A stretch of 39,801 bases of DNA from assembly GCA_007118695.1 (NCBI GenBank), contig SKRC01000203.1, forward strand, positions 1 to 39,801, given 5' to 3'. The notes beneath the pieces were generated by a model. It was given only the letters and a program-made list of their open reading frames with translations. It searched no databases and was not told where the DNA came from. How positions within the stretch are numbered: the stretch's first letter is position 1; every line of letters starts with the position of its first letter. This document shows, piece by piece, positions 1 to 39,801 of the stretch. The stretch comes from Balneolaceae bacterium. Its GTDB lineage: Bacteria > Bacteroidota > Rhodothermia > Balneolales > Balneolaceae. The position numbers and the translations under genes are program-made.

Positions 1-291
1 CCACCAGTGTCATGTCGTTCAGGCGGGCGGAGCCAATGCGTGAAAAGATCAGGAACGAACAACATTCACCATAATACTCAGGCAGTCTTGGACATTGCAG
101 CGAAGCGACATCTTTTCCTACGGAGTGACTGAATATGTCAAATTGATGATGGAAAATGTTATATGTCGAATTTGGTAACTCTCGGATTGAGTACATTTGA
201 CATTTGACATCATCAATATCACATACACAATCCGGTCAAGCTAAATCAGGGATGGACAAACATTCGACATTCAATATTCGATATTCGATTT
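1..291. other. Intergenic stretch, no gene recognised
   Basis: No convincing coding region is seen; short open frames run off the left edge but do not resemble a known protein. The stretch has a 10-bp inverted repeat (142-151 against 208-217) and, at about 263-292, an A/T-rich run of the kind attcaatattcgatattcg. That run resembles in reverse complement the intergenic repeats near 19311-19352 and 20686-20765. It ends where bioB ends. Confidence 0.5.
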
Positions 292-1284
292 TCATCGGCT
301 CACCGGCATGTGCTCAGCTTTCGCATTTTTAAAGGCCTTCCGGGGTTTCAGCCCAAGCAGCTCGAACATCTGCATATCCTCGCCCGGCTCATTATTGCAG
401 GTCGTCAGCAGTTTTTCACCGGTAAAAATGGAGTTGGCCCCGGCCATAAAACAGTGCGCCTGCTCTTCCATGCTCATATTCACCCGTCCGGCTGAGAGGC
501 GGACCATCGATTTGGGCATGGTGATACGGGCTGTGGCGATCATCCGGGCCATATCGTGCCAGGGGACTTTCGGCTGGTTTTCCATCGGGGTGCCTTTCAC
601 CGGCAGCAGGGCATTGACCGGAACGGATTCCGGGTGTTCCGGCATGGTGGCAAGGTTATGAATCAGGCCGATCCGGTCGTGGTCGGTTTCCCCCATCCCG
701 ATGATGCCGCCGCAGCATACGGAAATATTGTTTTTGCGAACGGTTTCAAGCGTATCAAGGCGTTCCTGGTAGCTGCGCGTGGTAATGATTCGGTTATAGA
801 ACTCCTCGCTGCTGTCCAGGTTGTGATTGTAAGCATAAAGGCCGGCTTCCTTTAACTTTCTTGCCTGTTCATCGGTCAGCATGCCAAGCGTGCAACAGAC
901 CTCCATGTCCATACTTGTAATTTCACTGACCATTTCAATCACACGGTCGAAATCCTTGTTCTCACGGGCATTGCGCCAGGCAGCACCCATGCAAAAGCGT
1001 GTACTGCCGGCCTCCTTTGCTTTATTTGCGGATGCAAGGATAACATCGGAGTCGAGCATTTTTTCGGCATCCACACTGGTTTGATAGCGTGCCGATTGCG
1101 GGCAATAGGCGCAGTCTTCCGGACAACCACCGGTTTTTATAGATAACAGGGTGCAAACCTGTACTTCCCCGGTGTCGTGGTATTTTCTGTGCACGGTGGC
1201 AGCACGATAAATCAGGTCGAGCAGGGGGGAGTGGTAAATGGATTCAATTTCTTCAAAAGTCCAGTCAGTGCGAAAATCCGTCAT
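292..1284 (-). CDS. bioB: Biotin synthase (radical SAM)
   Basis: Biotin synthase inserts sulfur into dethiobiotin in the last step of biotin synthesis, in the cytosol. The radical-SAM cluster motif CxxxCxxC is visible at residues C54, C58 and C61 within GGCPEDCAYC, followed by CPQSARY, which is typical of BioB. The cysteines expected to hold the auxiliary [2Fe-2S] cluster are seen in TRFCMGA (about 98), MEVCCTLG (about 130) and ISVCCGG (about 190), and the arginine motif SAGRVNM is near the C-terminus. At 330 residues the length is normal for the family. No other bio gene is in the window, so the gene stands alone. It is divergent from the hydrolase gene to its right. Confidence 0.97.
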   Translation of the reverse strand: MTDFRTDWTFEEIESIYHSPLLDLIYRAATVHRKYHDTGEVQVCTLLSIKTGGCPEDCAYCPQSARYQTSVDAEKMLDSDVILASANKAKEAGSTRFCMGAAWRNARENKDFDRVIEMVSEITSMDMEVCCTLGMLTDEQARKLKEAGLYAYNHNLDSSEEFYNRIITTRSYQERLDTLETVRKNNISVCCGGIIGMGETDHDRIGLIHNLATMPEHPESVPVNALLPVKGTPMENQPKVPWHDMARMIATARITMPKSMVRLSAGRVNMSMEEQAHCFMAGANSIFTGEKLLTTCNNEPGEDMQMFELLGLKPRKAFKNAKAEHMPVSR

Positions 1285-1494
1285 TTTCTTTTTGATTGTT
1301 TATGATATTAATGTATGATTATCCACCCGGGATGGATCGACTGCCGGTCAGGTTGCTGCATACAGTTACAGGTATTTGGCAAAAAGATCGCAGATCCGGT
1401 TGATTGTGCCGGGGGTGCTAAAAAAGGTCTTGAATTATCGAGTTATTATCCGGGTAATGCAACTTTAGCTGAAGCGAATTCAAAAACTTTGTAT

Positions 1495-2205
1495 ATGTAT
1501 GATGTGCTTGCCTCCGGGAAGGAGTCATTTAAAATAGAAGTACCTTATAAATTGATAGAAACCGGTAAAAAGGGTGTCCATAAACCGCTGATGGTCTATT
1601 TACATGGGTATAATCAAAACATCAAACAGTTTGAAGAAAAAATCACTGATTTTTTTCAGCTTGAAGCATATCATCTGTTGATTCAGGGCCCTTATCCAAT
1701 TTATGATACCGGCGGGAACAGAAAGGTATCGGAATGGGGGCGCGCCTGGTATTTGTATGATGGGAACAGAGGCCAGTTCATCAAGTCATTGGAAGTAAGC
1801 GCCGAATTTATCCAGCAGGTGCTTGACCGGCATCTGCAATTGATCAAGGTGAGCCGGATTTGTATATTCGGGTATTCCATGGGCGGCTACCTGGCCGGAT
1901 ACTTTGCACTGACGCGCTGGAAACATATCCATGATTTGATAGTTGCAGGTAGCAGAATAAAGACAGAAGTTCTCAATGATGAATGGGCTAACATCAGTCA
2001 TATGAATGTATTGGCACTGCATGGTGAGCGTGATGAAAGCGTAAAAGCAGAGCCGCAAAAAGATGAAATAGAAAAATTGCAAAAACACGGCGTTTCGGCT
2101 ACATTCAAGTCAATCGATGAAAAACACAAATTAACCGAAGCCTTTATCACAGAGGCAAAACAGTGGTTGACAACTTTGGGTTATAAAGAAATCAATAAAA
2201 GCTGA
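1495..2205 (+). CDS. Alpha/beta hydrolase (esterase/phospholipase-like)
   Basis: A small serine hydrolase of the alpha/beta fold, probably a cytosolic carboxylesterase or dienelactone-hydrolase-like enzyme; the substrate cannot be told. With the start at 1495 (236 residues), the oxyanion-side motif YLHGYN is at 35-40, the nucleophile elbow GYSMGG gives Ser128, Asp180 follows in HGERDES and His211 in DEKHK, so the catalytic triad is complete. The frame is open back to an ATG at 1315, but those extra 60 residues are cysteine-rich and unlike a protein N-terminus, and that start would lie only 30 bases from the bioB start. I therefore prefer 1495, with moderate certainty. No signal peptide is seen from this start. 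The gene is divergent from bioB and followed by a response regulator gene. Confidence 0.8.
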   Translation: MYDVLASGKESFKIEVPYKLIETGKKGVHKPLMVYLHGYNQNIKQFEEKITDFFQLEAYHLLIQGPYPIYDTGGNRKVSEWGRAWYLYDGNRGQFIKSLEVSAEFIQQVLDRHLQLIKVSRICIFGYSMGGYLAGYFALTRWKHIHDLIVAGSRIKTEVLNDEWANISHMNVLALHGERDESVKAEPQKDEIEKLQKHGVSATFKSIDEKHKLTEAFITEAKQWLTTLGYKEINKS

Positions 2206-2263
2206 TTTTTAAATTGATTAAATTAGCACTAATAACTGAATTAACACTTTTAAATTAAGTTCC

Positions 2264-2989
2264 ATGGAAGAAAAAGAAAGTGTAGCAAAAGAAGCAATGG
2301 ATATCCTGGTCGTTGAAGATGATCCGACCGTAAGAACACTGGTCAAGGCCGTTCTTGAAAATCAGGGAAATTCGGTATTTATTGCTGAAACAGCCGTTAA
2401 AGGTGAGGATATGGCCCTTGGGAATGAATACGACATGATTATTCTCGATCTGCGGCTTCCGGACGGCAATGGGTTTGATATCTGTTCCACGATTCGTGAG
2501 AAAGAGATTAAAACACCGGTACTTTTTCTCTCGGCCGAACATGAAACAGATGTAAAAATCAAATGCCTGAAAGTGGGGGCTGACGATTATCTCACAAAAC
2601 CCTTCAACAGCGATGAATTGATCGCCCGCATTGAAGCTATTGCCCGCCGGAGTTCTGTCAAGGGCGCTGAAAAGGAAATAACCTGCGGTGACCTGAAAGT
2701 GGATTTAATTGCCCGGGAAATGCATATCAACGGCAGCGAGATCCAGTTGACCAACAACGAATTCAACCTTCTCGTCTACCTGATGAGAAACCGAAATCGT
2801 GTTATCTCCCAGGAAGAGCTGGCCAAGAATGTTTGGGATATCCATTTTGATACCCAAACCAATTATATTAATGTATATATCAGCTACCTGAGGAAGAAGA
2901 TCCGTGAGAATACGGAGGAAGAGTTCATCGAGACGGTCCGAAAGAAGGGATTTGTGCTCCGTTGTCCAGACAGCAAGAAAAATTCCTGA
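2264..2989 (+). CDS. OmpR/PhoB-family response regulator (orphan)
   Basis: A two-component DNA-binding response regulator. The receiver domain (about 12-125) has the acidic pair in VVEDD, the phospho-acceptor Asp62 in IILDLRLPDG and the conserved Lys112 in YLTKPF. A winged-helix trans_reg_C domain (about 145-235) ends with the typical YINVYISYLRKKI stretch and a C-terminal wing before GFVLR. The length of 241 is ordinary. No histidine kinase gene is beside it on either strand, so the partner must lie elsewhere. Met13, just before the receiver domain, is an alternative start. The 58-base gap upstream is A/T-rich and could hold a promoter. Confidence 0.93.
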   Translation: MEEKESVAKEAMDILVVEDDPTVRTLVKAVLENQGNSVFIAETAVKGEDMALGNEYDMIILDLRLPDGNGFDICSTIREKEIKTPVLFLSAEHETDVKIKCLKVGADDYLTKPFNSDELIARIEAIARRSSVKGAEKEITCGDLKVDLIAREMHINGSEIQLTNNEFNLLVYLMRNRNRVISQEELAKNVWDIHFDTQTNYINVYISYLRKKIRENTEEEFIETVRKKGFVLRCPDSKKNS

Positions 2990-3000
2990 TATGTTCTTTT

Positions 3001-3450
3001 TCAGCTTGGATAGGATCCACTGATATATTTTTTCAAATCATTGATTTCCTCTTTTTGCCGGTCAATGATCGCTTTGACCAGGTCTCCAATGGAGATGATG
3101 CCTACCAGTTTATCGCCGTCCAAAACCGGCAGGTGCCGGATTTTCTTTTCGGTCATGATGGCCATACAGGTTTCCATATATTCACGGCCGGTAACCGTAA
3201 TCAAATCGGAGGTCATGATTTCTTTGACCCGTGTTTCCTTCGATGTCCGGCCCTTCAGGATTACTTTGTTTCGGTAATCCTTGTCTGAAATGATGCCGGC
3301 CAGCTTATCATGCTCCATCACTAGCAGTGCACCGACATTGCGTTCCGACATTTTGCTGATGGCGTCAAAGACCGTTGCTTCCGGTTCTATATGGATTATT
3401 TCATTTCCTTTTTTTAGTAAGATATCCTGTACCAGCATCTTAACCTCCAT
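3001..3450 (-). CDS. Two-CBS-domain protein
   Basis: A 149-residue protein made almost entirely of a tandem CBS pair (about 10-65 and 75-132), a module that commonly binds adenine nucleotides and senses energy state. Seen directly: GALLVMEHDKLAGIISDKDYR in the first half and IRHLPVLDGDKLVGIISIGDLV in the second, the repeated strand-helix signature of the family. There is no fused catalytic or transport domain, so its target is unknown. It is convergent with the response regulator gene (11-base gap) and divergent from trmH. Confidence 0.88.
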   Translation of the reverse strand: MEVKMLVQDILLKKGNEIIHIEPEATVFDAISKMSERNVGALLVMEHDKLAGIISDKDYRNKVILKGRTSKETRVKEIMTSDLITVTGREYMETCMAIMTEKKIRHLPVLDGDKLVGIISIGDLVKAIIDRQKEEINDLKKYISGSYPS

Positions 3451-3597
3451 TTATTGAGTGTAAAATGTTAATTTGCTGCTCTGAAAATCGAGCCTCTCTA
3501 TTAAGGGGCAAATGTCTGTGGATGACTGATACATTTTCGGGCATCACATTGCAATATGTATTAATAACATAAAATTTAACGACTTTCAATTTTTTAT

Positions 3598-4293
3598 ATG
3601 AAAGAAATCAGGAATATGGATGAAAACCGGCTGCAGGAACTTGTTGATCACCTTTCCGGTTTTGTCTCGCAAGAGAGGGCAGAGAGAATTGAGACGGTTC
3701 TGGAGCAGAGAACCCGTCACGTCAACATAGTTCTGGAAGACCTCTATCAGCCTCACAATGCCAGTGCTGTGATGCGCAGCTGCGATGCATTCGGGGTGCA
3801 GGATCTCTATGTGATTGAAAATGAACACCGGTTCAGGCCTCATGCCAGGATTACGCTTGGTGCGGAAAAGTGGCTGACCGTTAACCGGTTTGACGGGGAG
3901 GACGCACTCGGGCAATGTCTCGACCGGTTAAAAAAAGAAGGGTATATCCTTGTGGCTACTACTCCGAGGCAGTACCATCCGGAAATTTCGGAAATACCGG
4001 TAGATAAAAAAATCAGCCTGATGTTTGGGGCTGAATTACCGGGTCTGAGCGATCAGGCTTTTCAAAGGGCGGACATCATGTGCCGAATTCCCATTAGAGG
4101 GTTTACGGAGAGTTTTAATATCTCTGTGAGCGCAGCGATTTGCATGTATGAACTGACAAATCGGATACGGCACACGGTGGAAGACTGGCAGCTGCCTGAA
4201 GATCAGAAGCGTGTGTTGCGATACCTTTGGCTGAAAAAATCGATCCGGGCCGGCGATCAGCTCGTGGCCGATTTTTTAAAAGACATGGATTAA
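3598..4293 (+). CDS. trmH: tRNA (guanosine-18-2'-O)-methyltransferase, SpoU family
   Basis: A SPOUT-class methyltransferase expected to methylate the 2'-O of G18 in the tRNA D-loop. Motif 1 is seen as NASAVMRSCDAFG near residue 59, motif 2 as LMFGAELPGLS near 142 and motif 3 as FNISVSAAICMYEL near 181. The N-terminal ERAERIETVLEQRTRHVNIVLEDLYQPHN pattern and the extended C-terminal helices fit TrmH better than RlmB. At 231 residues the length is normal. Met7 is a possible alternative start. The stop codon runs straight into an inverted repeat (4293-4313). Confidence 0.9.
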   Translation: MKEIRNMDENRLQELVDHLSGFVSQERAERIETVLEQRTRHVNIVLEDLYQPHNASAVMRSCDAFGVQDLYVIENEHRFRPHARITLGAEKWLTVNRFDGEDALGQCLDRLKKEGYILVATTPRQYHPEISEIPVDKKISLMFGAELPGLSDQAFQRADIMCRIPIRGFTESFNISVSAAICMYELTNRIRHTVEDWQLPEDQKRVLRYLWLKKSIRAGDQLVADFLKDMD

Positions 4294-4313
4294 CAGTGAT
4301 CAGTTAACAGTTA
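4293..4313 (+). repeat. Left arm of 21-bp inverted repeat (CAGTTAACAGT family)
   Basis: Starts on the last base of the trmH stop codon. It pairs with 4468-4488 at 20 of 21 positions and belongs to a CAGTTA-type family also present at 17151-17225 and 17380-17440. The two arms bracket the gap between convergent trmH and the M23 gene, so a folded RNA from either strand could act as a 3' end structure. No T-run follows. Confidence 0.75.
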
Positions 4314-4351
4314 ACAGTTGTCCAGTTACAGTGGGCAGTGGCAGGGTGCTC

Positions 4352-4401
4352 GGGAAGCAGGGAAGCAGGGAAGCAGGGAAGCAGGGAAGCAGGGAAGCAG
4401 G
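4352..4401 (+). repeat. Tandem octamer repeat, six copies of GGGAAGCA
   Basis: Six perfect head-to-tail copies of an 8-bp unit occupy 4352-4399, with two more bases of a seventh. The array lies in the 205-base gap between two convergent genes, inside the 21-bp inverted repeat. It resembles the short tandem repeats reported in cyanobacteria and other bacteria and is a likely slippage site. No coding role is evident. Confidence 0.9.
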
Positions 4402-4467
4402 AATCGTGCGAGGAACCGGGTGCGGGGAACATGCCATCTATCAATTAACCGATAACCGATAAACCAA

Positions 4468-4488
4468 TAACTGTTTACTGATCACTGT
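4468..4488 (-). repeat. Right arm of 21-bp inverted repeat
   Basis: Reverse complement of 4293-4313 with one mismatch. It is followed by two more short units (actgtaaact) that run into the stop codon of the M23 peptidase gene, so repeat sequence borders or forms both stop codons of the convergent pair. Confidence 0.75.
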
Positions 4489-4498
4489 AAACTGTAAA

Positions 4499-5473
4499 CT
4501 AATCCATTGACATGGGGTTGTTGCGGGCGATATCCTGGTACATAAGGTACTCTTCCGGAGAGGTATCGGCAATCAGGTAATTCAGGGGGTCAACCGGTTT
4601 TCCATTCAAACGCACTTCGTAATGCAAGTGTGGCCCCTGGGTCATGCCTGTATCCCCGGAGTACCCGATAAGGTCTCCGCGATTGACTTCGGTTCCCGGC
4701 CGGATGCCATCGGCAAATCCTGACAGGTGAGCGTAACGGGTTTCGTAGTTTTTGCCATGATCAAGGACAATCATCAAGCCGTAAGAACCACGCCGGCCTG
4801 CAATTTTAACTGTCGCATCACCGGTAGCATAGATAGGAGTACCGATATCGGCTCTGAAATCGACACCTTCATGCATGCGCCTGTATTTCAAAACCGGGTG
4901 CACTCTCATACCAAAACCGCTCAATAAAATACCGGTGGTCGGTTTAATGGCCGGCAGGTGCCTCATAAATTCCCGGTTTTCATTATAGTACCCCTTGATT
5001 TCATTGAACGATACTTGCTGAATTCCCATTCTGCGTTCGAGGTTATCCAGTTTGCTGGATGTCCATCTCAGAATATCCGATGTCTCTTCACTGTACACGT
5101 CAAATTCAGAATAGGGATCGGTACCACCAATACCGGCCATCCGTTCTTCCGGGGCAATCGGGTCCATGCCCAAAACGGACCGATACATCTCATTATCCAT
5201 CTCGGAAATTGATTCCATCCTGGATTCCAGTACATTGATCGATTCCCGTGTAGTTTTCATCTGTTCGATCAGTGTTTCATTCTCGGCTTTCAAGGCCAGC
5301 TCTGCAGGCGTCCCGATATAATTGGAGAGCAACGTGATTCCAATTCCAGCTAAAACAACTCCATTTAAAATCCAAAGACATGCCGTATAAATGGTCAGAT
5401 CAAACCTGCTGTGTTGAACAGGAACAAACTCGCACTTTTCTTCGTCGTAGTAGTAGTGGTTGTTGAGAGACAT
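4499..5473 (-). CDS. Membrane-anchored M23 (LytM-type) peptidase
   Basis: A zinc metallopeptidase expected to cut peptidoglycan cross-links, or to regulate such enzymes, in the periplasm. One N-terminal membrane helix (about 28-50, after a short polar tail) is followed by a coiled-coil-like segment (about 62-100) and a C-terminal LytM domain (about 180-300). The zinc and catalytic residues are complete: H201 and D205 in MHEGVD, H249 in RYAHLSG, and H282/H284 in PHLHYE. At 324 residues it fits membrane-anchored M23 proteins common in Bacteroidota-like genomes. The stop codon lies inside a short intergenic repeat. It is downstream of hprK by 86 bases on the same strand. Confidence 0.92.
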   Translation of the reverse strand: MSLNNHYYYDEEKCEFVPVQHSRFDLTIYTACLWILNGVVLAGIGITLLSNYIGTPAELALKAENETLIEQMKTTRESINVLESRMESISEMDNEMYRSVLGMDPIAPEERMAGIGGTDPYSEFDVYSEETSDILRWTSSKLDNLERRMGIQQVSFNEIKGYYNENREFMRHLPAIKPTTGILLSGFGMRVHPVLKYRRMHEGVDFRADIGTPIYATGDATVKIAGRRGSYGLMIVLDHGKNYETRYAHLSGFADGIRPGTEVNRGDLIGYSGDTGMTQGPHLHYEVRLNGKPVDPLNYLIADTSPEEYLMYQDIARNNPMSMD

Positions 5474-5559
5474 AGTTAGTTTTGGTGATTCTCAGAGTGC
5501 AGGATTAAATGTATAAACTTATTATCGTACTTAAAAGAGCACCCCCAACTCAATTTGTT

Positions 5560-6588
5560 TCACTCAAAATCGCCTTCAAAATACTCAATAGCGCGCTTTG
5601 GCATCTCGCCTCCTTCTTTTTTGTGCGCGATATGGTGCTTCACTTTATCCTGAAATGCCTTTGCTGCGTCATATCCATAGTGTTCCAGCAAATAATTCAT
5701 GGCGATTACTTCCGCGATAACAGTGATGTTTTTTCCCGGTGTGATCGGCAGGTGGATCAGCGGTATTTCAGTGTTTAAGATGGATACAGAATCATGATTG
5801 AGTCCGGTTCGTTCCACTTTCTCACTCTCTTCCCAAAGCGAGAGATTCAAAACGACTTCCAGTCTTTTTTGATAGCGGATCGAGCGGATGCCGAACATCG
5901 ACATCACGTCGATGATACCGAGCCCGCGGATTTCCATGAAATGCTTGTTCATTTCCGTCGCCGATGAGAGAAGAACATTGCTTTTCTTCGAGAGCATGAC
6001 AACATCATCGGCAACAAGCCGGTGGCCTCGTTCTATGAGGTCGAGAGCTACTTCACTTTTGCCGATTCCCGATTTCCCGGCAATGAGAATCCCGATTCCA
6101 TATACATCCACCATCGTCCCGTGCACCATGGTCTGCAGGGCAAACTGGTCCTCGAGAAAATCACGCAGCAAAAACATGAACTGGGTGGTCTCTATGTTGG
6201 TGGTATAGACCGGGATTCCGGCATCCTCGGCCATTCTCAGCAGGGGTTTGGGCAGGGTGTTGTTATCGGTCAGGAAAATGACCGGAAGATCGAATTGCAA
6301 AATGTTGCCAAACGATTTTTTTTGTTCCTGCCGGGAGAGTTTGGCCAGGTACTGACTCTCGGTATTGCCAATGATCTGTATCCGTTTATAGGTAAACAGT
6401 TCCAGGTAGCCGGCCAGAGCCAGCCCGGGCCGGTGCAGATCGGTGTCGGTCACAAATTTTTGATCACACACCGACTCTGCAGCATTGGGTTTTACCTTGA
6501 TTTTTACCCTGTCCCGCAATTTTTCAATCATGTAGGCTACGGTGATCTTCTCCTTTTTGGGAATCGGTGTATGATCTTTAAAAGGCAT
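5560..6588 (-). CDS. hprK: HPr kinase/phosphorylase
   Basis: A bifunctional enzyme that phosphorylates and dephosphorylates a serine on HPr-type phosphocarriers. The N-terminal domain (1-135) is followed by the kinase domain. This has the conserved catalytic-site MVHGTMVDVYG (His156), the Walker A loop GKSGIGKS (171-178), VADDVV (192-197) and the HprK signature MEIRGLGIIDV (about 219-229). The length of 342 is slightly above the usual 310-330. It follows hpf by 17 bases, an order resembling the hpf-ptsN-hprK clusters of Gram-negative bacteria, but no ptsN, HPr or other PTS gene is in this window. The partner phosphocarrier is therefore unknown from here. Confidence 0.96.
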   Translation of the reverse strand: MPFKDHTPIPKKEKITVAYMIEKLRDRVKIKVKPNAAESVCDQKFVTDTDLHRPGLALAGYLELFTYKRIQIIGNTESQYLAKLSRQEQKKSFGNILQFDLPVIFLTDNNTLPKPLLRMAEDAGIPVYTTNIETTQFMFLLRDFLEDQFALQTMVHGTMVDVYGIGILIAGKSGIGKSEVALDLIERGHRLVADDVVMLSKKSNVLLSSATEMNKHFMEIRGLGIIDVMSMFGIRSIRYQKRLEVVLNLSLWEESEKVERTGLNHDSVSILNTEIPLIHLPITPGKNITVIAEVIAMNYLLEHYGYDAAKAFQDKVKHHIAHKKEGGEMPKRAIEYFEGDFE

Positions 6589-6605
6589 TCAACCTCGGTT
6601 TTTGG

Positions 6606-6905
6606 TTAGTTATGCTCGAATCGTTTGGTTTTATATTTCCGAATTTGTCTGACGATTGTATCAACCACGTTATTGATTGCCTGTTCGTAGGTCTGACCGA
6701 CTTCGGTGGCGTTCAGCAATTTTTGCGGTACTTTTACTCTCAATTCGGCAGTACAGGGATTATCATGATCCTTGCTGGGCTGCAGGACCACATCACAGGC
6801 GATAATCTTATCGTAAAACTGTTCCAGTTTGGTGATCTCATCCATACTATACTGTTTCAGGTCTCTGGTCGGTTCAAAATGTCTTGCTGCAAATGTCGTT
6901 TTCAT
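6606..6905 (-). CDS. hpf: Ribosome hibernation promoting factor, short form
   Basis: A 99-residue HPF/RaiA-type protein that binds the 30S decoding region and helps ribosomes go inactive in slow growth. It has the expected beta-alpha-beta-beta-beta-alpha pattern: TFAARHFEPT at the start, a helix near ITKLEQFYDKI, and a C-terminal helix with YEQAINNVVDTIVRQIRKYK. It lacks the C-terminal dimerisation domain of long HPF, so it is a short form. It sits 22 bases after xerC and 17 before hprK, so co-transcription is likely. Confidence 0.88.
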   Translation of the reverse strand: MKTTFAARHFEPTRDLKQYSMDEITKLEQFYDKIIACDVVLQPSKDHDNPCTAELRVKVPQKLLNATEVGQTYEQAINNVVDTIVRQIRKYKTKRFEHN

Positions 6906-6927
6906 AGATGTTCTCCTTTTCTATTTT

Positions 6928-7848
6928 TTAGGAATTTTTAGCTCTTGGATGAGCCAGTTCATATACATTTTTAAGTCGTTCCACACTTGTGTGTGTGTAA
7001 ATCTGGGTAGCCGATAAATTAGAGTGACCCAGAAATTCCTTGATCATTCTGATGTCAGCCCCGGCATCGAGCATGTGGGTTGCAAAACTGTGGCGCAACA
7101 CATGCGGGCTCTTTTGCGTGATTTCACTTGTAAGCTCAAAATAACGCTTTACCATTTTTTGCACCACCCTTGGATAGATCCGGTGGCCCCTGGCGGCCAG
7201 AAAAACCGCCTTTCTGGCGTCCTGATCGGTGCGTTTTCCAAAGAGTTCCTCGCGGTGTGCCAGGTGTTTTTTCAGGCTTTTCAGTGCTTCTCCGCCAATC
7301 GGCACAATTCGCTCTTTATTGCCTTTTCCACGTACGGTAATCTGTTTCAGGTTGAAATTGATATCAGACAGATTGAGGTTAACCAGTTCACTCAATCGCA
7401 TCCCGGTTGAATAGAATAGTTCCAGAATAGCCCGGTCCTGGATGGTTTTTGGATCGTCGCCATCGGCCTGCTCCATCATCCGCCGAATTTCTGCGGGTTG
7501 GGCGGTTTTTGGTAATTTTTGCTCTTTTTTTGGAATAATAAGCAAGTGTGCAGGATTTTTTTCCAGGTAGCCTCGTTTGAAGGCATACTTAAAAAATGAA
7601 CGGACGGAAGCTACTTTTCTTGCAATCGAACTTCTGGCGGTGCCTTTTTCGGATAATTCTCCGAGCCAGAGCCTGATGGCAAGCCTGTCAATGTCTTCTG
7701 TTTTTACCTCTTCTTCAGCACATTCCTGTAATTCGGCACAATGGCTCAGGAATTGGCCGAGGTCGGTCTTGTACGCGACAATCGTATGAGAAGAACTGTT
7801 TCGTTCTATTTCAAGGTACCTCAGAAATTTTTCAATCAGGTGCTTCAT
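6928..7848 (-). CDS. xerC: Tyrosine recombinase XerC/XerD family
   Basis: A site-specific recombinase expected to resolve chromosome dimers at dif. The N-terminal SAM-like core-binding domain (1-90) precedes the catalytic domain. The active-site set is complete: R151 in STGMRLSEL, K175 in GKGNKER, H249 and R252 in HVLRHSFATHML, H275 in FLGHSNL and the nucleophile Y284 in TQIYTH. At 306 residues it has the normal Xer length. XerC rather than XerD is a judgement from its position before hpf and cannot be proved here. No integron, phage or att-like surroundings are seen, so it is probably the housekeeping enzyme. Confidence 0.9.
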   Translation of the reverse strand: MKHLIEKFLRYLEIERNSSSHTIVAYKTDLGQFLSHCAELQECAEEEVKTEDIDRLAIRLWLGELSEKGTARSSIARKVASVRSFFKYAFKRGYLEKNPAHLLIIPKKEQKLPKTAQPAEIRRMMEQADGDDPKTIQDRAILELFYSTGMRLSELVNLNLSDINFNLKQITVRGKGNKERIVPIGGEALKSLKKHLAHREELFGKRTDQDARKAVFLAARGHRIYPRVVQKMVKRYFELTSEITQKSPHVLRHSFATHMLDAGADIRMIKEFLGHSNLSATQIYTHTSVERLKNVYELAHPRAKNS

Positions 7849-7896
7849 AAGAGATAATATGAATACAATGTCTGTAAAAATAAACTTAAAAACCTG

Positions 7897-9066
7897 TCAG
7901 ACAGCGCGTTGTTTCCAAATATTTTTTTTCCCGGTTAATTTATCAACCATCGTTGCCGCTGCCAGCATCTGAAACCACAAAACGCCAAGCGGATGCAGCA
8001 TGGAATACAAGGGGTTCCACCTGAACCAAACGGAGAGAATCAGCCGGTGGAGCAAAATCATTGCAACAGCTGCAGTTGATAGAAATAGCCAGACGGGTTG
8101 CCCGGCCGGCAGAGAAGCAGGAAGCAGGATAAACGGAGCGATAAAAACAATCAGGTGAACGGCTGCGGCTAATATAAACAGAGGGTAGGAATACCCGAAC
8201 CCGGCAAAGAAATTTTTCCTGAACCCGTTTCGTATTTCACGTTCGCTGGTATACATCCGGCAGGAAATCAAATCGCCGCCTTCAAACATGCGGAGGGTCA
8301 GCCCGTTCTCCAGGTCTGCCTTTGCCAAGCCAACATCTTCCACGATATTATTTTTTACAAATTCATGGGTGCCAATCCGTTCATAGGGGTCTTTTCGAAA
8401 AGCTAAGAACTGGCCACAGGCAGCCGCAAACAGTTTCCGGGTTTTGCGGGCTGCCAAACGGGGCATCCAGCGCGGCTGCCGGTAGACATAAATCGCCGGC
8501 AAGAGAGTCGTCAGGGTATAATAGACCAGCGGGATCAATGTTTGCTCCCAGAATGTTTTGAGCACTTGCCGGGGCCATACGGTTAGCATGTCGAGCCGGT
8601 ATTCATCAAAGGCAGTGGCAACGCCGGCCAGCGTGGCAGCTTTTATGGTAACATCTGCATCGATAAAAACCAGGATTTCACCTGCAGAGGCATCACCGAG
8701 CTGTTTGCAGGCCCATGGCTTGCCCAGCCATCCGGAAGGCTTCTCACGGCCGTTAATGACGCGCAGGATGCCTTTGAATTCATTTTGTAACCCGCCCAGG
8801 ATTTCTGGTGTACGATCGTCTGATTCATCATCCAGAACAATCACTTCAAAATTGTTGTAGTTTTGACGGCAGGCACTGCGGACGCACTGCTCAATATGGC
8901 CCTCTTCATTCCTGGCGGGGATGAGGATGCTGATAAAAGCCTGGCTGTCAGGCGAACCCTCCGGCAGCGGAGTGAGATCGAATCTGTTCCTGATCAAAAT
9001 CAGTGATGTTGCAACCAGGTAAAAACAGGAAAAGGAGAGCAGCAGGGTTATGAGGAATTCCGCCAT
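7897..9066 (-). CDS. Membrane glycosyltransferase family 2
   Basis: An integral-membrane GT2 enzyme that would transfer a sugar from a nucleotide donor to a lipid-type acceptor at the cytoplasmic face. An N-terminal membrane helix (about 4-24) leads to the GT-A domain with SILIPARNEEGHI (46-58), VLDDESDDRTP (77-87), the metal-binding IDADVT (135-140) and a WGR-free acceptor region. The C-terminal third has three or four hydrophobic helices (about 285-375). The architecture resembles carotenoid glycosyltransferases such as CruG and CrtQ-like enzymes. The divergent neighbour is a CrtC-like hydratase gene, which makes a carotenoid acceptor plausible but unproven. Hopanoid or other lipid glycosylation remains possible. 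Confidence 0.85.
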   Translation of the reverse strand: MAEFLITLLLSFSCFYLVATSLILIRNRFDLTPLPEGSPDSQAFISILIPARNEEGHIEQCVRSACRQNYNNFEVIVLDDESDDRTPEILGGLQNEFKGILRVINGREKPSGWLGKPWACKQLGDASAGEILVFIDADVTIKAATLAGVATAFDEYRLDMLTVWPRQVLKTFWEQTLIPLVYYTLTTLLPAIYVYRQPRWMPRLAARKTRKLFAAACGQFLAFRKDPYERIGTHEFVKNNIVEDVGLAKADLENGLTLRMFEGGDLISCRMYTSEREIRNGFRKNFFAGFGYSYPLFILAAAVHLIVFIAPFILLPASLPAGQPVWLFLSTAAVAMILLHRLILSVWFRWNPLYSMLHPLGVLWFQMLAAATMVDKLTGKKNIWKQRAV

Positions 9067-9273
9067 TTGGTTGGTTCCGGTTTTTCAGTTGGGTTCGACA
9101 GACTACGATAATATCTTTGGACGAAACGGTTTACGACTCAAAAGCATTCAATCCAAAATTCTTTATGTAATATCATTTTGTTGGCGCCCCGGACTGGCTG
9201 CGTTAGTAAACAGGACGTACAGCTGCCGGATCTTGGTATTACAGCGGCTATTCGACCTGATAGGCCAGACTTC

Positions 9274-9314
9274 CGACGACTGATTAATTATGGGTAAATC
9301 CAAAACAGTCGTCG
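9274..9314 (+). promoter_or_regulatory. 9-bp perfect inverted repeat before the CrtC-like gene
   Basis: CGACGACTG at 9274-9282 pairs exactly with CAGTCGTCG at 9306-9314 around a 23-base spacer, then ttatttttta follows. It ends 35 bases before the 9350 start codon. If transcribed, the stem plus T-rich tail could be an attenuator; if not, the two half-sites could be an operator. The remainder of the 283-base divergent gap shows no gene. Confidence 0.5.
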
Positions 9315-9349
9315 TTATTTTTTAGGTTAAATTTTGGTGTACAATTATA

Positions 9350-10444
9350 ATGAAAATAATTTCCGACTATACGAAAGATACCGGTTCCATCAAGCTTCAC
9401 CCGGGCAGCTACGAATGGTGGTATTTTGATGGATTGACTGCTGATGGGGAGTATGGAATCGTAGTTATATTTTATGAAGGCAACCCATTCTCCCGAAGAT
9501 ATTTAGAGGCAATCGATTCAAATACTTCTGAAGCTGAGAGGCGGGCCGGCCAGTTTCCCGCCTTAAGCATTTCGGTCTATCAGCGTGGCCGCCCTATCTA
9601 TTACGGTTTCTGTGAGCATGAGCCGGATGAGGCACGTTTTGATTCTGAGCGCATCCATGGGAGGGTTGGGGAGAGTGAATTTGGTTTTGAAAAATCCAAT
9701 GGCAAGCTGGTTTATACGGTTAGCCTGGACCAGGTTCTGCCGGGGGGAGATAGCATTCGCGGCAGCCTGAAGTTTATTTCAGATGATCATAATATTGCGT
9801 TGGTAAACAATAAGTTAAATGAAAATATAAATGACAATGATGCTGCGCATACCTGGAATCTGGTCCAGCCTGCAGCAATGGTAACAGGTGAATTGAAAAT
9901 CGATGGATTCAGGAGCCATGCGATTCGTTTTGAGGGCCCGGGATATCATGACCACAATTTCGGCAGGGAATCGATGGATCGCAGTTTTCTGGATTGGTAT
10001 TGGGGGCGGTTTCATTTCCCGGAGTCTGTATTCGTCTATTATATCATGCAGAAGCAGGATGGGGATCAGCACAGAGCCTGGTTAATTCAACATGATGGAG
10101 AGGTGATCCGGATGGATGATCATTTTCAATTGGACCATAATAGCCTGAATCCGTTTGGGTTGATGAGCGCCAGGAAAATTACAATTGAAGGAAGTGGGGT
10201 TAAGTGCCTGGTGCAAAAGGAGAAGGTGTTGGATAACGGGCCATTTTACCAGCGATTTATGAGCAGGGCCGTGATGGAAGCCGGCGATGGAATCTCCCAG
10301 GCCAACGGTTTTGCCGAATATATTCACCCGGCCCGGATCAAAAACCGGCTGTTCCGGCCGCTGGTCAATATGCGCATTGCCTATCCGGGCGGAAAGCCGC
10401 ACTGGGTGCAACGCAACCCCCGGCTGTACAGGTGGACGTGGTAA
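9350..10444 (+). CDS. CrtC-like carotenoid 1,2-hydratase (lipocalin-like fold)
   Basis: Resembles the CrtC/AttH family (hydroxyneurosporene synthase), whose characterised members add water to the 1,2 double bond of acyclic carotenoid ends. Seen directly: HPGSYEWWYFDGL at 17-29 followed by FYEGNPFS, the family's hallmark N-terminal pattern, and GPGYHDHNFGRE near 196-207, with the His/Asp cluster proposed to form the active site. The domain pair is beta-rich, and the length of 364 lies between short and long CrtC proteins. No signal peptide is apparent. It is divergent from a GT2 gene, which suggests hydration followed by glycosylation of a carotenoid end group. A different hydrolase-like role is possible because many AttH-family members are uncharacterised. 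Confidence 0.75.
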   Translation: MKIISDYTKDTGSIKLHPGSYEWWYFDGLTADGEYGIVVIFYEGNPFSRRYLEAIDSNTSEAERRAGQFPALSISVYQRGRPIYYGFCEHEPDEARFDSERIHGRVGESEFGFEKSNGKLVYTVSLDQVLPGGDSIRGSLKFISDDHNIALVNNKLNENINDNDAAHTWNLVQPAAMVTGELKIDGFRSHAIRFEGPGYHDHNFGRESMDRSFLDWYWGRFHFPESVFVYYIMQKQDGDQHRAWLIQHDGEVIRMDDHFQLDHNSLNPFGLMSARKITIEGSGVKCLVQKEKVLDNGPFYQRFMSRAVMEAGDGISQANGFAEYIHPARIKNRLFRPLVNMRIAYPGGKPHWVQRNPRLYRWTW

Positions 10445-10466
10445 AAAACGGACAGCAACCAAAAAA

Positions 10467-10492
10467 GGCGGCCTGCAGTGAAGCAGGCCGCC
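10467..10492 (-). terminator. Rho-independent terminator of the FAS1 gene
   Basis: GGCGGCCTGC at 10467-10476 pairs perfectly with 10483-10492 around a six-base loop. Read on the minus strand the stem is followed by TTTTTTGG. It lies about 115 bases beyond the stop of the FAS1 lipoprotein gene and just past the stop of the convergent crtC-like gene. In the plus direction the tail is GC-rich and would terminate poorly. Confidence 0.85.
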
Positions 10493-10606
10493 CGGGTTTG
10501 GGAAGTGAGGAAGAGCTATCTTCCGTCACATTCGTCAGGTATCACACGCTCTCGTAGAATCTGTTGAGTTCAGGCATGTATACCCGTGATAAATGTATAC
10601 CCGGAA

Positions 10607-12349
10607 TCAGTCGAAATCAGGTAGAATGACGGCATCGATCAAATGTATCACTCCGTTGGTACCACTCAAATCGACAGTGATCACCGTCGCACCATCCACG
10701 GTTACGGTGCCATTGGAATTATTAATGGTTACCATCTGGCCGTTCACGGTTTCAATCTCGGTTTCTCCGGCCGGGATATCACCGGACTCTATTCGATCGG
10801 CGATTACATGATAGGTCAGCGTCTCTGCCACTTCCTCATCAGAGAGTCCCGCCAGTGCTTCGGAGATATCCTCGAATGCGCTGTTGATCGGTGCAAACAC
10901 GGTAAATGGCCCGTCACCAGAAAGCGTGCCGGCAAGATCGGCATCAATCACAAGGTCAACCAGGGTCGTCAGCTCATAGTTTTTCTGTGCAATTTCAACG
11001 ATGTTCAGATATTTGTTGGGAATGAGCACTTCATCAATGGCGTGAATGGTGCCGTTGCTGGCATCGACATCGGCTGCAATGACTTCCGAGCTTCCGTTGA
11101 CCGTGACTCCTCCGCCAGCAGTCACATACAGACTTTCTCCGCTCATAGATGCAACTGTCTGGCTGGCATTAAGGTCACCAGATTTGACATCTGCTTCAAT
11201 GACATGATATAACAGGATTTCGGTCAGCTGTTCCATGGAAAGGCTCTCAAGGAGGCCATCGGGAAGGTTGTCAAACGCTTCATCTGTCGGGGCGAATACC
11301 GTGTAAGGCCCGTCGCCCATCAGTGCTTCGGCAAGGCCGGCATCCGTCACAGCCTGGACCAGTGTATTGAAATCAAACCTCTTGACGGCATTGTCAACAA
11401 CCGTTCCAAATGCATCCGGGAACAGTACTTTATTGACAGCATGAATCACACCATTGGTGGCTTCAATATCCGCTGCAATAACGTTGGACGAAGCATTAAT
11501 AACAACCTCTTCACCGGCTTTGATGAAAAGCTCATCTCCCTGCAGGGATGCGACTGCCTGGCGGTCGCTCAAATCTGAAGACATGACAGTTCCTCCGGTT
11601 ACATGATAGGTGAGGATCGAGATCAGCTGGTCTCCGCTCAGGTTTTCCAATGTTCCTTCGGGGAGGGCTTCAAACGCCTCATCGGTTGGAGCAAAAGCCG
11701 TGAACGGACCCAGAAATTGCAAGGTGGTGGTCAAACCGGCGCTTTCAATGGCGTCGAGCAGGATGTCGAATCCGTCAGCTTCCTGTGCAACATCAATGAT
11801 GTTGGTGGCTCCCAGTGCTTTTCTGATGGCCGATGGCAGCAATACTTCATTGATGCCATGGACTACACCGTTTGACGCCCTGATGTCGGCTTCGACGACA
11901 TTGGAGGTGCCGTTAATCACAACCCCATTACCGGATTGAGCCAGGATTCTCTCACCCTGGAGCGTTTCAACATCTCCCTGCTGCGGGACATCGGCAGCCA
12001 AAATGGTGCCGGCAACCAGATGGTAAGTGATGATCAGTTCGATATCTTCTTCTGTCAGGCTGTTCAGCACATCGGAAGGAATATCCTGGAAAGCAGCATT
12101 TGTAGGTGCAAAGACAGTGAGTTCTTCATTTTGAAGTGCTTCCAGCAGGTCTTCGTTGACCAGGGAGACAAGGGTGCTGTAGTCGCTGTCATCAGACAGC
12201 ACTTCAGCAAGGTTCATGTCAATATCCGGATCCGGATCCACCGGTGTGCCGGAATCATTATCACTGCATGCCGATAAGGCAAACATGAGCGCCAGGGGTA
12301 AGATGAGCAGGCTGGCTGCCCTGCGTATGGTTTTTGTACTCGGTAGCAT
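10607..12349 (-). CDS. Lipoprotein with four FAS1 (fasciclin) domains
   Basis: An envelope lipoprotein of about 580 residues built from four FAS1 domains (about 45-175, 180-310, 315-445, 450-578). Each has the H1/H2-type signatures such as TVFAPTNAAF, TAFAPTDEAF, TVFAPTDEAF and TVFAPINSAF, and YHV-type motifs. FAS1 domains mediate adhesion or matrix binding. The signal peptide ends in the lipobox LSAC. The frame opens at a TTG at 12364, but the ATG at 12349 is preceded at good spacing by AGAGGA and is preferred. The gene is monocistronic: its own predicted ECF promoter is at 12393-12423 and a terminator at 10467-10492. The promoter matches that of the first sigma gene, so expression probably follows that sigma/FecR/receptor operon, which lies just upstream. 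Confidence 0.93.
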   Translation of the reverse strand: MLPSTKTIRRAASLLILPLALMFALSACSDNDSGTPVDPDPDIDMNLAEVLSDDSDYSTLVSLVNEDLLEALQNEELTVFAPTNAAFQDIPSDVLNSLTEEDIELIITYHLVAGTILAADVPQQGDVETLQGERILAQSGNGVVINGTSNVVEADIRASNGVVHGINEVLLPSAIRKALGATNIIDVAQEADGFDILLDAIESAGLTTTLQFLGPFTAFAPTDEAFEALPEGTLENLSGDQLISILTYHVTGGTVMSSDLSDRQAVASLQGDELFIKAGEEVVINASSNVIAADIEATNGVIHAVNKVLFPDAFGTVVDNAVKRFDFNTLVQAVTDAGLAEALMGDGPYTVFAPTDEAFDNLPDGLLESLSMEQLTEILLYHVIEADVKSGDLNASQTVASMSGESLYVTAGGGVTVNGSSEVIAADVDASNGTIHAIDEVLIPNKYLNIVEIAQKNYELTTLVDLVIDADLAGTLSGDGPFTVFAPINSAFEDISEALAGLSDEEVAETLTYHVIADRIESGDIPAGETEIETVNGQMVTINNSNGTVTVDGATVITVDLSGTNGVIHLIDAVILPDFD

Positions 12350-12392
12350 AGTTTCCTCTTTCAAGTTTATTTGGTTTAGGTGTTAAGTACCG

Positions 12393-12423
12393 GTGTAACA
12401 CCCGAGAAATGGACTATGACTAG
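12393..12423 (-). promoter_or_regulatory. Predicted ECF promoter, type 1 (FAS1 gene)
   Basis: On the minus strand CTAGTCAT (12423-12416), 14 bases, then GTGTTACAC (12401-12393), 43 bases before the preferred start codon. The same boxes and spacing occur at 16925-16955 upstream of the first sigma gene. The upstream box lies in a small inverted repeat (atgac-acta-gtcat, 12416-12429). Promoter function is inferred from the shared boxes, not measured. Confidence 0.65.
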
Positions 12424-12451
12424 TGTCATGTCAATTATATTTATGCGGGTC

Positions 12452-12470
12452 TCCCGACATCTTATCGGGA
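12452..12470 (+). other. Short hairpin with T-rich tail between receptor and FAS1 genes
   Basis: TCCCGA (12452-12457) pairs with TCGGGA (12465-12470) and is followed on the plus strand by ttcttttt. No plus-strand gene precedes it, so it may be incidental or may end antisense transcripts. On the minus strand it would lie between the receptor gene and the FAS1 promoter without a T-run. Confidence 0.35.
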
Positions 12471-12598
12471 TTCTTTTTACTCCTGGTTGTTATAAAAAAA
12501 ATGCAAGCAGCTATGACTATGCACAAAATTTCACATTGCCAGGAGCATAATTTTCTTTGTCTTACCGCACAACGCATGGTTGTTACGACACTGGGCTG

Positions 12599-15373
12599 TC
12601 AGAAATTAATTTTCAAACTGACGGATGGGTTGAATCCGGGAAGGGTTCTCTCTCTGATTTCGTATTGCTGCTCTCCATCCGGCCCCGTTCCGGAAGGGAA
12701 GAGGTTCCAGTCAATGCTGTTTCGGCGGTTCAGTACATTGATGAGGTCCAGCCTGGTTTCGAGGTCAACAGGGCCAAGATTCGGGGTATAGATGAAGGAA
12801 AAATCGAGCTGGTGGAAGGGGCTCAGGCGGTCATGTTCAGGATTGGTGAAGTCGTAGTGGCCGGCTGATGGAAAATTGTGAGGCACCATGAAGTCGTAAT
12901 ACGCCTGCCGGAAAGCCCAGCTTCTGCCGTAAATGCCCAGCCACCTGGCTGCAAACCTGGTATTAGCAGAAATACGGCCTGTCAGCCTGACCTGAAAGCG
13001 GTGAGGCTCGTTCCAGGGTGTAGGGACCATCCGGCCGAATTGAGATTCCATATTTATTCTGGATACAGTGAAATCATACCCCAATAATAACCGGAGCCTT
13101 GCCTCTGTTAATGATTGCCGGAACCTTGCGCCGATCCCGTAGGAATACATGTCAGTCACCTCAGCAAATGCATCAAGCCCGGTTCTGCTTACATCCCCAC
13201 CACCTACCATAAGATTCGGATAGGAGGTGATATAGCTGGAAGGCTGGAGTTTGAGAAATTTCTCAATGCTGAGAGAGGTTGTTTCACCCGGTTCAAGCAA
13301 AAAAGAGAGCGCTGTATGGTATGCTTTAGGTTGTTCGAAACTGCTGTCGTGCGCCCAAACTGTAAACCCGGGGACAAGCGAGCTCGGCCCGACATTGGTA
13401 ATATCAAACTGGTTGATAAACTGCCTGTAGATGCCCCCGGACAATTTCAGGCTCCAGTAACCCAGGGATGATTCAGGCTGGTCGTATTGAATGCTCATTC
13501 GGGGTTCAGCATAGATATCACCCGATGGTGAAAGGATGGTAAACCTGGACCCGGCCATGAATTTCATGTGGCTGCCAAATACCCAGTTGCCATTGATGTA
13601 TGAACTGTAAAAAGTGGATTGATAATCATTTAATGTGGGTAGATAAAAGAAATCAGTTAAACCGAACCGGGATTCAACCCGGTCGGACTGAAGGCCGCTG
13701 CTGAGGCTGAACCGGGGGGTGAATGCATAGTTCAGGTCCATACGGCCTATAAAATGCCGGATCAGGTTGCTGTCTCTTTGCTCTCTGCCCGTTTCAATAA
13801 CGCCGGATAAGTGCTCAAAAAGTTCGGTCTCGGACAGCCCGTCAGCCGAAGACTGAATAGACTCGTTGTCGAACATGGTATAGCTGTGATTCAGCTCATT
13901 CGAACTGTAGCTTGCCTGGAAACTGATATTAAGGCGGGGTGAGGCCAGCCAGTCGTAACGCAATTGCGTTGCCAGGTTTTCCCAGTTGTAGCTGTCCCTT
14001 GAAAACATATAGATCGTTTCTTCTGCAAGCTTGTCGCTGGCAAGCAGATCGGTTTCAACACGGTTTTCTCCTTTGTACAGTGAAAATGAAAGTGTCCTGT
14101 ACGGATCCGGCTCATAACGCGATGCCAGGTGAAAATCATAATAACTGATGCCGGATGCATTGTTGACCGATTGAAAAGACCTGCCGCCTGATTCGTTCAG
14201 AAGGATATTGTAGATGAGCGGGTCCACAAGATCCCACTGCTGAAGTGCACCTGACAGTGTGGGGTCCTGGTACCAGTCCCAGAAGGTTGACCTGAATGCT
14301 GTCATCAGATGAAAGCGGCTTTCATCACCGTTTGAATTGCTAAGTTGGATCCTGGCATTGGTGTTTACCGGATCAACCTGCAGCAGGGCCCGTTTATTAT
14401 TCCGGTTGGAGATATGGTGACGCATATCGATTTTCCCGGCAATCAGGCTTCCGGATTCGACGCCGAATCCTGCTTTTTCAACGGATACCCTGTCAAGAGA
14501 GTAAGGGCTGAATGCGCTGTAGAGTTGGCCGAAGCTGTAGGGGTTATAAACTGGAATACCGTCAAGAAAAATCCGGTGATCACCGCGCTGGCCTCCCTGG
14601 AGATGCAGGTCGGTGAGCGGGAGTCCGTACTGGATGCCTGAAAAAAGGGCCATGCTCTGAATGGCATCCGGAGACCGGCTGCCGGTATTCCAGTCAGACA
14701 GACGATCGATGGTTTCCTCATTTGTATGTCCAAATGAGAGCAACGGCTTATGGGCTGTTACCACAATGGGGGAAACATCAAACTGCCTGGGTTGCATTCG
14801 GATGCTTTCCCGAACATCCTGGTCCGGAGCAATGGTAATTTCTTTGCGGACCGGTTCATACCCGATATAGGAGAAAATGATTTCATGTCGGCCGGTGAGC
14901 ATGCGATTGAGGTTGAACAGTCCGGCATTGTTCGTACTGGTTCCGCCTGAAACATCGGCCAGCATGACGGTTGCCCCCGGCAGGGGATCTCCGGTTTGTG
15001 CATCCACGACTTTGCCCGTCAGGGAGCCATAAGAGGATGCGATCAATGATGATTTTACCACAACGAATGTGCCCGACGAGAGGATGATATAATCGAGCCC
15101 GGTATCTTTCAGTACCTGTTTTAATATTTCAGGTATCGTTTTCTCTCGAATTCTTTGATAGACATTGAACCCTTCAACGATAGCCGGGTCATAGATCAGA
15201 TCGGCTTCGGTTTTACCCGCTATTTCTTCCAGGGCCAAGGCCAGGGTCACCCCGCTAAATTCAAATGAGTACAGGCCGTTGTCCCGGCTTTGTGACATCA
15301 GATCTGCCGGAAACAAAGTAAACATCAGCCAAAAAATAAGTACAAGGAACAGGTTTGAATGATCCTGAAGCAT
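12599..15373 (-). CDS. STN-type TonB-dependent receptor, signalling class (copy 1)
   Basis: An outer-membrane receptor of 924 residues that probably senses and imports an unknown ligand and signals to the FecR protein encoded upstream. The order is: signal peptide (1-27), an STN domain (about 34-110, YSFEFSGVTL to GTFVVVK), a carboxypeptidase-regulatory-like domain (about 116-195, GKVVDAQTGDPLPGATV), a plug (about 205-320, with HLQGGQRGDHRIFLDGIPVYNPY) and a beta barrel ending in the typical terminal phenylalanine (SLKINF). No SusD-like partner gene follows, so it is not a classic SusCD pair. It is 8 bases from the FecR gene. The plug and barrel are clearly paralogous to those of the receptor at 21006-23792, for example both contain NQFDxTNVGPxxLVP. 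Confidence 0.93.
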   Translation of the reverse strand: MLQDHSNLFLVLIFWLMFTLFPADLMSQSRDNGLYSFEFSGVTLALALEEIAGKTEADLIYDPAIVEGFNVYQRIREKTIPEILKQVLKDTGLDYIILSSGTFVVVKSSLIASSYGSLTGKVVDAQTGDPLPGATVMLADVSGGTSTNNAGLFNLNRMLTGRHEIIFSYIGYEPVRKEITIAPDQDVRESIRMQPRQFDVSPIVVTAHKPLLSFGHTNEETIDRLSDWNTGSRSPDAIQSMALFSGIQYGLPLTDLHLQGGQRGDHRIFLDGIPVYNPYSFGQLYSAFSPYSLDRVSVEKAGFGVESGSLIAGKIDMRHHISNRNNKRALLQVDPVNTNARIQLSNSNGDESRFHLMTAFRSTFWDWYQDPTLSGALQQWDLVDPLIYNILLNESGGRSFQSVNNASGISYYDFHLASRYEPDPYRTLSFSLYKGENRVETDLLASDKLAEETIYMFSRDSYNWENLATQLRYDWLASPRLNISFQASYSSNELNHSYTMFDNESIQSSADGLSETELFEHLSGVIETGREQRDSNLIRHFIGRMDLNYAFTPRFSLSSGLQSDRVESRFGLTDFFYLPTLNDYQSTFYSSYINGNWVFGSHMKFMAGSRFTILSPSGDIYAEPRMSIQYDQPESSLGYWSLKLSGGIYRQFINQFDITNVGPSSLVPGFTVWAHDSSFEQPKAYHTALSFLLEPGETTSLSIEKFLKLQPSSYITSYPNLMVGGGDVSRTGLDAFAEVTDMYSYGIGARFRQSLTEARLRLLLGYDFTVSRINMESQFGRMVPTPWNEPHRFQVRLTGRISANTRFAARWLGIYGRSWAFRQAYYDFMVPHNFPSAGHYDFTNPEHDRLSPFHQLDFSFIYTPNLGPVDLETRLDLINVLNRRNSIDWNLFPSGTGPDGEQQYEIRERTLPGFNPSVSLKINF

Positions 15374-15381
15374 GCGAATTG

Positions 15382-16335
15382 TTATTTAGAGACTCTGTAC
15401 CCGTTGGTGGTTCTTGAAAACGTCAGACCCTTGACCGTGGTAATATCATTCAAGACCGATTCTACATCTTCCGGATCGGAATAGAATGTTGTCATCACAG
15501 TGCGCCCGATTTCCCGGTCGGTAATTTCAATGGAGGTATTGTACTTCCGTTCAAGCTCCCTGAAAATGATTTCAAGCGGTGTGTTCACGAAGGCCAGATT
15601 CCGTTGCTTCCAGGCCAGGATGTTATCGATCCGGACCGGGTCGGGATCGGCCGGTCGGATCATACCGCTAATCCACCGGCTTTCTGATCCCTCCTTCAGG
15701 CTGACCGCTTCCTGCGGAGACCCTTCAGCGAAGAACCGGACGGATCCGCTGATCACGGATACGGTGGTTTGAGAGCCGGGATCGTCCAGCCACGATCGCA
15801 CATTGAATTTCGTGCTGGTTACCTGCACAACCGATCCGTTTGCATATACATGGAACGGGTGATTGCCCGGTTCAACTTCAAAATAGGCTTCCCCGTTCAG
15901 GTGAAGATCCCGGTTGGTATAATTGAACAGGCGGCTGTAGCTGATTTCCGATCCGCTGTTGAGATTCACTGTGGATCCATCGGGAAGTTCGATGGCGGCC
16001 AGTTCTCCTTTGGGCACAGATACTTTTTTATCAGTCAAAAGAAAAGCGGCCCCGGCTATTATCAAAAAGATGGCGGCAGCGAGGTAGTATCGCAGCCCGT
16101 TATTTCTGTCGGTGTTTTGGCTGTTTACCGGTTTATCTTCAAACCCCAGCTTTGCGTGCACATCACGCAGGGCATCTTCGGTCTCGGCCTTGCTGACAGG
16201 TGGTTCATTCAGGTCAATTTCGGAGCTGTCATCCCAAACCCTTTTGAGATTCTTGCGTTCTGATTCAGATACATTATCAAACAGACGATCAAGATCCCGG
16301 TTTTTTTTGTCGTTATTCCAGGATTGTTCAGCCAT
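15382..16335 (-). CDS. FecR-family anti-sigma factor (copy 1)
   Basis: A single-pass inner-membrane regulator of the adjacent ECF sigma factor. The N-terminal cytoplasmic part (1-80) contains LKRVWDDS, the membrane helix is about 83-101, the FecR domain (about 110-215) contains VNLNSGSEISY and LHLNGEAYFEV, and a DUF4974-type C-terminal domain (about 245-317) ends in GYRVSK. The length of 317 is usual. The start overlaps the end of the sigma gene by 8 bases, which suggests translational coupling, and the receptor gene follows after 8 bases. In characterised Fec-type systems the receptor STN domain contacts the FecR C-terminal part; that contact is inferred here. Confidence 0.94.
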   Translation of the reverse strand: MAEQSWNNDKKNRDLDRLFDNVSESERKNLKRVWDDSSEIDLNEPPVSKAETEDALRDVHAKLGFEDKPVNSQNTDRNNGLRYYLAAAIFLIIAGAAFLLTDKKVSVPKGELAAIELPDGSTVNLNSGSEISYSRLFNYTNRDLHLNGEAYFEVEPGNHPFHVYANGSVVQVTSTKFNVRSWLDDPGSQTTVSVISGSVRFFAEGSPQEAVSLKEGSESRWISGMIRPADPDPVRIDNILAWKQRNLAFVNTPLEIIFRELERKYNTSIEITDREIGRTVMTTFYSDPEDVESVLNDITTVKGLTFSRTTNGYRVSK

Positions 16336-16909
16336 AGCCTATGTGCCTTGTTTCAGTGAGATACTGTTCATGCAGGCGATGGATGTTTTTCATCGCCTGA
16401 ACAATATGATTATTAACCGTTCTGCTGGATACATTCATTACATCGGCGATCTCTTCATGATCGAGCCCCTCAAAACGGCTGAGGCGGAAGGCCTCGCTTT
16501 GTCTTTCAGGTAGTTCCATGATCCACTTTTTTAAAAGCTCCAGGCGTTCCGTCCGGAGATCCGTTTCCTGATCTTCATCAGTAAGCTGATCTGCCGGCAT
16601 ATCGGCTGCGTCCAGGCCATTTTGCTCAAAAGAGCGGTCGCGTATGTGATTGAGTGATAAATTACGCACGATTTTATAAAGGTACGCTTTAATTGACTGT
16701 TCAGCATCTATGGATTCACGATGATGCCATAGTTTGATGAAGGCGTCCTGAACGATATCAGCAGCTGTGGATTTTTGCCTGGTATACCTGAAAGAAAATC
16801 TGACCAGGGGGGCATACAGGGACCTGAATAACTGGTCGAATGCCTCCCGGTCTGACGCTTTCAGGCGTTCCGTTAACTGGTTGTATTGTTCATCGTTCGG
16901 TTCGTTCAT
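16328..16909 (-). CDS. ECF RNA polymerase sigma factor, FecI-like (copy 1)
   Basis: A 193-residue extracytoplasmic-function sigma factor. Sigma region 2 (about 22-90) contains YTRQKSTAADIVQDAFIKLW, and region 4 (about 125-185) contains the helix-turn-helix LSRFEGLDHEEIADVMNVSSRTVNNHI. It heads the sigma-FecR-receptor operon. A type 1 promoter (16925-16955) ends only 15 bases before the start codon, so the transcript should have a very short leader and the gene probably activates itself. No later in-frame ATG would keep region 2 whole. The region 4 recognition helix differs from that of the second sigma (SSR against TVK), in line with different -35 boxes. Confidence 0.95.
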   Translation of the reverse strand: MNEPNDEQYNQLTERLKASDREAFDQLFRSLYAPLVRFSFRYTRQKSTAADIVQDAFIKLWHHRESIDAEQSIKAYLYKIVRNLSLNHIRDRSFEQNGLDAADMPADQLTDEDQETDLRTERLELLKKWIMELPERQSEAFRLSRFEGLDHEEIADVMNVSSRTVNNHIVQAMKNIHRLHEQYLTETRHIGYG

Positions 16910-16924
16910 CTTGTTCGGTTATCA

Positions 16925-16955
16925 GTGTTACACGCCATAAATCAGGAATGACTAG
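16925..16955 (-). promoter_or_regulatory. Predicted ECF promoter, type 1 (first sigma operon)
   Basis: On the minus strand CTAGTCAT (16955-16948), 14 bases, GTGTAACAC (16933-16925), then 15 bases to the sigma start codon. Boxes and spacing match the FAS1 promoter at 12393-12423, while the 14-base spacers differ at most positions (matches include ATTT). That pattern suggests a protein-recognised promoter, not a copied repeat. Confidence 0.68.
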
Positions 16956-17379
16956 CCGGGAAAATCATTTTTTTCAGAAATTCGTTTGTTGGTGGTCACA
17001 AAATTCCTGTTAACCGCGAATTTCTGTGAGGAAAGTTTTGAGGCACTTGTAGAATAACCTGTTGAAGAGCAACTGTTAAGAAGGGAGCGGAGGAGGGAGT
17101 AAATAAATTTATGTTTACAAAATTTTACATATAACCTGTGGACAGTGTGTCAGTTAGCAGTAAACAGTTATCAGTTAACAGTGTGGTACACACGACTCAG
17201 TTAACAGTGGCAGTTGGCAGTGGCAAGTTGATGTTCCCCGATTAAGGTCGTATGGGGTTTTCAGGCCAGGTGACAGTGGCAGGATTCAGTTGGTAGTAGC
17301 AGTTTGCAGTGGGCAGGAGCATCTCCCCTTGAGGAGGAGATAATTGAAGTGCGTTCAGCACTTTAATTTGTGGGGTGTT

Positions 17380-17435
17380 CAGTTACCAGTTACCAGTTAC
17401 CAGTTACCAGTTACCAGTTACCAGTTACCAGTTAC
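17380..17435 (+). repeat. Tandem heptamer repeat, eight copies of CAGTTAC
   Basis: Eight perfect head-to-tail copies of CAGTTAC span 17380-17435, followed by a degenerate ninth (cagtagg). Heptameric short tandem repeats of this kind are known from cyanobacterial intergenic DNA. The array has no spacers and is not a CRISPR. Degenerate copies at 17151-17225 and 4293-4313 show that it belongs to a dispersed family. Confidence 0.93.
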
Positions 17436-17457
17436 CAGTAGGCAGTAGCAGATGGCA

Positions 17458-17488
17458 GGGAACAGGGGAACAGGGGAACAGGGGAAAA
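17458..17488 (+). repeat. Tandem octamer repeat, GGGGAACA
   Basis: Two perfect copies of GGGGAACA (17465-17480) are flanked by a seven-base copy on the left (17458-17464) and a partial copy on the right (17481-17488). It lies 23 bases after the heptamer array and recalls the GGGAAGCA octamer array at 4352-4401. Confidence 0.85.
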
Positions 17489-17573
17489 TCTGAGCAATTG
17501 AACTATTGACACACCATGAACACTACCGCAAACACAAAGCCTTGTCTACAGGAAATGATTCACGAACGATAAT

Positions 17574-17923
17574 TCACAACCCCTTAAAAATCTCGTCAAC
17601 AGACACCTGTAAACCTTCTACGATTTGTGAAGCAAGGGTCTCGCCGGATTTAATTGTATGTATCAGGGTAAATTGCCCGTTTTCATTCAGAAATTGATCG
17701 ATCGTTTTCGCTTCAGGATCCGCGATCCAATACTCCCTGACCCCGTGTTGGGCATACAATTCCTTTTTCTTTTTTCTGTCAATGGTTTCGGTATGTACGG
17801 AGAGCACTTCCACCACCAAATCGGGAGCTTCTACTATGTTATTTTTGGTAATGATATTCATCCGTTCTTTGACCACAAAAACAATATCCGGCCACGATCA
17901 TTCTCACTGATACGAAGTTCGGA
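17574..17923 (-). pseudogene. Uma2-family (DUF820) nuclease remnant, truncated and frameshifted
   Basis: The intact 3' part (17574-17876, about 100 residues) carries Uma2-family signatures: EAPDLVVEVLS, KKELYAQHGVREYWIADPE and a C-terminal LxVSVDEIF-like end. Upstream, DIVFVVKERMN continues in the same frame. The preceding SELRISENDRG, also typical of the family, is in another frame, so one base seems to be lost near 17892-17898. Homology stops at the serpin stop codon (17924-17926), leaving perhaps 80-90 residues of the usual N-terminal half missing. I infer a decayed remnant of a putative PD-(D/E)XK nuclease-fold protein of unclear function. A shorter product from GTG at 17876 could still be made but would lack part of the fold. 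Confidence 0.8.
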
Positions 17924-19234
17924 TCAGGAAGGATCCGTCATCGTGCCCATGAATAGTATCGCCCCGGATTCTACCTCACGGATCACGTAAAAGTAGGGCC
18001 GGTCAAATCGCAGGTTCACCGTTTGCGGAGCACTTGTAACGCCAAATTCAACAGAGGTGGCGGCTGCCGCTTCCGTGCCTTCTTCATCCACCCGGATAAA
18101 TGTCACATGCCGGGTATCGCTGATGTAAAGATCATCCTGTATCGGGTTGATGCGGCTGAAGTCGGAAATACTGTAATCGAATGCATCGACAATTCCCAGC
18201 TCCTGCAGAATATCGCCAAACCCGTCAACTTCATACTCCAGTTCAAATTTGGGCATCTCCAGGTTGAGAGTCACATTGCCGAAAGCCCCGGTCAGCTCCT
18301 GCCAGTCATCCCAGGTCTTGTTCTGCAGCCAGTTTTCAAGGCCTGTCTCTTCATCCGGCAGAACCAGGGTCATGGCATAACCGGCATCACCGTAATAGAG
18401 GTTCACTGCCTGATAATCGTCACCACTGGTATACTGCATGTTCTCCACTTCGCTGATGCGCATCATATCCACATCGGCAGTGGTACCGTCCGGCCGGTGA
18501 AACGGTTTGGTTTCGGTGTCGTCGGGATCAAACTGTATGGTCCACTCTCCGTTGAAATAGATCGCGTTGATCAGATACATCACCGTCAGCGGGTCGATCG
18601 GGTCTTCAACGATCTCTTCTATCAGCCCTTCGGTTTTATCGCTCACCCACTCATTGATTCGCTCCACGGTATCCGGGTCGTCAAAATCAGCGGCTTCGAT
18701 GACCGCATCGAAATAGTGCCGGTTGGTTTCCAGAAATTCCTGTTCCACACTGAAAGTATCGCGGTACCAGATGGAGTTGGCGATATTGAACACCACGTCA
18801 TCGTCGAATTCGGTCAGCAGGCCGATCAGTTCCCGGGCGGCCTGGTTGATCTCTTCGCGGCTCATCTCCTGAAGGCCGAATACCTCCTGCATCTGCGTGT
18901 AGGTATCACCTTCGGCTCCGTTCATGGTCATCCCGTAGGCCATCAGGATGCTCAGGGGAGAGATGAAATGACTCTCCTGCGGGCCGGATTCAAGCAGTTT
19001 GTGCATCAGTTCAAAACCGAATGCGCCGGACCCGTCAACTATTTGCATCTCCCCGGATGAAAGCGCCCGGGGCAGCTCTCGCCTTTCGAATGGCTCGGCC
19101 GGATCGTCGATGTCATTATCGGCGGTGCTGAAAAGATCGCAGCCGGTCAGGGTGAGAGAGAGGGATATAATAAGGATGAATATCATATGGGATAATTGGC
19201 GTAGTGTCGTCATTATCATAAAACGTTTTTCCAT
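17924..19234 (-). CDS. Lipoprotein serpin, predicted inhibitory
   Basis: A serine-protease-inhibitor fold protein of 436 residues exported as a lipoprotein: a signal peptide ends in the lipobox LTGC (Cys32). The serpin body has ILMAYGMTMNGAEGDT, NAIYFNGEW and RPYFYVIREVESGAILFMG. The reactive-loop hinge is ideal for inhibition, EEGTEAAAAT at 384-393; counting from it puts the scissile bond near Thr400-Ser401, suggesting elastase-like rather than trypsin-like targets (inference). The gene lies between the two sigma/FecR/receptor operons and has its own upstream type 2 ECF promoter (19284-19314) shared with the second sigma gene. It may protect the cell surface from extracellular proteases. Met6 or Met8 are alternative starts. 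Confidence 0.94.
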   Translation of the reverse strand: MEKRFMIMTTLRQLSHMIFILIISLSLTLTGCDLFSTADNDIDDPAEPFERRELPRALSSGEMQIVDGSGAFGFELMHKLLESGPQESHFISPLSILMAYGMTMNGAEGDTYTQMQEVFGLQEMSREEINQAARELIGLLTEFDDDVVFNIANSIWYRDTFSVEQEFLETNRHYFDAVIEAADFDDPDTVERINEWVSDKTEGLIEEIVEDPIDPLTVMYLINAIYFNGEWTIQFDPDDTETKPFHRPDGTTADVDMMRISEVENMQYTSGDDYQAVNLYYGDAGYAMTLVLPDEETGLENWLQNKTWDDWQELTGAFGNVTLNLEMPKFELEYEVDGFGDILQELGIVDAFDYSISDFSRINPIQDDLYISDTRHVTFIRVDEEGTEAAAATSVEFGVTSAPQTVNLRFDRPYFYVIREVESGAILFMGTMTDPS

Positions 19235-19283
19235 TAATAATGTTACTTGTTTGATGGGGACTTATTCTGAAGGATTTCATTCT

Positions 19284-19314
19284 TTAATACACACATCCGG
19301 GAGGGAATACCTAA
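19284..19314 (-). promoter_or_regulatory. Predicted ECF promoter, type 2 (serpin)
   Basis: On the minus strand TTAGGTAT (19314-19307, preceded by CA), 14 bases, GTGTATTAA (19292-19284), then 49 bases to the serpin start. The downstream box is identical to that of the second sigma gene (25383-25391). Upstream of the -35 box the sequence runs into an A/T-rich repeat also seen at the 20658-20688 copy. Confidence 0.62.
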
Positions 19315-19352
19315 TGAATATTGAATATTGAACAAGGAATTCTGAATGTTAA
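19311..19352 (+). repeat. A/T-rich dispersed repeat (GAATATTGAAC type)
   Basis: Plus-strand ctaatgaatattgaatat, then gaacaaggaattctgaatg. A longer, closely similar run is at 20686-20765, and a related reverse-complement run at 263-292. It overlaps the outer edge of the serpin promoter. The rest of the 285-base gap between the serpin gene and the next gene shows nothing else. Confidence 0.7.
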
Positions 19353-19519
19353 AGGTTTTTCTTTGTGCCCTTGGCGGTTGCAGTATTAACCGTGGAGGCC
19401 GCATAGAACGCAATGTTTTATGGCAGAATTCATACCCTAACAAGGTTTCCCATAATTCTCCCTGCGCCTCCGCGTTTCCGCGCCTCCGCGGTAAAAAAAA
19501 CAGAGGGCAAAGGTCAAAA

Positions 19520-20596
19520 TCAAAAATTCCATTTGAATTGCAGAGCCGGTACAGGTTCAACGATCTGTCCATTTCCGGCCTTGATGTGCGTAAGATCAAT
19601 TTCCGTTGCAGATGGTTCGGAAGGCGATCTGTCTGACAACAGATGATACCCGGAACGAATCACTGTAACCAGCCCGGCAGTCATATTCATCATCGACAAC
19701 CCGGTGCGGGCGTGATTGACTTCGTGGTACTCGTGGATAGGGATGGTGCAATTACCCATGCACATTCCCGGCTCACCCTGAATCTCGGTGTAGGTCGACC
19801 GGTTGTCCACATTCAGGGCGCCAAGCAGGATAGAGCCGGTGCCAGCGGCAAAGCCGAACCAGTGAGCAGCCGATGATGAATTGAATAGCCAGGGCTGAGA
19901 TGCTCGGTTGCTCATGTAAACGGTGTTGGCAACGGTCAGTGCAGTGGATGCGGTGCCATACTGCCAGTCCACATTGTTGCGGGTAACCTTTTTCTCTTCC
20001 ACTTCATAAGTAATATTACCGTACATGGGCTGAATCATAGCCAGCTCCTTGGTTGTAAAACCGGACTTTTCTGCCCATCGATTGAATTCCGAACTCTCTA
20101 TTTCCGGGATAAATGCATACTTGAACTCTTCGTTGATGGCCTCGGCTATCTCCCGTCCGGCACTTTGCTCCACAAGATACCCGACGGCGCAGATATTACC
20201 GGTTTCGTCAATAAACGTCGGCCTCCTCGGATCTTCGTGGCCGTCGTTATAGGGAAATAGTCCGGCTTCATAATACTCTGCGAGCAGGTCGAGATAGGCC
20301 ATCCGGTTTTGTTTCTGCTCTTCGCTCAGGTGGCCGGTCGGGCGCTGCCGCAACTCGGCTTCTACATATGCAAGATGGGTACGGATCCGGGTATAATCGG
20401 AAACACCCTCTTCCGGTTTCTCCCCGAATGTATGAACATAACTTTCATCACCGATAACCGCATTGACAGTGTGATCCGATCTGTTTTCTGTTGAATCGGC
20501 CTGGTGTTTTAAATGATAGAGTCCGATGTCGCTGAAAATAGTTGCTCCGGTAAGGATCAAAGCAAGTGTGAATACAAGTATCATCGTGCGTCTCAT
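19520..20596 (-). CDS. Exported protein of unknown function with RRPTFID-CAVGYL motif
   Basis: A 358-residue protein I cannot name. An N-terminal signal or anchor (about 4-24) is followed by a helical region (60-118), then RRPTFIDETGNICAVGYLV at 124-142 and, after about 50 residues, FTTKELAMIQPMY (180-192). I recall a similar R/P/F-D-x-x-G-x-x-CA-h-x-x-L plus IQPxY pattern in uncharacterised bacterial secreted proteins. The C-terminal half has Gly/Ala-rich hydrophobic stretches (about 215-265 and 300-325), a GMCMGNC cysteine pair and a terminal phenylalanine (KWNF), so it may be associated with a membrane. The type 2 ECF promoter at 20658-20688 ties it to the second sigma factor. Function is open. 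Confidence 0.85.
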   Translation of the reverse strand: MRRTMILVFTLALILTGATIFSDIGLYHLKHQADSTENRSDHTVNAVIGDESYVHTFGEKPEEGVSDYTRIRTHLAYVEAELRQRPTGHLSEEQKQNRMAYLDLLAEYYEAGLFPYNDGHEDPRRPTFIDETGNICAVGYLVEQSAGREIAEAINEEFKYAFIPEIESSEFNRWAEKSGFTTKELAMIQPMYGNITYEVEEKKVTRNNVDWQYGTASTALTVANTVYMSNRASQPWLFNSSSAAHWFGFAAGTGSILLGALNVDNRSTYTEIQGEPGMCMGNCTIPIHEYHEVNHARTGLSMMNMTAGLVTVIRSGYHLLSDRSPSEPSATEIDLTHIKAGNGQIVEPVPALQFKWNF

Positions 20597-21005
20597 AGTT
20601 CTGTCATTTTTGGGTTTTTAATTTGCTGATGCATGATTCGGTTGATGTCTTTCACCAGTAGTACACATCTGGAAAGGCGAATACCTAATGAATATTGAAT
20701 AATGAACAAGAAACTCCGAATATCGAATATTGAACAAAGAATTCTGAATGTTGAAGGATTGGACAGAGGGGCGGGGGACTTTGAATTTCGAACGATCAAA
20801 CAATTGAGTATGAGAACTTGAGAACAATAAAATATTAGAACAGGGAACGCGGAGAGCATCAGAACAGATGAATATCGACCAATGAACAAGGAACGGGGGA
20901 TAGGAAGATGAGTATCGATTAAGAGAATAAGGAACGGGGAACAGGGAGCACGAACTTCGCACCGTAAATTATTCCATTTCTTGAATTTTCCCGCTCCTTT
21001 AATTT
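20597..21005. other. Intergenic stretch with promoter and purine-rich degenerate repeats
   Basis: Apart from the promoter at 20658-20688, this 409-base gap is low-complexity. 20686-20765 holds gaatattgaa-type units, and 20780-20955 holds purine-rich units such as gaacaaggaacggggga and gagaataaggaacgggg. Minus-strand open frames across it translate to repetitive strings (NIQNSLFNI and SLFNIRYS types) and are not counted as genes. Confidence 0.7.
20658..20688 (-). promoter_or_regulatory. Predicted ECF promoter, type 2 (unknown exported protein)
   Basis: On the minus strand TTAGGTAT (20688-20681, preceded by CA), 14 bases, GTGTACTAC (20666-20658), then 61 bases to the start codon. Spacing equals that of the other four predicted promoters. 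Its spacer contains GCCTTTC, also present two bases shifted in the second sigma promoter. Confidence 0.6.
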
Positions 21006-23792
21006 TCAAAATTTGAACTGAATACTTACCGACGGAGTGAAGCCGGGCATGGTTCGTTCCCGTATGTCGTATTCCCCCTCCGAACCGGTTGGATGCAGGC
21101 TCCAGTCGATCACATTTTTACGGTTCAGGAGATTGATAAAATCGAGCCGGACTTCAAGATCGGAAAAGCCGAGCGAAGGCCGGAAAATCAGGGAAAGATC
21201 CAGCTGATGAAACGGGCTGAGACGGTCGGCTTCCGGGCTGAGAAACAGGTAGTTACTGTCTCTGAAAAGCAAAAAGTCGTAGTAAGCCTGGCGGAAGCCC
21301 CAGGCTCGCCCGGCTACGCTTTGCCACTGGGCGACGGCGGAAATATTGGAATGTACATGCCACAATGCCCGCGCCTGAAACCGGTGGGGTTCATTCCAGG
21401 GAGCCGGCAATGTCCGGCCAAACTGCGACTCCATATCGATGTTGCTGATGCTGTAGTCATAACCGGCCATCATATGCAGACGGGCATCGGGGAAATCCTG
21501 CGTAACCCTGACGCCCCCGCCGTAGGCTGTCATCGACGTGGCTTCGGCAAATGCATCGAACCTGGAGCGGTCGACCGACATACCGGAAAACAGGTTCCGG
21601 TAGGAGGTGATATAGGTGGTCGGCTGCCATTTGTGAAACGCTTCCAGGGTGATGGAGGTATGATTGGCAGGCTCGTAGAGCAGTGACCCGCTCAGATGAT
21701 AGGCCTCCGGCAATTTGTCGTTTCCGGCGTGCGACCAAATCGAAAAAGAGGGGACAAGAGCCGTCGGCCCGACATTGGTCATATCAAACTGGTTGATAAA
21801 CTGCCTGTAGAGGCCGCCGGTCAGGCGTACGGACCAATATCCGGAATCGGCATCGGGGCGGTCGTACTGAATGCCTGCACGGGGTTCGGGATACAAACCG
21901 CCATCGGGATGTACGTATGTAAACCGGCTGCCCAGGTTCAGATTCCAGTATTCACCCAGATTGAAATTGCCGTCGATATAACTGCCGGCGAACGTGGTCT
22001 GCTGATCCGTTTGAGTGGGCAGGTAAAAGAGATCACTTAAATTGACAACCGAAGAGACCCGGTCCAGTTGTATGCCCATTTCCAGGGTGAAATAACGCGT
22101 AAAATTGTAGGTCGCATCACTTCGGAGGGTAAAATGCCGGATACTGTTTTCATTATTCTGGGAAGGGAGCATTCCGGCAGAGCCAACTGTTTGAAAATCA
22201 GAAAAAGCCTCAGACGCTGACATTGCCCTGAAGGCTCCGTCAAGTTGAGGAATATTCGGGTCATGGCTTGTTCCGAACAGGTACCGGTGATCCAGGCGGT
22301 TGGCACTGTAGCTGATGCGGGTCGAAAGGTCCATGCGGGGTGTGGCCAGCCAGTTGTGTGTGAGCTGGCCCATGATATTGTTCCAGTCGTACAAATCGCG
22401 GGCATAGGCGTACTCGGGCTCCTCTTCAACGGGGAAGGTCTGGGCAAGCAGGTCGGTGCGGACGAAATTCCTGCCGGTATAAAAAGAGGCGTTAAAATCG
22501 TGATAGTTGTTCAGCCGGTATCGCGAGGCAAAATGAAAATCATGAAACCGGACATCGGAATCGTGCTCCATGGTCTCATACGTTACAGATTCCCGGTCCT
22601 GGTCAAGAACAAGGTTCATAATCAAAGGATCCACTTCATCCCATTCCCGCAGCGTCTGATCGAGCGTGGGATTGCGGTAAACGTTCCAGTAGTTAGTGCG
22701 AAACGCAGACATGATTTTCAGCGGAGAATCATCATCACCCAATGGCAGTTCCAGGTCCGTCCTGGTGTTGAGGCTCAGCGGATCGCCCTGAACCATAAAA
22801 CCCTGTTCACCGCTGCCCGGTACATCGTGGTTCAGGTTGATCAGCCCGGCAATCTGACTGCCTTCCTGAACCCCGTAACCCGCCTTATGCAGATTGACTT
22901 TGCTGATGGCATAGGGACTGAAAGCACTGAACATCTGCCCGAAACTGTAGGGATTATAGACCGGCACACCATCGAGGAGCATACGGTGGTCTCCCCGCTG
23001 GCCGCCCTGAAGGTGAAGGTCGGTCATCGGCAGTCCGTATTGCACGCCGGAAAAGAGATTCAGCGACTGAATGGCATCCCTCATGGCCCCGGGACGCTCC
23101 CACACGCTGTTTTCACCGAGGTTATGACGGTCACCGGTCATCCGCGGCATTTGAGGCACATGGCCGGTCACTATAACCGGAGAGATATGAACCGGTTTGG
23201 GTTCTAGCGAGATCTCTTCCCGCTGCTGCCTATCGGGCCTGATTTCGATCGTTTTGTACACCGGTTCGTATCCCACGTAGCTGAAGATGATGTTGTAGGA
23301 GCCGGATACAAGCCGGTTAAGGTTGAAATTGCCTGCACGGTTGGTGCTCGTGCCGCCCGAGGCGTCTGCGAACATCACGTTTGCTCCCGGGAGTGGTTCC
23401 CCGGTGTAGCCATCTACGACCTTTCCGGCAAAAGAGCCATAGGCAGGTTCGTCACGAACGGATTTGACAATGACAATGGTTCCGGTTGATAAGGTGATAA
23501 AATCGAGTTGGGTGCCTTCGAGAACATGCTGCAACAGATCCGGCATGTCCTGGTTTCGAATTCTTTTATGGATCGTGATATCCCGGATCAGGGCGGGATC
23601 ATAGACCAAATCCAGTTTCGCCGTCTCTGCCACTGTTTCGAGCACATCCCTGAGTTCTTCACCCCTGAATTCAAACGTATAGGCCTCTCCGCTCTGCTCC
23701 TGGCCGTAGCCTGCCAGGGGCATGCATAGCAAAAAAATCAGCCCGGGCAGAATATACTTGAAAAAGGTCAGGGTTGATTCCGTTCGGCTCAT
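21006..23792 (-). CDS. STN-type TonB-dependent receptor, signalling class (copy 2)
   Basis: A 928-residue paralogue of the 12599-15373 receptor with the same order. The signal peptide (1-30) is followed by STN (about 36-115, YTFEFRGEEL to GTIVIVK), a carboxypeptidase-regulatory-like domain (GKVVDGYTGEPLPGANV), a plug with HLQGGQRGDHRMLLDGVPVYNPY, and a barrel ending in SIQFKF. The gene overlaps the FecR gene by 4 bases, so it is translationally coupled. Similarity runs through all domains, so the two operons come from duplication or from one family. Differences are spread through the barrel and could reflect different ligands. No ligand is suggested by the neighbours. Confidence 0.93.
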   Translation of the reverse strand: MSRTESTLTFFKYILPGLIFLLCMPLAGYGQEQSGEAYTFEFRGEELRDVLETVAETAKLDLVYDPALIRDITIHKRIRNQDMPDLLQHVLEGTQLDFITLSTGTIVIVKSVRDEPAYGSFAGKVVDGYTGEPLPGANVMFADASGGTSTNRAGNFNLNRLVSGSYNIIFSYVGYEPVYKTIEIRPDRQQREEISLEPKPVHISPVIVTGHVPQMPRMTGDRHNLGENSVWERPGAMRDAIQSLNLFSGVQYGLPMTDLHLQGGQRGDHRMLLDGVPVYNPYSFGQMFSAFSPYAISKVNLHKAGYGVQEGSQIAGLINLNHDVPGSGEQGFMVQGDPLSLNTRTDLELPLGDDDSPLKIMSAFRTNYWNVYRNPTLDQTLREWDEVDPLIMNLVLDQDRESVTYETMEHDSDVRFHDFHFASRYRLNNYHDFNASFYTGRNFVRTDLLAQTFPVEEEPEYAYARDLYDWNNIMGQLTHNWLATPRMDLSTRISYSANRLDHRYLFGTSHDPNIPQLDGAFRAMSASEAFSDFQTVGSAGMLPSQNNENSIRHFTLRSDATYNFTRYFTLEMGIQLDRVSSVVNLSDLFYLPTQTDQQTTFAGSYIDGNFNLGEYWNLNLGSRFTYVHPDGGLYPEPRAGIQYDRPDADSGYWSVRLTGGLYRQFINQFDMTNVGPTALVPSFSIWSHAGNDKLPEAYHLSGSLLYEPANHTSITLEAFHKWQPTTYITSYRNLFSGMSVDRSRFDAFAEATSMTAYGGGVRVTQDFPDARLHMMAGYDYSISNIDMESQFGRTLPAPWNEPHRFQARALWHVHSNISAVAQWQSVAGRAWGFRQAYYDFLLFRDSNYLFLSPEADRLSPFHQLDLSLIFRPSLGFSDLEVRLDFINLLNRKNVIDWSLHPTGSEGEYDIRERTMPGFTPSVSIQFKF

Positions 23793-24766
23793 CGATAGAT
23801 CCTGTATCCGTTTGCTGTCTCTGCGTACCGGAGGCCTTTCACCAGGGAAATATCATTCAGCACTGTTTCCAGGTTTCGCGGTTCCGTGTAATAGGTTGTC
23901 AGGGTTTCATACCGCATCTCCTGTGCCTCCAGTTCAATCCGTACATCGAACCGGCGCTCCAGTTCATTGAGGATCACCGCAAGTGGTTTTTCATCAAAAT
24001 GAAGCAAATTGCTGCGCCAGCCAAGAACCCGGTCCGCTGATACACTGACCGGATCAGCCGGTTCAATCATGTTGTTGTTCCAGGAGCTCATTTTTCCCGG
24101 AGATAACACGACCCGTCTGTCAGGGGATTTTTCAGGATAAAAATACACTTCCCCTTCAGTTACCGTCACGCTGGTTTCGCTGCCGGGATCGCTGCTCCAG
24201 GAGCGGATATTCAAGCGGGTGCCGGTCACTTCAACAGTTGATCCGTTGGCGTTGATGATAAACGGCTCGTCGCCGCTTCGAATTGTAAAATATGCTTCAC
24301 CGTCGAGGTGCAAGGTTCGGTTGGTCCGGCCGAAAAGACGATTATGACGAATTTGGGTGCCGCTGTTCATTTCAATTGTGGACCCGTCATTCAGTTCAAT
24401 TTCAGCCATCTCACCATAAGAGACGAAGTACATCCTGGGGGTCAACAGATACCCGGTGCCCAGTACGATCAGGATTACGGCAGCGGCAAGGTACCACTTC
24501 GGCCCGAACCCTGAGGGTGAATTTTTTCCGGAGTCCACAGGCAAATCCAAATCCGGAGCGGGAAATCCAAGCCGGTTTTGCACTTCCGATAGTGCCTCAT
24601 CCACCGGTTTGATTCGCTGGCGGTGCTTCTGTCTGGATTCTTCCAGGTCCGTACCGCTTTTTTCCCAGACCCTGAGAATTTCTTTCTGCTCTTCAGAAGA
24701 ATATTTCTTCAACAGCTCCCGGTCTATGGGGTGCTTGTTATTCTGATTGTTGGATTGATCATTCAT
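23789..24766 (-). CDS. FecR-family anti-sigma factor (copy 2)
   Basis: Paralogue of the first FecR, 325 residues. The N-terminal cytoplasmic part contains EILRVWEKSG (about 29-38), the membrane helix is about 91-109, the FecR domain contains IEMNSGTQIRHNRLFGR and LHLDGEAYFTI, and the C-terminal DUF4974-type domain ends in GYRIYR. It overlaps the sigma gene by 4 bases and the receptor gene by 4 bases, a tighter packing than in the first operon. It is expected to hold or process the second sigma factor in response to the receptor at 21006-23792. Confidence 0.94.
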   Translation of the reverse strand: MNDQSNNQNNKHPIDRELLKKYSSEEQKEILRVWEKSGTDLEESRQKHRQRIKPVDEALSEVQNRLGFPAPDLDLPVDSGKNSPSGFGPKWYLAAAVILIVLGTGYLLTPRMYFVSYGEMAEIELNDGSTIEMNSGTQIRHNRLFGRTNRTLHLDGEAYFTIRSGDEPFIINANGSTVEVTGTRLNIRSWSSDPGSETSVTVTEGEVYFYPEKSPDRRVVLSPGKMSSWNNNMIEPADPVSVSADRVLGWRSNLLHFDEKPLAVILNELERRFDVRIELEAQEMRYETLTTYYTEPRNLETVLNDISLVKGLRYAETANGYRIYR

Positions 24767-25368
24767 AATCCGTTTCCATCCTTAGAGTTTGAATGGTTGT
24801 TATAGCGCTTCCGCAGGTGCGATAGTGCATCCACAATATGGTTATTAACCGTTTTTACTGTCAGATTCATCACATCGGCTATTTCTTGATGATCCAGGCC
24901 TTCAAAGCGGCTAAGCTCAAAGGCTTCCCGCCGCCGGTCGGATAGTTCATTTATCCATATTCTGAAATTTCCGGCCAGCTCTTCAACACTGTCTGTACCC
25001 TCATTACTGACAGTATCCTCATCATGGCCGGTGATCAATGACCGGCCAGAATCGGTCAAATGAACTTTTTCCAGTTCCATCATTCGGTCTGAGTGATCTC
25101 GTAAGTGATTCAATGCCCTGTTCCGTACCATCTTATAGAGATAGGATTTGAGTGATTGTTGCGGGTCAATGTCGTTACGATCCTGCCAAACGGATACAAA
25201 AACATCCTGAACGATATCACAGGCCTGATCATGACACTGTGTATATCTGTAGGCAAAGTATGTAAGCGGATAGTACAGCGATCGGAAAAGGGCATTAAAT
25301 GCCTCCCGGTCCGACCGGCTGATCCTATCCGCCCACTCTCGTATCTGTTCAGCTGATGGTTGATTCAT
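24763..25368 (-). CDS. ECF RNA polymerase sigma factor, FecI-like (copy 2)
   Basis: A 201-residue ECF sigma factor. Region 2 contains YTQCHDQACDIVQDVFVSVW, region 4 contains the helix-turn-helix LSRFEGLDHQEIADVMNLTVKTVNNHI, and an acidic linker (about 115-135) joins them. It heads the second sigma-FecR-receptor operon. A type 2 promoter (25383-25413) ends 14 bases before its start codon, nearly the same very short distance as in the first sigma gene, which supports autoregulation. Candidate regulon members in the window are the serpin gene and the 358-residue unknown. Confidence 0.95.
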   Translation of the reverse strand: MNQPSAEQIREWADRISRSDREAFNALFRSLYYPLTYFAYRYTQCHDQACDIVQDVFVSVWQDRNDIDPQQSLKSYLYKMVRNRALNHLRDHSDRMMELEKVHLTDSGRSLITGHDEDTVSNEGTDSVEELAGNFRIWINELSDRRREAFELSRFEGLDHQEIADVMNLTVKTVNNHIVDALSHLRKRYNNHSNSKDGNGL

Positions 25369-25382
25369 AACCGATTACATCA

Positions 25383-25413
25383 TTAATACACATTACGCGA
25401 AAGGCATACCTAA
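25383..25413 (-). promoter_or_regulatory. Predicted ECF promoter, type 2 (second sigma operon)
   Basis: On the minus strand TTAGGTAT (25413-25406, preceded by CA), 14 bases, GTGTATTAA (25391-25383), then 14 bases to the sigma start. Unlike the serpin and 20658 copies it is not next to the A/T-rich dispersed repeat, so the shared boxes are not merely part of that repeat. Confidence 0.68.
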
Positions 25414-25440
25414 TGTTAAATAAAAAAAAAGAGGAAAAAC

Positions 25441-26367
25441 TCAATTTCCGGAAGCTTTCTCAATGCGATTTTTTAAAGCAGCGACCATCGAGTACGATTC
25501 CGTGTCGGGCAGGGGTTCGATCAGTATCCGGGATAACCCATCAAAATCGGCGGTCCGGAACAGATCATACAGTTCGCGGGCCATATGCTCAAAATCACCC
25601 CGAAAGTGCACATGACGGGGGAATCCGGCCGGCCGATCGGTATGGGTGATCAGCAGCACCTTCTCCCTGTCGTAGTTTTTGGCCGGGTCAAACCACAAAA
25701 CATCAGCCTCGGGCTTGTAATGGGTGTATTTGACGCCGGGGCTGCCAGGTTTATCCGACGCTGCCTGGTCCACCCCGATTCGGGTGCCGGTGATCCGTTC
25801 GAGTTGTTCACGGGTATATTTTCCGGGGCGGAGTACGGCAAACGGCTGCCGGGTGAGATCGAGCACCGTCGATTCCAGCCCGACGGCGGATTTTCCGCCC
25901 TCCAGAACCGGGAAGTCGGGGCCGAAATCCCGTTGTACGTGCATCGGGTTCGTAGGGCTCGGACGGCCTGAACGGTTGGCACTGGGAGCGGCCAGCGGGC
26001 CTGTCAGGCGAATCAGCTCAAGAGCCACCGGGTGATCCGGAATCCGAAGCGCCACCGTGTTCAAACCCGAAGTGATAGCATCGAGAACTTCCGGTTTCTT
26101 ATTAAATACCAACGTTAAAGGCCCGGGCCAGCACTTTTTCATCAGCTTCTCAGCGGCCGGAGGGATCTCGGAGGCAAAATCAGCCACCTGGGAAATGTCC
26201 GAGAGATGAACAATCAGCGGGTTGTCATCGGGCCGGCCTTTGAGGGCAAATATTTTTTTCACGGCCGTCGGGTTCCAGGCATCAGCTCCCAGCCCGTATA
26301 CCGTCTCCGTTGGAAATGCGACCACGCTGCCCTGGCGAAGCAGCTCTGCAGCCTGCTCAATGGTCAT
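25441..26367 (-). CDS. sua5: Threonylcarbamoyl-AMP synthase (Sua5/YrdC family)
   Basis: Makes threonylcarbamoyl-AMP from threonine, bicarbonate and ATP for the t6A37 modification of ANN-decoding tRNAs. The YrdC domain (about 1-185) shows VVAFPTETVYGLGADA, the KGRPDDNPLIVH loop and PSANRSGRPSPTN. A following linker and Sua5 C-terminal domain (about 210-308, starting after GSPGVKYTHYKPEA) make it the longer Sua5 form, not TsaC. Its start overlaps the mfd stop by 4 bases, so it is translated from the mfd transcript. Confidence 0.95.
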   Translation of the reverse strand: MTIEQAAELLRQGSVVAFPTETVYGLGADAWNPTAVKKIFALKGRPDDNPLIVHLSDISQVADFASEIPPAAEKLMKKCWPGPLTLVFNKKPEVLDAITSGLNTVALRIPDHPVALELIRLTGPLAAPSANRSGRPSPTNPMHVQRDFGPDFPVLEGGKSAVGLESTVLDLTRQPFAVLRPGKYTREQLERITGTRIGVDQAASDKPGSPGVKYTHYKPEADVLWFDPAKNYDREKVLLITHTDRPAGFPRHVHFRGDFEHMARELYDLFRTADFDGLSRILIEPLPDTESYSMVAALKNRIEKASGN

Positions 26368-29300
26368 GCAGGTACCTCCTGGAGTGATTGCTGCTCTTCG
26401 TACATCTTTTTCAGGTAGTCGAGGGCAGAGGCGGGGCCGGCTATATCATGAATGATAATCCGCACCGATTCTTTTTTCTGTATAATTTTATACTCTTCCC
26501 CCGACATCTGCTGAATGATACCGAGATGGTTCTGAAAAAGGCCTGAATCGAAATACGTTCTGCCCGTTGCACTCTTATTGGCCGGACACACCAGCCACAT
26601 CCGGTCAGACCGGATCGTTATTTTACGGTACAGGAGCCTGGAAGCATAAAATTTGATTTTGGCCGCAACCAGCAGGGTTTGAGCTTTTTCCGGAAGGGGG
26701 CCGAACCGGTCTTCCATCTCTTCCTTCCAGGAGTCGAACGCCTCCTCATCCCCGGCTTCAGAGAGTTTTCTATAGAGATTCAATCGCTCCACACTGTCGG
26801 AAACGTATTCGGTATCGAGCAGCGCGGAGTAGTCGAATTCCACTACGGTATCGGGATAATCGATTTTGACCGGCTCGGAATCGAACATCCCGCTGAACTC
26901 ATCCTGTTTGATTTCCCGTACGGCATCATCCAGGATTTTCGTATACAATTCAAAGCCGATCTCATTGATAAATCCACTCTGTTCTGCGCCCAGAATATCG
27001 CCGGCGCCCCTGATGTCGAGGTCCCGCATGGCGATGTTAAAGCCGGCGCCCAGGTCGGAAAACTCCTCCAGGGCCGTCAGCCGCTTGCGCGCCTCGGAGG
27101 TCAGCGACTGAATGGGCGGGGTGAGCAGATAGCAAAACGCTTTTCGGTTCGACCGCCCGACACGACCGCGAAGCTGGTGAAGCTCCGAGAGCCCAAAGTG
27201 ATTGGCGTTGTTGATGATAATGGTATTCGCATTGGCGATGTCGATGCCGTTTTCAACGATATTGGTGGAAACCAGCACATCAAACTTGTTGCTGTAAAAC
27301 TCGTGGATGATTTTTTCCAGTTTGGACGGAGGCATCTGTCCGTGGCCGAATTTCACCCGTATGTCGGGGGCCAGCTGCCGGATCATTTCGGCAACCTCTT
27401 CAATATTTTTCACCCGGTTGTGGATAAAAAACACCTGTCCGCCGCGGGAGATTTCCTGTATGATTGCATCCCGGATCAGTTCGGGGTTAAAGCTGTGGAT
27501 TTCCGTATAGACCGGCTGCCGGTTGGGAGGGGGAGTGTTGATGATACTCAGATCCCGGGCGCCCATCAGGGAGAATTGCATGGTGCGGGGAATCGGGGTG
27601 GCCGTCATGGTCATCACATCGAGTGATGCCCTGAATTTCTTGAGCTTTTCCTTGACCGTTACCCCGAAACGCTGCTCTTCATCAACGATCAATAGCCCGA
27701 GATCTTTAAACACGACATCTTTTGACACGAGCCGGTGGGTTCCAATAACGATATCCACTTTGCCGGCCTTCAGGTCTTTGAGCACCTGTTTCTGCTCGCC
27801 GGGGGAGCGGAAGCGCGAGAGAACCTCAATGTTGATCGGGAACTCCTTCATGCGCTGGGTAAAGGTTTTGTGGTGCTGGTCGGCCAGAATGGTGGTAGGC
27901 ACCAGCAGGGCCACCTGTTTCTGATCCATGACGGCCTTGAACGCGGCACGGATCGCCACTTCCGTTTTTCCGAACCCAACATCACCGCAAATGAGTCGGT
28001 CCATCGGGTGGGCCGTTTCCATATCTTGTTTGACCACGTTTATGGCGCCCATCTGGTCGGGGGTCTCCTCAAATTCAAACCGTGCTTCCATTTCGGTCTG
28101 CCAGGAGGTATCGGGCGAAAAAGCGTGTGCCGTCTCCGTTTTTCTCTTTGCATAGAGCTGGATCAGGTCGCGGGCAATGTCTTTAACTTTCGATTTGGTC
28201 CGGCTCTTTTTGCGGGCCCACTCTCCGGACCCCAGTTTGGTTACTTTGGGTGCAGTCCCTTCCTTGCCCGAATATTTCTGGAGTTTATGGAGACTGCTCA
28301 CATTGACATACAGGATTGAATTATCCTTGTATTTGAGCACGGCCGCTTCCTGGACGGTGTTTTTGACTTCAATTTTTTTGAATCCGGCAAACTTTCCGAT
28401 CCCGTAATCCACGTGTACCACATAGTCGCCTACATTCAGGTCTTTCAGCTCCTTGAAGGAGATGCCGCCTTTTACCTTTTTGCGGGAACGGATTTTCGGC
28501 CTGTGATAGCGGTTGAATATTTGATGGTCGGTTAATACCGCCAGGTTCCGGTCTTTGAGCACAAATCCTTCGTGGAGCGAACCGACAAGCACGCGGTAGC
28601 GAAAGGCTTCAAGGGGTTCACCCAAAAGTTCCTCAAAACGCTCTTTCTGATTCTGGTTGTTGCACAAGATGAGGGTTTCCACCCCGGCTGCACTGTTTTC
28701 ATCGATGTAGGAGCGAAGCAGTTTAAAACTCCCGCCAAATTCAGGATGCGCCGATGCACCGAGATCCAGTTTCAAATCAACGGAATCCACAGACTCAGAG
28801 AAGCTGCCGCCAACGACAAGGGGCCGGGAATGAATCGACGCAGAGTATTCGTCCGGCGTGAGAAATTCATGATCCGGTTCGGGGAGTTGTTTTTCTTCTG
28901 ATTGGTCATGGATCTGCCGGGCCGTTTCAAAATTCCCGGTGATGGAGTCGAGGATCAGGTCCGGCTGGTAAAGAAATACCGCGCAGTCGCCGGGCAGGTA
29001 TTCAAACAGGCTCTGTTTGGTATGATCACTGTCGAATGCCGAATTGGGAACGAACCGGGTCTCGTTCAAAAAGGCTACAGACCGTTGGGAATCGGGATCA
29101 AATTCCCGGATCGATTCGATGGTATCCCCAAAAAATTCAAGCCGCACAGGATAGTCGCCGGAAAATGGGAAGACATCAAATATACCTCCGCGAATGGCAA
29201 ATTCTCCCGGCTGATCGACAAATTTTACCGAATGATACCCCTGATCGGTCAGTTGTTCCCTCAGCGTTTCCGGCGGGAGGGTATCGTCTTTCTCCACAGC

Positions 29301-29720
29301 GATTGATTTCTGCTGAAAATCCTCTGCCGATATCAGTTTTTCCCTGATCGCTCCGGCTGATGTAAAGACGATTGCCTTGTCATCGGTCTTCAGTTTTTCC
29401 AGGACTTCCGAACGCTGCACCATGACCGAAAGGTCGGGCATCATCTGATCATCATACGGTTTCCGGTGAGTCGGAGGGAACACCAGCAGATCGTCGGTAC
29501 CGGAAATTTCCTGAAGGTCCGAGGCCAGCGAAGAGGCTTTTTCAATTTCCGGTGTAATCACCAGCACGTGTGATGCGAATTTACTCAGTTCATGAAGAAA
29601 GAAACTTGCAGAGGAACCGATAAAATTTTGAAGCTCAGCGGTCTTTTTATTTTTGAGCAGCGCCTTAAGGGTGCTGTCGTCAATGGCCGGCTTGACAGCT
29701 TTTTTGATTGTGTCTAACAT
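26364..29720 (-). CDS. mfd: Transcription-repair coupling factor
   Basis: A DNA translocase that removes stalled RNA polymerase and recruits UvrA to damage. The 1118-residue length is typical. The UvrB-like N-terminal modules (about 1-340) contain PGEFAIRGGIFDVFP. The polymerase-interacting CarD-like domain (about 420-490) has LNVGDYVVHVDYGIGKF. The helicase core has Walker A GDVGFGKTE (about 583) and the DEEQ box LLIVDEEQRFGV (about 680), then TMTATPIPRTM. RecG-like motifs include NIVENGIDIANANTI and QLRGRVGRS. The C-terminal TRCF domain follows from about 950. It forms a two-gene unit with sua5. Confidence 0.98.
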   Translation of the reverse strand: MLDTIKKAVKPAIDDSTLKALLKNKKTAELQNFIGSSASFFLHELSKFASHVLVITPEIEKASSLASDLQEISGTDDLLVFPPTHRKPYDDQMMPDLSVMVQRSEVLEKLKTDDKAIVFTSAGAIREKLISAEDFQQKSIAVEKDDTLPPETLREQLTDQGYHSVKFVDQPGEFAIRGGIFDVFPFSGDYPVRLEFFGDTIESIREFDPDSQRSVAFLNETRFVPNSAFDSDHTKQSLFEYLPGDCAVFLYQPDLILDSITGNFETARQIHDQSEEKQLPEPDHEFLTPDEYSASIHSRPLVVGGSFSESVDSVDLKLDLGASAHPEFGGSFKLLRSYIDENSAAGVETLILCNNQNQKERFEELLGEPLEAFRYRVLVGSLHEGFVLKDRNLAVLTDHQIFNRYHRPKIRSRKKVKGGISFKELKDLNVGDYVVHVDYGIGKFAGFKKIEVKNTVQEAAVLKYKDNSILYVNVSSLHKLQKYSGKEGTAPKVTKLGSGEWARKKSRTKSKVKDIARDLIQLYAKRKTETAHAFSPDTSWQTEMEARFEFEETPDQMGAINVVKQDMETAHPMDRLICGDVGFGKTEVAIRAAFKAVMDQKQVALLVPTTILADQHHKTFTQRMKEFPINIEVLSRFRSPGEQKQVLKDLKAGKVDIVIGTHRLVSKDVVFKDLGLLIVDEEQRFGVTVKEKLKKFRASLDVMTMTATPIPRTMQFSLMGARDLSIINTPPPNRQPVYTEIHSFNPELIRDAIIQEISRGGQVFFIHNRVKNIEEVAEMIRQLAPDIRVKFGHGQMPPSKLEKIIHEFYSNKFDVLVSTNIVENGIDIANANTIIINNANHFGLSELHQLRGRVGRSNRKAFCYLLTPPIQSLTSEARKRLTALEEFSDLGAGFNIAMRDLDIRGAGDILGAEQSGFINEIGFELYTKILDDAVREIKQDEFSGMFDSEPVKIDYPDTVVEFDYSALLDTEYVSDSVERLNLYRKLSEAGDEEAFDSWKEEMEDRFGPLPEKAQTLLVAAKIKFYASRLLYRKITIRSDRMWLVCPANKSATGRTYFDSGLFQNHLGIIQQMSGEEYKIIQKKESVRIIIHDIAGPASALDYLKKMYEEQQSLQEVPA

Positions 29721-29816
29721 AAATTAAATTGGTTTTGCACCATAAAGATACGGAGTTCAAACATCAGATCGGACAGGTATGTAATTCTGATAAGGCAACA
29801 GATTTTTCCGGCTCGT

Positions 29817-30809
29817 TTACCCAAGTGGTGTTCGGAAGAGGACTTTGTCGCTGATCAGGGCCAGGAACCCAAGCAAAATCGCGGGCAGCAGGAAGTGCGG
29901 GTAGTGATCTTCGAAATCGGTGTAGATAATCTCCTCAATTTCCGATCGTTCGAGTTCATCGATCTGTCTGTAAATATCCTGGAGCTCTTCCGTGTGGGTT
30001 GCCCTGAAGTATTGTCCGCCGGTAAGATCCGCAATCCGGGTAAGCATTTCTTCATCGATATCGACCCTTACATTCTGATATCGTGTTCCAAAAACCGGAT
30101 CCTGAATCGGGTAGGGGGCGGTTCCCCTGGTGCCGATACCCATGGTATAGACCCGGATTCCGTGAGCGGCGGCAAGCTCACCGGCTGTCACCGGGTCAAT
30201 TTCGCCGGCGTTATTGAGCCCATCGGTTAGCAAGATGATCACCCTGCTTTCGGCTTCGCTCTCTTTGAGCCGGTTGATGGCTGTGGCAATGCCGAGCCCG
30301 ATGGCCGTCCCATCCTGGACCATTCCAATATCGACATCTGCAAGCAGATCCCGCAGCAGCCGGTGATCGGTCGTAGGCGGGCAAACGGTAAAACTCTGGC
30401 GGGCGAAAACATTGAGGCCGATTCTGTCGTTGGGCCGGTTGCTCACGAACTCATCGGCAATTTCCTTTGCGGCAAGCATCCGGTTGGGTTCAAAATCTTC
30501 TGCGAGCATCGATGATGAGATATCGATGGACAGGATGATGTCAATGCCTTCAACCTCCTGTTCCACCGTTGCGTTTTGGGTTTGAGGCCGTGCAATGGCT
30601 GTAACAATGAGTACATAGGAAACCCAGAAGAGCAGCGGGCCCAGCCAGACGCCCCATATCCTGTAGTTTCCCGGCAGGTTTGAAAGATCCGATACCGTGG
30701 AGAAAAGCAGGCTTGGCCTTTTCTTCTTCCAATAACGCCATACCTGAACTCCGATTAAAACAGGTAATAACGCCAGTAACAAAAAATATTCCGGATTTGC
30801 CCACTGCAT
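29817..30809 (-). CDS. batA: VWA-domain membrane protein (BatA-like)
   Basis: A von Willebrand factor A protein of the Bat/aerotolerance group, held in the inner membrane by helices at about 6-24, 54-72 and 308-326, with the VWA domain between. The metal site DxSxS is complete (Asp96, Ser98, Ser100 in SIDISSSML), with a further Thr in DGTAIG and Asp in LLTDGLNNAG. Length of 330 fits BatA. It shares one base (TGATG) with the upstream Bat-like gene, so the two are coupled. Bat proteins usually act with a MoxR ATPase and DUF58 protein; the DUF58 gene is 2.6 kb away and no MoxR gene is in the window. Exact function is unknown. Confidence 0.88.
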   Translation of the reverse strand: MQWANPEYFLLLALLPVLIGVQVWRYWKKKRPSLLFSTVSDLSNLPGNYRIWGVWLGPLLFWVSYVLIVTAIARPQTQNATVEQEVEGIDIILSIDISSSMLAEDFEPNRMLAAKEIADEFVSNRPNDRIGLNVFARQSFTVCPPTTDHRLLRDLLADVDIGMVQDGTAIGLGIATAINRLKESEAESRVIILLTDGLNNAGEIDPVTAGELAAAHGIRVYTMGIGTRGTAPYPIQDPVFGTRYQNVRVDIDEEMLTRIADLTGGQYFRATHTEELQDIYRQIDELERSEIEEIIYTDFEDHYPHFLLPAILLGFLALISDKVLFRTPLG

Positions 30810-31792
30810 CAGTTGGCCTCTGCTGTTAGAAGTTCCTGTTGACTTTCATGTGATTCGCGCAATTCTTCAATCCTGTATTTATCTGTCTCGGAAACAACTT
30901 CCAAAAATTGAAACGCTACTTCAAGTGCCTTATTGGCCTGGGGTATATCCGGTTCAAACTTTGCAAATTTTACCATATCAGCTTCGTTCAGCACTTTCCG
31001 GGTTATGCTGATAATCTCCTTTTCGGCCGGGTATTCCCGCAGTTCCTTCATGATTTCGCCGGAAGTCATTTCCAGGGCATTAATGTCATAGACATGTTCA
31101 AAATATTCCCTGATGGCATCGCCCAGCAAAACGTAAAACTCTTTGAAATCACGCCTGTTTAACGGTGAATTTTCCCCTGATAGTGTATGGAGTTGATCAC
31201 GCAACCTCAGGAGGGGGTTTTCAAAGGGGATTGGTTCGGGTGCTTCTTTCGGCTCAGGCTTGGGTTCTCTTTTTTGCAGGTACCGGTAAAGGAGCCATCC
31301 GGCCAGGCCAAGCAGAATGATGGCCAGCAGCCACGGCCATAGGTCGGCTGCAAATGCGAATATCGGTTTTAACGGCCGGAATTCCTCATCGCCTTCGGCA
31401 ATAACGGTTTTAAAAAACAGGGGAACAGGTGTTGAATAGATGGTGGAGTCGCCATCAGCGTCATTGGCCAGTTCAACCGGCATCCGCGCAATGATATAAT
31501 CTTCGGTCCCGAAAAACTGCAGGTGATAGACGACGCTGTCCCGGTTTGCTGAAAGCCGATGGCGTTGCCGGTTGACAAAAATCAGATCTTCATCTTCAAA
31601 TTTATCCTCACCGGGAAAGACGGCCGACTGGAAATTATCGCCGGTATTCACCACAAGCGTATAGGAGATCACATCACCCACCCGGACAGAGTCCCGGTCT
31701 ACGTACGTATGAAGCTCCTGTCCTTGCGCCTGGCCGGGACCGGAAATCAAAAACAGGAGTAAAACAATAGAACCGATTAATGTGTTTTGCAT
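30809..31792 (-). CDS. BatD/DUF4381-like membrane protein of the Bat cluster
   Basis: A 327-residue membrane protein. A signal peptide ends near GQAQG, an N-terminal beta-sandwich-type domain (about 25-130) contains VDRDSVRVGDVISYTLVV as in BatD-type proteins, and one membrane helix (about 152-172, WPWLLAIILLGLAGWLLY) leads to a charged cytoplasmic tail with FYVLLGDAIREYFEHVY, a pattern seen in DUF4381-like proteins. The frame opens at a TTG at 31813; the ATG at 31792 gives a proper signal peptide and is preferred. It is coupled to batA. Its role in the MoxR/VWA system is inferred from the neighbour alone. Confidence 0.75.
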   Translation of the reverse strand: MQNTLIGSIVLLLFLISGPGQAQGQELHTYVDRDSVRVGDVISYTLVVNTGDNFQSAVFPGEDKFEDEDLIFVNRQRHRLSANRDSVVYHLQFFGTEDYIIARMPVELANDADGDSTIYSTPVPLFFKTVIAEGDEEFRPLKPIFAFAADLWPWLLAIILLGLAGWLLYRYLQKREPKPEPKEAPEPIPFENPLLRLRDQLHTLSGENSPLNRRDFKEFYVLLGDAIREYFEHVYDINALEMTSGEIMKELREYPAEKEIISITRKVLNEADMVKFAKFEPDIPQANKALEVAFQFLEVVSETDKYRIEELRESHESQQELLTAEAN

Positions 31793-32098
31793 ATCAAAGT
31801 TGAATGCCGTCAAACGGGGGATATTAAATGAAACGTTGATGATACTATTAAATTGAGAGATAGAAAATACCTTCCGGAATTTGGTTCGACCGGGTAAGAT
31901 ACCGCAATTTTTTATAAGGTTAAATTGGTGTAACCGGGGTGGGTGGTTCGGCTGAAAAAAGGAAAAACATTTTATCAGGTTTTAAAAAAGCTTCCGAATT
32001 TCACACTATTAGATGGAAATTTGAACTTTGTTTATTACTTTTGCGGTTAATCATCTAAAGACAATGACCCCAAAGTTCTAATTAATCATGGAAAAAGT
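31793..32098. other. Divergent intergenic region, candidate promoter
   Basis: No gene. A TACTTTTG at 32036-32043 matches the Bacteroidota-type -7 element TAnnTTTG, 55 bases before the M23 lipoprotein start. No convincing TTG -33 element is found at the usual distance, so this is only a candidate. The rest is A/T-rich sequence without further structure that I can see. Confidence 0.4.
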
Positions 32099-33406
32099 AT
32101 GCAGAAATTTCTGCCTGTAATCAGCTTACTGCTACTCGTTGGTTTTACAGCCGCAGGCTGTGACAATATCATAGAAGAAAACGGCTTTGCAATCAAAACA
32201 ATTGCTGATGAGGAGATAGAGGAAATTGAGGAGTTTGTTCCGGCGCCTGCCTATGATGAATTCGGTTTTCTGGAAGATCAGTATGAGATTGATACCGAGC
32301 GAATCCGTAGAAATGAAAATCTGTATCTGATCCTCCGGCGTTATGATATCTCGCCGCAGATGATAGACAGAATTAGCAGGGCGGTTACCGGGAACGCCAA
32401 TTTGAACCGCCTGCGGCCCGGCCAGACGTATCACATCTATAAGAAAGGCGAGGAAGCTGTAGCGATGGTCTGGAATATCAACCGGCGTGATTTTCTCGTG
32501 ATGAATTGGGAGAACGACGATATTGAAGTGGTCCGGGATCAGCATGAATTGAGGACTGTTGAGCGAACAGCAACCGGAATGATTGAGCGGTCGCTTTATG
32601 AAACCCTGCAACAGGATGGCATGACCCAGATGCTCGGTTCGGCCATTGCTGAAATCTATGCATGGGAAATCGATTTCTTTTCCCTTCGGCCGGGCGACAG
32701 CTTTAAGGTGATTTATGCCGAGCTTTATGTGGGGGATGATTTTTATGGGGTTGGGGATGTGCATGCAGCTGAATTCAAACACCGGGGACGATCCTACCGG
32801 GCGTATCGATTCGAAAGCGATTCCATTACCGGCTATTTTAACGAAGATGGTGACAGCATGGAAAGAGAGCTTTTGAAGGCTCCTTTCGAATATAATCAGC
32901 GGGTAAGCTCCGGCTTTTCAAATAACCGTTTTCATCCGATTCTCAGGGAACGAAGGCCTCATCACGGCGTTGATTATGCCGCCCGCCGCGGCACCCCGGT
33001 CATTGCCGTTGGCGATGGTATTGTCACAGAAGCCCGGTACCGGGGAGGAAACGGAAACATTGTCCAGATACGTCACAACAATGTGTACAAAACCGCTTAT
33101 TTGCATCTCAACGGATTTGCTTCCGGGATCCGCTCAGGCGCCAGGGTTGAACAGGGTCAGGTGATCGGTTATGTGGGAGATTCTGGACTTGCAACCGGCC
33201 CACACCTGTGCTACAGGCTTTATGTGCATGACCGGCCGGTAAATTCCCTGACGGCCGACCTGCCGGCCTCCGATAGCCTTGACGAAGAGTATATGGATGA
33301 TTTTGAGGACCTGAAAATGGTGTACAACCGCGATCTCGACCGTCTTGAACACAAGATTCCGTCCGAGTCGATCAGTAGCGTTGCAAACGCCGGTGAAAGA
33401 AATTGA
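32099..33406 (+). CDS. M23 (LytM-type) lipoprotein with H-L-C zinc motif
   Basis: A lipoprotein of 435 residues (lipobox TAAGC, Cys21) with an N-terminal helper region (about 65-240, including LRPGQTYHIYKKG, an OapA/LysM-like stretch) and a LytM domain (about 268-385). Zinc ligands H288 and D292 (HHGVD) and H336 (YLHLNG) are present, but the final HxH reads HLCYR: His369 kept, Cys371 in place of the ligand His. I recall cysteine at this site in other Bacteroidota M23 proteins, so activity may be retained with a Cys ligand; it could also be a regulator. The gene lies inverted between two halves of a Bat/DUF58 set, and its 3' end overlaps the DUF58 gene by 35 bases. Confidence 0.88.
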   Translation: MQKFLPVISLLLLVGFTAAGCDNIIEENGFAIKTIADEEIEEIEEFVPAPAYDEFGFLEDQYEIDTERIRRNENLYLILRRYDISPQMIDRISRAVTGNANLNRLRPGQTYHIYKKGEEAVAMVWNINRRDFLVMNWENDDIEVVRDQHELRTVERTATGMIERSLYETLQQDGMTQMLGSAIAEIYAWEIDFFSLRPGDSFKVIYAELYVGDDFYGVGDVHAAEFKHRGRSYRAYRFESDSITGYFNEDGDSMERELLKAPFEYNQRVSSGFSNNRFHPILRERRPHHGVDYAARRGTPVIAVGDGIVTEARYRGGNGNIVQIRHNNVYKTAYLHLNGFASGIRSGARVEQGQVIGYVGDSGLATGPHLCYRLYVHDRPVNSLTADLPASDSLDEEYMDDFEDLKMVYNRDLDRLEHKIPSESISSVANAGERN

Positions 33407-34247
33407 TTAACGGCCGGATATAAGAACGGTTGGTCATGACCTCGATGGAATCGATTTTGGACCTGAGAAACAGGTTCTTTAATTCCGACTTTCTTTTCAG
33501 CCTCCGGGCCCTGTAGGCTTTCCGCACTTTTTTGCTTGAGGTATCGATGATGATCTCTTCGCCCGTTTCGGGATCGGAAAATGGAATGAGCCCCATCTCC
33601 GGCAAATACTCCTCATGTTCATCCTGGATGACAATATTGACCAGATCGTGCTTCCTGTTGGTGATTTTGAGCTGTTTGTTGAAACTTGAATCTTCAAAAT
33701 CAGAAGCTAAAACGATGATCGCTTTCCGGTTGAGCAGCCGGTTTACATAGCTGAGCGCTTCGGCTATGTTGGTCTGCCGGCCTTCCGGCCTGGTGGTGAG
33801 AAGTTCCCTGATGAGCCGCAACACATGAGTCCGGCCTTTTTTGGGTGGAATCACTTTCTCAATACGGTCACTGAAGAGCACCAGTCCCACTTTATCCCCG
33901 TTTTTAATGGCACTGAACGCAAGTACGGCAGATATTTCGGTAGCCAGTTCCATTTTTGTCTGCGAGAGCGATCCGAAGAAACCGCTTGGGGAAATATCCA
34001 CACAAAGCATCAGGATCTGTTCGCGCTCTTCTTCGAATACCTTGATATAGGGTTCCCCGTTGCGAGCGGTTACGTTCCAGTCGATTTGCCTGACGTCGTC
34101 GCCATAGGAATAGGCCCTGACTTCAGAAAATTCCATCCCCCTGCCTTTAAAAGCTGACTGGTATTCGCCGCCAAAGATATTGTTGACAAGACCTTTGGTC
34201 TGAATTTCCAGCTTGCGGACCTTTTTTAATATCTCCTTGGAAATCAT
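33372..34247 (-). CDS. DUF58 domain protein (MoxR/Bat system)
   Basis: A 291-residue soluble protein of the DUF58 family with a VWA-like fold. The hallmark F.GRG.EFSEVRAYSYGDDVRQIDWNVTAR stretch (about 33-61) is present, and a DxSxS metal-site-like motif appears in CVDISPSGF (about 93). A KVRKLEIQTK start is typical of the family. DUF58 proteins normally act with MoxR ATPases and Bat VWA proteins. Here the bat-like genes lie beyond an inverted M23 gene, and upstream there is only a repeat-rich gap with no moxR. The last 35 bases are antisense to the end of the M23 gene. Confidence 0.9.
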   Translation of the reverse strand: MISKEILKKVRKLEIQTKGLVNNIFGGEYQSAFKGRGMEFSEVRAYSYGDDVRQIDWNVTARNGEPYIKVFEEEREQILMLCVDISPSGFFGSLSQTKMELATEISAVLAFSAIKNGDKVGLVLFSDRIEKVIPPKKGRTHVLRLIRELLTTRPEGRQTNIAEALSYVNRLLNRKAIIVLASDFEDSSFNKQLKITNRKHDLVNIVIQDEHEEYLPEMGLIPFSDPETGEEIIIDTSSKKVRKAYRARRLKRKSELKNLFLRSKIDSIEVMTNRSYIRPLINFFHRRLQRY

Positions 34248-34340
34248 GGTTAAATAGGATGGTTAAGTGAATATGGGTTCAGTTTTGGCAAGAGTAACTC
34301 ATCATTAAGGGTAATCGTATGGAATTATAACTGTTTTTGA

Positions 34341-34583
34341 TGGTAACGGCACACTAATGGTCTCGGTACACGAACGATGCCATTGCACAATGGATGGCGG
34401 CGCAAAAATGGTAACGGCGCACCAAAAGTGGCGATGCATAAACGGTTACAGCACATCTACGGTGCCATCGCACCATGGATGACGGCGCAAAAATGGTGAC
34501 GGCACACCATAGGTGGCGGTGCACAAACAGTGACAACAAACCAACGGTAACGGCTCACAATTTTAGTGAAAGCGCACAATATG
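34341..34583 (+). repeat. Minisatellite: about 14 degenerate 16-19-bp units with an 85-bp higher-order period
   Basis: Units resemble TGGTGACGGCGCACAAA, for example tggtaacggcacactaa (34341), tggtctcggtacacgaa (34358), tggatggcggcgcaaaaa (34391) and tggatgacggcgcaaaaa (34476). Units 34375, 34391 and 34409 are matched in order by units 34460, 34476 and 34494, an 85-base shift equal to five units. A minus-strand open frame across it is a by-product of the repeat. No palindromic spacer structure is present, so it is not a CRISPR. Confidence 0.85.
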
Positions 34584-34861
34584 ATGAAAACTAGGGGATT
34601 GAAGCAAGTGCACAGTCAATTTCTGCTAATTGTTTTAAAAATTTCCTACCTTTCTGCCCCTTAAAACAGGTGTTTCGTCAACCAACCTTGTGTGCGGTAC
34701 CGAACGAGGTATGGAGGGATTGATTTTTCCACTGGCTGCACAAACCATGTTTATATAGTTGCTGTCAGGTTCATATTGACGCATTGCCAGTAATACTATA
34801 AACGGCGACTCCCTGGTTGACACAACATCAGGACTATTTCTAACCCTATACTATTTACCTT
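34584..34861. other. Unstructured leader region before alanine dehydrogenase
   Basis: No gene or clear repeat. A ttgttttaaaaatttcctac stretch near 34630-34649 followed by ctttctg is weakly promoter-like but does not fit the Bacteroidota spacing. I see no riboswitch or hairpin of note. Confidence 0.4.
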
Positions 34862-35974
34862 ATGATAATCGGAGTACCTAAAGAGATAAAAAAACATGAA
34901 AACCGGGTAGCTTTGCTTCCGGTAGGGGCGCTACAGTTTAAACGTAACGGGCATATCGTACTGGTGGAAAAAGGAGTGGGAGAGGGAAGTGGTTTTTCCG
35001 ATCAGGCTTACAAAGATGCGGGTGCAACGATTATCGAGGATGTGGAAGAGGTATGGAAGCGGGCTGAAATGATTATGAAAGTAAAAGAGCCGATAGCGGA
35101 GGAGTACCCGCACATGAAAGAGGGCCAGGTGATTTTCACGTATTTTCACTTTGCGGCCGAAGAGAAGCTCACCAAAGCCGTGGTGGATTCCGGTTGCATT
35201 GCCATTGCCTATGAGACCGTGGAAAAGAAAGACTGGTCCCTTCCGCTGCTTATTCCAATGAGTGAGGTAGCCGGCCGAATGGCTGCGCAGGAGGGGGCAA
35301 AGTACCTTGAAAAACCCCTGGGAGGCCGCGGGGTTTTGATGGGGGGAATTCCCGGGGTTCCTCCGGCCAAAGTCCTGGTCCTTGGCGGCGGAATTGTCGG
35401 TGTGAATTCAGCCAAAATTGCCTCGGGAATGGGTGCCGACACCATTATTATGGATATCAACATCCCCCGGTTGCGATACCTGGATGATGTGATGGAGAAA
35501 AATGTCCGGACACTTTTTTCCAATGAAGCCAACATCAGGAGGCTGCTGCCCTCGGTTGATATGATTATCGGTGCGGTTTTAAAACCGGGTGCCAAAGCGC
35601 CTCACCTGATTACCCGGGAGATGCTGAAGGAGATGCGGGCCGGAACGGTATTGGTTGATGTTTCCATTGACCAGGGTGGTTGTTTTGAAACCTCAAAACC
35701 GACGACACACGATGATCCAGTCTATATCATTGATGATGTGGTCCACTATTGTGTTGCCAATATGCCGGGTGCAGTACCGTATACGTCCACTCTTGGCCTG
35801 ACCAATGTAACGCTTCCCTATGCCATTCAACTTGCCAACAAGGGATGGAAACAGGCACTGCGCGATGATGATGAACTGCTCAAAGGGTTGAATATCGCCC
35901 TGGGCAAGATTGTCTATAAAGATGTCGCCGATACGTTTGGCCTGAAGTACACACAAGCCGGGGAAGTACTCTGA
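34862..35974 (+). CDS. ald: Alanine dehydrogenase
   Basis: An NAD-dependent enzyme interconverting L-alanine and pyruvate plus ammonia in the cytosol. The start MIIGVPKEIKKHENRVAL is the family signature, and the substrate region has MIMKVKEP (the catalytic Lys near 74) and YFHFAAE (the His near 96). The Rossmann loop VLGGGIVGVNSAKIA lies near 171-185 and VDVSIDQGGCFET near 267-279. The 370-residue length is normal. It stands alone between the minisatellite region and convergent cspA. At its 3' side a hairpin with a T-tail (36211-36232) may serve both genes. Confidence 0.97.
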   Translation: MIIGVPKEIKKHENRVALLPVGALQFKRNGHIVLVEKGVGEGSGFSDQAYKDAGATIIEDVEEVWKRAEMIMKVKEPIAEEYPHMKEGQVIFTYFHFAAEEKLTKAVVDSGCIAIAYETVEKKDWSLPLLIPMSEVAGRMAAQEGAKYLEKPLGGRGVLMGGIPGVPPAKVLVLGGGIVGVNSAKIASGMGADTIIMDINIPRLRYLDDVMEKNVRTLFSNEANIRRLLPSVDMIIGAVLKPGAKAPHLITREMLKEMRAGTVLVDVSIDQGGCFETSKPTTHDDPVYIIDDVVHYCVANMPGAVPYTSTLGLTNVTLPYAIQLANKGWKQALRDDDELLKGLNIALGKIVYKDVADTFGLKYTQAGEVL

Positions 35975-36163
35975 GTGTAGGGGCGGGGTTGTATCATTTC
36001 TCGTAAAACGGCGGATTTGATATTTACGTGTATAACTGTTTGATGTTTTCGTATTACTACTTACATGTACGATAGATACTATACAAAATAGTCCCTTTCT
36101 ACAGGAACGACCATCCAGGGATTTCAGGCTCAAACTAAAACCGTGTGAGCTCCGAGCGTAGCA

Positions 36164-36188
36164 ATTTCCCCCGACGGCTCGGGGAAAT
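36164..36188. other. Hairpin with bulge in the ald-cspA gap
   Basis: ATTTCCCCCGA (36164-36174) pairs with TCGGGGAAAT (36179-36188) around cggc with one bulged C. No T-run follows on either strand, so it is not a classic terminator. It may be a small repetitive palindrome or a transcript-end structure for ald. Confidence 0.45.
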
Positions 36189-36210
36189 GCGGGATCGCGG
36201 GTAAAAAAAA

Positions 36211-36232
36211 GCCCTGTTGTCACCAACAGGGC
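36211..36232 (-). terminator. Bidirectional rho-independent terminator (cspA and ald)
   Basis: GCCCTGTTG (36211-36219) pairs exactly with CAACAGGGC (36224-36232) around tcac. On the minus strand the stem is followed by eight T, a strong terminator for cspA 31 bases past its stop. On the plus strand it is followed by ttttataa, so it can also stop ald transcripts. Confidence 0.9.
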
Positions 36233-36263
36233 TTTTATAAACTTTTTTAAAATGATTCATTCA

Positions 36264-36473
36264 TCATTCAACTCGTCGTACTTCGATGGCGCTCAGACCT
36301 TTCGGGGTCTCCTCAACATCAAATTCAACTTCCTCTCCGTCTTTCAGGCCTTCCTGAAAGCCTAGATTTTCTATGTTATTTCGGTGAACAAAGATATCCT
36401 TGCCACCATCTTCGGGCTCTATAAAGCCAAATCCTTTTTCAGCATCAAACCATTTTACTTTACCATATTGCAT
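36264..36473 (-). CDS. cspA: Cold-shock domain protein
   Basis: A 69-residue single-domain CspA-type protein that binds single-stranded RNA or DNA and melts RNA structure. RNP-1 is seen as KGFGFIEPE and RNP-2 as DIFVHRN, with the start QYGKVKWFDAEKGF being almost family consensus. It has no extra domain. A strong terminator follows. The 169-base gap upstream could hold a structured 5' leader, as in other csp genes, but no clear cold-box is recognised. Confidence 0.96.
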   Translation of the reverse strand: MQYGKVKWFDAEKGFGFIEPEDGGKDIFVHRNNIENLGFQEGLKDGEEVEFDVEETPKGLSAIEVRRVE

Positions 36474-36642
36474 AATACTAGTACCATTTTGTTGTGCACC
36501 ATTTTATACTTTTCTCTCAATAAAGAGTTGCTATAGCCTCTCTCCTGATTGATCCATACCAACGGTGAAATTTATAATGAACATGCAATATATACAGAAT
36601 TTTTGAAAATCCCGTGTTTATGATTAAAGCTTTTAAAATTGG

Positions 36643-37869
36643 TTATTTGCCAAAAGCAAGAACCTTCACAGGATCGGTTTTTGATGCAAACCGGGCAGGC
36701 AGCCAGGAGGCAAGTGCACAAAGGACAATTGTAATAACAATGACAATTAGATAGTCGATGGCATGAGGCTCCACCGGTGCGTAGCTCATATAGTAATTCT
36801 CTTCAGCAAGCGGGATGATCTTGTAGGTGCCCTGCAGCCAGTTGAACAGCGATGCAATGGATACGCCGATTGCCAGGCCTACACCGGCAACGAACAACCC
36901 TTCCAGCATGAAAATACGGCGGATAGATTTGTTTTTCGCTCCCATGGTTTTCAAAATCCCTATATCACGAACTCTTTCCAGTACCATCATGAGTACGGTG
37001 CCGATCAGGTTAAATGCGGCGATGATGACCATGACACTAATGACAAATGGGATCGTCTGTTCCTGCAGATCCACCCAGGCAAAGATATTCCGGTATCTCT
37101 GATAGATGGTTTCGGTCCTGTAGGGGAATTGCACAGTTCCCTGGAGTTCGGAATGCAGCGATTCTATCCGGTTGGCATTGGAGACCCTGATGTCGAGGCC
37201 GGTTGCCTGCAATTGCCCCAGCCTCAGCAAATTTCTCACATACTGGATGTCAGCGATGGCGAGTGCATCATCAAACCTTTCTATGCCTGTCTGATAGGTG
37301 CCGCTCAAATGAAATTGAACGATTTCCGGGGTATTGAACGGGGTAGGGATACCGTCGACCGTATAAACGGTAACGGTGTTGCCAATCTCGGCGCCGATGT
37401 TCCGGGCCAGTGCGGACCCCAGGATAATTCCGGGAAGGCCTCGATCATTTGCTCCCAGGTTATATTCCCCCTGATTGATATAGGTGTATAAATCCGTGAC
37501 GTCACCGCCCGGATCTACGCCTTTGATCAATCCGCCACTGATATCGGCCCTCGACTGGAGCATCACTTCGGATAAAGCCACCGGCTGGGCTTTTTCTACT
37601 CCTTCGAAGCCCAGCACATATGTTTCCAGGGTATCCGCCCGGAACATCGGATCCACCGTTGAGGTTGTGATGGTGATGTGAGGGGCAAACCCGAGAACTT
37701 TGTCATTGATAACGGTTTTAAAACCTTGAACGATAGAAAGTGCAATCAACAGCCCGGCTGACCCTACAGCCACGCCAATGATCGCCATGCTCTTGATAAA
37801 GGAAAGAAAATTGGCATCCTTGCGCTTTCCACGGAAATAGCGCTTCGCAAGATAGAATTCAAATTTCAT
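36643..37869 (-). CDS. LolC/LolE-type ABC transporter permease (FtsX family)
   Basis: An inner-membrane permease of 408 residues of the MacB/FtsX class, most like the LolC/LolE lipoprotein-release subunits. The N-terminal YLAKRYFRGKRKDANFLSFI is typical, helix 1 is about 26-48, a periplasmic domain (about 50-265) follows, and three helices lie at about 275-300, 318-345 and 375-398. The cytoplasmic motif MVLERVRDIGILKTMGAKNKSI, which couples to the ATPase, is intact. No LolD-type ATPase gene is adjacent, so the partner is elsewhere. The gene is 123 bases downstream of lysS on the same strand. Confidence 0.9.
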   Translation of the reverse strand: MKFEFYLAKRYFRGKRKDANFLSFIKSMAIIGVAVGSAGLLIALSIVQGFKTVINDKVLGFAPHITITTSTVDPMFRADTLETYVLGFEGVEKAQPVALSEVMLQSRADISGGLIKGVDPGGDVTDLYTYINQGEYNLGANDRGLPGIILGSALARNIGAEIGNTVTVYTVDGIPTPFNTPEIVQFHLSGTYQTGIERFDDALAIADIQYVRNLLRLGQLQATGLDIRVSNANRIESLHSELQGTVQFPYRTETIYQRYRNIFAWVDLQEQTIPFVISVMVIIAAFNLIGTVLMMVLERVRDIGILKTMGAKNKSIRRIFMLEGLFVAGVGLAIGVSIASLFNWLQGTYKIIPLAEENYYMSYAPVEPHAIDYLIVIVITIVLCALASWLPARFASKTDPVKVLAFGK

Positions 37870-37992
37870 CTGGCCCTGATTTACACCTTATCGGTTATGA
37901 ATGGATGGTGGCACATGTTCTGTTGAAACGTAACTGTGATGTTTTTTTATTAACCCTGATGACAATGAACCGATAAGCATCCGATCGAATAA

Positions 37993-39525
37993 TTACTCAG
38001 GCCTCATCTGAGGGAAAAAGAGAACATCTCTGATGGACTTCGAATCGGTCATAATCATGGCCAGGCGATCGATGCCCACACCCAGCCCCGCAGTAGGCGG
38101 CATGCCATATTCGAGTGCCCGCAAAAAATCCTCATCAACCGCCATCGCCTCTTCATCACCTTCCTCGCGCAGGCGCGCCTGTTCTTCAAAGCGCTGTCGC
38201 TGGTCGATCGGATCGTTGAGCTCGGAAAAGGCATTGGCTATTTCCTTGCCGTTGCAGATGGCTTCAAATCGTTCAACCAAGCCCTCTTTTTCCCGGTGCT
38301 TTTTAGCAAGGGGGCTCATCTCGATGGGATAGTCGGTAATGAATGTGGGCTGGATCAGTTTGGGTTCCACATGTTCTCCAAAAATTTCATCTATCAATTT
38401 CCCTTTGCCCATACTTTTATCCACATCGATATGCAGCGTATTGGCAATTTCCCGGATTTCCTCTTCCGATTTTTGATAAAGGTCATACCCGGTCTCTTTT
38501 TCAATCGCCTCGAGCATCGGGATCCGCTTCCAGGGGGTCTTGAAATCTATTTCGTGGTCGCCGGATTTGACTTTTGTGGAACCGTGAAGAGCCAAAGCGA
38601 CCGCCTCAATCATCTGTTCGGTAAACTCCATCATCCAGTGGTAATCCTTGTAAGCCACATAGAGCTCTACCTGGGTAAATTCCGGGTTATGGAACCGGGA
38701 AAGGCCTTCATTACGGAAATCCTTCGAGAATTCATAAACACCGTCGTAACCACCCACGATCAGCCGTTTGAGGTAGAGTTCATTGGCTATACGCAGGTAA
38801 AGCTTCATATCCAGGGCATTGTGATGGGTGACAAACGGCTTTGCCGCCGCCCCTCCGTAAATCGGCTGCAGTATGGGGGTTTCCACCTCCAGGTAGCCAT
38901 GGTCATTTAAAAAGTTGCGCATGGCCTGAACCATCTCGGTTCGTTTGCGGAATACATCACGGACATGCGGGTTTACGATCAGGTCCACATAGCGTTGCCG
39001 GTAACGCTGTTCCTTGTCGGCAAAGGTATCGTAGGTCACCGTTTCACCTGATTCATCCTCCGCTTCCTTAGGGATGGGGATCGGCCTGAGGGTTTTGCTC
39101 AAGAGTTGAAATTCCTCGGCGTGAATGGTGGTTTCTCCCGTTCTGGTCTTAAATACAAACCCTTTGATGCCAACGATGTCACCGATGTCCACCATTTTTT
39201 TGAAAACGGTATTGTACTCTTCTACTCCCACATCATCCCGGCGGATATAAATCTGGATGGTCCCCTGCGAGTCCTGGAGGTTGAAAAAGGAAGCTTTCCC
39301 CATGATCCGGCGTGTCATCACGCGTCCGGCTACCGATACACGTTCAGCACTTTCCTGATTCTCGCTGTCGGCAATAAATGAATCTTCCTGATCGAGAATT
39401 TCTTTAGAACGGTGAGTGACGTTAAACTCGTATGGGTAAGGATTTACGCCGGCACTGCGAAGTTTTTCAAGCTTTTCAACACGGATCTCATGTTGTTCAC
39501 TTAGGGTTGGTTCCTGGTTGCTCAT
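37993..39525 (-). CDS. lysS: Lysyl-tRNA synthetase, class II
   Basis: Charges tRNA-Lys with lysine. The N-terminal OB-fold anticodon-binding domain (about 55-150, [21 protein letters not shown]) leads to the class II core with motif 1 (about 180-215, ending [20 protein letters not shown]), motif 2 ([22 protein letters not shown], about 262-283) and motif 3 ([11 protein letters not shown] near 484, followed by [11 protein letters not shown]). At 510 residues it has normal length. The start at 39525 is supported by the usual N-terminal extension. Confidence 0.98.
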
Positions 39526-39801
39526 TGAATCAGTTAGTGGTTGATATTATTTACAATCCGGAAAAATAGGGAAATTAGTCACCAAATGTCAGTTGTCTGA
39601 ACATTCTGTTTTTATCTTCTTATTTTATATACCCTATTGTCCGGCCATTTTTAAGTTTTGGTGAAGAAACGGCCTGTGTGGAAATAAAAGGCATGTTATT
39701 AGTGAAATTTCGAAATAGAAACTTTCTGAGATTTGGCGATAAAAACAGGCCATCAGGTCAAATAAGGAACGTTATTCCTATATTTACGAAAATGTTCGGA
39801 C
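39526..39801. other. Upstream region of lysS to window edge, no gene seen
   Basis: A 276-base A/T-rich region. It should hold the lysS promoter, but I cannot fix a -33/-7 pair. No tRNA, T-box-like element or repeat was recognised. Any gene to the right lies outside the window. Confidence 0.45.

What the first reader, a model, noticed from the sequence alone, without database searches (positions are those of the whole stretch)
12393..25413. Two insulated ECF-sigma regulons, each with its own promoter code and secreted effectors
Five minus-strand genes carry a two-box element with exactly 14 bases between boxes. First sigma and FAS1 genes: CTAGTCAT then GTGT(A/T)ACAC. Second sigma, serpin and 358-residue genes: CATTAGGTAT then GTGTA(T/C)TA. 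The boxes differ between groups and agree within them, and the region 4 helices of the two sigma factors differ (SSR against TVK before TVNNH). The simplest reading is two duplicated receptor-FecR-sigma circuits that have diverged in promoter recognition and each acquired extracellular effector genes. I know of no description of such a serpin/FAS1 pairing.
Basis: partly seen in the sequence, partly recalled or inferred. Interest (0 to 1): 0.85.

Follow-up and report, generated by a model that had tools for sequence, protein, structure and literature searches.

The report
Two sigma-factor circuits with separate promoter codes
In a little-studied group of environmental bacteria (Balneolales), two related surface-sensing gene switches sit side by side, and each appears to turn on its own set of exported proteins through a slightly different DNA "address" that tracks one amino acid of its sigma factor; similar circuits across the order show the same pairing.

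Summary
In detail: two CTAGTCAT-N14-GTGTWACAC sites and three CATTAGGTAT-N14-GTGTAYTA sites (0 in shuffles). They lie 15-62 nt upstream of two FecI-type sigma genes (each starting a sigma-FecR-TonB-receptor operon), FAS1, serpin and an orphan 358-aa gene.
Genome-wide, code A has only those two credible sites. Code B has three more, before a second serpin and two lipoproteins.
In Balneolales relatives the motif (spacer 14 nt in 45 of 46) precedes the sigma genes. Its -35 box tracks the residue before TVNNH in region 4.2: K with TAGGTA/TAGGTG, R with TRGTCA, N/S/W with TAGTTA (48/51; blind test 11/12). Further promoters in the same loci share the sigma's class (29/34; permutation maximum 23 in 20,000). 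Serpins carry the promoter in 13/19 genomes with such a sigma and 0/10 without.
The two-code, two-regulon reading is well supported by comparison, not by experiment. Corrections: the circuits are old paralogs, not a fresh duplication; FAS1 and serpin belong to different circuits; insulation is inferred; one residue is not the whole determinant. A new variant of known cell-surface signalling; signal and effector function remain unknown.

The parts
24763..25368 (-). sigma 2 (circuit B): FecI-type ECF sigma factor, 201 aa; code residue K172 (codon 24853-24855)
   Evidence: Sigma70_r2/r4_2; TIGR02985 144.6 bits vs cut-off 126.4; residue number
25384..25415 (-). Circuit B promoter of sigma2-FecR2-receptor2 operon: CATTAGGTAT-N14-GTGTATTA
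   Evidence: conserved upstream of homologs
23789..24766 (-). FecR2: anti-sigma/sigma regulator with FecR and FecR_C domains
   Evidence: Pfam PF04773, PF16344
21006..23792 (-). Receptor 2: TonB-dependent transducer (STN-like, CarbopepD_reg_2, plug, barrel), 928 aa
   Evidence: Pfam; AlphaFold model pLDDT 77.5; Foldseek hits BtuB/PfeA/FpvA/FoxA
20659..20690 (-). Circuit B promoter of the 358-aa gene: CATTAGGTAT-N14-GTGTACTA
   Evidence: same class before homologs in L154, L158, L160, L165, L186
19520..20596 (-). 358-aa exported or membrane-anchored orphan protein (invariant ICAVGYL...MIQPxYG core)
   Evidence: no Pfam/NCBIfam hit; no PDB fold match; alignment A2
19285..19316 (-). Circuit B promoter of the serpin gene: CATTAGGTAT-N14-GTGTATTA
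   Evidence: conserved before serpins in 13/19 sigma-bearing genomes
17924..19234 (-). Serpin lipoprotein (lipobox LTGC), full-length Pfam Serpin; hinge GTEAAAATS as in inhibitory serpins
   Evidence: PF00079 E 8e-103; sequence; paralog at C21 69% identical
16925..16955 (-). Circuit A promoter of sigma1-FecR1-receptor1 operon: CTAGTCAT-N14-GTGTAACAC
16328..16909 (-). sigma 1 (circuit A): FecI-type ECF sigma factor, 193 aa; code residue R163 (codon 16421-16423)
   Evidence: (TIGR02985 150.4 bits)
15382..16335 (-). FecR1: anti-sigma/sigma regulator with FecR and FecR_C domains
   Evidence: PF04773, PF16344
12599..15373 (-). Receptor 1: TonB-dependent transducer with STN and CarbopepD_reg_2 domains, 924 aa
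   Evidence: alignment A1
12393..12423 (-). Circuit A promoter of the FAS1 gene: CTAGTCAT-N14-GTGTTACAC
   Evidence: same class before FAS1 in other genera
10607..12349 (-). FAS1 lipoprotein with four fasciclin domains (lipobox LSAC)
   Evidence: PF02469 x4, E 7e-133; ATG at 12349 read

Best explanation
Two paralogous cell-surface-signalling circuits lie next to each other. In each, an STN-bearing TonB-type receptor in the outer membrane binds an unknown ligand and signals to FecR in the inner membrane, which frees or activates a FecI-type ECF sigma factor. The sigma then transcribes its own operon (positive autoregulation) and separate single genes for exported proteins. Sigma 1 reads -35 TAGTCAT and drives FAS1. 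Sigma 2 reads -35 TAGGTAT and drives the 358-aa gene, two serpins, a C127 lipoprotein and an LVIVD lipoprotein. Both share the GTGTA -10. The -35 difference tracks one residue at the start of the recognition helix (R163 vs K172), so the circuits should cross-talk little. Shown here: promoter anatomy, conservation, co-variation of promoter class with sigma, and phyletic link of effector promoters with sigma. Inferred: signal flow, autoregulation, the causal role of the residue, insulation. Unknown: ligand and effector function.
For: Five sites vs 0 in shuffles. Genome-wide, code B's extra sites precede a second serpin and two lipoproteins. Spacer 14 nt in 45 of 46 sigma-gene promoters; other spacings absent, shuffles about 0. 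Residue/-35 association 48/51, and that column far ahead of all others by mutual information; blind test 11/12 under a rule noted beforehand. Extra promoters in 29 loci share the sigma's class in 29/34; permutation mean 11.5, maximum 23 in 20,000. FAS1 follows the receptor under a TAGTCA box in several other genera, the 358-aa gene under a TAGGTA box. Serpin promoter in 13/19 genomes with a family sigma, 0/10 without, p=4e-4, and its box follows the local code (TAGTTAC in G034, whose sigma has S; CTGTA -10 in both sigma and serpin promoters of G010). In G037/G043, where the sigma box is TAGGTAT, the FAS1 box is TAGGTAC too. A 63% LVIVD ortholog sits beside the sigma gene under a TAGGTGT promoter in G124.
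Against: No expression or binding data. The permutation and Fisher tests ignore relatedness; on the tree only 1-3 supported independent pairs exist per residue (those that differ agree, none contradict), too few for significance. The residue rule has exceptions: R with TAGGTAT in L043, L046, L281 and R with TAGTTGT in L176. Some serpins and most LVIVD and distant 358-aa homologs lack the box. Classical FecI is not autoregulated (PMC9249621), so autoregulation departs from the type system.
Confidence: 0.82

Rival explanations
1. The two boxes are operators of a conventional DNA-binding regulator, not an ECF promoter; GTGTWACAC in group A is a perfect inverted repeat.
For: Both group-A sites contain the palindrome GTGT-W-ACAC.
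Against: The palindrome is not kept in group B or in most relatives (GTGTATTA etc.). The fixed 14-nt spacer, the place shortly before starts, near absence elsewhere in the genome, and tracking of the -35 class with a region 4.2 residue fit a sigma promoter.
Confidence: 0.06
2. Both sigma factors recognise both promoter types; the box differences are lineage drift and the circuits form one overlapping regulon.
For: The -10 (GTGTA) and the first three bases of the -35 (TAG) are shared. Three of nine two-sigma genomes use the same class for both.
Against: Within one genome each operon's downstream promoter keeps its own operon's class (window; G012; Fodinibius salsisoli). Effector promoters switch class with the sigma across genera.
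Confidence: 0.2
3. The serpin and 358-aa promoter copies were spread by a repetitive ATTCAATATTC intergenic element rather than kept by selection.
For: The two sites share about 20 nt of the repeat directly 5' of the -35 box.
Against: The sigma 2 site lacks that flank; homologous genes in other genera have the box in other flanks.
Confidence: 0.1
4. Shared ancestry alone: boxes agree within groups because the loci are copies, without functional coupling to the sigma.
For: Few independent switches on the sigma tree.
Against: Unlinked effector genes carry the class of the local sigma and lack the box when the sigma is absent; controls and shuffles give essentially none; sister sigmas win_sig1 (R, TAGTCAT) and L040 (W, TAGTTAT) of one genus differ in both traits together.
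Confidence: 0.04

Closest known systems
E. coli FecI-FecR-FecA cell-surface signalling
   Same: Sigma, FecR regulator and STN-bearing TonB receptor as the three components.
   Different: FecI controls a single promoter (fecA) and fecIR is not autoregulated (PMC9249621). Here the sigma gene heads the operon under its own predicted promoter, and separate exported-protein genes are added; no iron-uptake genes were seen in the cassettes. The receptor family is confined to Balneolales.
Pseudomonas aeruginosa PUMA3 (VreA-VreR-VreI)
   Same: A surface-signalling sigma that controls secreted proteins and lipoproteins rather than only uptake genes (PMC2729926).
   Different: Different targets and organism; a single circuit, not paired codes.
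ECF promoter-code work (Todor et al. 2020 PNAS, as summarised in PMC8103513; original not readable here)
   Same: Residues of sigma2/sigma4 map to bases of -10/-35 in autoregulated ECFs.
   Different: Here a naturally occurring three-way -35 switch in one FecI-type clade, with unlinked effector promoters following it. Whether that paper's matrix already covers this position could not be checked.
Bacteroidetes FecI-like sigma factors (TIGR02985)
   Same: Both sigmas score above the TIGR02985 cut-off.
   Different: No SusD or polysaccharide enzymes in the circuits; targets are FAS1, serpins and other exported proteins.

Membership tests
Cell-surface signalling (FecI-FecR-TonB transducer) systems | ECF sigma with region 2 and region 4 only, FecI-like | tested here: met
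Cell-surface signalling (FecI-FecR-TonB transducer) systems | FecR-type regulator encoded next to the sigma | tested here: met
   PF04773 and PF16344; genes overlap the sigma genes
Cell-surface signalling (FecI-FecR-TonB transducer) systems | TonB-dependent receptor fold | tested here: met
   model of receptor 2 matches TonB-dependent transporters including FpvA and FoxA, which are transducers
Cell-surface signalling (FecI-FecR-TonB transducer) systems | N-terminal STN signalling domain on the receptor | tested here: inconclusive
   STN found by Pfam in receptor 1 only, E 2e-4 but below its curated cut-off; receptor 2 shows a strand-helix domain at 38-110 in the model
Cell-surface signalling (FecI-FecR-TonB transducer) systems | Ligand binding triggers FecR and sigma activity | not testable with these tools
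   needs experiment
Classical FecI subtype | sigma operon not autoregulated | tested here: not met
   sigma genes carry the same promoter as the targets; inferred from sequence only
SusC/RagA (SusCD) transport pair | full-length SusC match | tested here: not met
   TIGR04056 44-50 bits vs cut-off 368, N-terminal part only
ECF240/ECF10 (Bacteroidetes FecI-like) subgroup | assignment by ECF subgroup model | not tested
   no ECF classification library available
Inhibitory serpins | serpin domain with small-residue hinge (GTEAAAAT) before the reactive loop | tested here: met
   PF00079 full length; hinge sequence; inhibition itself not tested

The most novel reading that the evidence does not exclude
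Across Balneolales one position at the start of the region 4.2 recognition helix acts as a three-state selector (K, R, or uncharged) of the -35 box, letting paralogous surface-signalling circuits stay separate, while scattered exported-protein genes (FAS1; serpin, LVIVD, 358-aa) re-tune their promoters in step and so stay with their circuit.
Probability: 0.5. Interest if true: 0.75.

Novelty: new variant of a known kind. Interest (0 to 1): 0.62.

Why it matters
It defines predicted ECF promoters and regulons for an order in which I found no described ECF promoter. It gives a natural test bed for how sigma factors change -35 specificity while their regulons follow, and it places bacterial serpins and FAS1 lipoproteins under surface-receptor control, which makes their role testable. 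The open points (ligand, effector role, cross-talk) are all open to standard genetics in cultured relatives such as Fodinibius or Rhodohalobacter.

Tried and rejected
Distant 358-aa homologs (L087-L092) show no promoter, so the 358-aa link holds only for the TAGGTA-type neighbours. The C102 hit (inside a 592-aa ORF) and the C280 hit (inside a long antisense ORF) were rejected as coding chance, C13 as weak. Code A hits with 3 mismatches do not exceed the reversed-pattern control and were discarded. Tree-based independent pairs were too few for a significance claim. Fold search of the 358-aa model (pTM 0.50) gave nothing below E 0.001. Todor et al. 2020 is not in the library. Literature searches for serpin or fasciclin with sigma-factor control found no precedent, but the library is partial. 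The operator (palindrome) and mobile-repeat readings were considered and rejected as main explanations.

Full report
Observation. The two motifs are exactly as described: two CTAGTCAT-N14-GTGTWACAC sites and three CATTAGGTAT-N14-GTGTAYTA sites, all on the minus strand, none expected by chance. Pfam and NCBIfam confirm two cassettes of FecI-type ECF sigma, FecR and a TonB-type receptor, plus a four-domain FAS1 lipoprotein and a serpin lipoprotein. The 358-aa protein has no family, and its model has no match among solved folds. The receptor model is a TonB-dependent transporter, nearest to BtuB, PfeA, FpvA and FoxA.

Genome-wide test. The window lies in a 4.1-Mb, 313-contig assembly. With up to three mismatches, code A finds nothing credible beyond the two window sites. 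Code B finds three more good sites: before a lipoprotein gene (C127), before a second serpin 69% identical to the first (C21), and before an LVIVD-repeat lipoprotein (C261). A relaxed code-B pattern adds a single hit, inside a 592-aa ORF. Two of the five code-B effector genes are serpins; by eye all effectors of both codes except the 358-aa protein have a lipobox.

Relatives. The receptor family is confined to Balneolales (Fodinibius, Rhodohalobacter, Gracilimonas and many MAGs). Of 66 distinct sigma homologs, 45 carry T[AG]G[GT][CT][AG][TC]-N14-GTGT[ACT] within 110 nt of the start, one carries N15, and no other spacer from 8 to 20 occurs; shuffles give about 0.01-0.04 per spacer. With a wider upstream stretch 51 have a box.

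Promoter code. Three -35 classes occur: TAGGTA/TAGGTG, T[AG]GTCA and TAGTTA. In the sigma alignment the residue just before TVNNH (sigma 2 K172, sigma 1 R163) is the column with by far the most information on class (corrected 1.03 bits, next 0.63): K with TAGG in 19 of 19, R with TC in 22 of 25, N/S/W with TT in 7 of 7. I wrote the rule down and then fetched 14 new sigmas: 11 of 12 with a readable box obeyed it. By alignment with E. coli sigma-E the position corresponds to the residue before T169-V170-R171-S172 at the start of the recognition helix (native numbering from my own knowledge). Exceptions: L043 and L046 (R, TAGGTAT), L281 (R, TAGGTAT), L176 (R, TAGTTGT). For L281 and L176 the downstream promoter is TAGTCA, as R predicts. 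In the genomes of L043 and L046 (G037, G043) a FAS1 gene has TAGGTAC, so there the code really changed and other residues must contribute. On a tree built without that residue the class changes about 7 times, but only 1-3 supported independent pairs exist per residue; those that differ agree with the rule and none contradict. The clearest natural pair is sigma 1 here (R, TAGTCAT) and its same-genus sister L040 (W, TAGTTAT).

Effectors follow their circuit. Further promoters in the sigma loci have the sigma's class in 29 of 34 cases; shuffling sigma classes among loci gives 11.5 on average and at most 23 in 20,000 (relatedness not removed). FAS1 directly follows the receptor under a TAGTCA promoter in several other genera, and the 358-aa gene follows it under TAGGTA. 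Serpins, mostly unlinked, have the promoter in 13 of 19 genomes with a family sigma and in 0 of 10 without (Fisher p=4e-4), and their box follows the local code in nearly all: TAGTTAC in G034, whose sigma has S; TAGGTGT in the f3 lineage; CTGTA at -10 in both the sigma and the serpin promoter of G010. The misfits are G003 and G053. FAS1 homologs have TAGTCA in 8 of 11 genomes with a TC-class sigma and no box in 7 genomes without one. The C261 prediction is upheld independently: its 63% ortholog in G124 lies divergent to the sigma gene under TAGGTGT, and the G019 and G020 orthologs have TAGGTA boxes.

Mechanism. Shown: promoter anatomy, conservation, co-variation, phyletic linkage. Inferred from the Fec family: ligand binding at the receptor, STN-FecR contact, sigma release, and positive autoregulation from the promoter position. 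Insulation is inferred from class difference: of nine genomes with two family sigmas and readable boxes, six use different classes (window, G012, G070, G048, G051, G055) and three the same (G040, G046, G049). The circuits are old paralogs: the sigmas are 49% identical and fall in different clades.

Compared with what is known. This is a cell-surface-signalling system. It differs from E. coli Fec, where FecI serves one promoter and fecIR is not autoregulated (PMC9249621). PUMA3 of P. aeruginosa is a precedent for secreted targets (PMC2729926). That ECF residues and promoter bases map onto each other is established in general (Todor et al. 2020, as summarised in PMC8103513). I found no description of this code, of Balneolales ECF promoters, or of serpin or FAS1 genes under such control, in a partial library. 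Hence: new variant of a known kind.

Noticed in passing
window 17574-17876 (-): Fragment of a Uma2-family putative endonuclease (matches only the last half of the profile), between the serpin and sigma 1 genes; looks like a decayed gene.
   Followed up: no
window 19317-19345, 20691-20755 and 17380-17440 (-): A+T-rich ATTCAATATTC-type intergenic repeats abut the -35 boxes of the serpin and 358-aa genes; a CTGGTAA tandem array lies upstream of sigma 1.
   Followed up: partly
L115, L117, L154, L158, L161, L163, L165-L167, L169, L186, L191, L198: A short FAS1 match lies divergent, a few hundred bases upstream of the sigma gene in many TAGGTA-type loci, distinct from the four-domain FAS1 of circuit A.
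   Followed up: no
L017 3348-5846 (genome contig C127): The C127 lipoprotein (weak Big_14 Ig-like match) lies next to an S8 subtilisin-like protease gene on the other side of the promoter; a weakly similar lipoprotein follows the receptor in L116.
   Followed up: partly
L121, L153, L114, L197, L172, L175, L177: In Fodinibius-type TAGTTA loci the downstream promoter serves a different exported protein (about 490 aa, AQLINLKTAPVATGDQF start) and a 264-273-aa lipoprotein; DUF4397 proteins follow in L172, L175 and L177.
   Followed up: partly
L150, L139, L145, L287-L293: A separate set of family sigmas with TGGTCAT boxes about 110-150 nt before the start and no receptor of this family found nearby.
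   Followed up: no
window 19520-20596 and alignment A2: Orphan 358-aa family with an invariant RRPxF...ICAVGxL...MIQPxY core and several predicted long helices; no known fold match.
   Followed up: partly

Follow-up and report, generated by a model that had tools for sequence, protein, structure and literature searches.

Which regulatory system controls a serpin gene that lies beside two paralogous sigma factor operons, and what might the inhibitor be for? The role of bacterial serpins has been called enigmatic (PMC8233489), and little is known about their regulation (PMC10090351). The locus examined here lies in a window of 39,801 nucleotides, the whole stretch analysed, from a Balneolaceae bacterium (contig SKRC01000203.1). 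The interval singled out by the original prediction, 19284-25413, holds two promoters and a sigma operon; the serpin gene lies outside it, at 17924-19234 on the minus strand.

The serpin and the neighbouring operons

The serpin gene encodes a lipoprotein of 436 amino acids that matches the full-length domain of PF00079 (345 bits, 7.6e-103, profile positions 4-370 of 370). Translation and comparison of reactive centre loops (RCLs) bear out the predicted details: the lipobox is LTGC with Cys32, residues 384-393 (EEGTEAAAAT) form a small-residue P17-P8 hinge, and Thr400 is the predicted P1 residue, with Thr400-Ser401 as P1-P1'. Among solved structures, miropin of Tannerella forsythia (PDB 5ncs) is the closest in sequence; its hinge is near-identical and a Thr-Ser bond aligns, but in miropin a Lys precedes the Thr. 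Judged by its sequence, the protein has every feature of an inhibitory serpin, and by homology it is probably an active inhibitor. The source organism is a salt-loving bacterium. Serpins had been called uncommon in bacteria, which does not hold within this class: 100 of 245 genomes carry one.

Upstream of the serpin, also on the minus strand, is an operon for a sigma factor, a FecR-type protein and a receptor. SIGB (24763-25368) is an ECF sigma factor of the FecI-like Sig70_bacteroi1 group (TIGR02985, 144.6 bits, over the cut-off) with Lys172 in its recognition helix. FECRB (23789-24766), an anti-sigma factor with PF04773 and PF16344 domains, has a gene that overlaps each neighbour by 4 nt. 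RECB (21006-23792) is a TonB-dependent receptor comprising a signalling-type N-terminal domain, CarboxypepD_reg, plug and barrel. The N-terminal domain has a beta-alpha-beta arrangement (residues 36-110) and precedes the CarboxypepD domain and the plug. The best fold matches of the RECB model are FpvA, PfeA and FoxA, and the matched FpvA and FoxA entries include transducers solved with the signalling domain. In sequence searches the STN domain gave only a weak score, which came from the paralogue RECA (21.3 bits, cut-off 28.4). The RECB operon contains no SusD partner gene. ORFs and profile searches place the paralogous SIGA-FECRA-RECA operon, used here for comparison, at 12599-16909 on the minus strand.

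A promoter shared by the serpin and the SIGB operon

The original prediction rested on GTGTATTAA, said to be shared by the serpin and the second sigma operon. The window has exactly two copies of it, one at 19284-19292 and one at 25383-25391, each on the minus strand, a number that none of 100 shuffles reached. A longer element, TTAGGTAT-N14-GTGTAYTA, has this sequence as its -10 half and is found three times in the window, always on the minus strand, against an expectation of 0.19 even when three mismatches are allowed. The serpin gene is preceded by an ECF-type promoter of the form TTAGGTAT-N14-GTGTATTA (TTAGGTATTCCCTCCCGGATGTGTGTATTA, 19285-19314, minus), whose GTGTA ends 53 nt from the start codon. 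The autogenous promoter of the SIGB operon (TTAGGTATGCCTTTCGCGTAATGTGTATTA) lies at 25384-25413 on the minus strand, and a third site, previously overlooked (TTAGGTATTCGCCTTTCCAGATGTGTACTA, 20659-20688, minus), precedes a second target gene. At all three sites the -35 box, the -10 box and the spacing match those of the SIGB operon. The observation behind the original prediction holds, and the evidence for it is stronger than was stated. The second target (19520-20596, minus), identified by the promoter search, encodes X358, an exported protein of 358 amino acids with no significant Pfam match; its AF2 model is poor and has no match in the PDB. The promoter is likewise present at X358 homologues in three other genomes (G067, G090 and G084).

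Across the whole genome, TTAGGTAT-N14-GTGTA has five exact sites, where about 0.1 would be expected (13 specified bases, 8.2 Mb, both strands). The looser pattern TRGGTAY-N14-GTGTA has seven, every one shortly 5' of the sigma operon or of a gene for an exported protein. The second serpin of the genome is among these targets, and the regulon also includes proteins that bear no relation to protease inhibition. A further ECF factor of the same genome that shares this helix could read the site as well.

Conservation and covariation across relatives

Among related genomes the motif is concentrated at serpins. It lies upstream of 24 of 67 serpins and 5 of 725 other genes in the first genome set (p = 2e-23), and of 10 of 14 serpins and none of 65 other genes in held-out genomes (p = 7e-10), p-values that overstate independence because the genomes are related; a reversed-motif control gave 0 of 81. 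Where a RECB orthologue is present (at least 40% identity) the serpin motif was found in 20 of 26 genomes, compared with 4 of the remaining 27. The first-set serpins that lack the motif (43 of 67) are mostly in genomes without the operon, although three genomes (G010, G039 and G086) have the operon yet carry a motif-less serpin as their sole type. In a cultured relative, Fodinibius roseus DSM 21986, a serpin of about 64% identity has the promoter ATAGTTAT-N14-GTGTA. In several other families of the class the sigma-FecR-receptor operon itself contains the serpin gene. Serpins were found within or adjoining sigma-FecR-receptor clusters in six genomes (G111, G224, G166, G167, G168 and G228), and in G224 the genes of the cluster overlap.

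In 58 relatives the exact TTAGGTAT motif occurs at chance level overall (seven genomes, one match each), because other genomes employ other -35 variants. One of the seven matches precedes a serpin (G020). Looser searches in the relatives gave just 2-4 times the reversed control, approximately, and the TAGGTG class stood at control level; genome-wide in family f3, TAGGTG matches did not exceed the reversed control. Among the family f3 matches are nevertheless sites at the sigma operon, at serpins and at a lipoprotein of LVIVD type. No TAGG-type motif was found at 20 serpins of other families of the class, and the promoter argument is therefore confined to the order; outside it, operon linkage is the one line that supports a link between serpin and sigma factor.

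The promoters vary together with the sigma factors. The test covered 18 genomes with a sigma promoter, and in 13 of them the serpin or X358 promoter is of the same -35 class as the local sigma operon (mean of 5.9 under permutation, p = 1.6e-4). Residue 172 of the sigma factor is Lys in 13 of 14 cases of the TAGG class and Arg in the other, Arg in 8 of 8 of the TAGTC class, and Asn, Ser or Trp in 5 of 6 of the TAGTT class, while the choice between HIV and HLT in the sigma factor follows that between TAGGTA and TAGGTG in the promoter. In genus g7, TAGTT is present on both of two separate serpin clades. The result is a readable code between recognition helix and -35 box that aids the prediction of target genes across the order.

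Computation establishes the promoter identity, the regulon content, the sigma covariation and the conserved linkage, as it does the intact hinge of the serpin. Genome-wide motif counts, held-out genomes, covariation of promoter and sigma factor, and operon linkage all give strong support to the original proposal that the second sigma-FecR-receptor system controls the serpin. From these sequence data we consider it highly probable that the serpin is a member of the SIGB regulon, SIGB being the sigma factor encoded with FECRB and RECB. That its neighbour SIGA is the regulator instead is suggested by position: in the window the SIGA operon comes next downstream of the serpin, and a genome of the same genus (G001) has a serpin of 75% identity immediately upstream of a SIGA-FECRA-RECA operon. 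However, the promoter of the SIGA operon, which lies outside the serpin circuit (16929-16955, minus), is CTAGTCAT-N14-GTGTA, of another -35 class and with a single copy genome-wide, and both boxes of the serpin promoter are letter-identical to those of SIGB. SIGA also has an Arg where TAGG-reading sigma factors carry Lys, and on this residue and the differing promoter it was rejected; we regard control by SIGA as very improbable. Slighter still is the likelihood that the primary sigma factor transcribes the serpin constitutively and that the shared motif is incidental, since no Bacteroidota-type TTTG/TANNTTTG promoter is close to the serpin, sigma-70-like sites around it are at chance level, and conservation and covariation across genomes are unexpected for a chance element.

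Signalling, function and known systems

By homology, RECB, FECRB and SIGB probably signal in the manner of FecA and FecR. A ligand bound outside by RECB would signal through the N-terminal periplasmic domain of the receptor to FECRB, which would then free or activate SIGB. Region 4.2 of SIGB (Lys172, His-Ile-Val) would recognise TAGGTAT-N14-GTGTA, and SIGB would transcribe its own operon together with two serpin lipoproteins, X358 and three further lipoproteins. The serpin, exported to the envelope, may use its hinge and the Thr400-Ser401 bond to trap elastase-like or subtilisin-like serine proteases. FecI/FecR/FecA and FpvI/FpvR/FpvA are likewise sigma-FecR-receptor sets, with FecR and FecR_C domains and a receptor fold that has an N-terminal signalling-type domain, but their known outputs are genes for iron-carrier uptake (PMC9249621), whereas here they are serpins and lipoproteins. 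The fecIR genes of E. coli are transcribed by sigma-70, while the sigma operon described here bears its own promoter motif.

It had been suggested that such a circuit would be a new kind of defence. Control by the SIGB system is strongly supported, but the idea is not wholly new in kind: in Bifidobacterium breve, proteases such as papain induce a serpin through a two-component system (Alvarez-Martin 2012, as reported in PMC8012564). In both cases, as far as that secondary account goes, a bacterial serpin gene is under a linked, dedicated signal-transduction system; in the actinobacterium it is a two-component system, and here an ECF sigma factor, FecR and a TonB-dependent receptor span two membranes and serve a multi-gene regulon. 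No histidine kinase and response regulator were found among the neighbours of the serpin that were searched, which are a Uma2-like fragment, X358, RECB, FECRB, SIGB and the SIGA operon. The serpin of Bifidobacterium longum is also regulated, but by carbohydrates, with no ECF system described in PMC8012564. A literature search, with most subscription journals outside its reach, found no paper joining a serpin, an ECF sigma factor and FecR.

Sensing of a protease or a peptide by RECB, and a role for the circuit in defence against proteases, are hypotheses. Regulation could be as proposed and the serpin nonetheless restrain surface proteases of the cell itself, not foreign ones, a reading that we consider possible though doubtful. 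The miropin-like Thr-Ser reactive bond is consistent with it, as are a gene for an S8 subtilase lipoprotein that, in the same genome, is flanked on its own strand by two motif-driven genes, and the motif 5' of a stand-alone lipoprotein in G061 that is 39% identical to the pro-region of that subtilase; however, the subtilase gene has its own upstream region of 244 nt, from which the motif is absent. More speculatively, the regulon may be a receptor-controlled antiprotease response, in which RECB, on sensing a protease, the product of one or a molecule from a competitor, would bring out several unrelated surface inhibitors along with propeller and Ig-like lipoproteins of the surface. Candidate antiproteases are the serpins, to which G061 would add a BsuPI-domain lipoprotein and the free-standing subtilase-propeptide-like lipoprotein. 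Non-inhibitory serpins occur among eukaryotes, and the protein could keep the fold as a substrate or binding protein; this is unlikely, as the RCLs of relatives' serpins retain EEG[TS]EAAA[AV]T throughout with few changes, a type of hinge linked to inhibition (PMC8233489).

With serpins placed among the conserved outputs of cell-surface signalling, their function is tied to a specific receptor, and the inducing ligand can therefore be sought directly. The wiring of the serpin to SIGB offers a concrete route to asking what bacterial serpins do.

The serpin and its promoter element

The window is the first of the 313 contigs of a 4.1 Mb genome, and the genes considered here lie on its minus strand. 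In transcription order, an operon for an ECF sigma factor, a FecR-type anti-sigma factor and a TonB-dependent receptor (SIGB-FECRB-RECB, 25368 to 21006; neighbouring genes share 4-nt overlaps) is followed by X358 (20596-19520), a gene for an exported protein of 358 amino acids, the serpin (19234-17924), a Uma2-like fragment, a paralogous operon (SIGA-FECRA-RECA, 16909-12599) and a fasciclin-repeat gene. The region 12599-25368 resembles the product of a tandem duplication in which two copies of the sigma operon flank X358 and the serpin. Intergenic repeats of types GAATATTGAACAAGGAATTCTGAATGTT and CAGTTACCAGTTACC separate the operons (19313-19360, 20690-20760 and 17380-17480), and the gene order 1118aa-Sua5-SIG-FECR-REC-fasciclin is kept at three loci in relatives.

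The inhibitory hinge and lipobox of the original prediction were borne out: the hinge is complete, the domain is full length and the lipoprotein signal includes Cys32. By sequence the nearest solved structure is that of miropin; its T-S bond lines up with Thr400-Ser401, Thr400 being the predicted P1 residue. Balneolaceae relatives of the serpin include a Fodinibius roseus protein with 63% identity.

The promoter box predicted to be shared with the sigma operon is real, but it is only the -10 half of a longer element, TTAGGTAT-N14-GTGTAYTA, found in three copies in a search of the window. Without its last three bases the element occurs in five exact copies in the whole genome, where about 0.1 are expected by chance (13 fixed bases, 8.2 Mb). 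The relaxed pattern TRGGTAY-N14-GTGTA has seven sites genome-wide: upstream of the SIGB operon, the serpin and X358 in the window, of the genome's second serpin (contig C21), of an Ig-like and a sortilin/propeller lipoprotein (both C127) and of an LVIVD-propeller lipoprotein (C261). Because a reversed-pattern control at this stringency gave five matches across the genome, the two looser sites are supported by position, not by number.

Serpins of related genomes

Serpin and receptor neighbourhoods were fetched from relatives in the order and class. Of 67 serpins, 24 are preceded by the motif T[AG]G[GT]T[AG]N-N14-GTGTA, as against 5 of 725 other genes, and several of these five are probably true targets adjoining the receptor. 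Held-out genomes, fetched afterwards, carried it at 10/14 serpins and 0/65 other genes. The distance from its -10 end to the start codon is mostly 10-100 nt, which fits a promoter. Of 26 genomes with a RECB orthologue, 20 have a serpin with the motif, compared with 4 of the 27 that lack one. Among the six exceptions with an orthologue, three belong to family f5 (G038, G041 and G044); their sigma factor is of the TAGTC class and their serpin adjoins a different ECF sigma factor.

Three f3 genomes have the serpin and the sigma operon transcribed divergently, each with a motif of this form; other families of the class have the serpin inside the operon. In genome G111 the serpin begins 7 nt past the FecR gene, with a DUF6174 lipoprotein gene and then the receptor gene behind it. 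The genes of the G224 operon all overlap or nearly touch, and four genomes have partial versions. DUF6174 lipoproteins of two Balneolaceae genomes also bear the motif; depending on lineage, these partners are thus joined by operon or by promoter. A second sigma-serpin association occurs at six loci and in G179, where a different ECF sigma gene comes after serpins of a further clade. Beyond that gene, at seven loci of the clade, is a gene of 230-488 aa that may encode its anti-sigma factor.

The sigma factor reading the promoter

In relatives the sigma operons have promoters of the same layout, but their -35 varies and is mostly TAGGTA, TAGGTG, TAGTTA or TAGTCA. In 13 of 18 genomes the serpin and X358 promoters match the local sigma operon in class (against a permutation mean of 5.9; p = 1.6e-4, a value that overstates the surprise and is not an exact probability, since the sequences are related). 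TAGTTA occurs at serpins of two separate clades in genus g7. The -35 class tracks sigma region 4.2. At position 172, 13/14 TAGG sigmas have Lys, 8/8 TAGTC sigmas have Arg, and 5/6 TAGTT sigmas have Asn, Ser or Trp; His-Ile-Val pairs with TAGGTA and His-Leu-Thr with TAGGTG. For this ECF group these pairings read as a recognition-helix code for the -35 (K, TAGG; R, TAGTC; N/S/W, TAGTT; HIV, GTA; HLT, GTG).

SIGB (24763-25368) has Lys172 and His-Ile-Val. SIGA has Arg at the corresponding residue, and its operon has its own promoter, CTAGTCAT, the single such site in the genome. Together these sequence features point to SIGB as the reader of the serpin promoter; the Arg and the different, single-copy promoter argue against SIGA. 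SIGA-type operons pair with fasciclin-domain genes (10607-16909 in the window, and six loci in relatives), and in five genomes the fasciclin-gene promoters are, like the sigma operon, of the TAGTCA class.

Signalling and the role of the circuit

In the RECB model (pLDDT 82) an N-terminal beta-alpha-beta domain and a CarboxypepD-like domain precede the plug and barrel. The model's best fold matches are FpvA, PfeA and FoxA, with FpvA and FoxA entries that include structures solved with the signalling domain, and the SIGB operon has no SusD-like gene. The predicted receptor, FecR and FecI-like sigma factor fit FecA-type cell-surface signalling (PMC9249621); the output of signalling through RECB, FECRB and SIGB would here be serpins and lipoproteins.

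Defence against proteases is one reading of the circuit's role. It is kept alive by genome G061, where the motif directly precedes a lipoprotein (L221, contig C107) with a BsuPI domain (PF12690, 7.8e-12), a proteinase-inhibitor family, and where it also precedes a free-standing lipoprotein (L209) with 39% identity to the pro-region of the S8 subtilase encoded in the genome of the window. Alternatively, the serpin may restrain the cell's own subtilase: in the genome of the window this S8 subtilase lipoprotein gene (4089-5846 of locus L193) sits between two motif-driven genes. The propeller lipoproteins, X358 and DUF6174 among the targets have no known link to proteases. Members of the X358 family are exported, share a conserved RRPTFI..G.ICAVGY..E core and are repeatedly tied to this system; profile and structure comparison gave no Pfam or PDB match.

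Regulated bacterial serpins are already known, since that of B. longum is under sugar control and that of B. breve is protease-inducible under two-component control (PMC8012564). A literature search, with most subscription journals outside its coverage, found no paper on a serpin with an ECF sigma factor and FecR. What we rate as new is FecI-type surface signalling with a serpin as its probable output, a link conserved at the level of promoters across the order and through shared operons in other families of the class.
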